A DNA stretch of 64,000 nt, taken from assembly GCA_020628865.1 (NCBI GenBank), contig JAHDEJ010000012.1:1-64000 (forward strand), in the 5' to 3' direction. The stretch comes from Acidimicrobiales bacterium. Lineage in GTDB: Bacteria; Actinomycetota; Acidimicrobiia; Acidimicrobiales; SHLQ01. Both the position numbers and the translations under genes were made by a program. Position 1 is the first letter of the stretch, and each line of letters starts with the position of its first letter. The notes under the pieces were generated by a model. It saw only the letters and a list, made by a program, of their open reading frames with translations. It had not been told where the DNA came from and did no database searches. This document shows, piece after piece, positions 1 through 64,000 of the stretch.

Positions 1-90
1 GTCATTTCCCGCCTCGATTGCGTCCATCCGAACGAAGACGGACAGCGGGCGATTGCCGAACGGGTTGCCCAAGCGCTGCTCGATCTCTAG
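1..90 (+). CDS. C-terminal end of an SGNH/GDSL-type hydrolase (partial)
   Basis: Only the last 29 codons are inside the window, ending at TAG 88-90. The residues read DCVHPNEDGQRAIAERVAQ, which matches block V of SGNH/GDSL esterases, where the Asp and His of the catalytic triad sit in a DxxHP motif followed by a helix that contains G..AIA. The gene starts upstream of the window. The rest of the enzyme and its substrate cannot be seen. A kinase gene follows 27 bases later on the same strand, so the two could be cotranscribed. Confidence 0.6.
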   Translation, partial: VISRLDCVHPNEDGQRAIAERVAQALLDL

Positions 91-117
91 AAAGAGGGTC
101 GGCAGAAGAGGAGCCCG

Positions 118-975
118 TTGTTCTCATCCATCACCGTCGGCCGTCACTTCGGCCCCTACTTCCTCGTGGATGTGTTGGGGAAGGGCGCCTCGGCGACGGT
201 GTACGTGGGGCGCCGTTCGGACGACGTCGAGGTGGCCGTGAAGGTGCTTTCGACCTTCGCCATGGGCAACGCGGAGTTCCGGCGGGCCGTTCCACGCGAG
301 TTCAATGCCTTGGAGAAGCTCGATCATCGCGGGGTCATCCGGGCGCACAAGACCGGCACGATCGCCGACGTCCTCTTCATCGAGCTTGAACTGGTGCGCG
401 GTCCGACGCTCGACGGACTTCTCGAGCCCGGGAAGGGGCTTGCGCTCCAGCGCTCCGTCGATGTGTGCGCCGCGGCAGCAGATGCACTGCAGCACTGCCA
501 TGAACATGGGGTGGTCCACCGCGATGTGAAGCCGTCGAACATCCTGATGCGCGACGACTCGCCCGTCCTGTTCGATTTCGGACTGGCGCAGGATGCCGCC
601 GACCCGGATGCGGAACCCGGCCGGCTCTACGCCACGCCGATGACGGCGTCGCCCGAGCAGGTTCGGGCCGAGGGTCCGGTCGACGGTCGGGCCGACGTGT
701 ATGCCCTCGGAATGACCCTCTATCGACTGGCTGCCGGCAAGCTTCCGTTCTACGGAGAACGCATGGACCTGCTCCGACTCCATGTCGAGGCGGAACCGGC
801 GGCGCCATCCACCACCAACAAGGCGATCCCTCCGGAACTCGACGCGCTGATTCTCCGGGCGATCGAAAAGTCGCCAGACGATCGCTTCGCGTCGGCCGCC
901 GACTTCGGCGCTGCGCTCCGCTCGCTCGATCCCGAGACGCTCGTCGAGAAGAAGGGTCGCTGGTACCGCAGGTGA
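118..975 (+). CDS. Cytosolic Ser/Thr protein kinase (catalytic domain only)
   Basis: A 285-residue Hanks-type kinase with no membrane segment or sensor domain. The glycine loop is GKGASATVYVG (about residues 19-29). The catalytic loop is HRDVKPSN, followed by DFGLA and a SPEQ motif that replaces the usual APE. The protein ends just after the kinase fold. The start is TTG at 118, with AGAGGAG at 107-113; the spacing of four bases is short, so the start is not certain. The preceding gene ends 27 bases upstream. The substrate is unknown. Confidence 0.88.
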   Translation: MFSSITVGRHFGPYFLVDVLGKGASATVYVGRRSDDVEVAVKVLSTFAMGNAEFRRAVPREFNALEKLDHRGVIRAHKTGTIADVLFIELELVRGPTLDGLLEPGKGLALQRSVDVCAAAADALQHCHEHGVVHRDVKPSNILMRDDSPVLFDFGLAQDAADPDAEPGRLYATPMTASPEQVRAEGPVDGRADVYALGMTLYRLAAGKLPFYGERMDLLRLHVEAEPAAPSTTNKAIPPELDALILRAIEKSPDDRFASAADFGAALRSLDPETLVEKKGRWYRR

Positions 976-1030
976 ACGGGCGGGCCGAACAAAGTTCGGT
1001 TGGTTCACCCACGGGACGGAATGACGCACC

Positions 1031-1036
1031 TATTGT
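1031..1036 (+). promoter_or_regulatory. Leaderless -10 box TATTGT
   Basis: TATTGT lies seven bases before the ATG at 1044, and there is no ribosome binding site. This is the leaderless arrangement seen repeatedly in this window, and it sets the start of the small zinc-ribbon gene. Confidence 0.5.
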
Positions 1037-1043
1037 CGGCGCC

Positions 1044-1208
1044 ATGACCACCGAACCGCAGGCGTCGATGCCGTCCCTCGAGGACTCGCCGACCGTGCTC
1101 GGTTGCGACGACTGCGAAGTCACGTGGCGCGATCATCCCGGAGCCCCGTGCTGGTTCTGTGGCGCTCCCGGTCATGTCATCCGTCCGGAACGCCTCGTTC
1201 TCGACTGA
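1044..1208 (+). CDS. Small zinc-ribbon protein
   Basis: A 54-residue protein with two CxxC knuckles (CDDC and CWFC), a layout suited to binding one zinc ion. The rest is acidic and hydrophilic. The reading frame is open back to 972, but the ATG at 1044 directly after the TATTGT box is the likely start. It lies between the kinase and the cyclophilin genes on the same strand, 21 bases before the latter. The function is unknown; small zinc ribbons may bind nucleic acid or act as partner subunits. Confidence 0.6.
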   Translation: MTTEPQASMPSLEDSPTVLGCDDCEVTWRDHPGAPCWFCGAPGHVIRPERLVLD

Positions 1209-1229
1209 CCCATCTTCAGGAGCATTTCC

Positions 1230-1787
1230 ATGTCCAGCATTGCCTGCCCCCCGCCCGAAGGTTCCGCCGAGCGCGTCACCGAGTTCGCCGAAGCGCCTCC
1301 GATGTGCATCGACCCGGCCAAGACCTACACGGCCGTGATGGACACCTCGATGGGTTCGATGACGATCGCCCTCGATGCGGCGAAGGCGCCGAAGACCGTC
1401 AACAACTTCGTCGTGCTCGCCCGATACCGCTACTACGAGGGCATCATCTTCCATCGCATCATCAACACGTTCATGTGTCAGGGCGGCGACCCGACCGGCA
1501 CCGGTCGGGGTGGCCCCGGGTACCGCTTCGAAGATGAGCTCCCGGCACCCGGCGAATACCAGATCGGCTCCGTTGCCATGGCCAACGCCGGACCGAACAC
1601 GAACGGCAGCCAGTTCTTCCTCGTCAGTGGCGGCGCCGGCGTCGGTCTGCCCCCGCAGTACTCACTCTTCGGTCAGATCACCGAGGGGCTCGACGTGCTC
1701 GAAGCGATGCAGTCGGTGCAGACCGATCGCTCCGATCGGCCCCACGAGGATGTCGTCATCAATTCGGTGACGATCACCGAGGCCTAA
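1230..1787 (+). CDS. Cyclophilin-type peptidyl-prolyl cis-trans isomerase
   Basis: A 185-residue cyclophilin that catalyses cis-trans isomerisation of proline peptide bonds. The core reads FHRIINTFMCQGGDPTGTG, which holds the catalytic Arg and the substrate-binding Gln, followed by NGSQFFLV. There is no signal peptide or membrane anchor, so it is probably cytosolic. AGGAG eight bases before the ATG at 1230 supports the start. It converges with the PAS protein gene on the other strand, with 14 bases between their ends. Confidence 0.93.
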   Translation: MSSIACPPPEGSAERVTEFAEAPPMCIDPAKTYTAVMDTSMGSMTIALDAAKAPKTVNNFVVLARYRYYEGIIFHRIINTFMCQGGDPTGTGRGGPGYRFEDELPAPGEYQIGSVAMANAGPNTNGSQFFLVSGGAGVGLPPQYSLFGQITEGLDVLEAMQSVQTDRSDRPHEDVVINSVTITEA

Positions 1788-1801
1788 GGGAAGTCGGAGT
1801 A

Positions 1802-2569
1802 TCAGGCCGCGAAGCTGACTTCGCCGGGCGTCGCGGCCCAGGCGCCGGCTTCGGCTTCTCGGACGATGGTGGCCGCTGCGAGTTCCTCGACCGGAAGGGC
1901 GAGGCCGATTCGTGCGTTCAAGCCGCTCTCGCGCAGCGAGGCCGACATGCGCTCCGCCATCTGCGTGGCCGCCTTCGTCGTCGACACGTTCTCGGCGCAC
2001 AACACGAAGCTGCCGTCGGGCGAGCTGGCCACGAGATCGGTCGGCCGCAGGGTGGTCAGCAGCTGACGAGCCGCTTCCTTGCGAAGCATCTCGTCGCGTG
2101 CGTCTTCCGGGCTGAGCAACACGACGGCCACGGCGAGCGGACGCTGATCGCCGACGAGCGCTTCGATGCGGTCGATGGCCGCCGAGCGCTCGGGAAGTCC
2201 GGTGATGTGATCGACCTCGTGGCGCTGCTGGGTGACCGTCTCGTCGTCGCTCACGATGATGCCGACGGCGCTGAGCGCCTGACCGGCGTCGTCGCTGGCG
2301 GTCTGACCGCGGAGTTGGAAGCGCAACTCGCTTCCGGTCAGTCGCACCGTGATGGGCTGATGGGTGTCGCCCGGGTTCGTGAAGAGCGAGTTCCACCAGG
2401 CATCCACGAGTGCCCGATCCTGCGGATCGACCGAGTCGCGCCAGTCATCGCCGGGCACCCGGCGAAGCAACTGCACGAACGGCGGGTTGGACGTGATGAT
2501 CGTGCCGGCAGCGTCGGCTTCGAAGGCGGCGCTGGTGAGCACGCTGGTGAGGGCGGTCAAACGATCCAT
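1802..2569 (-). CDS. PAS plus degenerate GGDEF domain protein
   Basis: A 255-residue cytosolic protein. Residues 1-115 look like a PAS fold (EADAAGTIITSNPPF followed by a WRDSVDPQD segment). From DHITGLPERSAAIDRI onward it follows the start of a GGDEF domain (usual form DxLTGLPNR). Where the GG(D/E)EF signature is expected it reads SPDGSFVL, so diguanylate cyclase activity is unlikely. It may bind nucleotide or act as a sensor or scaffold. It lies 21 bases after the end of the zinc-ribbon membrane protein gene on the same strand. Confidence 0.65.
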   Translation of the reverse strand: MDRLTALTSVLTSAAFEADAAGTIITSNPPFVQLLRRVPGDDWRDSVDPQDRALVDAWWNSLFTNPGDTHQPITVRLTGSELRFQLRGQTASDDAGQALSAVGIIVSDDETVTQQRHEVDHITGLPERSAAIDRIEALVGDQRPLAVAVVLLSPEDARDEMLRKEAARQLLTTLRPTDLVASSPDGSFVLCAENVSTTKAATQMAERMSASLRESGLNARIGLALPVEELAAATIVREAEAGAWAATPGEVSFAA

Positions 2570-2590
2570 GATCAGGTCCTATCCATGAGG

Positions 2591-3751
2591 TCAGTCATCT
2601 TCTTCGACAAGGGTTTCGGCCACGACGCTGTCGACGTACGACGGCGCATCGGCGCAAATGGCCGATCCGAGCGACAGCGAGTCGACCACGGTCGTCTCGC
2701 GAGTGGCGATCTGTTGCAATGCGGTCAGCGGAGCGGTCTGCGGTCCGATCTCCACCTGAAGCGGGTCGCCCTGACTGCTCACATGGATCACGGCCTGGTC
2801 GGTCGAGCGGAGCGGCTCCGTCGAGACGACGATCCCGTTCGTCTCCGAATCGAGTGTCACCCAGAACATTGGCTCGCCCTGCGGTTCCTCGACGATCTTC
2901 ATGTTGCGATTGCTGGCGGCTGCGCTCGTCACGACGCCGAGGCCCGATCCGTGGGAGGTCAGCCGTCCGATCGTCTCGGAGCCGATGCGACTCCGGACGA
3001 GTGCGATGGCCGCACCCCGGAGTTCGCCACCGTCGAAGACGACGTTGTGTTCGTCGATGAGGACGCCCGGCGTGCGCCAGTCATCGATCGCCGACTCCTT
3101 GCCGGTCACGATCGCCGGGCACTCGTAGAGCTCGACCATCACGAAGACGGAGCTGAACTTGCCGAGGATCTCGTTCTCGGTCCAGACGCGTGCAGGCGGT
3201 TCGGTCGTGGTGGTCGACGGCCGGGTCGTGGTGCTGGCGAATGCCAGCTCGGTCGGTGCGGCAACCTCGACGGGTTCACTGGTGAGCGTCCGATAGCCGA
3301 GCCAGCCGACGACGGCTGCGAGAATCACGAGGGCGATCGCCGTCTTGCGACCCGGATCGTTCGATTCCCGAATCGGTGACGCATCGATCGAGGCGGTTCG
3401 GGTGCCGATCATCGGAATGCCGCTCGCTGCCGTGGCCGTCGGAACAGCACTCACCGTCGGGGACGATTCCGGAGGTTCATCGATCCGTCGCGGCCGTTGC
3501 GGCGTGGGTGTCGGCGTTTCCGGTTTGCCGAGGCCCAGCGCGGCACTCAGCCGACGATGTTCGACGGACTTGAGTGACTCGACACGACCATCGGACGTGG
3601 GCGGGGGCTCCTCCGGGATCTCCGGTGCGGGCGCGACGAACTCTTCGGCTTCAGGAGCGGGATCGAGACCGATTTTGAGCAGCTGGCCATTGCAGCGCTC
3701 GCAGAAATCTGCCTCAGCTGAGTTGTGTGCACCGCAGAGATAGCAATCCAC
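2591..3751 (-). CDS. Zinc-ribbon, single-pass membrane protein
   Basis: A 386-residue protein. The N-terminus is a four-cysteine zinc ribbon (CYLCG then CERCNG). A Pro-rich acidic linker follows, then one membrane segment at about residues 136-155 and an outer domain of about 200 residues preceded by a Thr-rich stretch. The outer domain has a few features of a decayed trypsin-like fold, but I see no catalytic triad. The start is GTG at 3751, because the ribbon begins right there; the open frame continues upstream to 3934 with arginine-rich, non-conserved-looking sequence. Function unknown. Confidence 0.6.
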   Translation of the reverse strand: MDCYLCGAHNSAEADFCERCNGQLLKIGLDPAPEAEEFVAPAPEIPEEPPPTSDGRVESLKSVEHRRLSAALGLGKPETPTPTPQRPRRIDEPPESSPTVSAVPTATAASGIPMIGTRTASIDASPIRESNDPGRKTAIALVILAAVVGWLGYRTLTSEPVEVAAPTELAFASTTTRPSTTTTEPPARVWTENEILGKFSSVFVMVELYECPAIVTGKESAIDDWRTPGVLIDEHNVVFDGGELRGAAIALVRSRIGSETIGRLTSHGSGLGVVTSAAASNRNMKIVEEPQGEPMFWVTLDSETNGIVVSTEPLRSTDQAVIHVSSQGDPLQVEIGPQTAPLTALQQIATRETTVVDSLSLGSAICADAPSYVDSVVAETLVEEDD

Positions 3752-3821
3752 GTGAAAAATGGGGCCTTCCGACGTTGACCGTCCGTCACCCTCAATCGGC
3801 TTTTCAGCGTGGAAGCTGAGG

Positions 3822-4241
3822 TTATTCGGCGTCCTTCTCGGCCTTGTGCACGCCGGGTTCGGCGCGGCGTTCTCGCCACCCATCGGCCTCCCGTCGCGCC
3901 TCCTCCTCGAGCGAGATGGCGAGGTAGGCGGCACGATGGTTTCGCATCTTCCAGAGATTGCGTCCGTATTCGCTCACGTAGCGTGTGATGAACCGTCGGG
4001 GGCCGAGCTCGGAGAACTGCCGGACGTGGACGAGTTCGTGGGCCATCAGCGTGGACGCGCGACGTTCGATGCGGTCGCCGCGCAGGAGCACGTACCGGCC
4101 GATCGCCATCCCGTCGGCGGCCGGTGGCAGCAGATTGGTTCGGACGAGGGTCACCTTGTCGAGGAGTCCGTCGGCGACGTGGTCGTAGAGACGCACTTCT
4201 TCGGGGTCGAGCGAGCGACGGCGGGTCGGTGCAGCAGCCAT
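3822..4241 (-). CDS. DUF4157-like HExxH metallopeptidase-fold protein
   Basis: A 139-residue protein with the motif LMAHELVHVRQF (HExxH plus RQF), typical of the DUF4157 family, small zinc-metallopeptidase-like proteins whose substrates are mostly unknown. There is no signal peptide. The C-terminus is highly charged (EEEARREADGWRERR). The ATG at 4241 is chosen because TACCAT lies six bases upstream; the frame stays open to 4721 without a better start. The next gene on this strand begins 70 bases downstream. Confidence 0.65.
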   Translation of the reverse strand: MAAAPTRRRSLDPEEVRLYDHVADGLLDKVTLVRTNLLPPAADGMAIGRYVLLRGDRIERRASTLMAHELVHVRQFSELGPRRFITRYVSEYGRNLWKMRNHRAAYLAISLEEEARREADGWRERRAEPGVHKAEKDAE

Positions 4242-4247
4242 TTCGTG

Positions 4248-4253
4248 ATGGTA
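4248..4253 (-). promoter_or_regulatory. Leaderless -10 box TACCAT
   Basis: On the minus strand TACCAT is followed by six bases and then the ATG at 4241 of the DUF4157-like gene. It lies 46 bases from the divergent leaderless box of the DUF3499-like gene. Confidence 0.45.
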
Positions 4254-4299
4254 GCAACCCGACGAAATCACACAGATGTACTTTGCCGGCGGCAGTTGG

Positions 4300-4305
4300 T
4301 ACGGT
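4300..4305 (+). promoter_or_regulatory. Leaderless -10 box TACGGT
   Basis: TACGGT, six bases, then GTG at 4312. This supports the GTG rather than the upstream in-frame ATG at 4276 as the start of the DUF3499-like gene. Confidence 0.5.
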
Positions 4306-4311
4306 GGGGTC

Positions 4312-4653
4312 GTGGCGGTTCGTTGCGCGAAGCCCGGGTGTGCAGACCATGCAAAGGCGTGGTTCCTGATGGCGCGCGCCGGCTGCACCGTGCAGGTCCA
4401 CGACGCTCCGGTCGAGGGCTCGATCGCCCTGTGCGCGTCCCACCTGGAGCGGTTCTCCCTGCCTGCCGGATGGTCCTTCGAACGGCCGGTCCCCGTGTCG
4501 ACCCCGGCCGCACGTCCCGCGCCGGAGTCACCGGAATCCGACGCCGCGACCCGGCGTCCCTGGTTCTCCACGGTGGCACCGTCCACCGAGCAGGTTCCGG
4601 TCGCCGGCGGCCTTCTGGCCCGAGCGTTCAACGGACCGCAGCCCGTCAACTGA
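4312..4653 (+). CDS. DUF3499-like actinobacterial protein
   Basis: A 113-residue protein beginning MAVRCAKPGCADHAKAWF and later carrying LCASHLERF. The paired Cys motifs (C....C and C..H) and length fit DUF3499, a family found in Actinobacteria with no established function; the cysteines suggest metal binding. The C-terminal half is Pro- and Ala-rich and looks unstructured. The start is the GTG at 4312 (leaderless box). A membrane-anchored propeller gene follows 21 bases later on the same strand. Confidence 0.7.
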   Translation: MAVRCAKPGCADHAKAWFLMARAGCTVQVHDAPVEGSIALCASHLERFSLPAGWSFERPVPVSTPAARPAPESPESDAATRRPWFSTVAPSTEQVPVAGGLLARAFNGPQPVN

Positions 4654-4674
4654 CGTCGGGCCGGGGCGCATTCG

Positions 4675-6339
4675 ATGGCCGTGACCGCGGAGCAGGAGTC
4701 GTCGGACGGCGCAGCGTCCACGTCGCCCTACCCCGAAGAACTCATCACCACCACGGTCGAGCCCCGTCGGCGGCGTCGCCGGCAACGAACGATCGATCGA
4801 ATTCGGCTCGGGCTCGCAATCATGGCCGGCCTGATCATCGCCACGACCTTCTCGGCCATTCCCCTGGCCGAAGACTTCACCACGAGCACCCTCGAATTCC
4901 TGTCGATCGTCGAACCGGAGCCTGCTGCCGAGCCGCCGCCGATTGGGGAGGAAGTGGTCACGACGACCACCGTGCCGACGATTCAGTTCGACCCGAGCGT
5001 CTGGGTGGACCCGCGCATGGTCGGCATGTCGCCGCCGAACGCCGTGCCCGGCTTGTTGACATTTCGAGGCTCGCCGACCCGGACCTTCCACGGCACCGGC
5101 CCCATACCGGTCGATCCGGTGGCCGACTGGCGCTACCCGGAGAGCGGTGGCCTCTGCCGGCAGTCGACGGTCGGCGCCGAGACCCGAACGTGGTGCGGCA
5201 CCGGCTGGACCGGCCAGCCGGCGCTGTTCGAGCGAGACGGTCGACTCTGGGCCGTGTTCGGCGCACTCGACGGGGCCGTGCACTTCCTCGACGCGGAGAC
5301 GGGTGAACGGCTTCTTCCCAGCTTCCAGACGGACGACATCATCAAGGGCTCGGTGACCGTCGACCCCGATGGCTTCCCGATCGTCTACACGGGCTCACGC
5401 GACAACTTCTATCGGGCGATCGCGTTCGATGGCGACACGCCGCGCGAGTTGTGGCGGGTCGAAGCCGACGAGTTCGGGCCGACCCTCTGGAACAACGACT
5501 GGGACGGCTCCGGTCTCGTGCTGCGCGACCACCTCTTCATCGGTGGCGAGAACAGTCGCATCCACATCTTCCGATTGAACCGGAGCGTCGACGCCGACGG
5601 CCTGGTGCAGGTCGACCCGGTGCTGCTCTTCGATGCGCCCGGTTGGGATGACGAGCTCCTTCGAGCGGTCGGCGACAACGTGTCGATCGAGAACTCGGTG
5701 GCGATCAGCGGCGACACGCTGTACTTCGCGAACTCCGGTGGCCTCGTGCAGGGCTGGGACATCGGCGGCCTCGAAGCAGGAATCGAACCGGAGCGGGTGT
5801 TCCGCTACTGGGCCGGCGACGACGTCGATGCGACCATCGTCATCGACGACGAGGGGATGCTCTACGTCGCCGTCGAGTTCGAGCGAAACACGGCGCGCTC
5901 ACGGGAGCTCGGTCAGCTGCTGAAGCTCGACCCGACGAGGGACGGCGACGATGCGCTGGTCTGGGCGGTCGAGGAGCGACAGGCGATCAACACGGGCATC
6001 TGGGGCACGCCGGCCCTGCATCAGGACGCCGTCATCTTCGGGAGCGAGGGCGGCCGGCTCCGGGCGGTCGACCGGTTCACGGGTGAACCGCTGTGGGATC
6101 TCGGGTTGGGCTTCCACCTCTGGCAGTCGCCGGTCGTCGTGGACGACGTTCTGCTCATGGGCAACTGTTCCGGCGTCCTGCGGGCGTTCGATGTGCGCGA
6201 TGTGCGGGTGGTACCCGAGGAGCTGTGGGCGCTCCCGTTGGATGAGGGCTGTATCGAGTCGACGCCGGCGGTGTGGAACGGGCGAATCGTCGTCGGCACC
6301 CGCCTCGGCGGCGTCTACGGGATCACCGAACGCAACTAG
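4675..6339 (+). CDS. Membrane-anchored PQQ-type beta-propeller protein
   Basis: A 554-residue protein. After a charged N-terminus there is one membrane segment at about residues 45-62 (LGLAIMAGLIIATTFSAIP), then a Pro/Thr linker, then about 430 residues of propeller blades. Blades show patterns such as VDPDGFPIVYTGSRDN, VYGITERN and GSEGGRLRAVDRFTGEPLW, typical of PQQ-like repeats. No enzyme motif is visible, so it may be a binding scaffold like BamB or a sensor. It should lie outside the membrane. It follows the DUF3499-like gene and converges with cysS. Confidence 0.8.
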   Translation: MAVTAEQESSDGAASTSPYPEELITTTVEPRRRRRRQRTIDRIRLGLAIMAGLIIATTFSAIPLAEDFTTSTLEFLSIVEPEPAAEPPPIGEEVVTTTTVPTIQFDPSVWVDPRMVGMSPPNAVPGLLTFRGSPTRTFHGTGPIPVDPVADWRYPESGGLCRQSTVGAETRTWCGTGWTGQPALFERDGRLWAVFGALDGAVHFLDAETGERLLPSFQTDDIIKGSVTVDPDGFPIVYTGSRDNFYRAIAFDGDTPRELWRVEADEFGPTLWNNDWDGSGLVLRDHLFIGGENSRIHIFRLNRSVDADGLVQVDPVLLFDAPGWDDELLRAVGDNVSIENSVAISGDTLYFANSGGLVQGWDIGGLEAGIEPERVFRYWAGDDVDATIVIDDEGMLYVAVEFERNTARSRELGQLLKLDPTRDGDDALVWAVEERQAINTGIWGTPALHQDAVIFGSEGGRLRAVDRFTGEPLWDLGLGFHLWQSPVVVDDVLLMGNCSGVLRAFDVRDVRVVPEELWALPLDEGCIESTPAVWNGRIVVGTRLGGVYGITERN

Positions 6340-6374
6340 TCACCCACGACACGCGCCCCATCGGGATCATGGGC

Positions 6375-7757
6375 TCATCGGTACCAGGTGGGACCGCTGG
6401 GGGTGTCCTCGATCGTGATGCCCTGGGCGGCGAGTTCGTCACGGATCCGATCTGCCTCGGCCCAGTCCTTTGCCGCCTTGGCGGCCGTGCGTGCCTCGAC
6501 CATCGCATCGATTTCGGCGTCGCCGTCCTGTTCGCCGCCGGCCCCCGGAAGCTCCGGCGGTACGCCGAGCGCGGTCGCAAGCTCGACCGCCGTGGCGACC
6601 AGCACAGGAGCACCGTCGTCGCCGCCGTCGAGCGCCGAGTTCGCCTTGCGGACCAGCTCGAACACCACGGCCAACGCCTCGGGCGTGCCGAAGTCCCGGT
6701 CCATCTCCTCGCGGAACGCATCGCGGGCCGCCTCGTCGCGCTCGGCACCATCGATGGCGACGCCGGCCGTGATCGCTTTGCGCACCATTGCATCGATCCG
6801 GCGCGTGGCCTCCCGAGCCTGCGCGAGGATCTCCTCGTTCAGCTCGACGCTCTTGCGGTAGTGGGTCTGGAGCAGCAGCAGGCGCAGGGCCCGACCGTTC
6901 AGCGGATCCTGCGCGAGGACGTCGCGAATCGTCTGGAAGTTGTTGAGGGACTTCGACATCTTCTCGCCATCGATGTTCAACATGGCGTTGTGCATCCAGT
7001 AGCGCGAGAACTCGCGGCCGGCCGCCAGCGCCTCGGCCCGCTCATTCGTGTGATGCGGGAAGACGAGGTCGTTGCCGCCGCCGTGCAGGTCGAAGCCATC
7101 GCCGAGGATGCCGAGGCTCATCGCAACGCACTCGATGTGCCAGCCGGGGCGTCCGGGGCCCCAGGGCGAGTCCCAGGTCGGCTCGCCGGCCTTGGCGGCC
7201 TTCCACAGCGCAAAGTCGAGCGGGTCTTCCTTGTCCGGGTCCACCTCGACCCGGGCGCCGGCACCTTCGGCCAATTCGTCGTGGGTGCGGTGGACGAGCG
7301 CGCCGTAGTCCTCGACGGCTCGCACGCGCAGATACACGCCGGACGGAGTCGCGTAGGCGCTGCCGTTGTCGACCAACACCCGGATGAAGTCCACCATCTC
7401 GTCGACCCACTCGGTGGCGTGTGGTCGATCGTGCGGGTGCAGGATGTCGAGTTCGTCCATGACGGCGATGTACTCGGCCTCCCAGAACTTGGCCACCTCG
7501 GTTTCGGTGGACCCTTCTCGGGTGGCGCGGTTGATGATGTTGTCGTCGATGTCGGTCACGTTCGCGACGTGGTGAACGGTGTAGCCGCGCCATTCGAGGT
7601 ACCGGCGGGCAACGTCGTAGGTGAGCGCCTGACGGGCGTGACCCAGGTGCGGGTGGTCGTACACCGTGGGGCCACACGCGTAGAGGGACACCTCGCCCTC
7701 GATTCGTGGGGTGAAGTCGACGAGCTCGCCGGTCAGGGTGTCATGGATTCGAAGCAC
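6375..7757 (-). CDS. cysS: Cysteinyl-tRNA synthetase
   Basis: A 460-residue class I aminoacyl-tRNA synthetase that charges tRNA-Cys. The N-terminus has the zinc-ligand motif CGPTVYDHPHLGHARQAL with the HIGH-type motif HLGH. WHIECVAMS and FPHHTNE lie mid-protein, and KMSKSLNNF is the KMSKS loop. Length and C-terminal helical region are normal. The start is GTG at 7757, four bases after the mshC stop, so the two are cotranscribed and probably coupled. Open frame upstream of this overlaps mshC and is not real coding sequence. Confidence 0.95.
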   Translation of the reverse strand: MLRIHDTLTGELVDFTPRIEGEVSLYACGPTVYDHPHLGHARQALTYDVARRYLEWRGYTVHHVANVTDIDDNIINRATREGSTETEVAKFWEAEYIAVMDELDILHPHDRPHATEWVDEMVDFIRVLVDNGSAYATPSGVYLRVRAVEDYGALVHRTHDELAEGAGARVEVDPDKEDPLDFALWKAAKAGEPTWDSPWGPGRPGWHIECVAMSLGILGDGFDLHGGGNDLVFPHHTNERAEALAAGREFSRYWMHNAMLNIDGEKMSKSLNNFQTIRDVLAQDPLNGRALRLLLLQTHYRKSVELNEEILAQAREATRRIDAMVRKAITAGVAIDGAERDEAARDAFREEMDRDFGTPEALAVVFELVRKANSALDGGDDGAPVLVATAVELATALGVPPELPGAGGEQDGDAEIDAMVEARTAAKAAKDWAEADRIRDELAAQGITIEDTPSGPTWYR

Positions 7758-7761
7758 CCGT

Positions 7762-8931
7762 TCAGGGTAGAACGATTCCGACCAGTGCCGACGCCGTGCG
7801 CAGGCCATCTGCGGCGCCGGGGTGATCGCCGCGGCCCGCCAACATCGAATCGGTGAACGACGCCAGCGCGGCTCGCGCGCTCGGTGCGTCGAGATCGTCG
7901 TCGAGTGCGGCGCGAACATTCGTGAGGAGCGCGTCTGGGTCCGGGCCGGTCGCCTTCCCGGTCGCCTCGATCATCCGGTCGAAGAGCGTCTGCGCTTCGT
8001 CGATGTCGCCGTCGAACCACTCCCAGTTGTCGCGGTAGTGGTGGCCCATCAATGCGAGGCGGACGGCCTGCGGGGCGTGGGTCTTGACGAGCTCGCTGAC
8101 GAAGACGAGGTTGCCGAGCGACTTGGACATTTTCGTGCCCTGGTACGCAACCATGCCGGCGTGCATCCAGTGACGGGCGAACGGTTCGCCGTAGCCGTGC
8201 TCCGCTTGTGCCCGCTCGCATTCGTGGTGCGGGAAGATGAGGTCGGTGCCGCCGCCGTGCAGATCCAGGGTCTGCCCGAAATGGGCCCAACTCATGGCGC
8301 TGCACTCGATGTGCCAGCCCGGTCGGCCCGGTCCGAAGGGCGAGTCCCACGACGGCTCGTCGTCGGCCGAAGGCATCCACAGCACGAAGTCGAGCGGATT
8401 GCGTTGGCGGGGGTCGTCCGGGGTGCCGCCGCGCTCGCCGGCGAAGCGAACCATCGTGTCCTGGTCGTAGCCGGACAGCTGTCCGAACTCGGGCGCCGTG
8501 CGCACGTCGAACCAGGTCGTGCCCTCGACCGTGTAGGTGTGGCCGCCGGCCTCCAGTCGGGAGATGAGATCGATCATCGGCTCGATCGACTCGGTCGCCC
8601 GTGGCTCCGCAACCGGCGGGCGGGTGTTCAGCGCCACCATGTCGCCGTGGAACCGTTCCATCTCTCTCGCGGCCAGCTCCAGGAAGTCGATCCCGAGCTC
8701 ACGGGCCTTCGGCAGGATCGAGTCGTCGACATCGGTGACGTTGCGCACGAGTTCGACCGTGTGGCCGAGATCTTCGAGTCGTCGGATGAGCAGGTCGTAG
8801 GTGAGATAGGTGTTCGCGTGCCCGAGATGGGTCGAGTCGTACGGCGTGATACCGCACACGTAGAGGCGAACGGTCGGACCGGGCTCGAAGGGGACGACCA
8901 TCGACTGGGCCGTGTCAAAGATGCGGATCAC
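7762..8931 (-). CDS. mshC: Mycothiol ligase MshC
   Basis: A 389-residue paralogue of CysS. The motifs CGITPYDSTHLGHANTYL, WHIECSAMS and KMSKSLGN, the SGYDQDTM and RGGTPDDP segments, and the shorter length separate MshC from CysS. MshC joins cysteine to GlcN-inositol in mycothiol synthesis, the main thiol of Actinobacteria. The start is GTG at 8931, directly after a leaderless TACTCT box. It leads a two-gene operon with cysS; both enzymes activate cysteine. Confidence 0.88.
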   Translation of the reverse strand: MIRIFDTAQSMVVPFEPGPTVRLYVCGITPYDSTHLGHANTYLTYDLLIRRLEDLGHTVELVRNVTDVDDSILPKARELGIDFLELAAREMERFHGDMVALNTRPPVAEPRATESIEPMIDLISRLEAGGHTYTVEGTTWFDVRTAPEFGQLSGYDQDTMVRFAGERGGTPDDPRQRNPLDFVLWMPSADDEPSWDSPFGPGRPGWHIECSAMSWAHFGQTLDLHGGGTDLIFPHHECERAQAEHGYGEPFARHWMHAGMVAYQGTKMSKSLGNLVFVSELVKTHAPQAVRLALMGHHYRDNWEWFDGDIDEAQTLFDRMIEATGKATGPDPDALLTNVRAALDDDLDAPSARAALASFTDSMLAGRGDHPGAADGLRTASALVGIVLP

Positions 8932-8937
8932 GTTCGA

Positions 8938-8943
8938 AGAGTA
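8938..8943 (-). promoter_or_regulatory. Leaderless -10 box TACTCT for mshC-cysS
   Basis: Read on the minus strand, TACTCT is followed by six bases and the GTG start of mshC. No ribosome binding site is present. Confidence 0.5.
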
Positions 8944-8976
8944 TCGGGCGAACGGACCGGGTCGGCGACCTCGGGG

Positions 8977-9756
8977 TCAGGGGCGGGCGACCACGCAGGT
9001 GGTTCCGGTCTCCTCGACGAACTCGAAATCGCCGAACGCCGTGGGGTCCGGATCGTTCTGGGTGAAGTCGGGAATGCCCGAGATGATCACGTCGATGTCG
9101 GCCGCGTTGCCGCCCTGTTCGACGAGCTGATCTTCATAGGCGGCAATGAGCGAGGCCGCGGTCTCGTCGTAGGCGGCCTGCATGCAGTCGCTTCCGCCGA
9201 TCACGGTTTGGGCGAATGCGAACGCCGCCGGCGTGAGTTCGTCGTCTTCGTTCGTGAACGGGAGGGCTTCGACGATCTGATTCACGAAACCCCGATCGGT
9301 CGTGACCGAATCCATCGTTGCCACTGCGTCGACCCGGGGCCGGACGAACTCGATGGCGGATGCATCGATGATGACGCCGATCGTGCCGTCGGTGCGTTCC
9401 ACGATTTCGACGCCGTCGGCGGCAACACAGGTGTCGACATCACCGATGGCCTGCATCCGAACCGTGTCGGTGCTCACCGTCGCTCCGGCAACCTCGGTGC
9501 GCTGAGTTCCGACGACCGGCACTCGTGCGGTGATGCGAGCCCGGCAGTCCAGGGCGATCGGGGTGATCTTCACGATTTCCGCCGGGCCCTGCTCGACGGT
9601 GTCGATGGCGAGCTCGGTCTCCTCTTGCACGATGTCGATGTCTTCCCAGGGCCAGTTGATGTCGACCCAACCGAACGAGAACAGCCCGATCACCAGGAGG
9701 AGCGCGACGAAGAAGATGCCGGCAACGGTGAGGAAGGCGACAGTGGCTTTGCTCAT
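8977..9756 (-). CDS. Membrane-anchored protein, DUF4230-like
   Basis: A 259-residue protein with one N-terminal membrane segment at about residues 6-28 (VAFLTVAGIFFVALLLVIGL) and a large outer domain. The layout and the stretch around ITARVPVVGTQRTE recall DUF4230 proteins, but I could not confirm this. Two Cys near DVDTCVAADG and the C-terminus (TTCVVARP) may pair. AAGGGAG just before the ATG at 9756 supports the start. A TACTGT box sits at 9784-9789 on the same strand. Function unknown. Confidence 0.6.
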   Translation of the reverse strand: MSKATVAFLTVAGIFFVALLLVIGLFSFGWVDINWPWEDIDIVQEETELAIDTVEQGPAEIVKITPIALDCRARITARVPVVGTQRTEVAGATVSTDTVRMQAIGDVDTCVAADGVEIVERTDGTIGVIIDASAIEFVRPRVDAVATMDSVTTDRGFVNQIVEALPFTNEDDELTPAAFAFAQTVIGGSDCMQAAYDETAASLIAAYEDQLVEQGGNAADIDVIISGIPDFTQNDPDPTAFGDFEFVEETGTTCVVARP

Positions 9757-10105
9757 GGTGGCTCCCTTCGATCGATCATCACACAGTAGGTGCCGGTGGG
9801 CGCTACCGCGATGCGATGGTGGGCGGTGGACTCGACCGCCGTCGGACGGAGCCGGTGGTGGGGACCTGGCTCCGTCCGGAGCGGCGAGAGTGTGGCTGAC
9901 CCCGGGTCGGTGGCGGGATACCGACCCGGAGTCAACAACTTGGATCCACGGGGGGACGGGTGGACCCGAGCGCCGGACTCGCCATTGAGTCCGGCTCGTT
10001 CGAATTGATCTGACGCCGAGCCGGTGGCGGGAACCGATCCGGCGTCAGACACATGAATGACGCCGGGTTGCGAGAAGAAGTTTCAGGAAATTTGTGTGAC
10101 GCGCG
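9757..10105. other. Gene-free stretch filled with GC-rich hairpins
   Basis: This is the only stretch over 300 bases without a gene. It separates two genes read leftward. I see no ORF with coding character. It holds a TACTGT box for the gene at its left and four or five hairpins between 9822 and 10046, described in the repeat entry. The remaining sequence shows nothing recognisable. Confidence 0.6.
9822..10046. repeat. Row of four to five GC-rich hairpins, three sharing a loop
   Basis: Perfect or near-perfect stems: GGCGGT/ACCGCC (9822-9840), CGGACGGAGCC/GGCTCCGTCCG (9843-9878, 11 bp), CCGGGTCGGT/ACCGACCCGG (9902-9929, 10 bp), CGAG..CCGGACTC/GAGTCCGG-CTCG with a two-base bulge (9967-9998), and GACGCCG.. 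with ..GGCGTC (10012-10046). Stems two, three and five carry the similar loop GGTGGYGGG on the plus strand. There is no U-run after any of them, so a simple terminator does not account for the set. Confidence 0.7.
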
Positions 10106-11281
10106 TCACTGCAGATGTTCGCCGACCAGATCCATCAGCACGGCGACCTGGGCGTCGGTCGGCTCGCCGCCCACATGGGAGGAGCTCTTGTCGCCGGTTG
10201 CCCAGAAGGCGAACGATTCGGCGAAATCGCCGGCACCGGTTTGGAAGTCGGTTGCGTAGGCGTCCGGCCACCACTGGGTGTCGCTCGCACTCCGTGCGTC
10301 GAGCCATGTCGCCCGCTCGTCGCCGTCGAGGAAGGTCACGTCGAGTGCATGGCCGATCTCGTGTGCGAGGATTCCGGCGACGCTCTCCGGCGTGTCGTCC
10401 GCCCGGATGTACATGTCGATCGACTTCTCGTACGGAAACGTCAGTCCCCGGAAGGTCTGGTCCGCCGGCTTGTAGTTGATGGTCCAGCCGGGAAGTGTCG
10501 CCTGCCAATCGAACGGTAGAAGGGCTTCGGCCGCAGCGCCGAGGGCAGCAGGTGATCCGGGTTCGGCGGCCACGGCGGCGCTGGTTGCCGCGGTGGGTGT
10601 CGACGCGAGGCGAGCGATCGTCGGGGCATTGCCGTTGGTCGGGTCCGGCTCGGGGAGCGTGTCGTTGGTCGGGTTCGGCGGCGCCGAGCTGTCCATGGAG
10701 ACCATGACCAACGTGCCGATCGAGACGACGCCCACGAGCGCGCCGGTTCCCGGAACCCACAACCGATTCCGAAACCAGCCGACGAGTCCGGAGACCGACG
10801 TTTGTTCCGGCTGCATCGCCAGGAGCAGTTGCTCCTCGATGAGTTCGCTGCGCTCGGCGAGCGAGGCGGCCAGGATCGCCACATCTTCATCGCGCAACGG
10901 CACGGTCGAGCCCGGCTCCCGGTTCCGCAGGACGTAGACGAGCGAGAGGTAGCGATCGAGGATGTGGTCGCGGCCGCTTCCCGACAGGGGGAGCGCCTTT
11001 CCGGAGGCGGAGACCAGGTTGCGGTCGAGGTCGATGGTGAGTTCGGCCCGCTGGGGGATGATGGGGCCGCAGTCGAGGCTGTACAGCCGGGTGATGGTCT
11101 GGATCAGTCCGTCGTCGAGGACACGATGGCCCGCTTCGAGGTCGCTGAGTTCGCCCACGGTGAACGTGCCGCCGCTGCGCTGGGCCAGTTCGGCGAGGTC
11201 GGTGCCGGTCCGCAGACGGGCTTCGACGAGAAGCTGCCCGAGTCGGTTCGCCGGCACGATGGTCCCTGGTTGCGCTGCCAC
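10106..11281 (-). CDS. HTH - membrane segment - HExxH peptidase fusion
   Basis: A 391-residue protein. Residues 10-75 look like an XRE-type helix-turn-helix (LGQLLVEARLRTGTDLAELA then ELSDLEAG). A membrane segment lies at about 178-197, followed by a Thr/Ala/Pro linker and an outer domain. The outer domain contains ILAHEIGHALDV at about residue 303, a zinc-peptidase motif, with DFAESFAFW downstream that could supply a third ligand. The arrangement suggests a membrane-bound regulator with an outer protease-like domain. Its target is unknown. The start is GTG at 11281. Confidence 0.7.
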   Translation of the reverse strand: MAAQPGTIVPANRLGQLLVEARLRTGTDLAELAQRSGGTFTVGELSDLEAGHRVLDDGLIQTITRLYSLDCGPIIPQRAELTIDLDRNLVSASGKALPLSGSGRDHILDRYLSLVYVLRNREPGSTVPLRDEDVAILAASLAERSELIEEQLLLAMQPEQTSVSGLVGWFRNRLWVPGTGALVGVVSIGTLVMVSMDSSAPPNPTNDTLPEPDPTNGNAPTIARLASTPTAATSAAVAAEPGSPAALGAAAEALLPFDWQATLPGWTINYKPADQTFRGLTFPYEKSIDMYIRADDTPESVAGILAHEIGHALDVTFLDGDERATWLDARSASDTQWWPDAYATDFQTGAGDFAESFAFWATGDKSSSHVGGEPTDAQVAVLMDLVGEHLQ

Positions 11282-11360
11282 GGGTCTCGGATCGGCCGGA
11301 CCGGCCCCTCGGTTGAGGGAACCGGCCCGGATTGGTCGAGATGGGTGGAGCGGGGCGTGC

Positions 11361-13958
11361 TCAGTTGTGGCTGATGGCGTCCAAGACGTTCATGCGCGAG
11401 GCCCGGAATGCGGGGAAGAGCGCAGCGGCGAGGCCCGCGATCGAGGCGACCGCCACCATGAACACGATGCGTCCCCATGGCACCGCCACGGTGGTGATGA
11501 TGTCGCCGGGGATCGCGGCGAGCGCCACGGCGCCGAGTCCCGTGCCGATGATCGCGCCGAGGACTGCGCCGACCGCAGCGATGATGGCCGACTCCCAGCG
11601 GATCATGCGGCGAGTCTGTCGCCGGGTCATGCCGACGGCCCGCAGCAGGCCGATCTCCCGGGTCCGTTCGAACACCGACAGGGCCATCGTGTTGGCGATG
11701 CCGATCAGGGCGATGACGATGGCGAGACCCAACAGCGCCGTGAGCACGTTGAGAACGCCGTCGATGAACCCGGTGAAGGACTCGCGGAAGCTTGCCGCCG
11801 AATCGAACGCAAGGTTCGGGTAGTCCTGACCGATCGTCTCGAACGCCGTGTCGGCGTCGGCCACGGTGGTGTCGGCCGATCGGGTCGCCACGATCAGGTC
11901 GGCGGTCGTCTGGTCCGAGATCTGCATGAAGCGATCGATGGAGATGAGCACACCGGACGAGACGGTCTCATCCTGGAAGATGCCAACGACCTCCATGGGT
12001 GCCCTTGTGCCGTCGTCGAGACGCATCGTCAGCGTGTCACCGATGCCGATTCCGAGGTCGTCGGCGATGTTCTGGCGGATGGCCGTGTGGTCGTCGTCCA
12101 CGGTGGCCAGCGTGCCTTCGGTCGTCTCCAGGTCGAACAGGGCGTCGATCACGGTGTAGTCGAATGCGCTGACGTCGGCGCCGTAGCCGGTGCCGTCCTC
12201 GCCGACACGGCCGGACTCGCCGGCGACCGGCGTGTTGTCGAAGTCGGCACTCCAGTAGAACGCCGGCGAGACGGCATCGAACGAGGCATCACCTTCCATG
12301 CGGTCGACGATCTCGAGCGGAAGGTTGGCCTCCCCCGACACGATGTAGTCGGCTTGGATCGTGCTGCCGAGGATCTTCGAGAACTCGGCCTTGAACGACT
12401 CACCGAGCACCATCGCCATCGACACGAGGGCCAGGCCGATCATGAGCGCGGCTGCCGTCGTTGCGGTCCGGCGCGGGTTGCGGGCGGCGTTCTGCGTGGC
12501 GAGCGATCCGGGCCGCTTGAAGACCGGGCCGAGCGGGATGCCGAGCGCCCGGCTCAGCGGGCCGGCCACGAGCGGGCTCAACAGGGTGAGACCGACGAAG
12601 AGGATGGCGGCGCCGGCGCCAAGTGGGGCCAACACCTCGAGCGCCGTCGAGCCGGCGAAGAGGCCGACCCCGATGAGCAGCGCTCCGAGGCCGGTCACCA
12701 TGGCGCCGATCACGTAGCGGGCGATCGACTTCTCCGTCTGGTCGGCGGTTCCGGTGATCGCCGTGATCGGCGCGATCCGAGACGCCGAGAACGCCGGCAC
12801 GATCGCCGAGAGGACGGTGACCAGCGTGCCGACGCCGAAGGCGACGATGACGGTCCACGGCCGGATCACCACGCCGAACGAGGGAAGGGGAATTCCGAGC
12901 TGTCCGAGGAGCCAACGCATGAAGAACGCGATGGCCACGCCGACGGCGAGACCGATCGCCGAGGCGATCAGCCCGATGATCGTTGACTCGATCAGGACCG
13001 AGCGCCGGATCTGGGATGGCGTCGCACCGATGGCCCGCAGCAGGCCGAGCTCACGGATTCGCTGGCTCGTCACGATCGCAAACGTGTTGGCGATGATGAA
13101 GATCGACACGAAGAGGGCGATCAGCGCGAAGGCGAGCAGGATGTAGCCGAAGATGTCGATGAACAGGTTGAACTCGCCCTGCTGTTCGGCAAGCAGGTCG
13201 GCCTGGTTCTGGACGAGGACGCGGCTCGAGTCGAGTGCGTCGTTGAGCGCGACCTCGACGTCCGCAATCGGAACGGTGCCGTCCACACCGACGGCGATTC
13301 CGTCGAATCCGTCGGGTGTGCCGAAGAACTCCCGTGCCGTCGACAGCTCGAACGCCATGAGCGTGGCGCCGTTGGTCGTGTTGTCCTCGCCGAAGCGGAA
13401 GGTGCCCACGAGCGTGGCGTCCTGACGTCCGGCGGGGGTGACGAATGTGGTCGTTTCGCCGATGACGAATCCGTGGTCGGCGGCCGCGTCGAGGTCGATG
13501 ACCCATTCGCCGGGTGCGCTCGGAGCAACACCGTCGACGATGACGAGCGGGTTGAGCTGATCCTCGACGCCCCACGAGAAGCCGAGCTGTGGCGGGCCGT
13601 TGACCGGAATGGTCGTGCCATCGGGCTTGATGGGCTGCACGCCGTTCTCGGGACCTTCGAGGCTGCCTTCGGCAACCCGGACGCCGTCGATGCCACGGAC
13701 GATTTCCAGGTCGGCTTCGGTGAGGAACGGCGGTTCTTCGACGAACTCGCCGGTGTCCGGATCGAAGCCGGAGATGGGGGTGAGGCCGAAGTCCGTCGTG
13801 CCGACGATCTCCTCGGAGAGGCTGGCGAAGCTGTCCTTCAAGCCGTCGCGGAGAACGAAGGACGAGACGACGAAGCCGACGCCCAACACGATCGCGAGCG
13901 CGGTGAGCCCGAGCCGAATCTTGTTGGCCGCCAGGTTTTTGCGTGCGAGACGAAACAC
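11361..13958 (-). CDS. ABC transporter permease, FtsX/MacB type
   Basis: An 865-residue permease with two FtsX-type units. Each has a membrane segment, a large outer domain and three membrane segments carrying motifs such as RELGLLRAIGATPSQIRR and REIGLLRAVGMTRRQTRR. This is the usual actinobacterial tandem form that pairs with a LolD/MacB-type ATPase and moves lipophilic substrates or drives outer-surface enzymes rather than importing solutes. The start is GTG at 13958, one base after the ATPase stop, so translation is coupled. Confidence 0.9.
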   Translation of the reverse strand: MFRLARKNLAANKIRLGLTALAIVLGVGFVVSSFVLRDGLKDSFASLSEEIVGTTDFGLTPISGFDPDTGEFVEEPPFLTEADLEIVRGIDGVRVAEGSLEGPENGVQPIKPDGTTIPVNGPPQLGFSWGVEDQLNPLVIVDGVAPSAPGEWVIDLDAAADHGFVIGETTTFVTPAGRQDATLVGTFRFGEDNTTNGATLMAFELSTAREFFGTPDGFDGIAVGVDGTVPIADVEVALNDALDSSRVLVQNQADLLAEQQGEFNLFIDIFGYILLAFALIALFVSIFIIANTFAIVTSQRIRELGLLRAIGATPSQIRRSVLIESTIIGLIASAIGLAVGVAIAFFMRWLLGQLGIPLPSFGVVIRPWTVIVAFGVGTLVTVLSAIVPAFSASRIAPITAITGTADQTEKSIARYVIGAMVTGLGALLIGVGLFAGSTALEVLAPLGAGAAILFVGLTLLSPLVAGPLSRALGIPLGPVFKRPGSLATQNAARNPRRTATTAAALMIGLALVSMAMVLGESFKAEFSKILGSTIQADYIVSGEANLPLEIVDRMEGDASFDAVSPAFYWSADFDNTPVAGESGRVGEDGTGYGADVSAFDYTVIDALFDLETTEGTLATVDDDHTAIRQNIADDLGIGIGDTLTMRLDDGTRAPMEVVGIFQDETVSSGVLISIDRFMQISDQTTADLIVATRSADTTVADADTAFETIGQDYPNLAFDSAASFRESFTGFIDGVLNVLTALLGLAIVIALIGIANTMALSVFERTREIGLLRAVGMTRRQTRRMIRWESAIIAAVGAVLGAIIGTGLGAVALAAIPGDIITTVAVPWGRIVFMVAVASIAGLAAALFPAFRASRMNVLDAISHN

Positions 13959-13959
13959 C

Positions 13960-14697
13960 TCAGCCCCGCGTGGCTTCCCGAAGGGTGGCGAGAATCGTGT
14001 CCACGTTCGGGTCGTGGAGCTCGTTCACAATGCGACCGTCCGCGAGGAACAGGACTCGATCGGCGTAGGCGGCCGCAACCGCATCGTGCGTCACCATGAC
14101 GATGGTCTGGCCGAACTCGTTCACGGCACGGCGCATGAATGCGAGGATCTCGGCGCCGGTCTGGGAGTCGAGGTTGCCGGTGGGCTCATCGGCGAACACG
14201 ACGTCGGGACGCGAAGCGAGTGCTCGAGCGACGGCGACGCGCTGCTGCTGACCACCGGACAGCTCGTTCGGCTTGTGCGAGAGCCGGTCGGCGAGGCCGA
14301 CCGCCTGGACGACCTCGTCGAGGAGGGCCTGGTCGGGCGCGCTGCGTCCGAGGTCGAGCGGGAGCGTGATGTTCTCGATCGCAGTGAGGGTGGGCACGAG
14401 GTTGAACGCCTGGAACACGAAGCCGATCTTCGTACGCCGGAGGAGCGTGAGGTCCTTCTCGGACAGCTCGGAGAGGTTCGTCTCCCCGACGAAGACCTGT
14501 CCGCTGGTGAGCCGGTCCAGCCCGGCGAGGACGTGCATGAGGGTGGACTTGCCCGAACCGGACGGCCCCATGATCGCGGTGAACTGGCCCTGGTCGAACG
14601 ACACGTCGACGTCGTCGAGCGCAACCACTTCCGTGTCGCCCGAACCGTAGACCTTGCGCGCCTTGACGGTTCCTGCGGCGGCAACTGCGACTGTCAT
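13960..14697 (-). CDS. ABC transporter ATP-binding protein, LolD/MacB type
   Basis: A 245-residue ATPase. Walker A is GPSGSGKST, the signature is [15 protein letters not shown], and Walker B is [12 protein letters not shown], all intact. The LolD/MacB branch is suggested by GNLDSQTG and by the FtsX partner downstream. The ATG at 14697 has GAGGAG eight bases upstream, which decides against the longer frame starting at 14760. A response-regulator and sensor-kinase pair lies immediately upstream on the same strand and may control this exporter. Confidence 0.93.
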
Positions 14698-14797
14698 TTC
14701 ATACTCCTCATGAAGGGTGCTGTAACGAGTCTTGTCGATTCGCCGACCAAAGTCGTCCAACCCGAGAGTGGTTTCGGGTCATCCTTCCGGAGGATGC

Positions 14798-15460
14798 TCA
14801 GCGGCCGGGACGAACCACGCCGGCTTCGTAGGCGGCGATGACCGCCTGGACCCGGTCACGGACGCCGAGCTTCATCAGGATCCGGCCGACGTGGGTCTTG
14901 ACCGTGGTTTCGCCGAGGTAGAGCTCTTCTGCGATCTCGCTGTTGGAGAGCCCCCTCGCCATGTGACTCAGGACCTCGTTCTCCCGATCGGTGAGGTCGG
15001 CCAGGCCGGTCGCCGTGGTCGCTTGCGCAGGAAGCGAGGCGAACGTGGTGATGAGCCGCCGGGTGATGCTTGGGGCGAGCAGCGCGTCGCCGCCGGCAAC
15101 GACTTGGATGGCGCTGAGCAGATCCTCGGGTGGGGCGTCCTTGAGCAGGAAGCCGCTGGCGCCGGCCTGCAGCGATGCGTACACGTACTCGTCGTTGTCG
15201 AAGGTCGTGAGAATGAGGACGGCGGGGGGATGGTCGTCGGCCACGATCTGGCGGGTCGCCTCGATACCGTCCATCTCCGGCATCCGGATGTCCATGAGGA
15301 CCACATCGGGCTCGGCGTCGGCGACCAGCTGGATCGCTTCGACGCCGTTGGCCGCCTCTCCGACGAGTTCGATCCCGTCTTCGCTTCGGAGGATCATGGA
15401 GAAGCCGGCTCGCAACAGCGGTTGATCGTCGACGATGGCGACGCGGATCGGGTTGCTCAT
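14798..15460 (-). CDS. NarL/LuxR-family response regulator
   Basis: A 220-residue two-component regulator. The receiver domain (1-120) has VAIVDDQPLLRAGF and the phosphoacceptor Asp in DVVLMDIRMPEMDG. The LuxR-type DNA-binding domain has LTDRENEVLSHMARGLSN followed by TTVKTHVGRIL. Its ATG overlaps the end of the kinase gene by four bases, the usual sign of a cognate pair. The ABC exporter genes begin about 100 bases downstream on the same strand, so they may be its targets. Confidence 0.94.
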   Translation of the reverse strand: MSNPIRVAIVDDQPLLRAGFSMILRSEDGIELVGEAANGVEAIQLVADAEPDVVLMDIRMPEMDGIEATRQIVADDHPPAVLILTTFDNDEYVYASLQAGASGFLLKDAPPEDLLSAIQVVAGGDALLAPSITRRLITTFASLPAQATTATGLADLTDRENEVLSHMARGLSNSEIAEELYLGETTVKTHVGRILMKLGVRDRVQAVIAAYEAGVVRPGR

Positions 15461-16641
15461 GGCGCCGACACCGGAAGGTTGGCTTCCACGACGAACCCGC
15501 CGCCGGTGCGGGGTCCGGCGTGGAGTTCGCCGCCGAACGCCTCGACCCGTTCCCGCATGCCGATGAGGCCGTACCCGGCGTGCTCGCGGCTCGCAGCGGC
15601 GCCCCGGCCCGTATCGGTCACGGAGATGCGGAGCTCATCGCTCCCGTAGTCCAACGTGATGGCGGCCTTGGCCCGAGGTCCTGCGTGCTTCATGGCGTTG
15701 GTCAGCGATTCCTGGACGATGCGATAGCCGGACAGTTCGATCATTGCCGGGAGCCCGCGTGGTTCGCCGATGACGGAGAGGGTGACCGGGAGGCCGGCGG
15801 CCGCGCAATGATCCACGAGGCCGGCGATGGCAGAGAGCTCGGCGGCGGGCGCAAGTTCTGCATCGTCGTCTCGGAGTAGCCCGACGACACCTCGGATGTC
15901 GTTGAGGTTCGTTCGGCCGGTGGACTCGATGGCGCCGAGCGCTTCGAGCACGGCGTCGTCATCCTTGCCGACGAGCCGCTTGGCGCCCTCGGCCTGCACG
16001 ATCACGACCGACATCGAGTGCGCCACGATGTCGTGGAGTTCACGTGCGATGCGGCTGCGCTCGGCGGCGACGGCTTCCGCGGTCCGGCGCGCCTGCTCGA
16101 CCTCCGCCTTGCGGACCTGATCTTCGAGGGTGGAGACCCGAGCTTCGCGATGCTGGATCACGTCGCCCGCAAGCCAGGACAGCTGGAACACGATCAGGTT
16201 CACGATGATGAGCCCGAGCGTGACCTCGTTCTCGTCGTCCCAGAAGTAGCCGGCGGTGAAGACCATCAGCAGCACGATCGTGAAGACGACCAACGACACG
16301 GTCGCCCGGCGGCGATCCGTCGTGTAACGGGCTGCGGAGTAGAGCAGCACGACGATCGCGATCGATGCGCCGCCATTCGGGTAGTCGGAAACCCAGTAGG
16401 CGAAGCCCAGCACCGTGCCGATGGCGAGGGCGATCTGAGGGTGCGCTCGACGAAAGAGGAGGGCCGCGCTCGGGATGAGCATGAGCAGCCATCCGATGAC
16501 GTCCAGTGCGCGGTCGTCAGCCGCCGGGGTCGGCCAGACCGAGGTCGGGAAGAGGAGAAGCACGACGAGGAGCGCGAGGAGGAAATCGGCGATTCTCGGG
16601 TTCGCCGAAGCCCAGCCTGCGGTCGCGAGCCGTCCTCTCAT
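15457..16641 (-). CDS. DesK/NarX-type sensor histidine kinase
   Basis: A 394-residue membrane kinase with about four to five membrane segments in residues 18-165. A HisKA_3 helix follows with the phosphorylated His in RIARELHDIVAHSMSV, then an HATPase domain with GRGAA and GYGLIGMRERVEAFGG. The input part is membrane-embedded, as in kinases that sense envelope stress. TAGTCT lies seven bases before the ATG, and AAGGA lies between them. It diverges from the DedA gene. Confidence 0.93.
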   Translation of the reverse strand: MRGRLATAGWASANPRIADFLLALLVVLLLFPTSVWPTPAADDRALDVIGWLLMLIPSAALLFRRAHPQIALAIGTVLGFAYWVSDYPNGGASIAIVVLLYSAARYTTDRRRATVSLVVFTIVLLMVFTAGYFWDDENEVTLGLIIVNLIVFQLSWLAGDVIQHREARVSTLEDQVRKAEVEQARRTAEAVAAERSRIARELHDIVAHSMSVVIVQAEGAKRLVGKDDDAVLEALGAIESTGRTNLNDIRGVVGLLRDDDAELAPAAELSAIAGLVDHCAAAGLPVTLSVIGEPRGLPAMIELSGYRIVQESLTNAMKHAGPRAKAAITLDYGSDELRISVTDTGRGAAASREHAGYGLIGMRERVEAFGGELHAGPRTGGGFVVEANLPVSAP

Positions 16642-16648
16642 GTCCTTC

Positions 16649-16654
16649 AGACTA
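16649..16654 (-). promoter_or_regulatory. -10 box TAGTCT for the two-component operon
   Basis: On the minus strand TAGTCT sits seven bases before the ATG of the histidine kinase. The spacer contains GAAGGA, so the transcript may be leaderless or may have a very short leader. Confidence 0.4.
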
Positions 16655-16753
16655 CGAGACCGGCTTCGGGCCGTCGTCCTCCACCCGATCCATCGGGGTC
16701 CTCCGAAGGGATGATTCCTGCGGTCGTGTCGTGCACTCGGCGTCCGGTCACCG

Positions 16754-16759
16754 TACTGT
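16754..16759 (+). promoter_or_regulatory. Leaderless -10 box TACTGT for the DedA gene
   Basis: TACTGT then seven bases then GTG at 16767. This supports that GTG rather than upstream in-frame codons. Confidence 0.45.
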
Positions 16760-16766
16760 CATCTCC

Positions 16767-17438
16767 GTGATCGACTGGGCCCTCGACGTCTTCCACCAGA
16801 TGGAGGAATTCATCACCGATGTCTCCACGAGTCCGTGGTTCTATCTCTTGCTGTTCACGATTGCGTTCCTCGACTCCGTCGTGCCGATCGTGCCGTCCGA
16901 GTTCACGGTGATCGCCGGTGGTGTTGCATCCGCCGCCGGCAACCTGATCAACGATCGGCCCGTGCTCGCCGTCGTCCTCGTCATTCTGACCGGAGCGATC
17001 GGCGCCTACGGCGGCGATTCGATGGCGTACTGGCTCGGCAATCGGTCGGACAAGCTCGTGAAGCGATGGTTCTTTCGTGGGGAGAAGGGGGAGCAACGGC
17101 TGCTCTCCACCGGCGACCAGATCCGAAAGCGTGGCGGCCTCCTTCTCGTCACCGCCCGGTTCATTCCCGGTGGTCGAACCGCGATGACGTTCTCATGCGG
17201 GCTCACCGGACAACCCTTCCTCGCCTGGTTCACCCGATGGGATCTGCTGGCCACGTTCCTGTGGGCGAGCTACGCCGCGCTGCTCGGCTATTTCGTCTCG
17301 AGCGCCATCGACAACCCCACCACCGCACTGTGGTTGGCGTTCGGGCTGGCGCTCACGATCACGGTCCTGATCGAGGTGGGCCGCTGGTTCCTCGACCGCC
17401 TGCGCAACGGGTCAGGGGTCGAGCCGAGCGGGGCCTGA
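16767..17438 (+). CDS. DedA-family membrane protein
   Basis: A 223-residue DedA (SNARE-associated) protein. Such proteins act in lipid flipping and membrane homeostasis. Segments include FLDSVVPIVPSEFTVIAGG, the amphipathic stretch GAYGGDSMAYWLGNR, and ARFIPGGRTAMTFSCGL with the family Arg and Gly-Pro-type turn. There are about five hydrophobic segments. The start is GTG at 16767 behind the leaderless box. Its stop overlaps the start of the patatin gene (TGATG), so the two are coupled, and both are probably lipid-related. Confidence 0.88.
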   Translation: MIDWALDVFHQMEEFITDVSTSPWFYLLLFTIAFLDSVVPIVPSEFTVIAGGVASAAGNLINDRPVLAVVLVILTGAIGAYGGDSMAYWLGNRSDKLVKRWFFRGEKGEQRLLSTGDQIRKRGGLLLVTARFIPGGRTAMTFSCGLTGQPFLAWFTRWDLLATFLWASYAALLGYFVSSAIDNPTTALWLAFGLALTITVLIEVGRWFLDRLRNGSGVEPSGA

Positions 17439-18535
17439 TGGCTGTCGGGTCGCAAACTGCCGTCAGGGACGTCCTCCTCGATCGTCTCGTTCAGGGCTCT
17501 CGGCCCGGCCACCGGACGGACGGGAACAAGGTCGTCCTGGCCGTGGAGGGTGGTGGCATGCGCGGCGCGGTCTCCGCCGGGATGCTGCTGGCGCTCGAGC
17601 AGTTGGGCCTGCGTGATTCCGTGGACGAAGTGGTCGGCACCTCGGCGGGAGCGATCGCCGGCGCCTTCTTCGTGGTCGAGCAGGGCACCAAGGGCTCGTC
17701 GATGTACTACACGGTTCTCAACTCTCAGCGCTTCGTGGACCGTCGACGCCTCGTCCGGTCCGGCCCGGTGTTGGACATCGATTGGCTGATCACCGAGGCG
17801 TTCGACGAGCAGGGATTCGACTGGGCGGGCCTGGTGAGTGCGGACATTCCGTTGTGGGCGGTGGTCTCGCCGGCCGAGGCAGACAACCACAAGCGGGTCT
17901 TCCGAGTCGGCGAGACGGTGGACCGGGCGCAACGGGTGTTGTCGGCGACCGCGTCGATTCCCGTTGTCGCTGGTCCGTCCAAGGTGATCGACGGCGACAC
18001 CTACGTCGATGGCGGGATGACCGAAGCGGTGCCGTGGCGGACCGCAGTGGAACGCGGCGCCACGCACGTGTTGGCCATCCGAAGCCGACGCTGGGTGGAG
18101 GACGGGCGGCCCGAGGACTACAACCTGTTCGAGCGCACGACCGTTCCGCGGCTCGTCCGACGCACCCACGGCGATCACGTGACCGATCTGGTCAACGACT
18201 CGCCCGATCGCTTCTTCGTGAACACCGAGTCGCTTCGAGCGATCGCCGCCGGTGAGGCCTGCCCGATCGATCAGGGGAATGACCCGTCGGTCGTCTTCGA
18301 CGTCGTCATGCCGGCGCCCGAAGTCGCATTGCCCGACCGTCTCGAAGTCGACACGCACGTGTTGATGGATGCGCTCGCCGCAGGGGCACAAGCGATGATC
18401 GACCACCTCGACATCGAGGGCTTTGCCGTCGAGCAGCGTGTCGTGGTCACGCATCCTCGAGCCCTGGTCGGCCCGGTGCGCAAGAACGCGCTCACCCCGA
18501 TCGTCAAGGACCGCCGAGAGCAACCCCGAGCCTGA
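17438..18535 (+). CDS. Patatin-like phospholipase
   Basis: A 365-residue predicted acyl hydrolase. The oxyanion loop GGGMRG (about residue 38), the nucleophile elbow GTSAG (about 67) and the catalytic Asp in DGGMTEAVPW (about 190) are all present, giving the Ser-Asp dyad of patatins. There is no signal peptide, so it acts in the cytosol or at the inner membrane face. The ATG at 17438 shares a base with the DedA stop. It converges with the lipoprotein gene at 18551. Confidence 0.9.
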   Translation: MAVGSQTAVRDVLLDRLVQGSRPGHRTDGNKVVLAVEGGGMRGAVSAGMLLALEQLGLRDSVDEVVGTSAGAIAGAFFVVEQGTKGSSMYYTVLNSQRFVDRRRLVRSGPVLDIDWLITEAFDEQGFDWAGLVSADIPLWAVVSPAEADNHKRVFRVGETVDRAQRVLSATASIPVVAGPSKVIDGDTYVDGGMTEAVPWRTAVERGATHVLAIRSRRWVEDGRPEDYNLFERTTVPRLVRRTHGDHVTDLVNDSPDRFFVNTESLRAIAAGEACPIDQGNDPSVVFDVVMPAPEVALPDRLEVDTHVLMDALAAGAQAMIDHLDIEGFAVEQRVVVTHPRALVGPVRKNALTPIVKDRREQPRA

Positions 18536-18550
18536 CCGGGCCTGCGTTGT

Positions 18551-19705
18551 TCAGAAGCAGCGGTCGAACGAGTCCGCGTTGTCGACGGTCGTCTCGGCCC
18601 GAACGACGCTGGCCGGGTTGATGAACTCGAACACCGATCCGTCGGCACCATCGATGAGCTCACGACGCCCATCACCATCGAGGTCCATGCACCGGAGGTC
18701 GTCGACCACCAGGCGGTCGAAGGTGTCGAAGTCCATCACCGGCTGCGTTTCGATGCCCGACATGAGCAACAGCGTGGTCGTTCCGTCCTCGAACGTGAGG
18801 GCGAGGTCGAGTTCACCGTTGTTGTCGATGTCGAACCAGCTCAGCTGGCCGGGCCCGTGAAGGAGGGCAAGCCGAATGCCGTTGGCGTTGCACGTGGTCA
18901 ACCAGTGCAGCCCGGCCCCGGCATCGGATTTGATCAGGGCGCCTCGGCCGGTGTCACGAATCGGGTCTGGCCGGCAATCGATCGGTTGGGTTGGGGGAGT
19001 GGCGTCCGGGTCGATCGACGCCCATGCGAGCTTGAGCATTTCCGGGCCGGTGGCGAGCTTCTCTCCCACCGAGTACCGCGCGTTGCCCTCCGTCCAGATC
19101 ATGGTGCCGTCACCACAGTTGGCGCCGCAGGTTGCGTCGTGGAAGCGTCCGTCGATGCCGTTGGGCAGAGGCAGCGGAAGGCCGAGATCCTCCTCGGCTT
19201 GTTCGTCGTCGATGATCGAGCCGGTGAAGGTCGCGACCCGGCAGACGTTGCCGCCGTCGCATGGGCCGAAGCCGAGGTGAATCAGGTAGCCGGTTGCGTC
19301 CACCTGGGAGAGGGTTGCGACGATGTCGGGCTGACCATCGACGCCTGCATCCTCTGGCAGGCGGACCGGAACCCCCGAGGACGCGGCGAGTTCCTCGAGG
19401 ATCGGGTCGAACACCGGATCGAAGGTTCGGCCGTCCGGGAGCACCGGAATGGTGCTGGTCGACGTCGTGGTTGTCGTGGTCGTCGTCGTGGTGGCTTCCG
19501 GCTGGACCACCGTGCTCGCCGTGGCGGGATCGATCGTGGCCACGGCTTCCGGCGCCGCAGACTGTTGGCCGGCCGCTGCGGTCGTGCTCGGGAGCGAGCT
19601 GTCGGTCGTCAGCGAGTCGCCGCCGGAGGAACATGCAGCCATGAGCAGCAGGCCGGTGAGGCCCAGCGCACGAAAGGCGCGCTGTGGAGGTCGGAACGGG
19701 CACAT
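18551..19705 (-). CDS. Lipoprotein with FG-GAP/VCBS-like repeats
   Basis: A 384-residue exported lipoprotein. The N-terminus has a signal peptide ending in the lipobox LLMAAC, then a Ser/Thr-rich linker with a long Thr run. The outer domain has calcium-loop motifs DIDNNGELDLAL and DLDGDGRRELIDG, like FG-GAP or VCBS propeller repeats. The ATG at 19705 is chosen because TACGGT is seven bases upstream; ATG at 19711 is an alternative. Its role is unknown; it is probably a surface binding protein. Confidence 0.7.
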   Translation of the reverse strand: MCPFRPPQRAFRALGLTGLLLMAACSSGGDSLTTDSSLPSTTAAAGQQSAAPEAVATIDPATASTVVQPEATTTTTTTTTTSTSTIPVLPDGRTFDPVFDPILEELAASSGVPVRLPEDAGVDGQPDIVATLSQVDATGYLIHLGFGPCDGGNVCRVATFTGSIIDDEQAEEDLGLPLPLPNGIDGRFHDATCGANCGDGTMIWTEGNARYSVGEKLATGPEMLKLAWASIDPDATPPTQPIDCRPDPIRDTGRGALIKSDAGAGLHWLTTCNANGIRLALLHGPGQLSWFDIDNNGELDLALTFEDGTTTLLLMSGIETQPVMDFDTFDRLVVDDLRCMDLDGDGRRELIDGADGSVFEFINPASVVRAETTVDNADSFDRCF

Positions 19706-19712
19706 GTGCATG

Positions 19713-19718
19713 ACCGTA
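19713..19718 (-). promoter_or_regulatory. Leaderless -10 box TACGGT for the lipoprotein gene
   Basis: On the minus strand TACGGT lies seven bases before the ATG at 19705 and one base before the alternative ATG at 19711, which favours the former. Confidence 0.4.
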
Positions 19719-19800
19719 TTGCAGTCGATGAATCCCGTCAGTGGGGGGCGCCCCCGGCAGGCGCGCCGCAACCGGCCGATCCGCTGCCACAGTGGAGGGA

Positions 19801-20220
19801 GTGCACCGTTACTTCGCCTACGGATCGAACATGTCTTCCAAGCAGATGGCCGAGCGCTGCCCGGGCTCCACAGCCATCGGTCTGGCGATGCTGCCCGACT
19901 TCCGCTTCCTGATCAACGAGCGCGGTGTCGCCACGGTGGTCCCCGAAGCCGACGCAATCGTGCACGGCGTCATCTGGAGCACCACGGACGAACACATCGA
20001 GTCGCTCGACGGGTTCGAAGGCCTCGCAAAGGGCAACTACATCCGGGAGACGATCGAGGTCGAAACCGACGATGGCGCGGTCGATGTGCTCGTCTACCTC
20101 GCCAGCCATCAGACCCCCGGGCCGCCGCGGGTCGGGTATCTGGAAACCGTGCTGGGTGGTGCACGTGCGTTCGGCGTGCCCGCCGACTACATCGCCGAGC
20201 TGGCCAGTTGGCGGCGGTGA
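19801..20220 (+). CDS. Gamma-glutamylcyclotransferase-fold protein
   Basis: A 139-residue protein of the GGCT/AIG2-like fold. The N-terminal YFAYGSNMSSKQM is the family's YGSNL motif that holds the substrate carboxylate, and GVIWSTTDEHIESLDGFEG contains the usual catalytic Glu region. Such enzymes release 5-oxoproline from gamma-glutamyl peptides, though the substrate here is unknown. The start is GTG at 19801 with GGAGGG immediately before. Its 3' end overlaps the 3' end of the convergent MFS gene by 34 bases. Confidence 0.85.
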   Translation: MHRYFAYGSNMSSKQMAERCPGSTAIGLAMLPDFRFLINERGVATVVPEADAIVHGVIWSTTDEHIESLDGFEGLAKGNYIRETIEVETDDGAVDVLVYLASHQTPGPPRVGYLETVLGGARAFGVPADYIAELASWRR

Positions 20221-21389
20221 CCGAGCCAACCTGACAGCGTGATCGCCACGCCGACGACCGCCAGCCCGGTGATGACCAACAGGGCTCGGGAAAGGCCCAC
20301 GGACGACGCGAGCGCCGTCACGATGATCGGCATGCTCATTCCCGGATAGGCGAGCAGGTAGAAGGTGGAATTCAACGTCCCCCGGGTTTCGTCGTCCGCC
20401 ATCTCGGCCAGAATGCCGAGGGATCCTGCGGTCAACAGCCCCGAAGCGGTACCGAGGATCAACGCCGCCGGAAGCACGAGCGGCCAGGCATCGGAACCGA
20501 ACGCGATCGAGCCGAACACATAGCCGGTCGTGCCGAGCGCGCAGCCGAGTGGCAGCGCCGCCCGCGCCCCGATCCGGGGCAGGATCGGCCGAGCCAGCAG
20601 CGCAGCCCACGACGTGACGATGCCCGACACGGCCGCCACCACGACTTCGAGGTCGGGGATCTGCTCGCTGACGAGCACCGGGAAGAGTGCGAACGAGGTG
20701 GACGGAAAGCTGAACACCCAGATCGCCGCAGGAACGACGATCGTCCAGAACGTGCGACGGGCCGCCACCGGCACGCCGAGGTTGGGGCGGATTGGTGGCG
20801 GGTCGACGGGTCGGACATGCGCATCCGGAACCCGCGCCAACGCAACCATCGACGCGAACGTGACGATCACATGGAGCAGAAAGGGCTCGACCAACACGTC
20901 GCGGCCGAGTTGTTCGAACGCGGCAGAAATCGGTGGTCCGGCGCCGAAACCTCCGAAGGTGACCAGCGTGGTCAACAACGCAGCGCGCTGCTCACCGCCG
21001 GGCCCGTGCAGCTCCTGCATCCATGCCGCCCCCACGCCGAACACCGCGCCACTCACGACGCCGAGGGCAAAGCGGCCGAGTAAGAGGAGGACGAACTCAT
21101 CCCGCCCGAAGATCATCACGATCGATGCCAGCGCGGACAAGAACATGAACGGGAGCAGGAGACGTCGCCGACCCAAACGGTCGGAAATCGGGCCGGCCAA
21201 CACGAGGCTGCCCATGATTCCCGCCACGTAGACGGTGAAGATGGCCATCGTGGCCGTGTCGCCGAGGTCCAGGCGATCCCGGTAGAGCACGAGCAGCGGC
21301 GTGGACACGTTCGTGCCGTAGGCCACCACACCGAGCGCTGCCGCCAGCGCGCCGACGTGCGCTCGTGTCGGCCCGGTGTTCGAGATCAC
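20187..21389 (-). CDS. MFS transporter
   Basis: A 400-residue major facilitator with about 12 hydrophobic segments. The loop motif between segments 2 and 3 reads GPISDRLGRRRLLL (family form GxLaDrxGrkxxl). No other motif points to a substrate; drug or metabolite efflux is possible. The start is GTG at 21389. It is 12 bases from the end of the sterol-desaturase-like gene, which lies upstream on the same strand, so cotranscription is possible. Confidence 0.88.
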   Translation of the reverse strand: MISNTGPTRAHVGALAAALGVVAYGTNVSTPLLVLYRDRLDLGDTATMAIFTVYVAGIMGSLVLAGPISDRLGRRRLLLPFMFLSALASIVMIFGRDEFVLLLLGRFALGVVSGAVFGVGAAWMQELHGPGGEQRAALLTTLVTFGGFGAGPPISAAFEQLGRDVLVEPFLLHVIVTFASMVALARVPDAHVRPVDPPPIRPNLGVPVAARRTFWTIVVPAAIWVFSFPSTSFALFPVLVSEQIPDLEVVVAAVSGIVTSWAALLARPILPRIGARAALPLGCALGTTGYVFGSIAFGSDAWPLVLPAALILGTASGLLTAGSLGILAEMADDETRGTLNSTFYLLAYPGMSMPIIVTALASSVGLSRALLVITGLAVVGVAITLSGWLGHRRQLASSAM

Positions 21390-21401
21390 CGAGCCATCAT
21401 G

Positions 21402-22463
21402 TCACCCGCGGTCGCCATCCCAACGCGTGTCGGATCCGTGAAGCGACTCCTCGGCGACATCCGGCGCATGCGGCGAGCCGTGCGTCGCACGTCGGACCGC
21501 ACCGGTGTCGAACGGGAAGATCATCTGGCGGACGAAACACCGCAGGAACTCGGTCGGTGCGAAGCTCGACGGCTCGGGGAAGTCCAGGTCGTTGACGCCC
21601 GTCGTCGGATAGGTCTGGTCGTCCGGATGCTGCATCCCGAACAGCCGGTCCCAGCAGAAGATGTTGGCGTAGTTCGAGTTCCAGTGCTCCGGCTCGCTCG
21701 AGTGATGGATGCGGTGCGACTGCGGTGTCACGAGGATGTAGCGCAGCGGCCCCAGGTTCGTCTTGACGTTCGAGTGTGTGAACCGGATGAACCACGTGAC
21801 GCCGAGGCCGTACAACGTGAGCGCCCGAGCGTCCTCGACGAGCGACGGGAACAGGAAGAACAGCGGCACCATCATGATGAGGCTCTCGATGAGCGAGTCG
21901 AGCGGATGATCGCGACTCGCCGTGAAGATGCTCATTCGGGTCTGGCTGTGATGAATCATGTGGAAGCGCCAGAAGAACGGAACCTTGTGGCGCACCATGT
22001 GCGAGAACCACAACACGAAGTCGCCGATCGCCACCCCGAGGACCAGCAGGATGAGCATCGGAATCTCGCTCGAGCTGTCCACGACCAGGAAGCCGGCGTG
22101 CTCGGCGAGCAGGTCCCGCAACGGTTGGGTCGCTGCGGCGATCAGCACGATGCCCATGGGCCGGTGGACGACCAGATAGAGCGCATCGAACACGACGGAC
22201 GGACTGAACCCGCGCTGCTCTGGTCGGGCCGGCAGGAACCACTCGAGCGCGAACACGCCGGCGATCAGCGTCAGCGACACCGGCGAGGTGAACATGAACC
22301 CGAAGGCCGAGCGGACGGCCGCCTGCATGTCGGAGCCGATTTCACCGGGCTGCCCGGTGATCACCACGGTGGCCATTGCGATCACCACAGCGACGCCAAC
22401 GAATGACTCCCATTGGAATCGGTGTGCTGTCGAGTCGGTGTGTCGAAGATCGAACGTCGTCAT
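21402..22463 (-). CDS. Sterol desaturase / fatty acid hydroxylase family membrane protein
   Basis: A 353-residue di-iron membrane oxygenase candidate. Histidine clusters HMVRH, HMIHH and HRIHHSSEPEHW follow the family pattern HxxxH, HxxHH and HxxHH. About four to five membrane segments surround them. Members hydroxylate or desaturate sterols, fatty acids or carotenoids; the substrate here is unknown. The ATG at 22463 has AAGGGG upstream, which decides against the longer frame from 22553. It diverges from the Hsp70-FHA gene. Confidence 0.85.
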   Translation of the reverse strand: MTTFDLRHTDSTAHRFQWESFVGVAVVIAMATVVITGQPGEIGSDMQAAVRSAFGFMFTSPVSLTLIAGVFALEWFLPARPEQRGFSPSVVFDALYLVVHRPMGIVLIAAATQPLRDLLAEHAGFLVVDSSSEIPMLILLVLGVAIGDFVLWFSHMVRHKVPFFWRFHMIHHSQTRMSIFTASRDHPLDSLIESLIMMVPLFFLFPSLVEDARALTLYGLGVTWFIRFTHSNVKTNLGPLRYILVTPQSHRIHHSSEPEHWNSNYANIFCWDRLFGMQHPDDQTYPTTGVNDLDFPEPSSFAPTEFLRCFVRQMIFPFDTGAVRRATHGSPHAPDVAEESLHGSDTRWDGDRG

Positions 22464-22643
22464 CGTGAGCCCCTTCGTTCGGTCGCCCGCATCTGCCGCA
22501 TCTGTCGCCCCTTGCTCCCAATCGCCTGATTCCGAGAGTGGCACGACGACCATGCAAAGTGAAAATGAGGTGGCCGAAATGAGTCATTCGGTGCAGGGAC
22601 TTCTCCGGGGAACCGGGAGCGGCGTCCGTCCACCGTGTCGATC

Positions 22644-22649
22644 TAGGGT
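22644..22649 (+). promoter_or_regulatory. Leaderless -10 box TAGGGT for the Hsp70-FHA gene
   Basis: TAGGGT is followed by GTGs at 22650, 22653 and 22656. Seven-base spacing, as in the other leaderless genes here, would put the transcript start on the third GTG, giving M-GYTVGVDLGTTY, which also fits the usual DnaK N-terminus. Confidence 0.5.
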
Positions 22650-22655
22650 GTGGTG

Positions 22656-24992
22656 GTGGGGTACACGGTCGGGGTGGATCTGGGGACGACATACACGGCG
22701 GCCGCCGTCGCGGACGGTGCCGGTGCCCGCATCGTCGATCTGGCCCACGACCGCTTCGCGATTCGCTCGCTCGTTGCCCCGCCCATCGACGAGACTGCCG
22801 CCGTTGTCGGCGTCGAGGCGTTGGCCATCGCGGCGACGCAACCCGACCGGGTTGCCCGTGAGTTCAAACGTCGATTCGGCGACCCGACGCCGCTGATCGT
22901 GGCCGGCGACGCCTGGGCGCCGGAACAGCTCACGGCACTCTTGCTTCGCGAGGTGCTCGAACGGGTTGCCGACCTCGAGGGCAGTACCGCCAGCAAGGTG
23001 GTCATCACCCACCCGGCGACCTGGCGCGACCACCGACTGAGCCTGCTGCGAGAGATGGCGACCGACCTGGCTATCCCGTCGATGACGCTCATCACGGAGC
23101 CGGTCGCCGCCGCCATCCACTACCACGACCGGCAGGTCGACAAGGCCGCGCTCGTCCCGGACGGCGGCAACATCGCCGTCTACGACCTCGGCGGCGGCAC
23201 GTTCGACGCGGCGATCCTGCAGCTGTCCGGCGAGACCTACTCGATTCGCGGCGAGCCGCAGGGTCTGGACTGGCTTGGCGGCCTGGACTTCGACGAGGTC
23301 GTGCTCAACATGGTGAAGGAGTTCGTGGGCGAGCTGTTCGACGACCTCGATCCGGCCGACCCCGAAGCCGTTCGAGCGATGGCCCGGCTGAAAGAAGAGT
23401 GCACCCAGGCCAAGGTCGGCCTGTCGTACTCCTCCTCCGCGCTGATTCCAATCGTGCTTCCGGGCCACGCCGAGCAGGTCGTCGTCCACCGCGCCGACTT
23501 CGAATCACGGGTGTCGCCGCTCGTCGACCAGACGCTCGACTCGCTCGAATTCGCCCTGCACTCGGCCGACCTCGCCGCCGACGACCTGCATTCGATCCTC
23601 CTCGTCGGCGGCTCCTCACGAGTACCCCTCATCGCCGAACGTCTCTCGGCCCGGCTCGGTGTTCGTGTGGTCGTCGACACCCACCCGAAGCAGGCGGTCG
23701 CCATGGGCGCGGCGCTGTCGAGTCGGCCGCTTGCGGCGGTCACCGCAACGCGAACCCAGCAGATTCTCGACTCCCCGGCGCTGATCGAGACCGGCGAGCT
23801 CGATGTCGAACCCGCCGTCATGCCCGAACTCACCATCGACGTGTCGCAACTGCAGGCAGCCGTGCAGGCTCGTTACCTGGTTGTGTTGAACGGGCCGACA
23901 GCAGGGGAGACGCTCGACCTGCCCGATGGTTCGGTACGCATCGGACGGTCGACCGACTCGCATGTGCTGACCGTCCCCGATCCGATCATGTCCCGCGAGC
24001 ATTTCGATGTGGGCCGGGTCGGCGACGAAGTCACCGTGACCGATCTCGGCTCGACCAACGGCACCTACATCGACGGCATCCGAATCGAGGCGCCCACACC
24101 CGTTCAACCGGGCTCGGTCATCGAAGTGGGTTCGACCCTCTTCCTGCTCGACGGGCCGCTCGTCTCCATGCCGGCCCCCGAGCTGTTGGCCGAGTCGTGG
24201 AGCATGCCACCACTCAATGACGAAGGCGGCCTGCTGCGGCGCGTTCGGGGAAGCCGCTCAGGTCGTGACTGGGTCGATGCCCTGCAGGAACGAACCGGCG
24301 ACCTCACCGTCTTGGCCGACACGGTTCGGCGGTCCCGTCGATTGGCACAGCCGAGCGGGCCACGCACCGTCGCCTGGAGCCGCACGGCCCCCGACCGCAT
24401 CCACCCCCGAGACGAATCCGACGCGCTCTATGGTCGCGTCACGCTCGGCTACGGGCCGCAGAAGTCGCTGATCGACCTTCGGGCCCCGCGTCGTCTCCGA
24501 TCCGCCGAGCGGGCCGAGGCGGAGTCGATGATCGCCGATGTCGCCGTCGACCCGTGGGTGCCCATCGTGCTTCCGCTGCTCGACCGAGTCACGGCGCTCG
24601 GTGGACCGCCCGCACTTGCACGTGGACTGCTTCGGGCGATCCTCAACGAGTTCGCTGCCTACCACCCGGACGTTCCGATCGTCCTGTTCGGAATCGACCC
24701 CACGCTCAGCGGGTGGAACTTTTTGGCGCCACAGCGGACCGTCGTTCCGCGCGACGACGGAACGGTCCCGGAGTTCGACGGCTTCGTGGTCTCGTACGAA
24801 CCCGGCCGAACGGCTGGGCTCGGCGGCGCGGCCCGCGGCCGCGAGGTCGGGCGGGCGGGAACGCTTCGCGTGGTCCAGGCCGACATCGGCGACGCATCGC
24901 AGGCGATCGTCCCGGCGGAGGACGACGGTGTGATGCGCCTGGTGGCCGATGGAGCCGACGTTCGTTTCATTCCGGTGACACTCCCTGTTTGA
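22656..24992 (+). CDS. Hsp70 - FHA - EccC/FtsK-like region fusion protein
   Basis: A 778-residue cytosolic protein. Residues 1-360 are an Hsp70 ATPase domain (VGVDLGTTYTAAAV, AVYDLGGGTFDAAIL, LLVGGSSRVPLIAERL); the usual Hsp70 substrate-binding domain is missing. Residues about 415-500 are an FHA domain with the phosphothreonine-binding motifs RIGRS, MSREH and GSTNGTYIDG. The last 260 residues (RVTLGYGPQ.., VPIVLPLLDRV, LLRAILNEFAAYHPDVPIVLF, GWNFL) resemble the stretch before the first ATPase domain in EccC/FtsK-SpoIIIE proteins, but no Walker motif follows. A Ser/Thr kinase gene lies 116 bases downstream, a possible source of the phosphothreonine. Confidence 0.8.
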   Translation: MGYTVGVDLGTTYTAAAVADGAGARIVDLAHDRFAIRSLVAPPIDETAAVVGVEALAIAATQPDRVAREFKRRFGDPTPLIVAGDAWAPEQLTALLLREVLERVADLEGSTASKVVITHPATWRDHRLSLLREMATDLAIPSMTLITEPVAAAIHYHDRQVDKAALVPDGGNIAVYDLGGGTFDAAILQLSGETYSIRGEPQGLDWLGGLDFDEVVLNMVKEFVGELFDDLDPADPEAVRAMARLKEECTQAKVGLSYSSSALIPIVLPGHAEQVVVHRADFESRVSPLVDQTLDSLEFALHSADLAADDLHSILLVGGSSRVPLIAERLSARLGVRVVVDTHPKQAVAMGAALSSRPLAAVTATRTQQILDSPALIETGELDVEPAVMPELTIDVSQLQAAVQARYLVVLNGPTAGETLDLPDGSVRIGRSTDSHVLTVPDPIMSREHFDVGRVGDEVTVTDLGSTNGTYIDGIRIEAPTPVQPGSVIEVGSTLFLLDGPLVSMPAPELLAESWSMPPLNDEGGLLRRVRGSRSGRDWVDALQERTGDLTVLADTVRRSRRLAQPSGPRTVAWSRTAPDRIHPRDESDALYGRVTLGYGPQKSLIDLRAPRRLRSAERAEAESMIADVAVDPWVPIVLPLLDRVTALGGPPALARGLLRAILNEFAAYHPDVPIVLFGIDPTLSGWNFLAPQRTVVPRDDGTVPEFDGFVVSYEPGRTAGLGGAARGREVGRAGTLRVVQADIGDASQAIVPAEDDGVMRLVADGADVRFIPVTLPV

Positions 24993-25108
24993 GGCAGATC
25001 GCCCCTTCTCCTGTGCTGCCGGAGGTGACACTCTGGTGTGACGCCTGATGGTGGCGCGCGGCCGAGTCTCGTGGTTTCATGAGAGTCGGTGGGAGGTGAG
25101 ATGCAGCG

Positions 25109-28090
25109 ATGAGTGAGCAGGAGACGATCGATCTCGGCATCGAAGGCCTCTCGGCGGCCGTGCACCTGGGTGCCGGCGGCTCCGCCAACGTCTTCGCCGC
25201 CCGCCGCCTCGATACCGGCGAGCACGTCGCAGTGAAGCTGCTGCGAGCTTCCGCAGACTCCGAAAAAGAACGGCGGCGCTTCGAACGCGAGAAGGAAACG
25301 CTCGATCGGCTGTCGACTCGCGACGGCATCGTCCCGATCCTCGACGCCGGCATGACGGATCGCAAAGAGCCGTACTTCCTGATGCCGATCATGGAGGGCT
25401 CCCTCCAGGACCGCATCGAAGCCGAAGGTGCCCTCGACTGGGAGACCGCCAGCCAGCTCATGGTGCAGGTGGCCGAGACCGTCGAGTTCGCTCACGAGCA
25501 GAGCGTCCTGCACCGGGATCTGAAGCCCGGCAACATCCTCGTCGACCAGGAAGGCGTCCCTCGGGTCGCCGACTTCGGAATCGCCAAGCTTCTCGACACC
25601 TCGACGTCGAAGTCGTCGAAGTCGATGGGCACCCCGTCCTTCATGCCGCCGGAGCGATTCCGCGGCGACGAGGCCACCGAGGTCAGCGACGTCTACGGGC
25701 TCGGCGCAACCCTCGCCGCGCTCGTCACCGGCACGCCGCCGTTCATCACCGGCGAGAACGACACCGACGCCGCCGTGATGATGCGAGTGGTCAACGACGC
25801 TCCGCCGGACCTCAGCGCAGAGCCCGACATTCCGCATCCCGTCGCCGACCTGGTGACGGTCTCGATGGCCAAGGACCCGGCCGACCGGCCGGCCAGCGCC
25901 GCCGAGTTCGCCAACCGTCTCCGAGCCGCGGTCACCAACTCCGGTGCGGCCGTTCCGGCTGCGCCGGTCACCGTTGCGGTGCCGCGTCGCAACCTCGACC
26001 TCGCGTTCGCTGCTGCCGGTGTTGCGGGAGCCACGGGTTCCGCCGCCGCAGCAACCAACGGCTCGAACGGTGCTGCCGTCACCACAGGCCCAACCGAGCC
26101 CATCGTGCTCCCCGAAGAAGACGATGACGATCGTGCGCCTGCCGCATGGATGCAGTTCGCCGGCGCAGCGGCGCTCGTTTTCCTGGTCGGGCTCGCCGGC
26201 ATCTTCTTCCTCGCCCGGGACAACGATTCGTCCGAAGGCGCCGGCCCCGAAACCGTCGTCCAGGGTGCCACGGAAGAAACCACCACGACCGAGGTCGCGA
26301 CGGTTGCCGCGCTTCCTCCAGAGGCGTGCTTCGGTGCGAGCTCCACCGCGTCGGTCATCGGCGAGACGGTGTCGTTCTCGACCTGTACGGACGAGAGCGT
26401 CACCTACGAATGGGACTTCGGGGACGGCACCACCGCAACGGGTTCCGAGGTGTCCCACACCTGGGACGAACCGGGTACGTATGCCGTGCGCCTGACCGCC
26501 CGGGACGACCGCGGCGAGAGCACCACAACGCGTGCCATCACCATCGACCCGCCGACCATCACCATCGCTCCGGAAGACGCGCCGATTCCCGTCGCCTGCT
26601 TCAGCGTCACGTCGGCGACCGTGCAGGTCGGCCAGCCGGTGTCCTTCTCCAACTGCTCCGACGATGCCTCCTCCTACAACTGGAGCTTCGGCGACGGCCA
26701 GACGTCGACGTGGGAGGCGCCCACGCACTACTGGAGTCGGCCCGGCACCTACATGGTCGAGGTGACCGCAGAAGGTCCGGGCGGCATGCACTCCGTGAGC
26801 CGCTCGGTCACGGTCACTGCAGCGACAGCCGTGACGGCCGCGCCATCGGAAAACACGTCGTCTCCCACCACAGAAGACCCGGGGAACAACTACGAGCCCG
26901 GAACCACCGACGCTCCTGGCGCGACCGATGCGCCCGCCACGACCGACGCTCCCGGCGGAGGAAACGGATCGCCCACTCCGACCGACGCACCCGCTGCCCC
27001 GGCACCGGACGCCTGCTTCACCGCATCGTCGACTTCGGTCGAGGTGAACCAGAGCGTGTCGTTCTCCAACTGTTCGAGCGATGCCTCGTCGTACCGCTGG
27101 GACTTCGGCGACGGCGAAATGTCCTACTCCGCATCCGCGTCGCACTCGTGGGACGCCGCCGGCACGTACTCGGTTCGTCTCACCGCTGAGGGCGAGGGTG
27201 GAACCGACTCCACCACCCGGACGATCACGGTGACGTCGCCTGAGCCGGAACCGGTGGCGTGCTTCACCGCCAGCGCAACCACGGTGACGGTCAACCAGAG
27301 CGTTTCGTTCTCGAACTGCTCGGACGATGCGACGTCGTACAGCTGGGACTTCGGTGATGGTTCGTCGTCGACCTCGGCGTCGGCCTCCCATTCATGGAGC
27401 TCCGCCGACACGTACACGGTGCGCCTCACGGCGACCGGTCCGGGCGGCACCGACTCCACCACACGCTCGATCACGGTCAACGCCGCGCAGCCTTCCCCCG
27501 ACTTCATCGGCACGATCGAGATCGGCGATCTCGACGAGACGTTCGTGAAGTACCGCTTCCGTAGCGACACGACGACGACCTACACCGCCGTCGTGAAGCA
27601 GGGCGGTTCGACGGTTGCGTCGGCCAGCGGCACCGCGACGGCCGATCAGCTGGTGAACATCACGGCCAACGGTCTCACCGCCGACACCGACTACACGATC
27701 CAGGTGACGCTGGCCGGCTCGCCGGCCGCCACCGACACGGCAACGATTCGGACGCCGGGCGGCACGCCTCCGGTGACGACGACGCCGGTCCAGCTGCTCA
27801 ACTTGCGCATCACCGACCTGGGCTCGACCCGGGTGCAGTTGAACTACGAGTCCAACGTGTGCGCCAACGGAAGCTTCGTGATCTCGAAGTCCGGTGGCGG
27901 GCAGGTCGGAAGCAACGCAGGTCAGGCAGACGGCTGCGGAACGAACCACCTTGCGATCCCCGGCTTCTGGACGAATGCGCTCGAGCCGAACACGACCTAC
28001 ACGATCACCATCACGGTGGAGGCCAATGGCCGCGGTCAGGGCAACGGCAACACCGATACGCAATCGATGACCTTCACCACCTCTGGCTGA
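25109..28090 (+). CDS. Transmembrane Ser/Thr kinase with four PKD and two Fn3-like outer domains
   Basis: A 993-residue receptor-type kinase. The catalytic domain (about 15-275) has GAGGSANVFAA, HRDLKPGNILV and DFGIAKL. One membrane segment lies at about 350-370 (FAGAAALVFLVGLAGIFFLA). Outside are four PKD domains of about 80 residues, each with a W(D/S)FGDG motif and an ACF...SNC or similar cysteine pair likely to form a disulfide, with a Thr/Pro/Gly linker between the second and third. Two Fn3-like domains end the protein. PKD arrays usually bind glycans or proteins, so a cell-wall ligand is plausible. The start has GGGAGGTGAG upstream. Confidence 0.9.
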   Translation: MSEQETIDLGIEGLSAAVHLGAGGSANVFAARRLDTGEHVAVKLLRASADSEKERRRFEREKETLDRLSTRDGIVPILDAGMTDRKEPYFLMPIMEGSLQDRIEAEGALDWETASQLMVQVAETVEFAHEQSVLHRDLKPGNILVDQEGVPRVADFGIAKLLDTSTSKSSKSMGTPSFMPPERFRGDEATEVSDVYGLGATLAALVTGTPPFITGENDTDAAVMMRVVNDAPPDLSAEPDIPHPVADLVTVSMAKDPADRPASAAEFANRLRAAVTNSGAAVPAAPVTVAVPRRNLDLAFAAAGVAGATGSAAAATNGSNGAAVTTGPTEPIVLPEEDDDDRAPAAWMQFAGAAALVFLVGLAGIFFLARDNDSSEGAGPETVVQGATEETTTTEVATVAALPPEACFGASSTASVIGETVSFSTCTDESVTYEWDFGDGTTATGSEVSHTWDEPGTYAVRLTARDDRGESTTTRAITIDPPTITIAPEDAPIPVACFSVTSATVQVGQPVSFSNCSDDASSYNWSFGDGQTSTWEAPTHYWSRPGTYMVEVTAEGPGGMHSVSRSVTVTAATAVTAAPSENTSSPTTEDPGNNYEPGTTDAPGATDAPATTDAPGGGNGSPTPTDAPAAPAPDACFTASSTSVEVNQSVSFSNCSSDASSYRWDFGDGEMSYSASASHSWDAAGTYSVRLTAEGEGGTDSTTRTITVTSPEPEPVACFTASATTVTVNQSVSFSNCSDDATSYSWDFGDGSSSTSASASHSWSSADTYTVRLTATGPGGTDSTTRSITVNAAQPSPDFIGTIEIGDLDETFVKYRFRSDTTTTYTAVVKQGGSTVASASGTATADQLVNITANGLTADTDYTIQVTLAGSPAATDTATIRTPGGTPPVTTTPVQLLNLRITDLGSTRVQLNYESNVCANGSFVISKSGGGQVGSNAGQADGCGTNHLAIPGFWTNALEPNTTYTITITVEANGRGQGNGNTDTQSMTFTTSG

Positions 28091-28097
28091 GTCCGTC

Positions 28098-28754
28098 GTG
28101 GATGTCGGCCCGATCGAGTCGCACTGGCTGCGGGCGGGAGATGACCTGCGTGTCGAGGACCGTGATCGCTGGTTGGCGGTCGGGGCACGGGCGTTGGAGC
28201 ATCATCGTGAGCCGCATCGGGCGTACCACGGTGTGGCACATGTGGTTGCGGTGCTGGATGCCCTCGTCGAGCTGGCCGAGGTTCCGTCGGGTGAGCTCGT
28301 GGCTGCAGCCGTCTTTCACGATGTGGTCTACGACCCGAAGGCGGCGACCAACGAGGCGGACAGTGCCGTCCTCGCGGTCGATGAGTTGTCGGCGGTCGGA
28401 GCAGATGCTGCGGCGGTTGGGCGTGTGGTCGAGCTGATCGAGGCGACCGCGACGCATGATGTTTCGGGCGTGCGGCGCGTCGACGTGGTCACCGCCGGGG
28501 TGTTCCTCGATGCAGACCTGTCGATCCTCGGCGCGCCCGCCGACGTGTACGACGCGTATGCGGCCGCCATTCGGTCCGAATACGCCCACGTTCCGGAGGC
28601 GGACTTTCGAACTGGTCGGGCGGCGATCCTCGAGGGCTTTCTGGCCCGCGACCGACGGTTCTTCAGCGACCGCGCCCACACTCGCTGGGACGACCAGGCC
28701 CGCCAAAACCTCTCCCGAGAACTCGCCCACCTCCAAAAGGGCTCTGACCCCTAA
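28098..28754 (+). CDS. HD-superfamily phosphohydrolase-like protein
   Basis: A 218-residue protein of the predicted metal-dependent HD hydrolase group. The motifs are YHGVAHVV (His), AAVFHDVVYD (the HD pair) and the acidic segment DLSIL. Substrates are unknown; related proteins act on nucleotides. It starts with GTG at 28098, seven bases after the kinase stop, so it is likely cotranscribed. Its stop codon lies inside the left arm of the terminator-like hairpin at 28739-28776. Confidence 0.8.
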   Translation: MDVGPIESHWLRAGDDLRVEDRDRWLAVGARALEHHREPHRAYHGVAHVVAVLDALVELAEVPSGELVAAAVFHDVVYDPKAATNEADSAVLAVDELSAVGADAAAVGRVVELIEATATHDVSGVRRVDVVTAGVFLDADLSILGAPADVYDAYAAAIRSEYAHVPEADFRTGRAAILEGFLARDRRFFSDRAHTRWDDQARQNLSRELAHLQKGSDP

Positions 28755-28776
28755 AGCGCTCTAGGGGTCAGAGCCC
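28739..28776. terminator. Hairpin of the GGGTCTGACCCC repeat family (copy 1)
   Basis: A 15-bp perfect stem, GGGCTCTGACCCCTA paired with TAGGGGTCAGAGCCC, and an eight-base loop. The stop codon of the HD gene is in the stem. There is no T-run. It may terminate or insulate transcripts from both directions between convergent genes. Confidence 0.6.
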
Positions 28777-28826
28777 TACGGGCAAAACCCACCGTTTTCA
28801 ACGGTTTCACCCAAACCACGCGGAAA

Positions 28827-28864
28827 GGGCTCTGACCCCTGAAGCGCTCCAGGGGTCTGACCCC
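28827..28864. terminator. Hairpin of the GGGTCTGACCCC repeat family (copy 2)
   Basis: GGGCTCTGACCCCTG pairs with CAGGGGTCTGACCCC around an eight-base loop (AAGCGCTC) almost the same as copy 1. It ends two bases before the stop of the ArsR-type gene on the minus strand. Confidence 0.6.
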
Positions 28865-28865
28865 G

Positions 28866-29546
28866 TCAGGCGGGGGGTGGGGTGAAGGCGAGGGTGCGGT
28901 GGAGCTCGGCGCGGCCCAGGTCGGTCAGCCACAGGGCGCGACCAGTCGGGCGTTGCATCCAGCCCTCGTCGAGCATGTGGGTGAGCAGCCCGGCCGGAAC
29001 GGAGCCGGCCAGGTGCGGCCGTCGCTCGCTCCAATCGAGGCACGTTCGGACGACGGGTCGACGTCCACGAACCGGTTCGGTGGAGATCCCCAACCCCTCG
29101 AACGTTCCGCGACCGTGATCCGTCAGCGCCGGCTGGCCGTCGGCCATCACCAACACGTCGGTGGCGAGGAGATGATCGGTCAGGCTGACGGCGAGTGTTC
29201 CGGCGAGGTGGTCGTAGCAGGACCGGGCATAGGTCATCCCGGAGGGGACCGTGGACGACCGACGAACCGTCGTGCCGTGTCCGAACTCGAACATCGACTC
29301 GAGGAGCGCCGCCGCCTCCGGCCCCGCAAGTCGGTAGTAGCGGTGTCGACCCTGTGGTTCGATCGCAACCAGGTCGCCGTCGAGCAACCGGCCGAGGTGT
29401 TCGCTGCACGTGGAGGTGGCCACGCCGACGTGCCTCGCCAGTTCGGTGACCGTGTAGGCGCGCCCATCGAACAGGGCGTCGAGCAGTGCGATACGCGTGT
29501 GGTCGCTGAGGAGCTTTCCGAGTTCGACGACGTGTTCGTGGCCCAT
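28866..29546 (-). CDS. ArsR-family transcriptional regulator with a C-terminal extension
   Basis: A 226-residue regulator. The winged helix occupies about residues 5-90 (LSDHTRIALLDALFDG, TVTELARHVGVATSTCSEHL, RHRYYRL). A second domain of about 130 residues is of unknown type and could bind a ligand. I see no ArsR metal site such as ELCVCDL. The ATG at 29546 sits seven bases after a TACGAT box; the frame running to 30464 is mostly antisense to the P450-like gene. It diverges from that gene across a palindromic operator. Confidence 0.82.
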   Translation of the reverse strand: MGHEHVVELGKLLSDHTRIALLDALFDGRAYTVTELARHVGVATSTCSEHLGRLLDGDLVAIEPQGRHRYYRLAGPEAAALLESMFEFGHGTTVRRSSTVPSGMTYARSCYDHLAGTLAVSLTDHLLATDVLVMADGQPALTDHGRGTFEGLGISTEPVRGRRPVVRTCLDWSERRPHLAGSVPAGLLTHMLDEGWMQRPTGRALWLTDLGRAELHRTLAFTPPPA

Positions 29547-29553
29547 GCTCACG

Positions 29554-29559
29554 ATCGTA
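29554..29559 (-). promoter_or_regulatory. Leaderless -10 box TACGAT for the ArsR gene
   Basis: Minus-strand TACGAT, seven bases, then the ATG at 29546. It lies 11 bases from the palindrome at 29571-29586, so a bound regulator would cover or abut the -35 region. Confidence 0.5.
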
Positions 29560-29570
29560 CGCCCCGATAT

Positions 29571-29586
29571 TTCGGCGCGAGCCGAA
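29571..29586. promoter_or_regulatory. Palindromic operator TTCGGC-GCGA-GCCGAA
   Basis: A perfect inverted repeat with six-base arms and a four-base centre, midway between the divergent ArsR-type and P450-like genes (63-base gap). Size and position fit a winged-helix dimer site controlling both genes. Confidence 0.55.
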
Positions 29587-29609
29587 GTGTCCAGCGTCAG
29601 GATGCAGGC

Positions 29610-30458
29610 ATGCACCCACCGAAGCGCCTTCGCCTTGACGAACCGCAGCTCGTCGACGCCGCACTGCGGCACGAGCAGCTCCATCCCCCCGCTGCCCCTG
29701 CATCGCTCGGGGCGGGCTCGACCGCACAGCTCCGCGATCGCATGGCCCGCTTCTCCGCTGGTGATGACCATCGCTTGCGGCGAGGGCGAATTGATCGGCT
29801 GATTGCAGATCTGTCGCTGGAATGTCTGGCCGACCAGACGAAACGGGCGCTCGGATGGTTCCTCGCCGGCACCGAGGCGCCGGTGGATACCGTCCAGCTT
29901 GCTGCCACCGTTCCGACCGTCGCCCTCGCAGGCACACTCGGATGGACGAATGTGGAATCCGCCGGACTGGTCGCAGACGTCCAGGCGCTGGCCGCCGCCG
30001 TCGGTCGGGGCGAGCCCGCCGGCGCCGCGACGGATGCTGCCGTCGACCGATTGCTCGGGCGTGCAGCCGACCACACCACAGATCCGGACTCGGCCGTGTC
30101 GCTCCTCTACCAGAACGCAGATGCCACGAAAGCGTTCCTCCTGACCACCCTCGAAGCCGAACTCGAGGACCGGCCGCGCCGTCCTGCGGTGACGCAGACC
30201 GTGCGGGTTGCCCGTGCCGATGTCCGGCTGAGCGACGGGTCCGCATCGCCCTCGATCGCTGCCGGAACAACCGTCGAGGTGAACCTCGAGGTCGGAGACA
30301 GAGAGTTCGGCCTCGGCCCACACGCCTGCCCCGGGCGACAGTTGGCCGAGACGATCACGGCAGCTGTGATGGACGAACTCCGCGCCAGCGGGTTGCTCGA
30401 CAAATGGACGATTCGATGCTCGGAGCCGGGCGAAATCGTGACCATCGAGCTGGGCTGA
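29610..30458 (+). CDS. Miniature cytochrome P450-like protein
   Basis: A 282-residue protein; normal P450s have about 400. Residues 233-242 read FGLGPHACPG, the heme-thiolate loop FGxGxHxCxG. An I-helix-like stretch VPTVALAGTLGWTN and a C-helix-like stretch RFSAGDDHRLRR are also present. Between the IAAGTTVEV strand and the Cys loop only about ten residues remain, so the usual NRDP...F.P.RF region is missing. I find no ExxR pair in the K-helix region. It may bind heme without monooxygenase activity. The start is ATG at 29610. Confidence 0.65.
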   Translation: MHPPKRLRLDEPQLVDAALRHEQLHPPAAPASLGAGSTAQLRDRMARFSAGDDHRLRRGRIDRLIADLSLECLADQTKRALGWFLAGTEAPVDTVQLAATVPTVALAGTLGWTNVESAGLVADVQALAAAVGRGEPAGAATDAAVDRLLGRAADHTTDPDSAVSLLYQNADATKAFLLTTLEAELEDRPRRPAVTQTVRVARADVRLSDGSASPSIAAGTTVEVNLEVGDREFGLGPHACPGRQLAETITAAVMDELRASGLLDKWTIRCSEPGEIVTIELG

Positions 30459-30493
30459 GAACACCGGCCATCACGGCGGATCGTCACCGGCAC

Positions 30494-30499
30494 TAGCGT
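30494..30499 (+). promoter_or_regulatory. Leaderless -10 box TAGCGT
   Basis: TAGCGT, seven bases, then the ATG at 30507 of the uracil-DNA-glycosylase-like gene. Confidence 0.45.
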
Positions 30500-30506
30500 C
30501 GGCCCG

Positions 30507-31091
30507 ATGACATCGCTCACCCACCTCCTGCGAGACGTTCGTGCCTGCACGGTGTGTGCCGAGCACTTGGAGGATGGCCCCCGACCGATCGTGCAGATCG
30601 GGGAAGGGGCGCCGATCGTCATCATCGGTCAGGCCCCGGGCCGGCGGGTCCACGAAAGTGGCGTCCCGTGGGACGATCCGAGCGGCGTACGGCTGCGCGA
30701 GTGGCTCGGTCTCTCCACCGACCAGTTCTACGACGATGGCATCGTGGCGATCCTTCCCATGGGCTTCTGCTTTCCGGGAACCGGATCGTCCGGCGACAAG
30801 CCGCCCCGTCCCGAGTGCGCACCCCTGTGGCACGAGCCGCTACGCGCGCACCTCCGGGAGGATCGGCTCGAGGTGATCCTCGGGATGTACGCCCAGGAGC
30901 GCTACGTCGAGCATCGGAGCAAGACCCTCACCGAGACCGTTGCGAATTGGCGAGACCACCTTCCCCAACAGATCGTGCTTCCGCATCCCTCACCGCGAAA
31001 CAACATCTGGTTGAAGAAGAATCCGTGGTTCGAGACGGAAACGCTCCCTGCGGTCCGCGACCGGGTGGCGGAGGTTCTTGCGAGTCGATGA
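30507..31091 (+). CDS. Uracil-DNA glycosylase superfamily protein
   Basis: A 194-residue protein. IGQAPGRRVHESGVPWDDPSG matches the first active-site motif of the UDG superfamily (GQDPG type), and LPHPSPRN near the C-terminus matches the second (HPSP). ACTVCAEH near the N-terminus has two cysteines, but the four-Cys iron-sulfur cluster of family 4 or 5 enzymes is not complete. It probably removes damaged bases or binds DNA; the substrate is unknown. It converges with the zinc-ribbon gene, with nine bases between. Confidence 0.8.
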   Translation: MTSLTHLLRDVRACTVCAEHLEDGPRPIVQIGEGAPIVIIGQAPGRRVHESGVPWDDPSGVRLREWLGLSTDQFYDDGIVAILPMGFCFPGTGSSGDKPPRPECAPLWHEPLRAHLREDRLEVILGMYAQERYVEHRSKTLTETVANWRDHLPQQIVLPHPSPRNNIWLKKNPWFETETLPAVRDRVAEVLASR

Positions 31092-31100
31092 ACTCCGGGC

Positions 31101-31493
31101 TCAGAGGTCGAGGACGTCGTCCAGAACGTCTTCGAGCAGGTCGCTGAACCGCTTCTTCTTCGACTTCTTCTTTTTCGACTTCTTCTTCGAGCGCTCTCGG
31201 TCGTCGTCCCAATCACGGTTCTTCGATTCTGACTTCGACTTGGACTTCGATGAGGTCTTCCTCGGAGCTTCTGCCGGCAGCGGCGCCGGCGGTGCCGAGC
31301 CGCGGTCGTGCGGGGCGGGGTGACCGCTCGAAGCAAGGAGCGTCGGGTCCTCTGCGGCGCGACCCTGCATGGCGAGACGTTCGAGCTCGCCCCGATCGAG
31401 CCACACGCCCTTGCAGTTCGGGCAGACGTCGACTTCGATGCCGTGGCTGAATCGCTCGTCGAGCACCTGGTCGACGCACAGGGGGCAGTTCAT
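31101..31493 (-). CDS. Zf-TFIIB-type zinc-ribbon protein with a Lys/Ser-rich tail
   Basis: A 130-residue protein. CPLCVDQ and CPNCKGVWLDRGELERL form the zf-TFIIB pattern (CPxC...CPxCxGxWLDxGE), seen in small bacterial proteins of unknown role. The tail is very rich in Lys and Ser (KSKSKSESK, KKKSKKKKSKKKR) and ends with an acidic helix; it could contact nucleic acid. It starts two bases after the stop of the coiled-coil gene upstream, so they form an operon. Confidence 0.75.
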   Translation of the reverse strand: MNCPLCVDQVLDERFSHGIEVDVCPNCKGVWLDRGELERLAMQGRAAEDPTLLASSGHPAPHDRGSAPPAPLPAEAPRKTSSKSKSKSESKNRDWDDDRERSKKKSKKKKSKKKRFSDLLEDVLDDVLDL

Positions 31494-31495
31494 CT

Positions 31496-31984
31496 TCAGA
31501 GTCCTTCGAGTTCTTTGCGCGCTGCGGTCAGCGCATCGGTATCGGCCTTGAGCAGCGCAAGATCCTCGGCCATGTTGGCGGTGAGCTCCTCGGTGACCGA
31601 CGGCCGCGGCGCCGATGCGGCGCCCCGTGCGGCCAGGGCCTCGACATCGAGGATCGTGCGGTGGACGTGCGCATCGACATCGTCGATCTCGTCCTGCAGC
31701 TCGATCACGATCTGGCGACGTTCCTGGAGCATGTGAACCTCGGGCGTCGCCGGACCGGCACGGCGAAGCGCCTGCTTCAGTTCACGATCGATTGCGGCCG
31801 CATCGAGCTGACCGGCCGTCGCCATCAACTGGGAGCGGGCAGCCAGTGCCGAGCGCAACGAGTCATCGATCCGTTCGAGCGTGCCCGAGAAGGTGGACAG
31901 TGAGCTGGTCTGCTCGATCAACGTCCGGGCTGCGTCGAATCTGCGCCGGGCGTCGCTCGGTTCCAGGCGAAGAGGGACAACCAT
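31496..31984 (-). CDS. Helical coiled-coil protein of unknown function
   Basis: A 162-residue soluble protein, mostly helical by composition, with heptad-like runs around LIEQTSSLSTFSGTLERID and QERRQIVIELQDEIDDVD. I do not recognise a family. TAGACT lies eight bases before the ATG at 31984, suggesting a leaderless or near-leaderless transcript. It is cotranscribed with the zinc-ribbon gene two bases downstream, and the two may act together. Confidence 0.55.
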   Translation of the reverse strand: MVVPLRLEPSDARRRFDAARTLIEQTSSLSTFSGTLERIDDSLRSALAARSQLMATAGQLDAAAIDRELKQALRRAGPATPEVHMLQERRQIVIELQDEIDDVDAHVHRTILDVEALAARGAASAPRPSVTEELTANMAEDLALLKADTDALTAARKELEGL

Positions 31985-32036
31985 TGGGGGAAAGTCTACG
32001 AACAGACCCTTCGCTGCACAGCGCGGAGCGGAAGGT

Positions 32037-33260
32037 TCAGCCCTTGACGCGGCGACCGCGCTGCCAGACGCCGGTGACCCGGTCCGGCTGGCCCCACACC
32101 GAGCGATCGTCCAACGGGTTCGTGTCCAGGATGATGACGTCGGCGTCGTAGCCGTCGCGGAGTTGGCCGGAGCGTGGCGCCTGCGGGCCGAGCGTCTCGG
32201 GCCCGTTTGCCGTGGCGGCCTCGATCGCTTCGAGGTCGGTCATGCCGGCGTTGATCAGGTAGGTGATCTCCATGCTGTTCTGCCCGTACATCTTGCCCGA
32301 GACGAAGATGTCGCAGCCTGCGGCGATCTTCACGCCCTTCGCCACGGCGAGCTTCAGCGCCTGCTCGTGGGCGGAGGCGATCATCTGACCCTTCTCGTAG
32401 GCGTACGGCGGAAGGATGTCGATCTGATCCAGCAGCGACTCGATCACATAGCGCGTGGGGACCAGCATGGAGCCCTGCTCGACCATCAGGTCGGCCGCCT
32501 CCTCGTCGAGGAAGCTGCCGTGTTCGATGGTGAAGCAGCCCGCCCGCAGCGCCGCCATGATGCCGGCCTTCCCGTGGCAGTGAGCGGCCACGATGCGTTC
32601 GGCCCGCCGCGCTTCTTCGACGATCGCTCGCAGTTCCTCGTCGGAGAACTGCTGATGATGGGGGTGGTCGATCTCCGACATCACGCCGCCGGACGCGCAC
32701 AGCTTGATGAGCTTGGCGTTGTTGCGCAGGTTGATGCGGACGGCCTTGAGGACCTCGGGAACGCCGTCGCACAGGATCGAGAAGTTGCCTGATTCGCAGA
32801 CGTCGTGGGCGAAGTCCAGGGGGAACCCGTGGATGTCGCCATGTCCGCCGGTGGTGGACAGGATGCGACCGGCTGCGTGGATGAACGGCGACCGGAGGGT
32901 GCCGTCGTCGACTGCTGGAGCGAGGAGGAGGCCGAGGCCGCCGACATCGCGAACACTCGTCACGCCGCCGTCGAGGATCGCCTCGGCATCGAGCACGGAA
33001 CGGGCGGCCAGGGTGGCGACGTGTGTGGTTGCGAGCTTCTCGAGATTGGGGTCGGCCAGCCCGGCGAAGTGGGCGTGACAGTCCCACAGCCCGGGCATCA
33101 CCACCGGCGCCTCGATGACCGTGTCGTCTGCGCCGGGCGTCGGGCCGGCGTCGACCGCTCCGGCATAGGTGATCTCACGGCCGTCCATGACGACGCGGCC
33201 GCGCTCGATGGGATCGCCCCGTCCGGGGATCAGGACGTCGGCAATGATGTGTTGGGCCAT
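32037..33260 (-). CDS. Amidohydrolase-superfamily enzyme
   Basis: A 407-residue metal-dependent hydrolase. After the beta-sandwich start, PGLWDCHAHFAG gives the HxH metal motif. Further ligands are likely in VAAHCHGKAG and TIEHGSFLDE, with a late Asp in AAGCDIFVSG. The layout is close to imidazolonepropionase or Xaa-Pro/Xaa-Arg dipeptidase-like amidohydrolases; the substrate cannot be set. The ATG at 33260 is preceded by a leaderless box. It lies 28 bases from the end of the aminotransferase gene upstream. Confidence 0.88.
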   Translation of the reverse strand: MAQHIIADVLIPGRGDPIERGRVVMDGREITYAGAVDAGPTPGADDTVIEAPVVMPGLWDCHAHFAGLADPNLEKLATTHVATLAARSVLDAEAILDGGVTSVRDVGGLGLLLAPAVDDGTLRSPFIHAAGRILSTTGGHGDIHGFPLDFAHDVCESGNFSILCDGVPEVLKAVRINLRNNAKLIKLCASGGVMSEIDHPHHQQFSDEELRAIVEEARRAERIVAAHCHGKAGIMAALRAGCFTIEHGSFLDEEAADLMVEQGSMLVPTRYVIESLLDQIDILPPYAYEKGQMIASAHEQALKLAVAKGVKIAAGCDIFVSGKMYGQNSMEITYLINAGMTDLEAIEAATANGPETLGPQAPRSGQLRDGYDADVIILDTNPLDDRSVWGQPDRVTGVWQRGRRVKG

Positions 33261-33267
33261 GGACCGG

Positions 33268-33273
33268 ACGGTA
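33268..33273 (-). promoter_or_regulatory. Leaderless -10 box TACCGT for the amidohydrolase
   Basis: Minus-strand TACCGT, seven bases, then the ATG at 33260. A separate promoter here suggests the amidohydrolase is not only read through from the aminotransferase. Confidence 0.45.
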
Positions 33274-33288
33274 TCGCGTCGGCGGTGG

Positions 33289-34407
33289 TCAGTGAGCAGC
33301 CAGCCATTCGGAGAAGCGCTCGAGCCCCTCGGTGAGGATGTCCGTCGCGTTTGCGTAGCCGATGCGGATGAAGCCCTCGACGCCGAGCGCGCTTCCTGGC
33401 GTGAGCATCACTCCGGTGTCCTTCACGACGGCGGTGCAGAGCTCGTGCGACGGAAGGTCGAGGTCGTACTGGAGGAAGGCCGTCGTGCCGGATCGGGGCC
33501 GGACCCACGAGATCCGAGGCTCGTTGGCGATCCACTCGTCGAGCACCACACGGTTTCGGGCGGTCATGGCTCGGCTCCGGGCGAGCAGGGCTTCGCCGTG
33601 TTCGAGCGCAAGCGTGGCGAAGTAGTCGTCGATCATGCCGACCGAGATCGTGTCGTAGTCCCGATGGATCGAGATGCCCTCGATCACCTCCGTCGGCGCC
33701 ACCGCCCATCCGAGGCGGAGGCCGGCGAGCGAGTAGGCCTTGGACATGCTTCCGGTGCTGATGCCGCGCTCGTAGACGTCGGCCATCGATACGGTCGACC
33801 CGGACCCTGCCTCGTCGGTGCCGCGGTAGACCTCGTCGCACAGGACCCAGGCGTCGGCGGCCCGGGCGATGTCGGCGATCTCCTCAAGCATCGGTGGGTC
33901 GATGAGTGCGCCGGTCGGGTTGTTCGGGTTGGTGAGGGCGATGAGTCGGGCGCCATCGGCGGTCTGACGCCGCAACTCATCCAGATCGGGCAGCCAACCG
34001 TCTTCAGGCCGCAGCTGGAGCTGGTGAACGTCTGCGCCGATGCTCGCCGGAATGGAGTAGTGCTGTTGGTAGGTGGGAGTGATGGCGACAACGCGGTCGC
34101 CCGGCCCGACCAGTGTCTTGTGGACGAGCATGTTGGCGCCGATCGTCCCGTGGGTGATCACGACGTTCTCCGGCGCCTGCCGTTCGAACAGTCCCGCAAC
34201 AGCGGTTCGCAGCTCGGGCGATCCTTCGATGTCGCCGTAGGTCAGCTTCATCGGGAGGAGATCGTGGAGGCGCTGTTCGTCCGTGCCGGCGAGCTCCAGG
34301 AGTTCAGCGACCGTGACGCTCTGCACGCAGGTTTCGGCGAGGTTCAGCTCGCACTTGGTCTCCCACTCGTTCATCCAGATCTCGACGCCGAAGGGTTCGA
34401 TGTGCAT
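33289..34407 (-). CDS. PLP-dependent aminotransferase, class I/II
   Basis: A 372-residue fold-type I enzyme. The Schiff-base Lys is in STGSMSKAYSLAGLRLGW, and LTNPNNPTGALI and VLCDEVYRG are the cofactor-binding motifs. The N-terminal part (MHIEPFGVEIWMNEWE, YNLAETC-like) resembles the capreomycidine-synthase-like branch, but I would not assign that reaction. It is cytosolic. It lies upstream of the amidohydrolase on the same strand, so amino acid or peptide breakdown is a possible shared theme. Confidence 0.88.
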   Translation of the reverse strand: MHIEPFGVEIWMNEWETKCELNLAETCVQSVTVAELLELAGTDEQRLHDLLPMKLTYGDIEGSPELRTAVAGLFERQAPENVVITHGTIGANMLVHKTLVGPGDRVVAITPTYQQHYSIPASIGADVHQLQLRPEDGWLPDLDELRRQTADGARLIALTNPNNPTGALIDPPMLEEIADIARAADAWVLCDEVYRGTDEAGSGSTVSMADVYERGISTGSMSKAYSLAGLRLGWAVAPTEVIEGISIHRDYDTISVGMIDDYFATLALEHGEALLARSRAMTARNRVVLDEWIANEPRISWVRPRSGTTAFLQYDLDLPSHELCTAVVKDTGVMLTPGSALGVEGFIRIGYANATDILTEGLERFSEWLAAH

Positions 34408-34532
34408 TGCGGCCTCTCAGACAGCTCGGATGATCACACTGTTGCAGCTGTTCGCTGCGGGCCGACAACTCAGCGTTGGCTTCGGGCGACCGGGTCGCCA
34501 AACCTCCGGGGGAGCGTCGGGCGGCGGGCGCA

Positions 34533-34538
34533 TAGACT
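34533..34538 (+). promoter_or_regulatory. Leaderless -10 box TAGACT for the antiporter operon
   Basis: TAGACT, six bases, then the ATG at 34545 of the antiporter regulatory subunit. Confidence 0.45.
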
Positions 34539-34544
34539 CGACCC

Positions 34545-35027
34545 ATGACTGAGGTGCAGGAAACGATTCTTCCCGGTGTCGGTGTGCGGCACGACTTCAC
34601 CACCACCGAAGGGCGGAACATGGGAGTCGTCGTCCATCACGACGGCCGACGCGAGATCGTGATGTACAAGGACGACGATCCGGACGCGTGTTCATCGATC
34701 GTGAGTCTGAACCCGACCGACACACAGACGCTCGGCGAGATCCTCGGCGTGTCTGTGGTCGCCGAGGTCGTGTCCGAGGTGCGTCAGGAACTGGCCGGGT
34801 TCTCCTTGGACTGGGTCGAACTCGGCGACGATTCCCCCGGTGTGGGCGGCACGATCGGCGAGGGCGAATATCGGAGCAAGACCGGCGCGTCCATCATCGC
34901 CGTGATCCGCAACGCCCGCCCGTTGCCATCGCCGGGCCCGGACTTCACGTTCTTCGCGGGTGACATCGCCATCATCGTCGGCTCCAAGGACGAGGTTCAG
35001 CAACTGCGCACGACCCTCTGCGGGTAG
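34545..35027 (+). CDS. Cation:proton antiporter regulatory subunit (RCK_C, KhtT-like)
   Basis: A 160-residue cytosolic protein. The N-terminal half is a small beta domain (LPGVGVRHDFTTTEGRNMGVV). The C-terminal half (about 75-158) is a TrkA_C/RCK_C domain (GASIIAVIRNARPLPSPGPDFTFFAGDIAIIVGSKDE split by normal loops), which senses nucleotide or ions in KhtT-type regulators. Its TAG overlaps the GTG of the antiporter gene, and together they form a two-gene KhtTU-like operon for K+ export. Confidence 0.85.
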   Translation: MTEVQETILPGVGVRHDFTTTEGRNMGVVVHHDGRREIVMYKDDDPDACSSIVSLNPTDTQTLGEILGVSVVAEVVSEVRQELAGFSLDWVELGDDSPGVGGTIGEGEYRSKTGASIIAVIRNARPLPSPGPDFTFFAGDIAIIVGSKDEVQQLRTTLCG

Positions 35028-36244
35028 TGGTGCCCGTACTGGCCGCCGGTTCGGCGGAAACGGCCCTCGCGTTCATCGAGGTCGGCGCGCTCATTTTCGG
35101 GCTGGGCATGCTCGCCCGACTGGCCGGCCGACTCGGCATCACCGCCGTGCCCCTCTACCTGATCGCCGGACTCGTCTTTGGTGAGGGCGGCATCGTCACC
35201 CTGGACGTGAGCGAGGACTTCGTCTCGCTGGCTGCGGAGATCGGCGTTCTCCTGCTGCTGTTCGCGCTCGGCCTCGAGTACTCCGACGTCGAGCTGCGGG
35301 AGGGCTTGCGGACCGGCATTCCGCCCGGTCTGGTCGACATGTTCAGCAGTGCGGGAATCGGCCTTGCGCTCGGGCTCTTGCTCGGGTGGTCTCCGCTCGC
35401 CGCCACGCTGCTCGCCGGCGTCACCTGGGTGTCGTCCTCCGGCGTGATCTCCAAGGTGCTCGCCGACCTCGGACGGGTCGGTAACCGCGAGACCAAGTCG
35501 GTGCTCAACCTGCTCGTGATCGAGGACCTGGCCATGGCCATCTACCTGCCGGTCGTGGCTGCGGTCATCGTGGGTGGGACGCTGACCGAGACGCTCGGAA
35601 GCGTGGCGATCGCGCTCGTTGTCGTCACGGTGATCCTGCTGGCCGCGCTTCGATTCGGTCGGGGGTTGAGCGATCAGTTGGGTCGCGGCAACGACGAGAC
35701 GCTGCTGCTCGCCGTGTTCGGCCTGGTGCTGCTGGTCGCCGGCATTGCGCAATCATTCGATGTGTCCGGCGCGATTGGTGCGTTTCTGGTCGGTCTGGCG
35801 CTGTCCGGTCGAACGGAGGAGCGGGTCCTCGTTCTCGTGTCGCCGCTGCGCGACCTCTTCGCCGCAACGTTCTTCGTGTTCTTCACCTTCCAGATCGATC
35901 CGCGGGACCTGATCGGCATGCTCGGCTGGGCCGTTCTGTTGGCGTTCCTCACGGCCGCGGCGAAGGTGCTCACCGGCTGGTACGCGGCCCGACGGATGGA
36001 GGTGGGCACCCGCGGCCGATTCCGTGCTGGCACGGTCCTCATCGCTCGCGGCGAGTTCTCGATCGTGATCGCCGCACTCGGGGTGGACCTCGCCGACGGT
36101 CCGGAGCTCGGTGCGTTGGCCGCCGCATACGTGCTGATCACGGCGGTGCTCGGCCCGATCGCCACCCGCTATTCGGATCCGATGGTCGGCTGGTTCCAGC
36201 GGCGCGGGTCGAAGACCGAACTCGCGCCGGCGGCCGTCAGCTGA
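35027..36244 (+). CDS. CPA2-family cation/H+ antiporter (Kef/KhtU-like)
   Basis: A 405-residue membrane antiporter with about 12 hydrophobic segments. LLLFALGLEYSDVEL and the unwound-helix region VLNLLVIEDLAMAIYLPV, with the acidic pair of CPA2 transporters, are present. The C-terminal Trk domains of Kef proteins are absent, as expected when the regulator is a separate subunit. It probably exchanges K+ for H+. The start overlaps the upstream stop. Its 3' end overlaps the 3' end of the convergent soxD gene by eight bases. Confidence 0.88.
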   Translation: MVPVLAAGSAETALAFIEVGALIFGLGMLARLAGRLGITAVPLYLIAGLVFGEGGIVTLDVSEDFVSLAAEIGVLLLLFALGLEYSDVELREGLRTGIPPGLVDMFSSAGIGLALGLLLGWSPLAATLLAGVTWVSSSGVISKVLADLGRVGNRETKSVLNLLVIEDLAMAIYLPVVAAVIVGGTLTETLGSVAIALVVVTVILLAALRFGRGLSDQLGRGNDETLLLAVFGLVLLVAGIAQSFDVSGAIGAFLVGLALSGRTEERVLVLVSPLRDLFAATFFVFFTFQIDPRDLIGMLGWAVLLAFLTAAAKVLTGWYAARRMEVGTRGRFRAGTVLIARGEFSIVIAALGVDLADGPELGALAAAYVLITAVLGPIATRYSDPMVGWFQRRGSKTELAPAAVS

Positions 36245-36473
36245 GGATCTCGTCCGTTCGGGTGTCTCGGGTGATGACCACCCATCGCCGGCAGCCGTAC
36301 AGATGGAACCAGGCCTCCTGCACCAACCCTTCGGGGTTGTTGTGGAAGAAGCCGCGGTCCACGTCCCACTCGTCGGTGTTGGTGATCGAGTCCGGCACGT
36401 CGAACATCTCTCCGTGGATCCATTCTTCTGCTGAACGGGGTCCGCAGGTCGGGCAGGTGATTCGAAGCGACAT
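36237..36473 (-). CDS. soxD: Sarcosine oxidase delta subunit
   Basis: A 78-residue zinc subunit. CPTCG at the N-terminus and HLYGC near residue 60 supply the Cys/Cys/His/Cys ligands of SoxD. The motifs GFFHNNPEG and WFHLYGCRRW are typical of the family. SoxD helps hold the heterotetrameric sarcosine oxidase together; this enzyme turns N-methylglycine into glycine and one-carbon units. The ATG at 36473 shares a base with the soxB stop. It is the last gene of the operon. Confidence 0.9.
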   Translation of the reverse strand: MSLRITCPTCGPRSAEEWIHGEMFDVPDSITNTDEWDVDRGFFHNNPEGLVQEAWFHLYGCRRWVVITRDTRTDEILS

Positions 36474-37681
36474 CAGTGCGTCCCCGAGCTTCCGCGGTCG
36501 GCCAGTGCTCGATCCTTTGCAAACCGGTCGAGGCTGAACGGGGCGATCAGTTCCGGTGTGGTGCCGGTGGCCACGAGTTCGGCCATCGCTTCGCCACCCG
36601 CCGGGATCGCCTTGAAGCCCCAGGTACCCCAGCCGGTGGTGATGAGGAATCCGTCGACCGGGGTGCGCCCCATGACCGGAGAGTAGTCGGGCGACATGTC
36701 GCAGGAGCCGGTCCACTGTCGGAGGACCCGAAGGTCGCCCATGAACGGGAAGAGTGCGGTGATGCGCTTCGCAATCGACGAGATGAAGTGGTGGTCGGAT
36801 CGACGGCTGTAGCTGGGTTGCGGGTCGATGTGGGCGCCACCGAGCATCTCGCCTCGTGCGGTTTGGCTCACGTAGAAGCCGAGATCGATGGAAGCGACGA
36901 TGGCATCGAAGGTGCCCTCGTAGTGATTGGTGACGAATGCCTGCAGCGGATGGGTGCGAATCGGCAGGCGAACGCCGGCCATGTCGGCCACGGAGGTTGC
37001 ATGTCCGCCGACCGCACTGACGACGGTTTCGGTGGCGATGCTGCCCTGCGTGGTTTCCACGCCGACGATCTGGTTGTTCTCGACCTTGAGTCCGGTGACC
37101 TCGACGCCCTGGATGATGTCGACGCCGGCCCGCATCGCCCCTTCGGCCAGCGCCCAGACGACCCGGTCGTGGCGGGCGGTCGCACCGCCGGCATGGAACG
37201 ACCCGCCGAGCACGGGGAACTCGCCGGCGGGGTTCATGTTGATGCCTGGGATTTCGCGCTCGATTTCTTCGGGCTCGGCGAACCGGGTATCGGCCCCGAA
37301 CGCGCGGTTGATCTCGGCGCGGGCGATCTCGGTGCGGCGGCCGGCCTCGGTGTGGGTGATCCACCAGAGCCCGCGCTCGTCGTGCATCATCCAGCGCTCG
37401 GTCTCTGCTTCGAGGTCGCGATAGAGCTCCAGTGACCGTTGGTAGAAGCGCACCGGTTCGGGCTTGCCGTAGTTCGAGCGGATGACGGTGGTGTTCCGGC
37501 CGCTGTTGCCGCCGCCGATGTAGCTGCGTTCGAGCACGGCGACGTTGGTGATGCCGTGGCGCAGCGCGAGGTTGTAGGCGGTGGCGAGGCCGTGGCCGCC
37601 GCCACCGATGATGACCACGTCATAGCTCGGCTTCAGCGTGCCCCACTGCAGGGCGACCTTGGCTTCCCAGAATTCGTTCAT
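36473..37681 (-). CDS. soxB: Sarcosine oxidase beta subunit
   Basis: A 402-residue FAD enzyme. YDVVIIGGGGHGLATAYNLA is the dinucleotide-binding motif near the N-terminus, followed by the family segments SYIGGGNSGRNTT and GWGTWGFKAIPAGGE near the C-terminus. The beta subunit carries out the amine oxidation. The ATG at 37681 overlaps the gamma stop by four bases; longer open sequence upstream is antisense-like. The length matches SoxB. Confidence 0.92.
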   Translation of the reverse strand: MNEFWEAKVALQWGTLKPSYDVVIIGGGGHGLATAYNLALRHGITNVAVLERSYIGGGNSGRNTTVIRSNYGKPEPVRFYQRSLELYRDLEAETERWMMHDERGLWWITHTEAGRRTEIARAEINRAFGADTRFAEPEEIEREIPGINMNPAGEFPVLGGSFHAGGATARHDRVVWALAEGAMRAGVDIIQGVEVTGLKVENNQIVGVETTQGSIATETVVSAVGGHATSVADMAGVRLPIRTHPLQAFVTNHYEGTFDAIVASIDLGFYVSQTARGEMLGGAHIDPQPSYSRRSDHHFISSIAKRITALFPFMGDLRVLRQWTGSCDMSPDYSPVMGRTPVDGFLITTGWGTWGFKAIPAGGEAMAELVATGTTPELIAPFSLDRFAKDRALADRGSSGTH

Positions 37682-38091
37682 GCGATGCCGCCTTCCCGGA
37701 GCCGGTGCGTGAGCTCGTGGGCGGAGACGTGAGGCACGACGAACAGCGTGCGCTCCGCTTCGAACCAGAGCTTGACGGGGAGGTGCGCCACCATCCCCTG
37801 GGCGAAGGCTGGGCGGTCGATCGGCCGGGCCCACGAGCAGTTTCCGTCGAGGAACGTGTCGGCCGCTGCGGTTGGGATCCATCCTCCGGACCAGCCTGCG
37901 TCGGCGACGACGATGGCATGAGCGTCGTCGATGGTGATGGCGTCGGGATCCGCCGCCTCGGCGTGGATGACGAGCGCTTCGTCGGGAGCCGTCCGAAGAA
38001 CGAGTGCATCTTCGGGAACGCTGGCACCGTCGAGCGCGGCGGCCGTGGTCACGATGCGCGTGACAGGAAGTGTGTGCAGGAGCTCAGGCAC
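37678..38091 (-). CDS. soxG: Sarcosine oxidase gamma-like subunit
   Basis: A 137-residue protein, shorter than usual SoxG (about 200). WARPIDRPAFAQGMVAHLP and VVPHVSAHELTHRLREGG fit the GCV_T-like fold of gamma subunits, but similarity is weak and the call rests largely on its place between alpha and beta. It overlaps both neighbours (eight and four bases). It presumably completes the folate-binding assembly. Confidence 0.7.
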   Translation of the reverse strand: MPELLHTLPVTRIVTTAAALDGASVPEDALVLRTAPDEALVIHAEAADPDAITIDDAHAIVVADAGWSGGWIPTAAADTFLDGNCSWARPIDRPAFAQGMVAHLPVKLWFEAERTLFVVPHVSAHELTHRLREGGIA

Positions 38092-40285
38092 GGGGGCGGG
38101 CTCCTTCCGGGTCGTAGAAGTGAGGTGAGACGATCTCGGCGTCGAGTCCGTCGATCGTGACGGAGGCGGGGAATTCGCCGTCGACGGCTTCCAACCAGCC
38201 GAGCGCGACCCCGGCGCCGATGGTTGGGGAGAACGCCGCCGAGGTCACCCAGCCGGCGTAGTCCGAGCCCGACCAGACGACGGCGCCTTCGAAGGGGGCC
38301 CGACCCTCGGTGCGGAAACCGACGAGTCGTTTGTCGAGCGCCAGGCGGTTCGTGCGTTCGATCGCCGTCCGCCCGATGAAGTCGCCCTTCTTCATGTTGA
38401 CGGCCCATTCGTGCTGAAGGCGACGTGGCGTCGAGTCGTAGTCCGTGTCGATGCCGACGATGATGTGGCCCTTCTCGAGTCGCAGTCGGAAGAGCGCCTC
38501 GATCGCATGAGGTTGGATTCCGAGGTCGGCGCCGAGATCCATCAGCGCCGTCCAGAGCTCCACGGATCGATCGACGGGATGGTGCAGTTCGAAGGACAGT
38601 TCGCCGGTGAAGCTGACCCGCAGGACCTTGCAGGGCACACCGGCCACCGTGATGTTGCAGTGGCCGAGGAATGGTGGCAGGTCGTCGTCCGTCGCCCGTT
38701 CGAGGAGCTCCTTGGCGAGCGGTCCGGTCACGTTGATGGCGCCGAGGGACATGGTCTGGTTGAGGATGCGAATGTCGTGGCCCCAGCTGGCGGACCAGTC
38801 TCGGATCCACATCTCGGCCATGGACGCCCCGCCCGAGGTGAACGTGAGGAAGAACGTGCCGTCGTGTTCGCGGGCGATCATGCCGTCGTCCATCACGTAG
38901 CCGCGTTCGTTGAGCATGAGGACGTAGCGGGATCGTCCAGGCTTGATCGTGGACACGTCGGTCGGGAAGAGCCGTTGCAGGCTGGCTTCGGCGTCCGGGC
39001 CGGTGAGGATCATCTTGCCCAGCGTGCTGACGTCGCCGAGCGACACCCGCTCACGCACCGCCGCATATTCGGCGTCGGTGTCGCCGTAGGTCCACGGCCG
39101 CCACCAGCCACCCATGCGGTCCATCTGTGCGCCGAGGTCCCGATGCACGGAGTCGAGTGACGTGCGGGCGAGGGCCGGCAGGTGCGATCCGGCGGCGATC
39201 TCGTTCATCGTGAGCTGCTTCGCCATGGGCCGGAACGTGAAGGCGGGCTGGAGCTCCTGGCCGCGGTCCTGCAGGAAGCTCCGAAGGTACGGGGTGCACA
39301 CCGATCCCTGGCAGGTGCCGGTGCCGGCGAGGGTGCCTCGCTTGAGGAGCTCCATGTGGGTGAAGCCGCGTTCGTAGATGTCGTCCAGCTGTTCGACGGT
39401 GACGTTGCTGCACGGGCAGGCGATGCCGGAGCTCGGGCAGGTGGGGACGGTGGGCTCGAGTGCGGCGTCACCGACGACCTCGACGTCCATGAAGTTGGCC
39501 ATGCGGGCGAGGCCGGTGCGGGGGTGGATGCCGAGGCCGACGATGGCGTTGTCGGCTTCCGTGCGGACCTCGGCGCCATCGACCATGGTGATGACTGCAG
39601 CGAGTCGTTCTTCGCCTTCGAAGCGGACGAGCTCGCCGGGCGCCACGACGGTGGCGGCGGCGTCGTCAGACACGTCGCCGACCGCGACGGTCAGGCCGAG
39701 GTCGATGCCGGCGGCCTGCACGTGCGCGGCGGCGCGTGGCGTCCAGAGCCCGGCGAGGCGGCTACCCGGCACGATCGGCTGGATCTCGGCGGCGCCGGTG
39801 GCGACGACGATGTCGTCGCACTCGATGTTCACCATGCCGTCGGCGGTGCGAGCGACGACGATCGGCCCCGGATAGACGGCGATCGCTTCGGCGCCGTCGT
39901 TCGTGTCGAGGAGTTCGACGATGCGGCCGGCGTCGGCGGCTTGTTGTCGGGCCGCTTGGCCGGACTCACCGCCGCCGATGACGACGACGTCGGCGCGTCG
40001 GTGGATGGCGGCGACGGTCTTGGCCTCGGTGTCCCAGGCTGGCAGCGGTGGTTCGCCGTTGGTTGGGTGTGGCTCGATGCGCACGCCGACTTCGGCTGGG
40101 GTCTGGCAGGCGCGGACGTAGGAGATGCCGTCGACGGTGCACAGGCAGTTGGGGCAGTCGCCGGCGAAGCACAGCGGGCCGCCGCCGGCTGGGTGGATCC
40201 CGTGCCGTGTCAGGGCGAGGAGGGCCGAGTCGCCGGGCGCAAAGGTGATGTCCCGACCAGCAAAGTCGAACGTGTCATCGCTCAC
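38084..40285 (-). CDS. soxA: Sarcosine/opine-oxidase-type alpha subunit with two Fe-S motifs
   Basis: A 733-residue subunit; classical SoxA has about 970. Residues 1-75 are a Fer2_4-like domain with a full cysteine set (CFAGDCPNCLC then C in RACQTP). A FAD/NAD domain starts at DVVVIGGGESG. A BFD-like segment CPCSNVTVEQL... CQGSVC has four cysteines for a second [2Fe-2S] cluster. The C-terminal 370 residues are a GCV_T folate-binding domain. The cysteine sets recall opine and hydrogen-cyanide-synthase-type oxidoreductases. The start is GTG at 40285 behind TACACT. It leads the alpha-gamma-beta-delta operon. Confidence 0.85.
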   Translation of the reverse strand: MSDDTFDFAGRDITFAPGDSALLALTRHGIHPAGGGPLCFAGDCPNCLCTVDGISYVRACQTPAEVGVRIEPHPTNGEPPLPAWDTEAKTVAAIHRRADVVVIGGGESGQAARQQAADAGRIVELLDTNDGAEAIAVYPGPIVVARTADGMVNIECDDIVVATGAAEIQPIVPGSRLAGLWTPRAAAHVQAAGIDLGLTVAVGDVSDDAAATVVAPGELVRFEGEERLAAVITMVDGAEVRTEADNAIVGLGIHPRTGLARMANFMDVEVVGDAALEPTVPTCPSSGIACPCSNVTVEQLDDIYERGFTHMELLKRGTLAGTGTCQGSVCTPYLRSFLQDRGQELQPAFTFRPMAKQLTMNEIAAGSHLPALARTSLDSVHRDLGAQMDRMGGWWRPWTYGDTDAEYAAVRERVSLGDVSTLGKMILTGPDAEASLQRLFPTDVSTIKPGRSRYVLMLNERGYVMDDGMIAREHDGTFFLTFTSGGASMAEMWIRDWSASWGHDIRILNQTMSLGAINVTGPLAKELLERATDDDLPPFLGHCNITVAGVPCKVLRVSFTGELSFELHHPVDRSVELWTALMDLGADLGIQPHAIEALFRLRLEKGHIIVGIDTDYDSTPRRLQHEWAVNMKKGDFIGRTAIERTNRLALDKRLVGFRTEGRAPFEGAVVWSGSDYAGWVTSAAFSPTIGAGVALGWLEAVDGEFPASVTIDGLDAEIVSPHFYDPEGARPRA

Positions 40286-40292
40286 CGCGCCG

Positions 40293-40298
40293 AGTGTA
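40293..40298 (-). promoter_or_regulatory. Leaderless -10 box TACACT for the sox operon
   Basis: Minus-strand TACACT, seven bases, then the GTG of the alpha subunit at 40285. No other strong start is seen before the four overlapping genes. Confidence 0.5.
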
Positions 40299-40345
40299 CG
40301 GCACCGGTTCGTGGAGGTCGGATCCGGCGCCACCTTCCGCGCGCC

Positions 40346-40456
40346 CCCACCCACTTTCGTACCTGGTACCGATGTGGTCGCCTTCGCGCGTTCCGTGGCC
40401 GCCGCATCACCGTGGGGTCTGACCCCATTGTGAGCATGTGCGCGCGGTGGGTGGCT
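40346..40456. repeat. Direct repeat A flanking the sulfotransferase gene
   Basis: It contains a hairpin around TCGTACCTGGTACCGA (40358-40373), the palindrome TGGGGTCTGACCCCA (40413-40427) and a GCGCGGTGGGTGGC end. The same parts in the same order and orientation recur at 41637-41783. It sits between the soxA start and the sulfotransferase stop. Confidence 0.7.
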
Positions 40457-40471
40457 GGTTTGCGGTCGAGG

Positions 40472-41599
40472 TCAGATCGGGAGGTTGTGGGCGGAGGCGT
40501 AGTCGTCGAAGATCGGGTCGAGGTCGCTTGGCTCGAGTCCCCAGTCGGCCAGCGAGTACGGGGCTGTGCGAGGCCGCCGGAGCGGGTCGGCATCGACCCA
40601 TGCCTGCATCGCCGCCGTTGTGTGATCGGACACCTCGAGTCTGGCCCATCGGAGCGCTTCGATTCCCGTCCCAACTGGGTCGCCCACGAGGTCGCGGTAG
40701 TCGACGTGCAGCACGTTGCGCCCGGTCAGTGCACGGTCCGCTCGACGGATGTACTCGGCCAGCCGCGACGGAAACGTCTCCACGTTCCAGTCCCGGTCGG
40801 GCTCGCCGAGCGACAGTCGTTGCGAGAAGCCGGCGAGGTCGAGGAACGAAGCAACGCAGCGAATGGGATCGCGGTGCGTCCAGATGATTCGGGCGTCGGG
40901 GTACTCGTTCAGGAGGGCATCGATGAAGAACGCGTGCGCTGGCATCTTCAGCACCCACTGCCCAGGCGCCTCGCTCTGCAGGATCTGCAGCGTGCGCCGG
41001 TGATGGCGGTACGCGGTGGCCATGTCGCACGACGCGATCCAGTCCCGATGGACAGCGAGGGGCAGGCGGGCGTCCCACATCACCGATTTCACGTCCTGAG
41101 ACAGCACGAAGGTGCATTCGGTCGGACCGTCGGCCCACTCCCAATGTGGTGGTGGCGGGTCGATCTTGGGGAACACCGCTCGCTGAAACTCGAGCATTTC
41201 GAGGCATCGCGGGTCGGTGCGGAGCGTGGCGCCCGTGGGCGGCGGTACGCTCATGACGGCTTCCCAGTTCAGGAGACTGCGAACGTCGGGACTGCAGTCG
41301 AGCAGGTACGACAGCGCCGTCGTGCCACTGCGGGGAAGACCGAGGATCACGATTGGTGCGTCGACCGACGTCGAGGCGAGGTCTGGGTTGTCTGCGTGAT
41401 GGGCGTCGACCTGAAGCCGGTTGACGAGTTGGTTGGCGATCTCGCTGATGATGATGGACCGTCCGCCCGGGCGAACCGAGGGTTGGTCGAGTGCAACCGC
41501 AAGAAGCTCGAGCCCTTCGAAGAACGACTCGTCACCGGATGGTGTCCGTCCACTCCGATCCTCCACGATGGCGAGGATTTCTTCGACGGTCGGGGTCAC
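40472..41599 (-). CDS. Sulfotransferase-family protein
   Basis: A 375-residue cytosolic enzyme of the Sulfotransfer_3 type. ILGLPRSGTTALSYLLD (about residues 82-98) is the 5'-phosphosulfate-binding loop for PAPS. WVLKMPAHAFFIDALL and TWTHRDPIRCVASF-like residues IIWTHRDPIRC give the 3'-phosphate-binding region. The acceptor is unknown. The start is GTG at 41599 behind TACGCT. The gene is bracketed by direct repeats on both sides, which suggests movement as a cassette. Confidence 0.88.
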   Translation of the reverse strand: MTPTVEEILAIVEDRSGRTPSGDESFFEGLELLAVALDQPSVRPGGRSIIISEIANQLVNRLQVDAHHADNPDLASTSVDAPIVILGLPRSGTTALSYLLDCSPDVRSLLNWEAVMSVPPPTGATLRTDPRCLEMLEFQRAVFPKIDPPPPHWEWADGPTECTFVLSQDVKSVMWDARLPLAVHRDWIASCDMATAYRHHRRTLQILQSEAPGQWVLKMPAHAFFIDALLNEYPDARIIWTHRDPIRCVASFLDLAGFSQRLSLGEPDRDWNVETFPSRLAEYIRRADRALTGRNVLHVDYRDLVGDPVGTGIEALRWARLEVSDHTTAAMQAWVDADPLRRPRTAPYSLADWGLEPSDLDPIFDDYASAHNLPI

Positions 41600-41605
41600 G
41601 TGCCG

Positions 41606-41611
41606 AGCGTA
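41606..41611 (-). promoter_or_regulatory. Leaderless -10 box TACGCT for the sulfotransferase
   Basis: Minus-strand TACGCT, six bases, then the GTG start at 41599. Confidence 0.45.
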
Positions 41612-41636
41612 GTTCCCACCGTCCGCGCCGGTCCGC

Positions 41637-41783
41637 CCACATTCGTACCTGGTACCGATGTGGTGGGGTACGCGCGGTGGGTGGCTGCGGGTACCGATGT
41701 GGTGGGGTGCGCGCGGTGGGTGGCTGTGCCGTCACATTGGGGTCTGACCCCATTGTGGTGAAGTACGCGCAGTGGGTGGTCGG
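41637..41783. repeat. Direct repeat B flanking the sulfotransferase gene
   Basis: It starts with the hairpin CCACATTCGTACC/GGTACCGATGTGG. A unit GGTACCGATGTGGTGGGGT..GCGCGGTGGGTGGC occurs twice at a 39-base period, then TGGGGTCTGACCCCA (41738-41752) and a partial third unit. Order and orientation match repeat A. It lies between the sulfotransferase start and the WS/DGAT stop. Confidence 0.72.
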
Positions 41784-43112
41784 TCAGAGGAGGGAGACGA
41801 CTTCGGCGACGACGCCGGCGGAGGCGTGGCGCAGACCCTGGACCGTGTCGTAATCGGCGGTGATGCCGAAGTAGACGTCGTCCCGCAAGGACATGGCCGC
41901 CATCGCAATCTGCACTCGACCGGGCAGCGGAATGACCGGGTACGTCTCCACCATCTCCTTGCCGAGGACCTCGATCGACTGCTCCGGGCCGGGCACGTTG
42001 ATCGCCACCGTGTCGACGCGATCGTTCGAGCCGGTCTCCAGCATCGTCGACCGTACGCCCTGCGCCAGGATGCTCGGTGCGACGAAGTTCTCCTGCCGTC
42101 GCAGCGTCCGGCCCGCGGTGGCGCCCGTCCGGGCGGCCCCCGAACTCGTCTGCGCATGAATGACCCCAAGCCGGACGGCCGGGTCTTCCTCGGCGATGGG
42201 CAGCTGTGCCGTGAGCGTGGTCACCTGACCGGAGATGCCGGCCGATGCAGCGCCCACAGCAAGCGGGACGACCACGGTGATCATCTCGGGCAGTGGGCGT
42301 CCGACCTCGACGAGGTAGTTGCGAATGCCGCCGCCAACGGCGGCGAGGATCACGTCGGTCGTCGAGCAGCCGTGCTTGTTCCGGACCGCACGAAGATCGT
42401 CGAGCGGGACGACGGCAGACTGCCACTTGCGATGCGGTCCGGCGGATCGGCTGAGCGCGTCCGGGCTGGCGGCGCGCTGGGCGCCGGCCGTGAGCCGCTT
42501 CATCGTTCGGATGGGGGTATTGGCGATGTTCCAGGCCACCCGAGCCGATTCGAGCGGGTCAAAGACGAGATCGCCGACCGCATCGAGGATCAGCGCGCCG
42601 TTGCCGGGGAGTGGCCGTGGCATCCGCTGACCGATGGTCGAGTGCACCTCGATGTCGTCGGCCAGGAGTCCGAGGATGTCGGCACCGGACACGCCGTCGA
42701 TCACCGTGTAGTGGACCTTGGACACGAGCGCCCACTGTCGCTTCGGGAGGCCGGAGACGATCCAGAGTTCCCAGAGCGGCTTGCCCCGGTCGAGGCGTTG
42801 CGACAGGCAGCGGCTGACGAAGGCGTTGAACGGGTCCCTCCCGCGGCGCTTGGGGAGCGCCGTCGCGCGGACGTGGAAGTCGATGCTGAAGTTCGGGTCG
42901 TCGACCCACACCGGACGTTCGATCCCGAGCGGGACGTTCATGAGGCGCTGGCGGTACCGAGGCACCAGCCGGATGCGATCTTCGATGCGATCCTGCAGAT
43001 CGTCGAAGCTTGGCTGCGGGCCTTCAAAGATGCCGATGGTGAGCCCGTGTGCGGCAGAGACGTCGTCCTCGAGTTCGAGGATGGCGGCGTCCTTGGGGGT
43101 CATCCGTTCCAT
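41784..43112 (-). CDS. WS/DGAT-family acyltransferase-like protein with an altered active site
   Basis: A 442-residue member of the wax ester synthase / diacylglycerol acyltransferase family, which makes storage lipids from acyl-CoA. MTPKDAAILELED at the start, PLWELWIVSGL, and NVPGPEQSIEVLG near the C-terminus are family motifs. The active-site motif HHxxxDG reads HYTVIDG at about residue 134, so the second His, thought to be catalytic, is Tyr. The ATG at 43112 follows an AAGG stretch; GTG 43115 and ATG 43100 are alternatives. It is read after the patatin gene, 19 bases apart. Confidence 0.85.
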   Translation of the reverse strand: MERMTPKDAAILELEDDVSAAHGLTIGIFEGPQPSFDDLQDRIEDRIRLVPRYRQRLMNVPLGIERPVWVDDPNFSIDFHVRATALPKRRGRDPFNAFVSRCLSQRLDRGKPLWELWIVSGLPKRQWALVSKVHYTVIDGVSGADILGLLADDIEVHSTIGQRMPRPLPGNGALILDAVGDLVFDPLESARVAWNIANTPIRTMKRLTAGAQRAASPDALSRSAGPHRKWQSAVVPLDDLRAVRNKHGCSTTDVILAAVGGGIRNYLVEVGRPLPEMITVVVPLAVGAASAGISGQVTTLTAQLPIAEEDPAVRLGVIHAQTSSGAARTGATAGRTLRRQENFVAPSILAQGVRSTMLETGSNDRVDTVAINVPGPEQSIEVLGKEMVETYPVIPLPGRVQIAMAAMSLRDDVYFGITADYDTVQGLRHASAGVVAEVVSLL

Positions 43113-43131
43113 CACGCCGCCTTCGTCTGGG

Positions 43132-44124
43132 TCATCTGGTGGATCGATCGTTCGACTCTGCGGGCTGTTCCGCGGCGGCTTGGCGGAGGATGTCCAGCTC
43201 GGCGCCGAGACGGGACGCGGTCATTGCGCTGCGAGCGGCGCTCGAGGTCTGGAGCACGACGTTCACGATGCGGGTCGGGTCCATCATCGTCGGGCCCATG
43301 GCCCGAGCCTCTTCGATGGTGGGTTCGAGGAGGAGCACCGGGTAGCCCCACTCGCGGAGTTGGGCGACCTCGCGTTCGATCTGCTTCTTCCAGAAGACGC
43401 GGAGGGCGCCGTTCAGGGTCATCCAGCCGGTGGAGTACGAGTCGACCGACATCGGGGCAACGACGACGATGAGGTCGAGGTCTCGGCCTTCGAGCAGGTC
43501 GGCGTTGGTGGGGGAGTGGGTGCCGCCGTCGACGTAGCGGAAGCCGTCGATCGTGACGGGACGGAAGTAGCCCGGGATCGCCGAGCTGGCTTCGACGGCG
43601 GTGCCGAGGGCGACGTCGGAACGGTCGAGTCCGAAGGTGACGCGTTCGCTGTCGTGGAGTCGGACGGTGGTGACCCAGAGGTCTCGGTCCGGCCAGGTTT
43701 CGCCGTGGAGTTCGATCATGCGATCGCCGATGGTGTCGGTGCGCACGTTCCCGTTCGGCAGCGCGCCGGACACCACTCGACTCGGGCGGAGGAACGGGCC
43801 GCGCATGAGTTCGCGGGTGACCATGGGGACTGAGGTCGGGAGGAAGCGGAAGGTGCGGTCGGCCTCGCGGCCGGACAGTTCGCGCATCCGAGCCATGCTC
43901 CGCGGGTTGGCGGGCATGGTCATGATGTCGTCGAGCGATTCGCCGATCGGGCGACCGCCGCGAAGGAGCCCGCCGACGTTGGCGCCGGCCGAGGTGCCGA
44001 CGATGACGTCGGCTTCGCGGGGGTCCCAGCCGGTGATCTGCTGCAGGACGCTGAGGGTGGTGGTCATGTAGGCGAATCCGGCGATGCCGCCGCCGCCGAG
44101 TACGAGACCGATGTTCGTCTTCAT
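43132..44124 (-). CDS. Patatin-like phospholipase
   Basis: A 330-residue acyl hydrolase. GLVLGGGGIAGFAY gives the oxyanion loop, VIVGTSAGANVGGL the Ser nucleophile, and GFRYVDGGTHSPTNADLL the catalytic Asp. No signal peptide is present. The ATG at 44124 overlaps the XRE gene stop by four bases, and the WS/DGAT gene follows, so a regulator, a lipase and an acyltransferase form one unit that probably turns over storage or membrane lipid. Confidence 0.9.
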   Translation of the reverse strand: MKTNIGLVLGGGGIAGFAYMTTTLSVLQQITGWDPREADVIVGTSAGANVGGLLRGGRPIGESLDDIMTMPANPRSMARMRELSGREADRTFRFLPTSVPMVTRELMRGPFLRPSRVVSGALPNGNVRTDTIGDRMIELHGETWPDRDLWVTTVRLHDSERVTFGLDRSDVALGTAVEASSAIPGYFRPVTIDGFRYVDGGTHSPTNADLLEGRDLDLIVVVAPMSVDSYSTGWMTLNGALRVFWKKQIEREVAQLREWGYPVLLLEPTIEEARAMGPTMMDPTRIVNVVLQTSSAARSAMTASRLGAELDILRQAAAEQPAESNDRSTR

Positions 44125-44474
44125 GCGTCGGCTCCGCTGTCGGTGAAGCCCCGGTAGATCTCGAGCATCGCCGTCTTCTGCGCTTCCGACAGGGCGTCGT
44201 CGTTCTTGATCGCGGTGATGGTGTCACCGGTGTCGGACGCCGTCTCTTTCCATCCCGCCTGAGTCATCAGTGTCTCAATCGGCACGTTGAGCGCATTGCC
44301 GAGGGAACGCAAAACCCGTACGGAGGGCTCGTGCAATCCACGCTCGAGCTGACTCACGTACGGGTCAGACAGTTCTGCGAGTTTGGCGAGCTCTCGTTGG
44401 GAGAGTTGCGCCAGACGTCGTTGTGAGCGAATGAACGCGCCCAACCCCTTGAGGTGGGTGCGTTCTTCACTCAT
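44121..44474 (-). CDS. XRE-family transcriptional regulator
   Basis: A 117-residue regulator. The helix-turn-helix spans about residues 9-65 (FIRSQRRLAQLSQRELAKLAEL, DPYVSQLERGLHEPSVRVL). The C-terminal part is helical. The ATG at 44474 has GAGGAG upstream. It heads the lipid operon. Related XRE proteins next to phasin-like genes in Actinobacteria and some Proteobacteria regulate granule genes, and the palindromes upstream of the phasin-like gene are candidate targets. Confidence 0.85.
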   Translation of the reverse strand: MSEERTHLKGLGAFIRSQRRLAQLSQRELAKLAELSDPYVSQLERGLHEPSVRVLRSLGNALNVPIETLMTQAGWKETASDTGDTITAIKNDDALSEAQKTAMLEIYRGFTDSGADA

Positions 44475-44590
44475 GGGGACTCCTCTGGTCGATCGTTTGC
44501 CTGTCGGGAACCACCCGCCGTGGTGGTGCGAGCCATCCTCGTAGTTCCCGCGAAGCATACGGCCGGGGGCCGGTTCGGTTCACGTTGGGA

Positions 44591-44631
44591 CAAAAATGGA
44601 ACTGCGCCCCTGGGGGGAGGGGCGCAGTTCC
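44591..44631 (-). terminator. Rho-independent terminator after the phasin-like gene
   Basis: A perfect 13-bp stem, GGAACTGCGCCCC with GGGGCGCAGTTCC, and an eight-base loop. On the minus strand it is followed by ATTTTTG. It lies 29 bases after the stop of the phasin-like gene and separates it from the XRE operon. Confidence 0.85.
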
Positions 44632-44659
44632 CGGCGACCGGGGGGAGTCGCCGAAGGTG

Positions 44660-45070
44660 TTACTTCTTGGCGGCCGTCTTCTTGGTGGCCTTCTTGGCCG
44701 GAGCCTTCTTGGCGACGGGCTTCTCGGCGACCTCGGTCACGGCTTCGGCGGTGTCACCGAAGCGCTCGACGACCTTCTCGGTCATGGAGCGGTTGAACTC
44801 GATGCCGGAGTCGATGAGGTCGAAGGTGGAGTTGACGGCGTCGATCGGCTCGGGGAGGCGGTCGACGAGGGGGAGCTTGTTGAGGTCGAGCGTCGGGAGA
44901 CGGTCGGCGTAGGGGAGTTCGACCTTGTCGAGACGGTCGAGGAGGGGAAGGTCTCGCTTCTGGACGCGGGTCACGAGGTCGGTCGTGGCGGTGCGGGCAC
45001 GCTTGTTGGCGTCTTCAGCGGTGTCGAAGAGGCGGTCGGTGGCTTCGGTGATCTGGTCGATGACTGGCAT
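44660..45070 (-). CDS. Phasin-like protein with an Ala/Lys tail
   Basis: A 136-residue protein. The N-terminal half is an amphipathic helix (MPVIDQITEATDRLFDTAED..). The middle has short repeats LPLLDRL, LPYADRL, LPLVDRL at about 14-residue spacing. The tail is AKKAPAKKATKKTAAKK. This layout is seen in granule- or lipid-body-coating phasins and in HBHA-like heparin-binding proteins with DNA-binding Lys/Ala tails; the sequence does not decide between them. Coating lipid bodies would fit the WS/DGAT neighbour. The ATG at 45070 is the natural start. Confidence 0.6.
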   Translation of the reverse strand: MPVIDQITEATDRLFDTAEDANKRARTATTDLVTRVQKRDLPLLDRLDKVELPYADRLPTLDLNKLPLVDRLPEPIDAVNSTFDLIDSGIEFNRSMTEKVVERFGDTAEAVTEVAEKPVAKKAPAKKATKKTAAKK

Positions 45071-45125
45071 GTGGGGGTTCCTTTGTGTGAGCCCCATCCG
45101 AATCTGCTTGGGGCGAACGTTGTAC

Positions 45126-45183
45126 TGCGTACTTTACTACGCATTGCAAAGTGTGCAACCCCTTTCGCGTACTTTACTTAGCG
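45126..45183. promoter_or_regulatory. Duplicated palindromic operator upstream of the phasin-like gene
   Basis: Copy 1 is TGCGTA-CTTTAC-TACGCA (45126-45143), a perfect inverted repeat. Copy 2 is CGCGTA-CTTTAC-TTAGCG (45166-45183), with the same core and partial symmetry. They are exactly 40 bases apart. Between them lies another palindrome, TTGCAAAGTGTGCAA (45144-45158). The array is 56 bases upstream of the phasin-like ATG and probably holds its promoter and binding sites for a dimeric regulator such as the XRE protein. Confidence 0.6.
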
Positions 45184-45244
45184 ACCTTCGTCACATCGTC
45201 GAATTCGGTTGTCGGCCTCGAGCGGCTGTGCGAGCGTGGTTCGC

Positions 45245-45736
45245 ATGGTGGAACGGCGGAGATTCGAATACCGGCGCACGCTCGTGGCAGACGTCCCATC
45301 GGGCGGCGCGTTCGCTGCGCCGTCGGCCTTCGCCTGCTCGGCCCTGGCCGCGGTGTTGCTCGATGCGTATCGCGGGACGATCGATGACGAAGGCGAGACG
45401 CTGGAAGACGCAGTCGAGTTCGTCGACGATGCGCTCGACCGGGCGCTGGACGGCGTCTCGTTCGTCGCCGAATCTGCAGGCGCACCCATTGCCTTCTGTA
45501 TCGTCACGCTCGTCCATGACGTGCACTACATCGATCCGATCGTGGTGGCGCCCACGTGGAAGCAGCAGCGGATCGGGACGGCGCTCGTCGGAACGAGCCT
45601 GGCCGAGCTGGCCCGGAGCGGCGTTGGCGAGGTCGGTGCGGTGATCACCGAAGGCAACGTTGCCAGCGAATCGCTGTTTGCGTCGCTCGGTTTCGAGCTG
45701 GTCGGCCCCTGGCCGCCGGCGCCCGCAGCGGTCTGA
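45245..45736 (+). CDS. GNAT-family N-acetyltransferase
   Basis: A 163-residue acetyltransferase. VAPTWKQQRIGTALVGTSLAEL is the acetyl-CoA-binding motif A (Q/RxxG-A type reading QQRIGTA), and EGNVASESLFASLGFELVGPW is motif B with the closing FasLGFe pattern. The N-terminal part is helical. The acceptor cannot be told. The ATG at 45245 is internal to a slightly longer frame from 45209. It diverges from the phasin-like gene. Confidence 0.88.
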   Translation: MVERRRFEYRRTLVADVPSGGAFAAPSAFACSALAAVLLDAYRGTIDDEGETLEDAVEFVDDALDRALDGVSFVAESAGAPIAFCIVTLVHDVHYIDPIVVAPTWKQQRIGTALVGTSLAELARSGVGEVGAVITEGNVASESLFASLGFELVGPWPPAPAAV

Positions 45737-45761
45737 TCCGGGGGACTCGGGCCGGCTCCGC

Positions 45762-45983
45762 TCAGCCCTCCTGGAGCTCCTCGACCAGCTCACGGGTGTG
45801 GGTGGTGAGATCGGTTTCGGCCCGCTCGTGCACCTCGGAGATCTCGACCTCCGTCCCGGCTGCGGCGCCCATTCGCTCGGCCAACTCCTCGGCTTCCGTC
45901 AATGTCTCGGCCAGCTGCTGATGGCGTATGTGGTTGTTGCGCATCACGCTCACGAGATAGCGCACGGGATGTTGTGCTTGCAT
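45762..45983 (-). CDS. Small helical protein of unknown function
   Basis: A 73-residue protein made of one long charged helix pair (QQLAETLTEAEELAERM and HERAETDLTTHTRELVEEL). I do not recognise a family. It begins MQAQHPVRYLVSVMRNNHI, with no signal or membrane segment. It converges with the GNAT gene and follows the MFS gene by about 100 bases on the same strand. Confidence 0.45.
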   Translation of the reverse strand: MQAQHPVRYLVSVMRNNHIRHQQLAETLTEAEELAERMGAAAGTEVEISEVHERAETDLTTHTRELVEELQEG

Positions 45984-46085
45984 GACGATGTCCTCTCGTC
46001 GGGCGCCGATCGCTCGACGCAGCGGGTGATGACGTCATCCTGAACGCCCGGAGGAAAGACCAGCAGGGGCGAAGGTCCCGACTGC

Positions 46086-47453
46086 TCAGTCGGGCTCGCC
46101 GCCGTCGACCCGCACGCAGTGATGCTCGAGCGAGTCGCCGTGGAGCCGCATGCCGAAGTGTCCGCGTCCCAGCGAGAGCTTGTGGGCCAGGGCGTGGATC
46201 GGGCCGAACTGCCGATGGGTGTGCTCGTGGCTCGGGGCGGTCTCGCCGATCGCGGCGCGAAGCATCGACATGCTCGACAGGCCGAGCAACGCGCCGACGG
46301 CGGCGACGGCCGCACCGGTGAGGAAGCTGGCGGGACCTTCGCCGAGTGCATAGAGCGAGCCGGCGGCGATTGGTGCGATCGTGGACGCAATCGCCGTCAC
46401 GCTCGTGTTGATGCCCTGGGCGAGACCCTCTTCTCGCTCGTCGGCTGAACGAGTGAGGACCGACTGCAACGTCGGCAGGATCAGCGCGAAGCCCACGTTG
46501 AGCAGGAACGACACGGCGAGAAACACGGGCACCGATCGAGGCAGGCTGAGCAATGCCAGCGCAATCGGTGAGATGCACAGGCCGAAGACGAGCGTGCCGA
46601 CGTCGCCGAGCGTCCGTTCAAAGAACCGGAGTGTCACCATCTCGTTGAAGATGAGGAAGCCACCTGTCGCGAGGAACATGAGGCCAGTTGACGACGCACT
46701 CAGCCCGAGGCCGTCGACGTACCAGAGGACGGCGACCGTGCTGAAGAGCGACAGCATCACGTTGACGAGAAACCCGATGGAGAAGAGCCGCAGGAGAACC
46801 GGGGCGCCGGTGAGCGTGCGGGCCTTGCCGACGAGGTTCAGCTGGTGGAACGGGTTGGTGTCGAAGGATGCTGCACGGTTCTCGTCCGTCAAGGATTCCG
46901 GGATCGTGAACAGCAGCGCCATGGTCAGCGCCGAGATGGCGGCAGCGACGATCGCGGTGCCGAGAAAACCGATCGAAGACGCACCGGAGTAGGAACCGAG
47001 GCTCGGCCCGACGAGGAGCGCCATGCCTGCGATCGCCCCTTGCAAGGAGAACACCCTTGTGCGCTGGTCGCCCTCGACCACGTCGGCCAGGTAGGCGGCG
47101 GCAACCGATTGGTTGCCGCCCGTGAGGCCGTCGACGATTCTCGACGCGGCGATCACCGCGAGTGCCAGACCGGCGCCATCGATGAAGTACGCGGCACCGA
47201 AGAGCACCCAGGAGAGCAGCGTGCCGAACTGGCTGATGAGCAGCACCGGTCGTCGGCCTCGGTAGTCGGCGTAGCCGCCCAAAATCGGCGCGGCGAAGAA
47301 CTGCGCGGCCGGGTATGCGGCGATCAGCAGCGAGTAGACCACATCGCTGTACCCGAGATCCCGAACAACGAACGGGAGGACGGGAATCAGCAGCATGCCG
47401 CCCATCGCATTCACGAACGTCAGCAGGAGGATGGGGCGTACGGCGGATGGCAT
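46086..47453 (-). CDS. MFS transporter, TetA-like drug efflux type
   Basis: A 455-residue major facilitator with about 12 membrane segments. The first loop motif reads GGYADYRGRRPVLLISQ, and GGNQSVAAAYLADVV resembles the TetA-group motif in segment 5. Substrates are likely drugs or toxic metabolites. The ATG at 47453 is chosen because the first membrane segment starts five residues later. The MetE-like gene lies 41 bases upstream on the same strand. Confidence 0.85.
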   Translation of the reverse strand: MPSAVRPILLLTFVNAMGGMLLIPVLPFVVRDLGYSDVVYSLLIAAYPAAQFFAAPILGGYADYRGRRPVLLISQFGTLLSWVLFGAAYFIDGAGLALAVIAASRIVDGLTGGNQSVAAAYLADVVEGDQRTRVFSLQGAIAGMALLVGPSLGSYSGASSIGFLGTAIVAAAISALTMALLFTIPESLTDENRAASFDTNPFHQLNLVGKARTLTGAPVLLRLFSIGFLVNVMLSLFSTVAVLWYVDGLGLSASSTGLMFLATGGFLIFNEMVTLRFFERTLGDVGTLVFGLCISPIALALLSLPRSVPVFLAVSFLLNVGFALILPTLQSVLTRSADEREEGLAQGINTSVTAIASTIAPIAAGSLYALGEGPASFLTGAAVAAVGALLGLSSMSMLRAAIGETAPSHEHTHRQFGPIHALAHKLSLGRGHFGMRLHGDSLEHHCVRVDGGEPD

Positions 47454-47494
47454 TGGCCGATCGTTGCCGCTCGTGCAGTCGGTGGCAACCCCGA

Positions 47495-48538
47495 TCAGTG
47501 CGCAGCTGCGCTGAGCACCCGGAGCTTCTGCTTGGCGAGGTCCCGGCCGACGAATCCGAGGCCGCAATCGGGGGCGGCGACGAAGCGGTCAGCTGGAAGG
47601 TGCGGCAGGATCGCCTCGATGCGATCCCGAACGTCGCCGACGTCCTCCACCCGGCTCGACGCAATCCGCACCAGCCCGACGATGAGCGTCGACCGCTCGA
47701 ACGCAGCGAACAGTTCGGGTGGGTTGTGTCGGTGCGCGTCCTCGATCGAGATCTCGTCGACCACACCGTCGACCGATGCGGCGAGTTGAAGGTACGAGCC
47801 GGGGTCGGCCTTGGGGTAGTCCGTGTCGTCGAGAAAACGGGGGTAGCCACAGCACATGTGCATCGCCCGGGTGACCTCGTCGGGCACGCCGTCGAAGCAG
47901 GCGCGCAGCGCGTCGATTCCGTACGCCAGCGCCTGGTTGGGCTTCCGGGCGAAGATCGGCTCGTCGATCTGGATGTGGCGACACCCCGCATCGATCAGCG
48001 CATGCACCTCGGCGTTGAGTGCGGCGGCGAGGTCGGCGGCAAGTGCTTCGGGGTCGTCGTAGTGGCAGTCGGCTGTGGTGTCGGTGATCGTCATGGGGCC
48101 GGGCAGGGTCATCTTCACTGGATGATCGCCGGCGGCTGCCTGGGCCACCTGCCAATCCCTGACGAGCGGGTGCTCGCCGGTCGAGCGAACGGGTCCGCGT
48201 ATCGACGGCAGGTCGGACGTGTAGGCGCCGTTGCGCAATACGCGCTGCGTGAGGTTCTCGAAGTCGAAGCCCTCGAAGTGGCGGCACTGATAGTGCACGT
48301 AGTTCTCGCGTCGCACCTCGCCGTCGGTGACGACGTCGATTCCGCAGTCGATCTGATCGGCGATCACTTCTGCGGTCGCGTCGTCGAGAGTCGCCTGTGT
48401 CTCCTCACTCTGCGCCGCCGCCCAGCCGCGCATCACCTTGGCGGTGTAGTCCTCGTCGTCGTGGCCGGTCTGGAACCAGTCGGTCACCGGCACACGCTCT
48501 GGCTTGGGGAACGCGCCGATGCAGGTTGTTGTCAACAT
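47495..48538 (-). CDS. Cobalamin-independent methionine synthase C-terminal-type protein (core MetE-like)
   Basis: A 347-residue protein equal to the catalytic half of MetE. HMCCGY supplies His and Cys, and later Glu and APDCGLGF Cys complete the zinc site that activates the thiol. The N-terminal folate-binding half of MetE is absent. Such core-MetE proteins transfer methyl groups to thiols, with donors such as methylcobalamin or small methylated compounds in studied cases. The ATG at 48538 follows a TAGACC box by six bases. Confidence 0.85.
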   Translation of the reverse strand: MLTTTCIGAFPKPERVPVTDWFQTGHDDEDYTAKVMRGWAAAQSEETQATLDDATAEVIADQIDCGIDVVTDGEVRRENYVHYQCRHFEGFDFENLTQRVLRNGAYTSDLPSIRGPVRSTGEHPLVRDWQVAQAAAGDHPVKMTLPGPMTITDTTADCHYDDPEALAADLAAALNAEVHALIDAGCRHIQIDEPIFARKPNQALAYGIDALRACFDGVPDEVTRAMHMCCGYPRFLDDTDYPKADPGSYLQLAASVDGVVDEISIEDAHRHNPPELFAAFERSTLIVGLVRIASSRVEDVGDVRDRIEAILPHLPADRFVAAPDCGLGFVGRDLAKQKLRVLSAAAH

Positions 48539-48582
48539 GGGCACGGTCTAGCAAAGCGCCCGAGCTGCGTGCGCTCTCGGGG

Positions 48583-49053
48583 TCAGGCGGGGGAGAGGAT
48601 CACCACTGCGGTCTCGGTCGGCCGTCGGGCGGCGTAGCCGTCCAGTCCCTTGTCGATCTCCTGCCAGCGCTTCCACAGTCGGTCCCGCTCTTCGCCCGAT
48701 TCCGCCGCCCGGCCGACGACGGACAGCTCGCCATTCACGGTCGTGAGCGTGGCTTCGGGTTTGGCTTGCAGGTTGAGCCACCACGCCGGTTCGGGCGCAC
48801 CCCAGCCGTTCATGGCCATCGTGACGAGATCGTCGCCGTCCTCGTGGTAGCCGATCATCACGGTGCGTTCGAGGCCGCTGCGTCGGCCAACGGTGGTGAG
48901 CTCGGCCAGGCCGTAGGTGTCGCCTTTGGCCGGGCGCAGTCCGAAGCGGCCACCACTCCAGCGGTAGAGGGCCTTGTGCATCTTCCATGCGAAGCGGATC
49001 ACCCAACGAGGAGGCAGGAATCCGCTCGGTTCGGTCGTCGTCGTTGTGTTCAT
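48583..49053 (-). CDS. Deazaflavin (F420)-dependent nitroreductase/quinone reductase family protein
   Basis: A 156-residue protein of the Ddn/split-barrel family. GLAELTTVGRRSGLERTVM and PAWWLNLQAKPEATLTT match the family motifs (LTTxGRKSG and PaWyhNLxAnP). Members reduce quinones or nitro compounds with F420H2; F420 is common in Actinobacteria. The ATG at 49053 lies seven bases after TAGTGT. It diverges from the Sua5 gene. Confidence 0.87.
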   Translation of the reverse strand: MNTTTTTEPSGFLPPRWVIRFAWKMHKALYRWSGGRFGLRPAKGDTYGLAELTTVGRRSGLERTVMIGYHEDGDDLVTMAMNGWGAPEPAWWLNLQAKPEATLTTVNGELSVVGRAAESGEERDRLWKRWQEIDKGLDGYAARRPTETAVVILSPA

Positions 49054-49060
49054 GGTTCGA

Positions 49061-49066
49061 ACACTA
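49061..49066 (-). promoter_or_regulatory. Leaderless -10 box TAGTGT for the F420-type reductase
   Basis: Minus-strand TAGTGT, seven bases, then the ATG at 49053. Confidence 0.45.
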
Positions 49067-49158
49067 CGGAAGGAGCCGCATCCGGGATATCGCTCTCTTG
49101 GTCATTCCGGCGTCGGCCAAAAGGACGAGGTTCCGGTGGGATCGGATAGAACCAGTAC

Positions 49159-50229
49159 GTGACTTCCGGACCCGCCGAGGTGTTGCCCATCTCGTCCGAC
49201 GCCCCCGAACCCGAGCTCGTCGAACGGGCCGCCGCGCTCCTGCGTACGGGGAAACTGGTGGCGATACCGACGGAAACGGTCTACGGCCTCGGCTGCAACG
49301 CGCTCGACGCCGCTGCGGTCCAGCGCGTGTTCGACGCAAAGGAACGACCGTCGTCCGATCCGCTCATCGCACATGTCGACGGACCGGCGATGTTGGTATC
49401 GGTTGCGGCCACGCCGGTGCCCGAGTCGGCCCGGGTCCTGATGGACGCGTTCTGGCCTGGCCCGCTCACCGTGGTGATTCCCCGCCACCCTGATCTGCCC
49501 GACGCCGTGACCAGCGGCCTCCCCGATGTGGCGGTGCGCTGCCCGGCCCATCCGGTTGCGGCCGCCATCATCTCGGCCGCCGGGGTGCCGGTCGCCGCGC
49601 CGAGTGCCAACAGGTTCAGCCGGGTCAGCCCAACGTCGGCGGCCCACGTGTTGACCGACCTGGCTGATCGCATCGAGATGGTCGTGGACTCGGGGCGGTC
49701 GGTGCACGGTCTCGAATCGACGGTCGTCGCGTTCGATGCCGGCGGCGCGATTGTGCTGCGGCACGGAGCGATCCCGCTCGAGGCGATCCAGGAGCTCGTC
49801 CCGGCACGGGCGTTGGGTGGCGACGCCGACGCCGATCGGGTCAAGGCGTCGCCCGGGCACGACGAACGCCATTATTCGCCCCGCACGGCGACCCTCGCCG
49901 TGGTGCCGGGCGTGCTGGCGGATGCGTCAGCCGAGCAGTTGGCTGCGCTGGCTCGAACCGGCGTCCGCTACGCCGGATATTCGAACCGAGCGCCAGAGCT
50001 GCCCGACGGCTGGGACTTCGAATCACTCGGTTCGATCGACCGAATCGAAACCGTGGCCCACGACCTCTACGACGCGCTCCGCCGCATGGACCGGCCCGAC
50101 GTCGACCTCATCATCCTCGAGCTCACTGGCGCCGACGGCCTCGGCCGCGCCATCGACGACCGTCTCGCCCGCGCCGCCTCCAGCGTCGTGGCTTTGAGCC
50201 CTGGTGAGCTCTCGGATCGGCTCGGGTGA
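49159..50229 (+). CDS. Threonylcarbamoyl-AMP synthase (Sua5 type)
   Basis: A 356-residue enzyme for the first step of t6A tRNA modification, making threonylcarbamoyl-AMP from threonine, bicarbonate and ATP. The YrdC domain (1-215) has LVAIPTETVYGLGCNA, KERPSSDPLIAHV, and VAAPSANRFSRVSPTSAAHV. A C-terminal Sua5 domain follows (SPGHDERHYSPRTATLAVV), which marks the long form. The start is GTG at 49159 with an imperfect TAGAAC box six bases upstream. It is read rightward alone. Confidence 0.93.
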   Translation: MTSGPAEVLPISSDAPEPELVERAAALLRTGKLVAIPTETVYGLGCNALDAAAVQRVFDAKERPSSDPLIAHVDGPAMLVSVAATPVPESARVLMDAFWPGPLTVVIPRHPDLPDAVTSGLPDVAVRCPAHPVAAAIISAAGVPVAAPSANRFSRVSPTSAAHVLTDLADRIEMVVDSGRSVHGLESTVVAFDAGGAIVLRHGAIPLEAIQELVPARALGGDADADRVKASPGHDERHYSPRTATLAVVPGVLADASAEQLAALARTGVRYAGYSNRAPELPDGWDFESLGSIDRIETVAHDLYDALRRMDRPDVDLIILELTGADGLGRAIDDRLARAASSVVALSPGELSDRLG

Positions 50230-50444
50230 CAGGTCGCGGGGACTTCGTCCTACCGACATCGCTGTTGACACGAGTCTCCAAGTGAGCCGCGCCCGCGACG
50301 TGTCGCGCGATGGCGCCCAGGCCGCCGGCGGATGGACAGTCGACAGATGAGCGATTCGGCGTCGGCCAGCGTTGCGGAACTGCTATCGGCGCAGCAACGG
50401 CGCGGCCCTCGATCGAGGCGCCGCAACCGCTGCTGCTGCCACGA
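50230..50444. other. Gene-free stretch, nothing recognised
   Basis: These 215 bases separate the ends of the convergent Sua5 and beta-helix genes. I see no ORF with coding character, no U-run terminator and no repeat. Confidence 0.5.
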
Positions 50445-51590
50445 CTAGTCCGAGCCGCAGATCGATGCGTCGGGCAGACTCGTGGCGCACGAGTTGTTCC
50501 GGCTTCGCACGTTGGCATCTTCCGCAGCCACAAGGATGTCGACTGTGGAATCGGCAATACCGTTGTCGGACACTCGATTGCCAAACAACACCACTGCACC
50601 CGCAGGGGTTCCGACCGCGTCTTCGATCCGGATTCCCCCCGGATTGGCAGTTGGAGTACCGACGACATTGTTCTCGATGAGATTGCGTTTGACGACAGTG
50701 TTTTGCGCGCCACTGATGTTGACGCCGAACCCGCCGGCCACGAATTCAGGGAACCCGAGATCTTCGAACGGTCGACAGGTCAGATCGTTGCCAACGATGG
50801 TGTTGCCGATGACCCGGTTGTTTGTGGAGACCGTTCCGCCTTGTGACGCGTCGCCTGAAACGAAAACCCCGCCGCAGTTCCCGCTGAGTCGGTTTTGCTT
50901 GATCGTGTTGCCGCTGTTGTTGCCATTCCCCAGCACAATCGCAACGCCCGGCACGTCGGTAACGGCGTTTCGGCGAATGACGCCGTCCTCGCTGCCCCTG
51001 ACGGCAATGATGCCCGTGCAGAAGCTGAAGAGGTGATTGCTTCGTTCGACCCGGTTCCTCAGCAACTTGAAGCCGCTGACGTCGGCCGCGAAAACACCGT
51101 CGCACCCCGCTCCGCGAACCGTGTTGCCGGCAATCACGATGTTGCTGCCGGAGAGAACACCGATGGCTGAGCCCGGTGCGTCCTCGATCGTGAACCCGCT
51201 CACCTGGACATCGCGGATCGATCCGCTTCCTATGAGGAGGCCCGTTTCCGCCTCGATCGTGACCTCCGCACTGACGCAGATCGACAGCGGCAGCCCGAGC
51301 TCGCGGCACGGCGTCTCGGCATCCTCGGGGGTGCGGATGATGGTGCCCGGTCGTCCTCGCAACGTGATTCCGTCGCGGTCAATGTGCAGCGCCTCTTCGT
51401 AGATGCCGGGGCGGACGACGATCGTGCTGTACGGCGGAGCGTCATCGAGCGCCGATTGGATCGACTCACCTGCTCGTACGACGATCCTCTGAGGACCGGC
51501 CACAGCGGCGACTGGTTGGAGTGTGGCAAACAGCGCCAACACCAGTGCAATCGCGACCACGGGCGCGAAGGTTCGTTTTGTTGGGGACAT
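50445..51590 (-). CDS. Secreted right-handed beta-helix protein
   Basis: A 381-residue exported protein. The signal peptide is MSPTKRTFAPVVAIALVLAL onward, cut near AVAG. Then come repeats of about 22 residues with stacked N/V/I patterns (GSNIVIAGNTVRGAGCDGV, NRVIGNTIVGND, NTVVKRNLIENNVV), a pectate-lyase-like NosD/parallel beta-helix. Early sequence RAGESIQSALDDAPPYSTI is the usual opening of such folds. The enzyme activity, if any, is unknown. AAAGGA nine bases before the ATG supports the start. Confidence 0.85.
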   Translation of the reverse strand: MSPTKRTFAPVVAIALVLALFATLQPVAAVAGPQRIVVRAGESIQSALDDAPPYSTIVVRPGIYEEALHIDRDGITLRGRPGTIIRTPEDAETPCRELGLPLSICVSAEVTIEAETGLLIGSGSIRDVQVSGFTIEDAPGSAIGVLSGSNIVIAGNTVRGAGCDGVFAADVSGFKLLRNRVERSNHLFSFCTGIIAVRGSEDGVIRRNAVTDVPGVAIVLGNGNNSGNTIKQNRLSGNCGGVFVSGDASQGGTVSTNNRVIGNTIVGNDLTCRPFEDLGFPEFVAGGFGVNISGAQNTVVKRNLIENNVVGTPTANPGGIRIEDAVGTPAGAVVLFGNRVSDNGIADSTVDILVAAEDANVRSRNNSCATSLPDASICGSD

Positions 51591-51666
51591 CGTCAAGATT
51601 CCTTTCGTTGAGGTGAGATGGATAGTCCCCGCACGGTGTTGCAGTTCAGTTGCAACCGATACCGGC

Positions 51667-52344
51667 TTACGTGGAAGGGATGTCCAGGTCGAACTCGAAA
51701 CGGAAATTCGGCGCTGGAAGATCGAGGCCCGGCTGCACGCTCGCATTGAGCCCGGTCTCGATCTCGAGGACCTGGCCCGCAGCGCCGCGATAGATCCCGG
51801 ATCCGCCGGTGACCGCCCGGAGCGAGTCCTGTAGCCCCTCGTTTGTCGCCTCGAGCCCGGCGCTCGTCAGCGTGTCGGGCGGAAAGAGCCGATCCGGACG
51901 GATCAGGCCAAAGATGAACTCCTGGTTGCTGATGATGTGAGGTTCGGGTCGGGTGGCGCTGCTGATGATGTGTCCCCGACACATCCAGTGGCCGATCGCG
52001 CCCTCCGAGGTCGGCACGAAGCCGTCGCCTTGGATGGTTCCCTCCGGATAGATGTAGCCCTCGGTCCAGAACATCGAGCCACGCAAGTCGCTCGGGTCGA
52101 GGTTCGCATCGGGGAGCAACGCCGGAGCCGGAAAGAGACGGAAGGTCTCACCGATTGCGGCGACATCGACCACCAGGCTCTTCGTAGTGGCGCTGGCGCC
52201 GTCCGACACCGCGATGCCGGCGCCGAGGCCGGCGGCCGCACCGACTGCTCCTGCAGTCAGTCCGAGCGCTGCGCGACGGCCGACGCCAGGCTCGCGTGTG
52301 CCTTCATGGTGTTCCAGTCCTTCTGGGCTGTTGGTGGGTGTCAT
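51667..52344 (-). CDS. Tat-exported barrel protein, allene-oxide-cyclase-like
   Basis: A 225-residue exported protein. The N-terminus has a twin-arginine signal (GRRAALGLTAGAVGAAAG). The mature part has beta-barrel features, and AVTGGSGIYRGAAGQVLEIE matches the GGTGxYxgaxG signature of the allene oxide cyclase/dirigent barrel family. That family in bacteria is poorly studied. The ATG at 52344 is chosen because it precedes the signal. It follows the giant regulator gene by eight bases and is probably cotranscribed with it and the beta-helix gene. Confidence 0.7.
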   Translation of the reverse strand: MTPTNSPEGLEHHEGTREPGVGRRAALGLTAGAVGAAAGLGAGIAVSDGASATTKSLVVDVAAIGETFRLFPAPALLPDANLDPSDLRGSMFWTEGYIYPEGTIQGDGFVPTSEGAIGHWMCRGHIISSATRPEPHIISNQEFIFGLIRPDRLFPPDTLTSAGLEATNEGLQDSLRAVTGGSGIYRGAAGQVLEIETGLNASVQPGLDLPAPNFRFEFDLDIPST

Positions 52345-52352
52345 CGTTGCTC

Positions 52353-55300
52353 CTATTCGGTGGTCTCGGGATTGGGGGCAGGCCACTGGTCGCAGGTGGT
52401 GGGTGCAGCGTCGTTGGGAGATCCATAGGCGGCCCATTCGGTTGTCGACAGGTTTCGGCCAGCAGCAGCGCAGGCGAGTTCGACCCAGGTCGCTGTGTCG
52501 AGGTTCCAGATGAGCGCGTCGTCGCCAACGATGGAGGTTGCTGCGGCGCCGTCGGCTGAGACATTGACCGATGCACCGACGTCGCCTGGGAACGCTTCGC
52601 CGATGAGCGTGCCGGACGCGAGATCGAAGAGTCGTGGTCGCGAGTCCACAGATGTGACGACCTGCTCGCCGCTTTGCGGAAACCCGATCTGGTGAAACCC
52701 GGACACACCTTGAGGGGCATCAACGAGCGCTGTGCTCGTCGGCTGAAGACTCTCGGCATCCCGGACGATCACCGTCCCTGTCTGGCCAAACGTGAGCAGC
52801 CATTCTCCGTTAGGGCTGTACGCAACGTGAATCACCTGTCCCGCGCCGCCGGAGAGGGTTCCGATCCGGGACCAAGTGGCTGTTTCCCATACGTGTGAAA
52901 CGCCGTTGTCTGCGGCTGCGGCGAGGTACCGGCCGTCGGGACTGAAAGCGACACTCACGACGTTCGTTTCCGCAGCGCCGTCTTGTGGCACGAAGTCATC
53001 CAGTTCCGTGAGGATCGAGCCCGTTCTACGGTCGACGATTCTCAGGACGGCAGGTCCCGGTTGCCCCATCCCGATGGCAACGAGAGGTTCCGTCGGACTG
53101 ACTGTTCCTGACCATGCGTTGAACGCTTCGGCCAAAAACCCGGTTGGTGCGAGCTCATCCACGGTGAGCCCGATGAGTTCGCCGCCCGCCTCTGTGGTCA
53201 GAGGGCCGTACAGGTCGGGTAGGAGGCGCTCGGTGCGCTCGGTTCTACGTGCCGGCCGCGTTCCAGTGAGATCCCAGAGCGCGGACTCTAATGGTGTTGT
53301 CAGGTCCAACGTGGTGACGAACGAGCCGTCAGCCGACACGAGTGCTTCGAATGGTTCTGACATGTTGATGGAGCGGGCGAGGAGGCGGGAGCCGTCCGTC
53401 GCGAACAGGTCGATGCCTTCGGTGGCAACCGCGATGATCTCGCCGTTGGGAGAAATCGCCACGTCGTAGCCGTTGTTGCGAACTCCACCTTGGATGTCGA
53501 CATTGAGTACGTGTTCGCCGTCGGCCGTCTCGAGTTGAATTTCCCCGAGCGGTAGCCCAAGGCTCACCAGGTCGCCCCCGCCACGGAGTTGGAATCCATC
53601 CAACGCGAGCGGCGCCTGATGCTCGGACACCAACTGTTCGCGCGTCAGCTCGCCGCTGGACGGACGCCACCATTGCCGATAGCTGCCCACCGCCAACTGG
53701 ATCTCGTCAGGGCCCGTCCAGACGAGACCTGACGGACGCCCAAGCGTGCGCGCTGCCCGCGTGATCGAGGGGCGATCGACGATGAGCTCGTCGAGCACTG
53801 CCAGGTGTCCTGCATCGAGCATGCGCACCTTGAAGCCACCAGCTGACGCGATGATCATGCCGGTCGGGTCGAAGGCAAGGCTCCGCACACCGATCGGAAA
53901 CGTGCTCGGTTCGTGTGCGGCAGCCTCAGGAATGTCGAGTTCCTCGGGGAGATCGCTTGGGTCGACCTCAGGATGGGCAGTGAACGGCCCGGCTCTGCGT
54001 TCGCCGTTGTTCGTGTCCCAAACGCTCACCGCGCCCAAGCGATCACCAAGGGCAAGGTCGTGGCCGTTGGGTGCGAAGCTCAACGCCTGGACGATTGCGC
54101 CACTTTCGATCGAGCGACGCAGCTCACCGTCTTGGTCGAACACGTGCACGGTTCTGTCGGCGGTTGCGACGGCCAGGCGCGTTCCGTCGAGGTTTGTTGC
54201 CATTGTCCCGTTGAAGGACAACTCGATCTCCGAAATCCGTTCGGCGGTGCTCACGTCGAAGAAGTCGATGCCGTTGGGGTGGCCTGCAGCGATCGTGTCG
54301 TGCGCGATCCACTCCACTGCGACATAGCTCCGATCGCCACCCAGCGTTCCAAGGAACGGGCCAAGACGGACGAGTACCTGTTGCAGACCGCCAAGGGTCT
54401 CCACGCCGGGCTGTCTTCGGTACGCCTCGAGTGCAAGCAGGAGGGCCGCTGTTCGGTCGATGTCCACGAGCCGCACCGCCTCTGCGGTCAATCGACGCGT
54501 CTCAGCGGAGTTCCGCGCGGCGATGGCCTCTTCTCCTCGTGCTATTGCCGTCGTTTGTGCCCGAATTGCCAACCCGACCGCGGCAAGCGAGATGACGAGC
54601 AAGCTCGCAATAATCACCAATGCTCGCTTCGTCCGTCGATGCTGTCGCTCAGCTTGCAACTGTTCGCGTCGTTGATGGCCGAGGCTCGCGTGGATGAACG
54701 TCCGCTCTTCCGAGTTGAGCAGCCGTGGAGCGGCACGTGCGACCTCGCTCGCTGCGGCGAGGGCCGAGCCCCGAAGGAGCTCGTCGTCTCTTCTCCCACC
54801 TGAATGCCACGCAGTTCTGGACTGACTGATTCGATCCACCGTCCTGATGAAGTCTGCGTCTGACTCGACCCAGCGACGAAGCCTTGGCCATCGCGAGATA
54901 AGTGCCTCATGTGCGAGTGAGATCGTTCCGCCGCCGGCAACCTCATCGAAGTCGAGCACGAGCAGACGGGCGGCGACGAATGCGTCGGCAACCTGACTTG
55001 ACCCGTCGTCGAGTTCGTTCAGGGGTGCGGTTCGTCGGGTTGGGCGGGATTCGTTGAACCTGATCAAGCGTCCGAACAGCGTGCGTGTCGCGTCCTGCTC
55101 GGCGCGACTGAGCGTGTCGTAGACGGTCTCTGCGCGGCGAGCCACCGCTCCTTCCACGCCGCCAAGCTCCTCGAGATCCTGCTCAGAGATCCGTGCGCCA
55201 TCGATCCGATTCGTCAGTTCAGTGAGCGCGAATTCGACCAGCGGAAGTGCACCGGGTTCGCGCAGCCCGGTGTCAACCAGCTCGTGCACGACGGCCGGAT

Positions 55301-56636
55301 CGATGCCCAACCCGACTGCGGTGGCCGGGCCGAGGATCACCTGCTCGAGCTCGCTCCTGTTGAGCGCTGGTAGGGCGATGGCACTCGTTGCGATGACCCG
55401 TCCGAGGAGGGGGTCGCTGAGAGGACGGTCGAACAGGTCGGCTCGGATCGTTGCGAGAACTCTCAGGCGAGATGACGGTCGGGCGAGTTCTTCGGAGAGG
55501 TAGGTGGCGAACGGTTCGAACTCGTCGGGTGTGCTGAGTGTGTAGAGCTCTTCGAGTTGGTCGACGACCAGCATGCAGTCCGTTCGATCGTCGACCGTCG
55601 CCATTCGGCGCTGGAGCGCAGCCCAGGGTTGACGACCGGGGGTCATCACCTCCACACGGGCGTCGTGGTTCTGGCTTCGTCGATAGACGTCCAGGACGCC
55701 GGCCTTCACGACGCTCGACTTGCCGGAGCCGGAGGGTCCCACGATGGTCACCAATCGGGAATCTCGGAGCCGTTCGATGATCGTGTCGGTGAAGGCGTCG
55801 CGGCCGAAGAAGTCGGCTGCGTCGGCGAGGTCGAAGGACTTGAGACCCTTGTATGGGTTTCGCCGCGGCAAGACGAGGTCAGGGTTCGCGTGGTGGACGT
55901 CGGCGACCTCGCCTCGAATGATTCCTGCCTCCAGTGCCGAGAGTTCGGGGCCGGGCTCGAGCCCGGTGTGTTCGGCGAGCTCGGTTCGGTAGCGCTGAAA
56001 CGCCCGGCTCGCCGCTATCGGACCGTGCAGCGCATTCCGGGCCCGTAGGTCGAGGCTGCGGAGGTTCTCGCGCTCTGGATGTCGATCGATGACTGGCCGA
56101 AGCACGTGCAGGGCAGTTTCGGGGTCGCCGCGCTCCAGCGACAGCAGTGCGAGGGAGCTTGCGGCGGCCACATGCGCCTCAAGGAGCCGATTCACCGCAT
56201 GGAGGGCCCACGGTCGGTCCGCCAGATGGCCGTAGGGCTCGCCGGTCCAGCGCACGAGCGCCTGGGTGAGCGCCCGTCGTGCTGCGTCTGGTGTCCCGTC
56301 ATCGGCGAGGGCTTGACCCTGGTGCACGAGCTGCTCGAATTGTTCGGAATCAAGTTCCTCGTCGGCCACCTGAAGTCGGTAGCCGGGACGGACGGAGACG
56401 AGGCGTTCTTCGCCCACGACTCGACGCAACTTGGACACATACGTTTGGGTCGTGCGCTCTGCCCGCTCTGGCTCGGACTCGCCGTCCCATAGGATGTCCA
56501 CGAGTTTGCTCAGCGGAACGATGTCGTTGCGATTCGCCAGTAGAGCGGCGAGCAGCGTGACTTGGCGGGGGCCGCCGATCTTGACGGGTCGGCCGTCCTC
56601 GCTGATCGAGATCTCACCCAAAACACGAAACTGCAC
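52353..56636 (-). CDS. Giant SARP-type regulator: wHTH/BTAD - nSTAND ATPase - membrane segment - WD40
   Basis: A 1427-residue protein. Residues 1-90 are an OmpR-like winged helix (MQFRVLGEISISEDG, TYVSKLRRVVGEERLVS), and 95-240 a BTAD repeat domain, the AfsR/SARP layout. NPYKGLKSFDLADAADFFGR opens an nSTAND-type NTPase with Walker [10 protein letters not shown] (about 299) and Walker B CMLVVDQLEELY. A membrane segment lies at about 672-692. The rest is a WD40-like propeller ending in ACAAAGRNLSTTEWAAY, common to such proteins. It may sense a signal outside and control the downstream exported genes. The start is GTG at 56636. Confidence 0.9.
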   Translation of the reverse strand: MQFRVLGEISISEDGRPVKIGGPRQVTLLAALLANRNDIVPLSKLVDILWDGESEPERAERTTQTYVSKLRRVVGEERLVSVRPGYRLQVADEELDSEQFEQLVHQGQALADDGTPDAARRALTQALVRWTGEPYGHLADRPWALHAVNRLLEAHVAAASSLALLSLERGDPETALHVLRPVIDRHPERENLRSLDLRARNALHGPIAASRAFQRYRTELAEHTGLEPGPELSALEAGIIRGEVADVHHANPDLVLPRRNPYKGLKSFDLADAADFFGRDAFTDTIIERLRDSRLVTIVGPSGSGKSSVVKAGVLDVYRRSQNHDARVEVMTPGRQPWAALQRRMATVDDRTDCMLVVDQLEELYTLSTPDEFEPFATYLSEELARPSSRLRVLATIRADLFDRPLSDPLLGRVIATSAIALPALNRSELEQVILGPATAVGLGIDPAVVHELVDTGLREPGALPLVEFALTELTNRIDGARISEQDLEELGGVEGAVARRAETVYDTLSRAEQDATRTLFGRLIRFNESRPTRRTAPLNELDDGSSQVADAFVAARLLVLDFDEVAGGGTISLAHEALISRWPRLRRWVESDADFIRTVDRISQSRTAWHSGGRRDDELLRGSALAAASEVARAAPRLLNSEERTFIHASLGHQRREQLQAERQHRRTKRALVIIASLLVISLAAVGLAIRAQTTAIARGEEAIAARNSAETRRLTAEAVRLVDIDRTAALLLALEAYRRQPGVETLGGLQQVLVRLGPFLGTLGGDRSYVAVEWIAHDTIAAGHPNGIDFFDVSTAERISEIELSFNGTMATNLDGTRLAVATADRTVHVFDQDGELRRSIESGAIVQALSFAPNGHDLALGDRLGAVSVWDTNNGERRAGPFTAHPEVDPSDLPEELDIPEAAAHEPSTFPIGVRSLAFDPTGMIIASAGGFKVRMLDAGHLAVLDELIVDRPSITRAARTLGRPSGLVWTGPDEIQLAVGSYRQWWRPSSGELTREQLVSEHQAPLALDGFQLRGGGDLVSLGLPLGEIQLETADGEHVLNVDIQGGVRNNGYDVAISPNGEIIAVATEGIDLFATDGSRLLARSINMSEPFEALVSADGSFVTTLDLTTPLESALWDLTGTRPARRTERTERLLPDLYGPLTTEAGGELIGLTVDELAPTGFLAEAFNAWSGTVSPTEPLVAIGMGQPGPAVLRIVDRRTGSILTELDDFVPQDGAAETNVVSVAFSPDGRYLAAAADNGVSHVWETATWSRIGTLSGGAGQVIHVAYSPNGEWLLTFGQTGTVIVRDAESLQPTSTALVDAPQGVSGFHQIGFPQSGEQVVTSVDSRPRLFDLASGTLIGEAFPGDVGASVNVSADGAAATSIVGDDALIWNLDTATWVELACAAAGRNLSTTEWAAYGSPNDAAPTTCDQWPAPNPETTE

Positions 56637-56806
56637 GCCGAGCTCACGCCCCCACCAGTTGCCGCCGGTCTCGTTTTACATCATCGGCGAGTCTGATGAC
56701 GTGGGTCCTCAAGGCGACCATCGTTGGAGTCCTTTCTCGTCGTGGGGAGAATGGACGGTCGATGTTGCAGCAACGTTGCAACCGATCTTCGCAAAGGTGA
56801 GGCGGC

Positions 56807-57574
56807 CTAGCGACTGCGGTGCTCCCATCGTTCAGCGGCGAGGAAGGCTGCGCCGAGCAGTACGAGCCCGACCCCAGTGACAGCCACCGGGGCACTGCTG
56901 CGGCCAGTGAGCGCGAGCTCTTCGACTTCTTCGACTGCGGGTTTCACCTCGACCGGCACCATCGTGGTCGGCGGGCTCACCGCATCGGTGGTCGGAGGGA
57001 GGACGACGACCGTGGTGGGCGGCGTGGTCGCCGGTGGCACGGTGCCGATCGGCCCGCCGATCTGCGGAGGTTCCGTCGTGGCCGGCGGGGCGACGATCGA
57101 CGGGGTGAAGCCGATGCAGTCGACGTTGACCGAGTTCACCCCACCCTCGCGGAGGTGGTGCGCCGAGATAGCAGTTGCGGCGTCCAGCTCGACACCGTCC
57201 ACCGTCATCGTCACCTGCGTCTGGTCGGCGGGAACGTCGGGAGTCGGTGGCGAGCTGTAGCCGTTGTCGAGCGTGAAGTACCACTGTTCCTGGGTCTGCT
57301 CCACCTGGTAGTTGGCAGACGGGTGATTGTCGCTCGCCTCCATCGTGATGTCGTAGACGCCGGCAGGAAGCACGATGGCGAACGGCCCGGCGCTGTCACT
57401 GATGCCGTCGTTGAGCAGGCGCGTGCCGGCGAACCCGAAGCTGTAGTCGCCGCACCCAACCGAGTCGGCCGCGCCGGCGAGGCCGGTCGAGGTGAGTGCG
57501 ACACCGGCGATGATCGTCACGACAGCGACGGCTCGACCGAACGCAGGAATGTGAAGAGTGGTTCGTGGACCCAT
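56807..57574 (-). CDS. Secreted surface protein with an LPxTG-like C-terminus
   Basis: A 255-residue exported protein. The signal peptide (HIPAFGRAVAVVTIIAGVAL) is followed by a domain of about 120 residues with two or three cysteines. A Thr/Pro-rich stalk (ATTEPPQIGG..PPATTPPTTVVVLPP) comes next, then LALTG, a hydrophobic segment and a WEHRSR tail. This matches a sortase sorting signal with LALTG in place of LPxTG. The ATG at 57574 is the start. It lies upstream of the giant regulator, with 170 bases between. Confidence 0.75.
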   Translation of the reverse strand: MGPRTTLHIPAFGRAVAVVTIIAGVALTSTGLAGAADSVGCGDYSFGFAGTRLLNDGISDSAGPFAIVLPAGVYDITMEASDNHPSANYQVEQTQEQWYFTLDNGYSSPPTPDVPADQTQVTMTVDGVELDAATAISAHHLREGGVNSVNVDCIGFTPSIVAPPATTEPPQIGGPIGTVPPATTPPTTVVVLPPTTDAVSPPTTMVPVEVKPAVEEVEELALTGRSSAPVAVTGVGLVLLGAAFLAAERWEHRSR

Positions 57575-57666
57575 GCCGTCATCGTGCTGGACTGCCCTCC
57601 GTGGCAGCAGGGACAAAGGTCCCGACGATGCGTGGCCGCTCCCAAACCCACGTCATCACTGCAGCC

Positions 57667-57706
57667 AGGGGTCTGACCCCCAGATGCGACGAGGGGTCAG
57701 ACCCCT
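57667..57706. terminator. Hairpin of the GGGTCTGACCCC family (copy 3)
   Basis: A perfect 14-bp stem, AGGGGTCTGACCCC with GGGGTCAGACCCCT, and a 12-base loop. It lies seven bases beyond the 3' end of the tRNA remnant. Confidence 0.6.
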
Positions 57707-57713
57707 GATGCTG

Positions 57714-57763
57714 TGGCGCCCCCGGCATGATTCGAACATGCGACGCACGGTTTAGGAAACCGT
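57714..57763 (-). tRNA. 3' half of tRNA-Arg(CCT): attachment-site remnant
   Basis: Read on the minus strand: anticodon arm ACGGT-TTCCTAA-ACCGT (anticodon CCT), a variable loop, a T arm GCATG-TTCGAAT-CATGC, the 3' acceptor strand CGGGGGC, discriminator G and encoded CCA. The D arm and the 5' acceptor strand are not present to the right: sequence beyond 57764 has no GCCCCCG partner. This is what remains when an element integrates into a tRNA gene. The arms ACGGTTT/AAACCGT around AGG would suit a tyrosine recombinase core. Confidence 0.88.
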
Positions 57764-57906
57764 CACTCCGTATCACGGTTTGTTGATATGAAAGGCGAAA
57801 CCCGGGATGAATTCGTATCTATAGCACATCATCATTCCTTCTATACGCATCAAGACACGGAATCATGATCCGTTCGACGCAAAAACGTATCAACGGAAAC
57901 CGACGC
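57764..57906. promoter_or_regulatory. AT-richer end region of the element
   Basis: This region is less GC-rich than its surroundings. It includes a third ACGGTTT (57775-57781), in inverted order with the AAACCGT of the tRNA remnant. It may hold recombinase arm sites. I see no gene in it. Confidence 0.4.
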
Positions 57907-58167
57907 TCACCGCTGGCGGCGTTCGTTGACCTGAAGGCCACCCCAGATGCCGAACCGCTCGGAGATCATCGAGGCATGCATGACGCACCGGCCGCGGACC
58001 GGGCAGCTCTGGCAGATCTTCTTCGCGGTGCGGGAGGACTGGCCTCGTTCGGGGTACCAGAGGTTGACCCACGTTGAGATAGCCATGGTCGGTGGTCGGC
58101 GTGCTGGGTTGCAGCCTCGCGATGGATTCTCCATCCACGTGGCGTCGACGTCGCGGTCCTGATGCAT
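57907..58167 (-). CDS. WhiB-family iron-sulfur regulator (element-borne)
   Basis: An 86-residue WhiB-like protein. CQSCPVRGRC gives the C-x2-C-x5-C trio, FGIWGGL the turn motif, and LWYPERG the usual FFPERG-like segment. The fourth cysteine is in RGCNPARR, 32 residues before CQSC, which is farther than the typical gap of about 14-30. WhiB proteins bind [4Fe-4S] and regulate transcription; phages of Actinobacteria often carry one. The ATG at 58167 comes two bases after the rusA-like stop, so they share a transcript. Confidence 0.85.
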   Translation of the reverse strand: MHQDRDVDATWMENPSRGCNPARRPPTMAISTWVNLWYPERGQSSRTAKKICQSCPVRGRCVMHASMISERFGIWGGLQVNERRQR

Positions 58168-58169
58168 GG

Positions 58170-58571
58170 TCAGGCGTCGAACGTCCAGATGGACAGCTGG
58201 GTCCGGGGCTGGGTGTCGCGGCGGTGGACTCGGAGGGTGAGCTGCTCGACGAGGTAGTCGTCGGTCCAGATGACCCCGTTGCACGAGTCCAAGACCAATT
58301 TCGCGAGATTGTCTACGTCGTTGCGTCGGGCCGTCTTGGTGAAGAACTCGATGTGCACGTAGAACTTGAGGTCAAGGGGCTCGGACGGCGCAAGGCGCCG
58401 GTCCCGCACATACTGCGCGAAGGCCTTCTCGGCGTCTCGAGTTCGCTTCGGCGTGTAGAGGCTGGCGCGCTTCCCCTGGATCCGGGCCTTGGGTCGGCCC
58501 TTGGGGACGGGGTCGCCAGGAACGACCAGGGACCCGAACTTCGTCATCTCATCACGCGAAAGCATCACCAT
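58170..58571 (-). CDS. RusA-family Holliday junction resolvase
   Basis: A 133-residue nuclease. VVPGDPVPKGRPKARIQG is the RusA N-terminal motif, and RNDVDNLAKLVLDSCNGVIWTDD carries the conserved acidic residues (D..N..K..LD and DD) that bind metal. RusA cuts four-way junctions in phage DNA. The start is uncertain: ATG 58571, 58565 or 58547. It is the first gene of the leftward pair. Confidence 0.88.
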   Translation of the reverse strand: MVMLSRDEMTKFGSLVVPGDPVPKGRPKARIQGKRASLYTPKRTRDAEKAFAQYVRDRRLAPSEPLDLKFYVHIEFFTKTARRNDVDNLAKLVLDSCNGVIWTDDYLVEQLTLRVHRRDTQPRTQLSIWTFDA

Positions 58572-58856
58572 ACGATTGAAACATCATGCCAGAACGAGGC
58601 GGAGTTGAGCTACTCGGTGGCCTTGATCCTCAGCGGGTGTCCGCTGTAGTCTGCTTTCAGGGGCAGGGCGGGGTCGGTCCGCACGGATGTAAAGTATCAT
58701 AATACTCGGATTGAATAGTCACTGTCTGGATGCCTTCGCCCTGGGGTCAATCACTTGGACCTATCAATATTCTTTGCTACTATTTGCAGACCGGTCCCTA
58801 TGACCCGCCTTTGGGACCTGAGGCGGCACACGACTTAAGTAGGAGACATACCAGAT
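58572..58856. promoter_or_regulatory. Divergent control region between rusA-whiB and the XRE gene
   Basis: It holds an AGTAT-CATA-ATACT palindrome (58693-58706) that overlaps a minus-strand TATTATGATACT promoter-like run. Rightward, the XRE promoter is at 58755-58783. No ORF with coding character is seen. The layout fits an early-region switch of a phage. Confidence 0.5.
58755..58783 (+). promoter_or_regulatory. Sigma70-type promoter for the XRE gene
   Basis: TTGGAC (58755-58760), a 17-base spacer and TACTAT (58778-58783). The transcript would start near 58790 and carry a leader with a GGTCCC/GGGACC hairpin (58793-58818). Confidence 0.7.
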
Positions 58857-59165
58857 ATGACCGCATTCTCAGAGGCCCTCCGCCGAGAGCGGGTTCGCAG
58901 GGGCGAGAACCAGCGCCAGGTGGCTGCACGATTCGAAGTGAGCCAGCCCAGCTACTACCGCTGGGAGAATGGCGAGGCCGTTCCGCGCGACAAGTATCGG
59001 CCGGCAGTGGCTGCGTACCTCGGGCTCGACACGCCGCGGCTGACCAAGCTGCTGTACGAAACCGAGGAGCCCACCACCTACACGGATCTCGTTGAGCGAG
59101 TCGCTGCTCTCGAGCGTGACATGGAGGACGTGCGCGAGCAGCTGCGTGCGCAGATGTCCTCCTGA
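58857..59165 (+). CDS. XRE-family regulator with a coiled-coil tail (repressor candidate)
   Basis: A 102-residue protein. The helix-turn-helix spans about 6-60 (EALRRERVRRGENQRQVAARF, SQPSYYRWENGEAVPRDKY). The last 35 residues form an acidic coiled coil (LVERVAALERDMEDVREQL). ATG at 58857 with AGGAG 11 bases upstream and a strong promoter support the start. Its place beside a divergent palindrome suggests control of the element's early genes. Confidence 0.85.
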   Translation: MTAFSEALRRERVRRGENQRQVAARFEVSQPSYYRWENGEAVPRDKYRPAVAAYLGLDTPRLTKLLYETEEPTTYTDLVERVAALERDMEDVREQLRAQMSS

Positions 59166-59201
59166 ACAACCTGTTCGATCACTAGAGCGACGCGGACTTG
59201 G

Positions 59202-59224
59202 CGCACCTTCGGGTGCGTCTTTTC
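59202..59224 (+). terminator. Rho-independent terminator after the XRE gene
   Basis: The stem GCGCACC/GGGTGCG with a TTC loop is followed by TCTTTT. It lies 36 bases after the XRE stop. Confidence 0.8.
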
Positions 59225-59242
59225 GCGTTTCGGGGCTGATGT

Positions 59243-59272
59243 TGCAAACGGATCACAATAGTTTCTATGGTC
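59243..59272 (+). promoter_or_regulatory. Promoter for the replication genes
   Basis: TTGCAA (59243-59248), an 18-base spacer and TATGGT (59267-59272). The transcript would start near 59279 and enter at once a GC hairpin, CCCCGGGCC/GGCCCGGGG (59290-59312), which could attenuate or protect the leader. Confidence 0.6.
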
Positions 59273-59428
59273 GGTCCAGAACGAAGCAACCCCGGGCCGA
59301 GGGGGCCCGGGGTGCTTGGTCCGAGCCCCTGGAGGGAAGCTCGGGTCGAACCGGACGTCTGGAGGTCCAGTGACGAAAATGATACTCCCATCACATCAGG
59401 AACCCCAAGTTGGCGGCGGGGTGTTCGA

Positions 59429-60349
59429 GTGAGTGATCGAGGGCGAAGCTTCGTCACGCAGCGCAGCCCGTATCAAGGCGCCACGTTCTTCGTGCACTAC
59501 TTCCTCGGCGACCTGGAGAACGAGGACAACGGCCATGTGCTCTGGCTGTCGATGGCCCGGCTTGCCGCCCGACTCCGGCTCCACGAGAACACGGTCTACA
59601 AGGCGGTCCAGCAGATGGTCGACGACGGGTTCCTGACCCGACTCGACGACGACACGAGCCGGCAGCGCGGCAAGCCTCGCCGATACCGGTTCGAGTATCC
59701 GCAGGTGCCGGTGGCGTTCAGCCCTGATCGGGTCGCCTCACCCAGCGAGAAAGTGGGTGGCACCCAGTCAGAGAGTGGTTCGTCACCCAGTCAGAGAGTG
59801 GGTGGCACCCAGCGAGAGAGTGGACAAACAGAAAACGAACCGAACGGTGTAACAGAACAGGGACCTGAAGACTCACATACGTCGAGTTCGACTTCGTCGA
59901 AACCCGACCCGTCGAGGTCCGATGAGGTCAAGGAGGTCGTGAACTACTGGCGGCTCGCCCTGCACCCTCGGGCGAAGTGGTCGGACAAGCGGGCTCGCAA
60001 GGTCGCTGCCCGATTGAAGGAGGGGTACTCGGTCGCTGACCTGAAGCAGGCCGTCGAAGGGGCGGTCGCGAATGCGCATGTGTCGGAGAAGGGCGAGCGG
60101 TACGACGATCTCGAGCTGATCTGCCGCGACGCCACCAAGGTCGACCTGTTCATGTCGAGAGCGGTGCTGCCCGAACCGAAGCTGACCGGCACGGCGCTGC
60201 TGAAATCGATCGCTGCTGGCGCCGACATGCCAACACCCGAAGCGGTGGGCGTCGACCTTGAAGTGGTCGGCGCGAACATCGACGAGTTCCTTTCCCTGAA
60301 CCCGCCGGCCCCGCAGGCCGACCTCGACGGCATCCCGGACATTCGCTGA
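59429..60349 (+). CDS. Replication initiator-like protein (lambda O-type role) with a wHTH
   Basis: A 306-residue protein. Residues 25-90 form a winged helix (WLSMARLAARLRLHENTVYKAV as two parts, GFLTRLDD, RRYRFEY). A repetitive linker (about 104-135; SPSQRVGGTQRESG-type units) is coded by the iterons. The C-terminal part (NYWRLALHPRAKWSDKRARK, RYDDLELICRD) resembles the phage replisome-organiser C-terminal domain. By position and build it is the initiator. The start is GTG at 59429; the frame is open to 59267. The helicase-loader-like gene overlaps its last base. Confidence 0.75.
   Translation: MSDRGRSFVTQRSPYQGATFFVHYFLGDLENEDNGHVLWLSMARLAARLRLHENTVYKAVQQMVDDGFLTRLDDDTSRQRGKPRRYRFEYPQVPVAFSPDRVASPSEKVGGTQSESGSSPSQRVGGTQRESGQTENEPNGVTEQGPEDSHTSSSTSSKPDPSRSDEVKEVVNYWRLALHPRAKWSDKRARKVAARLKEGYSVADLKQAVEGAVANAHVSEKGERYDDLELICRDATKVDLFMSRAVLPEPKLTGTALLKSIAAGADMPTPEAVGVDLEVVGANIDEFLSLNPPAPQADLDGIPDIR
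59739..59823. repeat. Four 18-bp iterons inside the initiator gene: candidate replication origin
   Basis: The consensus is CACCCAGYSAGARAGTGG, at 59739, 59761, 59784 and 59806 (spacing 22, 23, 22). Copies 1 and 3 extend to a full inverted repeat, CACCCA-N9-TGGGTG; copies 2 and 4 lose the right arm. An A-rich run follows at 59824-59880. Position inside the initiator gene, number, size, symmetry and adjacent A-rich DNA follow the lambda origin plan. Confidence 0.75.
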
Positions 60350-61497
60350 TGGACCGCACCGATGTCGCCAACGTCTTGATCCCGCTGTCGGAGAACTACG
60401 GGAACCGGTTCGAGCTCTCCCATGAGCAGGTGCAGCTGTGGGCGACGGTCCTCGCCCCGTTCCCGGTCGATCTGGTCGAGCGGGCCGTCTACCGGCATCT
60501 CTACACCAGCCCGCATCCGCCGACGATCTCGGACATGCGCCTGCACCTGGCCGGCGAAGCGGGCGTGCTCCCGCCGTCGGCCGCGGATGCGCTCGATTCG
60601 ATCCGCCGCGGAGTCGCGTTGCATCCCGCGGTGGCGCGAGCGAAGCAGGCGGTGGGCACCGACTTCGATTGGCGCCAGGGTGACTGGTCGGTCCTGTCGG
60701 GCCTGTTCATGAAGGCGTACCGCGGGTCGGAGGAGGCCTTGCATGACGAAGTACTTCTCGATGACACCGCGATCTTGAACGGGTGGGCCCGGGAACTCGA
60801 AGCGGAACGGCGGCCGCAGCTCGAGGCCGGCCCGCAGCCGCTCGCCGAGGTGGCCACGATCTCTGAAGAGTTCGACGAGGCATGGTCTGATGAGGACTCG
60901 GCTGTGCATCGGCAAGTGTTCGCCGAGATCGTCCCGTCGGTGCTCGGCAAGAACCGGACAATGTCGCAGTGGCAGGTCGAGCTCGCTGAGCGTGCTGCTG
61001 ATCCGCAGGCGTTCCGGGAGCGGTTGGCTGGCACGATCGCCTCGATCGAGGAGGCGGTGGCGGTGCGGCTCGATGAGCTGCGCGAGGGTCAGCCGCCGCG
61101 GGTTCCGCCTCGTCCGGATCCGTCCCCGCGGCAGGCCCGCTATCTGGTGCAGGCGTCGTGGCGAGAGATCATCCGCGGTGGCCTGATGATCGAGAAGGCC
61201 ACCAAGGAGTCCCGGTTCATGTCCTATGACGCGGCGATCGAGCGGGCGGTGCAGGTGGTGCGGGAGAACTCGCGGGACCCGGTGCTCATCGACTTGCAGG
61301 CCACCGTGTCGGAGCAGCGCATGGAGGTCGTGCCCGGCGAACGCAAGAAGGATGAGCCTGAGCTGCGGCCGGTCGGCGTGAAGAACCTGGTGTGCACCGT
61401 CTACCCCGACGGCATCAGCCAGGCCGTCCCGTATGCGCAGCTGGTCCCGCTGCCACCGGTGCCGATGCAGCTGTCCGAGGAAGAACTCGACTTCTGA
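60349..61497 (+). CDS. Phage helicase-loader-like protein (lambda P-type role)
   Basis: A 382-residue protein. The first 65 residues (IPLSENYGNRFELSHEQVQLW, LAPFPVDLVERAVYRHLYTS, HPPTISDMR) follow the pattern of phage replicative-helicase loader/inhibitor domains: a W in a helix, then PPTI. The rest is charged and helical, with a central stretch of unknown type and a Pro-rich end. The ATG at 60349 overlaps the initiator stop, so they are coupled. Together they look like an O/P replication pair. Helicase binding is inferred. Confidence 0.65.
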   Translation: MDRTDVANVLIPLSENYGNRFELSHEQVQLWATVLAPFPVDLVERAVYRHLYTSPHPPTISDMRLHLAGEAGVLPPSAADALDSIRRGVALHPAVARAKQAVGTDFDWRQGDWSVLSGLFMKAYRGSEEALHDEVLLDDTAILNGWARELEAERRPQLEAGPQPLAEVATISEEFDEAWSDEDSAVHRQVFAEIVPSVLGKNRTMSQWQVELAERAADPQAFRERLAGTIASIEEAVAVRLDELREGQPPRVPPRPDPSPRQARYLVQASWREIIRGGLMIEKATKESRFMSYDAAIERAVQVVRENSRDPVLIDLQATVSEQRMEVVPGERKKDEPELRPVGVKNLVCTVYPDGISQAVPYAQLVPLPPVPMQLSEEELDF

Positions 61498-61552
61498 CCA
61501 TGCTGATACGCAAGAAGGTTCCTGATATCCACAATGGGGATAAGCTCTGTGG

Positions 61553-61756
61553 ATGGCCGAAGACGCGCCCGAGTGGCGGCGCATCCTCGAGGCAATGTTG
61601 TGCCTCTGGCCCGGCGAGCGGCATCCCATCGATCCCGACACCGGTCTGCACTTGGTCGTTGGCGACGACGGCAACGGCAACGAGACCACATGGCGGTTCA
61701 CCAAGGCCGACCTGCAGTTCCTCCCCAAGGGAGAGCAATCCGCCAACTCGCCCTGA
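61553..61756 (+). CDS. Small element protein of unknown function
   Basis: A 67-residue protein with no family I know. DDGNGNETTWRFTKADLQFL may be a small beta structure. It lies between the loader-like gene and a membrane protein gene, both rightward. The ATG at 61553 has no clear ribosome binding site; GGGGAT lies about 18 bases upstream. Confidence 0.5.
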   Translation: MAEDAPEWRRILEAMLCLWPGERHPIDPDTGLHLVVGDDGNGNETTWRFTKADLQFLPKGEQSANSP

Positions 61757-61783
61757 CATTTTGATACTGCTAAACTATGAAGA
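61755..61783 (+). promoter_or_regulatory. Promoter candidate for the membrane protein gene
   Basis: CTGACA, a 17-base spacer and TATGAA lie upstream of the ATG at 61810. GGGGAAAGG sits eight to ten bases before that ATG. Confidence 0.45.
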
Positions 61784-61809
61784 TCAGATGAGTTGGGGAA
61801 AGGCCTGCG

Positions 61810-62193
61810 ATGCGTGAGTTCCTGATCGATGCGTTCCTGATGGGGTCCTTCGCTGGCGCCCTCGCCGGTGTGATCGGCTGGTTCTTCGGCTCGTCGAAGC
61901 TGATGGAACCCACGATGATCACGGTGCATCTGAAGCTCATGCACGAGATGTACGAGTACAAGGACCACTTCGACCTCGTCACCGCTGTCCGCTTCGCGTC
62001 CCCGAAGACCCCGCGGGCCGGGTTCGTGCATCGGCTGCTCTCGTGCGGCACCTGCATCGCGTGGCAGCTGCTGGTGTGGATCGGCCTTCCGGCCGGCGCC
62101 ATCACGGCTGTCTTGACTGCTGATGTCTCCCTGCCATCGTTGCTCGCCGCTACCCCCGTCGCATTCGCCGCCGCACGGATGGTTGCCCGCTAA
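61810..62193 (+). CDS. Small membrane protein of the element, possibly DUF1360-like
   Basis: A 127-residue protein with an N-terminal hydrophobic helix (FLMGSFAGALAGVIGWFFG) and one or two near the C-terminus (ITAVLTADVSLPSLLAATP). The middle reads HRLLSCGTCIAWQLLVW with a CxxC motif, as in DUF1360 phage proteins of unknown role. A holin role is possible from size but not supported by context. GGGGAAAGG precedes the ATG. Confidence 0.55.
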   Translation: MREFLIDAFLMGSFAGALAGVIGWFFGSSKLMEPTMITVHLKLMHEMYEYKDHFDLVTAVRFASPKTPRAGFVHRLLSCGTCIAWQLLVWIGLPAGAITAVLTADVSLPSLLAATPVAFAAARMVAR

Positions 62194-62216
62194 CCCCACA
62201 GAAAGGACCACCCAAC

Positions 62217-62549
62217 ATGACCGCCCCGTCACCTGACGCGCCCCCGGCGTCGATCTATCGCGTGACCCTCACCGAGACCCGCGAATTCACCTACGAAGTC
62301 GACGGCCGCAACGGCTCTGCGGCTGCAATCGATCGGGCCCGGGAAACCCATGCCGAGATCGGCAGCTACGACCACGGCAACATCACGGATCTGACCACCG
62401 TCAACTGTGTCCCCGTGGCAACCCCCGGCCAGCTGCTCGACGCCCGCCTCACCGAACTTGCCGAGCGTCACGGCTCCGACGTCGACATCGATGCGGCCGT
62501 CCACCGGTTCATCGCTGGCCTCGACGCTGCGCTTGAGGAGCGAGGGTGA
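62217..62549 (+). CDS. Small acidic element protein of unknown function
   Basis: A 110-residue soluble protein with no recognised family. A beta-rich N-terminal part (YRVTLTETREFTYEV) is followed by a helical C-terminus (LLDARLTELAERHGSDVDI). AAAGGA before the ATG at 62217 supports the start. Its stop overlaps the GTG of the next gene. Confidence 0.55.
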   Translation: MTAPSPDAPPASIYRVTLTETREFTYEVDGRNGSAAAIDRARETHAEIGSYDHGNITDLTTVNCVPVATPGQLLDARLTELAERHGSDVDIDAAVHRFIAGLDAALEERG

Positions 62550-63046
62550 GCGTCGACCCGGTCGGCCTGATCGAGCTGTCGCGCCGCCGGCAGGTCGCCA
62601 AGGCCACCGCGCACGAGTGGTTCCGCAACCATCGGCTCCCTGAGCCGACGTATCCGTCGGTGAACGACCAGCCCGCCTGGGAATGGGCTGTGCTGGCGCC
62701 GCTGTTCGACGACGACGCTCCGGTCCCGACCGAGATCGAAACGTGCGAACCGTACGGGATCGTCGAGACCGCAGCCTTGTTCGGCCTGAAGACCCGGACC
62801 GTGCACACCTGGAAGACGGCCCGCAAGATCATGCCGCCATGCGACCACGATTCGGTCGCTGGCACCGGCGCATGGGAGCTTGACACGCTCTTCGAGTTCG
62901 CCAACAAGCACGGCCGCATCTGGATGCTGCCTGAGTGGGCCCGCAAACGGATGCTGGCCGAGCACTACAACCACCATCGCCGCCTGTCCGCCGATTTCCG
63001 TGAAGAAGCCGAGACCGGTGTGCGCAGTGTGAGGCGCAGGAAATGA
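62546..63046 (+). CDS. Double helix-turn-helix DNA-binding protein
   Basis: A 166-residue protein. Two MerR/AlpA-type helix-turn-helix units appear: LIELSRRRQVAKATAHEWF (about 8-27) and GIVETAALFGLKTRTVHTW (about 72-91), each followed by a similar wing. The tail is rich in Arg and Lys. It may be an excisionase or a terminase small-subunit-like protein; the sequence does not decide. The GTG overlaps the upstream stop, and its own stop overlaps the ParB-like start by four bases. Confidence 0.65.
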   Translation: MSVDPVGLIELSRRRQVAKATAHEWFRNHRLPEPTYPSVNDQPAWEWAVLAPLFDDDAPVPTEIETCEPYGIVETAALFGLKTRTVHTWKTARKIMPPCDHDSVAGTGAWELDTLFEFANKHGRIWMLPEWARKRMLAEHYNHHRRLSADFREEAETGVRSVRRRK

Positions 63047-63957
63047 GCGACGACATCGCACGCCTCGCCGTCCACCAGATTGCGCCCGGCGACAACGACC
63101 GCACCGAATTCAAGCAGGGCGACATCGACAACCTCGCTGCGTCGATGGCTCGTGTCGGCCTCATCCAACCGATCTCGGTGTTCCCGCTCGCTGAGGTGTC
63201 GACGCTGAACGACACGGGCGTCCGGTTCCGGCTGATCGCCGGTGAGCGCCGTTGGCGGGCCGCCTGCCAGCTCAAGTGGGACTACATCTCGGCTCGGGTC
63301 GTGAACGCCCCGGACGAGAAGGCCGCCGAAATGATGCTGGCCGAGAACCTGCTGCGCGTTGAGCTGAACCCGATCGACGAAGCGGTCGCCTACAAGTCGC
63401 GCCTCGACTCGGGCCTCGACGCCTCCGAGCTGTCCGCCGCGATCGGCAAGCCGGTCACCCAGATCCGGCGGATGACGTCGCTGCTCGACCTCGACGACAA
63501 GATCCGCCATCTGGTGCGGACCGGTCAGATGCCGGTCGGGATCGGTGTGCTCATGGCGCCCCTCGACCGGAACCGGCAGCACATCGCGTTCGCTGCGTGG
63601 CAGTCCAAGACCGACGGCATGCGCCACTCGGCAATGAAGGCGTTGTGCGCGCATCTGCTGATGGAGCAGAACCAGGAGTCGCTGCTCGACGCAGACGACT
63701 TCTTGCAGAACGAAGACGCGCTCGATGACCTGATCGAGTCCGCTGAGGCCGTCCGCAAGCTTCACTCGTCCGACCTGGTCTGGCTGGTCGACGACCTCGC
63801 TTCGATCATCGTCCACGAGTCCGAAACGCAGGGCCTGTCCATGGAGTCGCTGTGGCTGTGGGAGCTGGCCCGTCCGCTCGTTGATCGCATGACCGAACAG
63901 CGGGCCGGTGCGCTCGCAAGAAAGCAAGGAGGCGCCCGGTATGGCCGGACCGAATGA
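63043..63957 (+). CDS. ParB/Spo0J-family partition-like protein
   Basis: A 304-residue protein. The N-terminal ParB domain (1-120) has the CTP-fold motifs RLIAGERRWRAAC and MLAENLLRVELNPIDEA. A helix-turn-helix follows (LDASELSAAIGKPVTQIRRM), then a helical C-terminal part. It may partition an episomal form of the element, or regulate genes from ParB-like sites; no parS or ParA gene is seen. The ATG at 63043 overlaps the previous stop. Confidence 0.85.
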   Translation: MSDDIARLAVHQIAPGDNDRTEFKQGDIDNLAASMARVGLIQPISVFPLAEVSTLNDTGVRFRLIAGERRWRAACQLKWDYISARVVNAPDEKAAEMMLAENLLRVELNPIDEAVAYKSRLDSGLDASELSAAIGKPVTQIRRMTSLLDLDDKIRHLVRTGQMPVGIGVLMAPLDRNRQHIAFAAWQSKTDGMRHSAMKALCAHLLMEQNQESLLDADDFLQNEDALDDLIESAEAVRKLHSSDLVWLVDDLASIIVHESETQGLSMESLWLWELARPLVDRMTEQRAGALARKQGGARYGRTE

Positions 63958-64000
63958 GGAAATGAACGTCGAGCTGGTCGACATCGACAGTCTGGTGTTG
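63941..64000 (+). CDS. Second ParB-like nuclease-domain protein (partial, N-terminus)
   Basis: Only the first 20 codons are in the window: MAGPNEEMNVELVDIDSLVL. The ELVDIDSL stretch is the typical opening of phage ParB/sulfiredoxin-type domains. AAGGAGG eight bases before the ATG and a 17-base overlap with the previous gene support it as real. Confidence 0.6.
   Translation, partial: MAGPNEEMNVELVDIDSLVL

Follow-up and report, generated by a model that had tools for sequence, protein, structure and literature searches.

What becomes of a host tRNA gene when a prophage cuts it in the anticodon arm and no complete copy is rebuilt at either edge? In classical tRNA-rebuilding prophages, a tyrosine integrase acts at a tRNA gene across a core of 30-45 bp, the phage attachment site (attP) brings the 3' half of the gene, and a complete tRNA stands at one junction with a 3' tRNA fragment at one edge. 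A second mode, tRNA-dependent lysogeny, has been described for the phages Fionnbharth, LeBron, Gaia and OneUp (Guerrero-Bustamante and Hatfull, 2024; PMC10865867). In the published cases the cores are 8-17 bp long, no tRNA is reconstructed, and a cognate phage tRNA is needed for lysogeny (PMC10865867). They involve the isotypes Lys-TTT, Ile2-CAT and Leu-CAA, all in phages of cultured Mycobacterium and Gordonia hosts, and the authors of the description asked how widespread tRNA-dependent lysogeny is (PMC10865867).

In this study, we have explored this question in a bacterium that is most likely an uncultured member of the Acidimicrobiales. The window, that is, the whole stretch of 64,000 nucleotides analysed, covers positions 1 to 64,000 of contig C73 (127,442 bp) of genome G000, a draft of 5.36 Mb in 113 contigs that is 95.9% complete, with an estimated contamination of 3%. 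Based on both junctions and on the gene content between them, we consider it probable (roughly 0.85) that a prophage of at least 101 kb split the host tRNA-Arg(CCT) gene, rebuilt none, and replaces the gene with a tRNA of its own, on which the lysogen would depend.

The right junction

The minus-strand segment 57714..57762 represents nt 28-76 of the host tRNA-Arg(CCT). Read from 57762 to 57714, it comprises the anticodon arm (lacking only the first base of its 5' strand), the variable loop, the T arm, the 3' acceptor strand, the discriminator and CCA. All 49 nt match the 3' part of an intact tRNA-Arg(CCT) gene in a genome of the same genus (G001, contig C7; 100% identity, E = 2e-19, far above chance). 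No 5' half adjoins the fragment, and neither ARAGORN nor the Rfam tRNA model called a tRNA gene at this position or elsewhere on the 127-kb contig. The initial annotation had proposed that a tRNA-Arg(CCT) without a 5' half marks an integrated element and that the genes to its right are of phage or plasmid character. Our results bear out both proposals: the chromosomal 3' half starts at 57714, and phage genes run rightward throughout to the contig end. The segment had been drawn one base too long, to 57763; the junction lies at 57762/57763 and base 57763 is already phage. The "symmetrical core" ACGGTTT-AGG-AAACCGT proved to be an ordinary anticodon stem-loop, and a third ACGGTTT, which had also been pointed out, does exist at 57775-57781, a copy for which we found no role.

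To the left, positions 1..57713, which adjoin the 3' end of the broken gene, are assigned to the host chromosome on the basis of Pfam matches to Sua5, a wax-ester synthase and others, and by extension for the parts that lie beyond the tested genes. The interval 41784-45070 is syntenic with the same-genus genome G003, in which the wax-ester synthase has an orthologue, and one left-flank protein has 99% identity to a protein from the uncultured Acidimicrobiales MAG L2_Bin_Bin_149_1 (CALBVR01) and about 70% identity to counterparts elsewhere in the order. Pfam finds BTAD, nSTAND1 NTPase and WD40 domains in a 1427-aa protein encoded at 52353-56636 (minus strand), two genes from the junction. A palindromic GGGGTCAGACCCC-type repeat at 57666-57708 adjoins the tRNA fragment, and similar copies occur on C81, C84 and C90.

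The other junction

When the whole genome was searched for the missing 5' half, a single exact match was obtained, at C109:43912. The segment C109:43912-43949 is nt 1-38 of tRNA-Arg(CCT); it reads GCCCCCGTAGCTCAGGGGATAGAGCGTCGGTTTCCTAA and gives way to unrelated sequence after CCTAA. Together, the two pieces (nt 1-38 and nt 28-76) make up exactly the 76-nt gene of a relative, with an overlap of 11 nt, CGGTTTCCTAA, which is the core common to both junctions (57752..57762, minus strand, in the window and C109:43939-43949). As both junctions hold parts of the gene, attB lies within the host tRNA-Arg(CCT) gene. An intact tRNA-Arg(CCT) flanked by the same 40-50 bases had been predicted for the far end; in its place we found this bare 5' half, with 11 bp in common, and no intact copy occurs further right on C73 up to the contig end. 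The accompanying prediction, a tyrosine integrase near either end, held for the far end, on C109, and failed for C73, where no integrase gene was found. The integrase gene (C109:44143-45420; Pfam PF00589, E = 7e-13) starts about 0.2 kb from the core.

No rebuilt tRNA was called at either prophage edge by ARAGORN or Rfam, and no tRNA with the same 3' half as the window fragment was found elsewhere in the assembly. The locus thus lacks the classical signature of an attP that brings the 3' half and leaves a complete tRNA at one junction. As far as the sequence of the two junctions tells, the tRNA gene is cut in the anticodon arm, with an 11-bp core, and is rebuilt at neither end. We also weighed a group I intron in the anticodon loop as the origin of the split, but rejected it since both breaks are followed by phage genes.

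Beyond the core, the two contigs have in common a 13-bp direct repeat, AACGGATCATGAT, which is a candidate arm-type integrase site. It is found at 57862..57874 (minus strand) in the window and, across the core, at C109:44054-44066. Measured from the core to its start, the distance is 112 bp on C73 and 105 bp on C109, a spacing in keeping with arm-type integrase sites, and a repeat as long as 13 bp was seen in 7 of 2000 shuffles.

Extent and gene content of the prophage

From 57763 to the end of the window (64000), and on to the end of C73 at 127,442, the contig carries phage genes throughout, and these 69.7 kb are tailed-phage DNA. They encode WhiB, RusA, a repressor-like HTH protein, a replication initiator, several ParB-like proteins, a DNA methyltransferase, terminase, portal and the major head protein. 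Within the window we identified, in this order, a WhiB-like regulator (57907..58086, minus strand; PHROGs, E = 8e-15), a RusA-like Holliday junction resolvase (58170..58547, minus strand, from a predicted start in a frame open to 58571; PHROGs, and Pfam RusA with E = 7e-20), the repressor-like HTH protein (58857..59165, plus strand; PHROGs), the replication initiation protein (59492..60349, plus strand; PHROGs, E = 7e-19), a helicase-loader-like protein (60349..61497, plus strand; PHROGs, E = 1e-7 over residues 1-64) and a ParB-like protein (63043..63957, plus strand; PHROGs, E = 6e-31). Further along, the gene for the terminase large subunit (C73:94595-97360) contains a LAGLIDADG homing endonuclease domain, which is probably an intein.

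On C109, phage DNA occupies 43,950-75,279, up to the contig end, and comprises the genes for the integrase, a trypsin-like protein, SSB, RecT and tape measure, together with further small genes on one strand. The trypsin-like protein (C109:45952-47397, minus strand) is encoded between the integrase and the phage tRNA described below; it has a weak Pfam match and an apparent signal sequence, and is possibly lysogenic cargo. The phage parts of C73 and C109 have no protein homologues in common, and their gene sets are complementary. The ends of the two contigs do not overlap and leave a gap between them, and the figure of at least 101 kb is the sum over these two non-overlapping contigs. A viral collection yielded no relatives of the portal, the head protein, the integrase or the attachment site.

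A phage-borne tRNA with the anticodon of the broken gene

Among the 44 tRNA genes of the genome (Rfam), only one has the anticodon CCT. It lies at C109:47547-47621, 3.6 kb inside the junction, and its score is normal (64.5 bits, Rfam tRNA). Compared with the broken gene type, it has 17 differing positions and one gap, and the sequences closest to it, with up to 89% identity, come from other families of the order and are likewise tRNA-Arg(CCT) genes. The assembly contains no other tRNA-Arg(CCT); this draft is incomplete and a few other anticodons are also missing, for example Leu-CAA and Gly-CCC, so a host copy that went unassembled is possible. A tRNA-Leu called by ARAGORN in the prophage part of C109 (about 69.3 kb) is absent from the Rfam list and was treated as spurious.

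We propose that the tyrosine integrase of C109 joined attP to the host tRNA-Arg(CCT) gene by recombination at the 11-bp core, within the anticodon arm. The tRNA would be rebuilt at neither junction because attP would match it only in this core, and two dead halves would remain, one on C109 and one in the window. The phage tRNA-Arg(CCT) would take over the reading of AGG in place of the lost gene, and the lysogen would therefore come to depend on it. This scheme supposes that the C109 integrase is the one that performed the integration, and that the phage tRNA is not only expressed but also charged and required by the host; what speaks for the scheme, as read from the assembly, is the split itself, the short core, the lack of a rebuilt tRNA, the integrase adjoining the junction and a phage-borne tRNA with the same anticodon.

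It could also be that the split and the phage tRNA have nothing to do with each other. The host tRNA-Arg(CCT) would then be dispensable, owing to wobble reading by tRNA-Arg(TCT), and the phage tRNA would serve the phage's own AGG codons in lytic growth or counter tRNA-cutting defences. A tRNA-Arg(TCT) that could read AGG by wobble is present at C106. Furthermore, the phage genes contain AGG at about double the frequency of the host genes (59 of 28,572 codons versus 23 of 21,726, or about 2.1 versus 1.1 per 1000), so that a role in translation may be an additional, or even the actual, reason why the phage carries this tRNA. We nevertheless judge this unlikely: AGG is rare in phage and host alike, the one well-supported tRNA of the phage has, among about 40 anticodons in the genome, that of the very gene that was broken, and it is placed near the integrase, as in the described cases (PMC10865867). 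Moreover, a translation role and a replacement role are not mutually exclusive.

A sister prophage as internal control

A further large prophage of this lineage resides in the same genome; it is integrated in tRNA-Arg(CCG) and occupies C51:1-63838 and C90 up to about 26,680. Its major head protein is 60% identical to that of the Arg-CCT prophage. C51 holds the head and replication genes and the integrase, and C90 holds SSB, a RecT-like protein and other relatives of C109 genes. Its junctions share 42 nt and tRNA-Arg(CCG) is complete at C51:63839-63913, which is the classical rebuilding arrangement. In addition, ARAGORN called a tRNA-Pro(TGG) inside this prophage (C51:52597-52672, minus strand) that is absent from the Rfam list.

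The sister bears on two further readings of the Arg-CCT locus. Under ordinary tRNA-site integration, the entire 3' half would come with attP, so that the far junction would have a restored, intact tRNA-Arg(CCT); such elements usually integrate in this way, and the sister does so at its own target. For the Arg-CCT prophage this reading is very improbable, being contradicted by the 5' half on C109, which does not continue as a tRNA, and by the absence of a second copy of the window's 3' half from the assembly. We give hardly any credence to an assembly or binning artefact, in which C109 and C73 would not be two ends of one prophage or would come from different strains: the draft is indeed fragmented, with contig ends that do not overlap and some estimated contamination, but the halves are exactly complementary with their 11-bp overlap, the arm repeat is common to both contigs, the gene modules are complementary, and the sister is split over two contigs likewise. 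This like division of the sister between C51 and C90 independently supports C73 and C109 as two ends of one phage.

The sister integrase is 32% identical to that of C109 and is found across the attachment site from where the latter lies, beside RusA and WhiB; it was the only relative of the C109 integrase to emerge when the genomes of 197 relatives were searched. A tentative explanation, to which we give slightly less than even odds, is that one phage lineage switched its mode of lysogeny between mending (42-nt core, Arg-CCG) and replacing (11-bp core, Arg-CCT and a tRNA of its own), with exchange of an integrase-attP module that placed the integrase across attP. If this is true, tRNA-dependent lysogeny would be easily gained and lost, and would be widespread beyond the phages of Mycobacterium and Gordonia.

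Comparison with known systems

The Arg-CCT prophage displays those features of tRNA-dependent lysogeny that can be recognised in DNA, namely a tyrosine integrase, an attB inside a host tRNA gene, a short core (11 bp here), no rebuilt tRNA and a phage-borne tRNA with the anticodon of the broken gene. It differs from the published cases in its isotype, Arg-CCT, which is absent from the published table, in its Acidimicrobiales host, in its size of at least 101 kb and in the kind of evidence, which here is genomic. With classical tRNA-rebuilding prophages it has in common the tyrosine integrase at a tRNA gene and the 3' tRNA fragment at one edge; unlike them, it has a core of 11 bp and no rebuilt tRNA, whereas the sister, with 42 nt and a complete tRNA, conforms to them. 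Prophages that replace a tRNA gene, Lj965 of Lactobacillus johnsonii and others of Sinorhizobium meliloti, are mentioned in two papers (PMC10865867, PMC11476347), where an isoacceptor tRNA is reported to substitute for the interrupted host gene, as we propose here; these are other phages in other phyla, and our comparison extends to what those papers relate.

Our findings contribute an example from a prophage, in an uncultured order of actinobacteria and at a new tRNA isotype. The sister, which mends its own target, allows a direct comparison of both modes in one genome. The locus also suggests a simple route for genome searches: one would look for prophages that have half of a tRNA gene at one edge and lack an intact copy at the opposite one.

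The site in related genomes

No empty site was found in genomes of the same genus, in which the left-flank protein has no close homologue. The contig of G001 that carries tRNA-Arg(CCT) is only 3.8 kb long and has no flank in common with the prophage site. G003, which has the wax-ester synthase region and an intact tRNA on one contig, was considered as an empty site and set aside, the tRNA being oppositely oriented and the comparison therefore not clean.

Scanning 397 genomes for a 5' half that does not continue gave three more instances in the order (G244:C107:14199, G118:C26:296 and G063:C319:652), in which the break comes right after CCTAA. In two of the three, no more than about 0.4 kb separates the break from the contig end; the third contig, without a related integrase, belongs to a genome (G063) that also has an intact copy; we regard these three broken 5' halves as leads.

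Lastly, tRNA-Arg(CCT) is a recurrent integration target in the order, as several genomes hold extra 3' fragments that start at the anticodon loop (G019:C186:17103-47774, and also G041:C2, G046:C38, G063:C629 and G095:C14). In G019, four copies of the site lie on one contig, which marks an integration hot spot, perhaps with elements in tandem.
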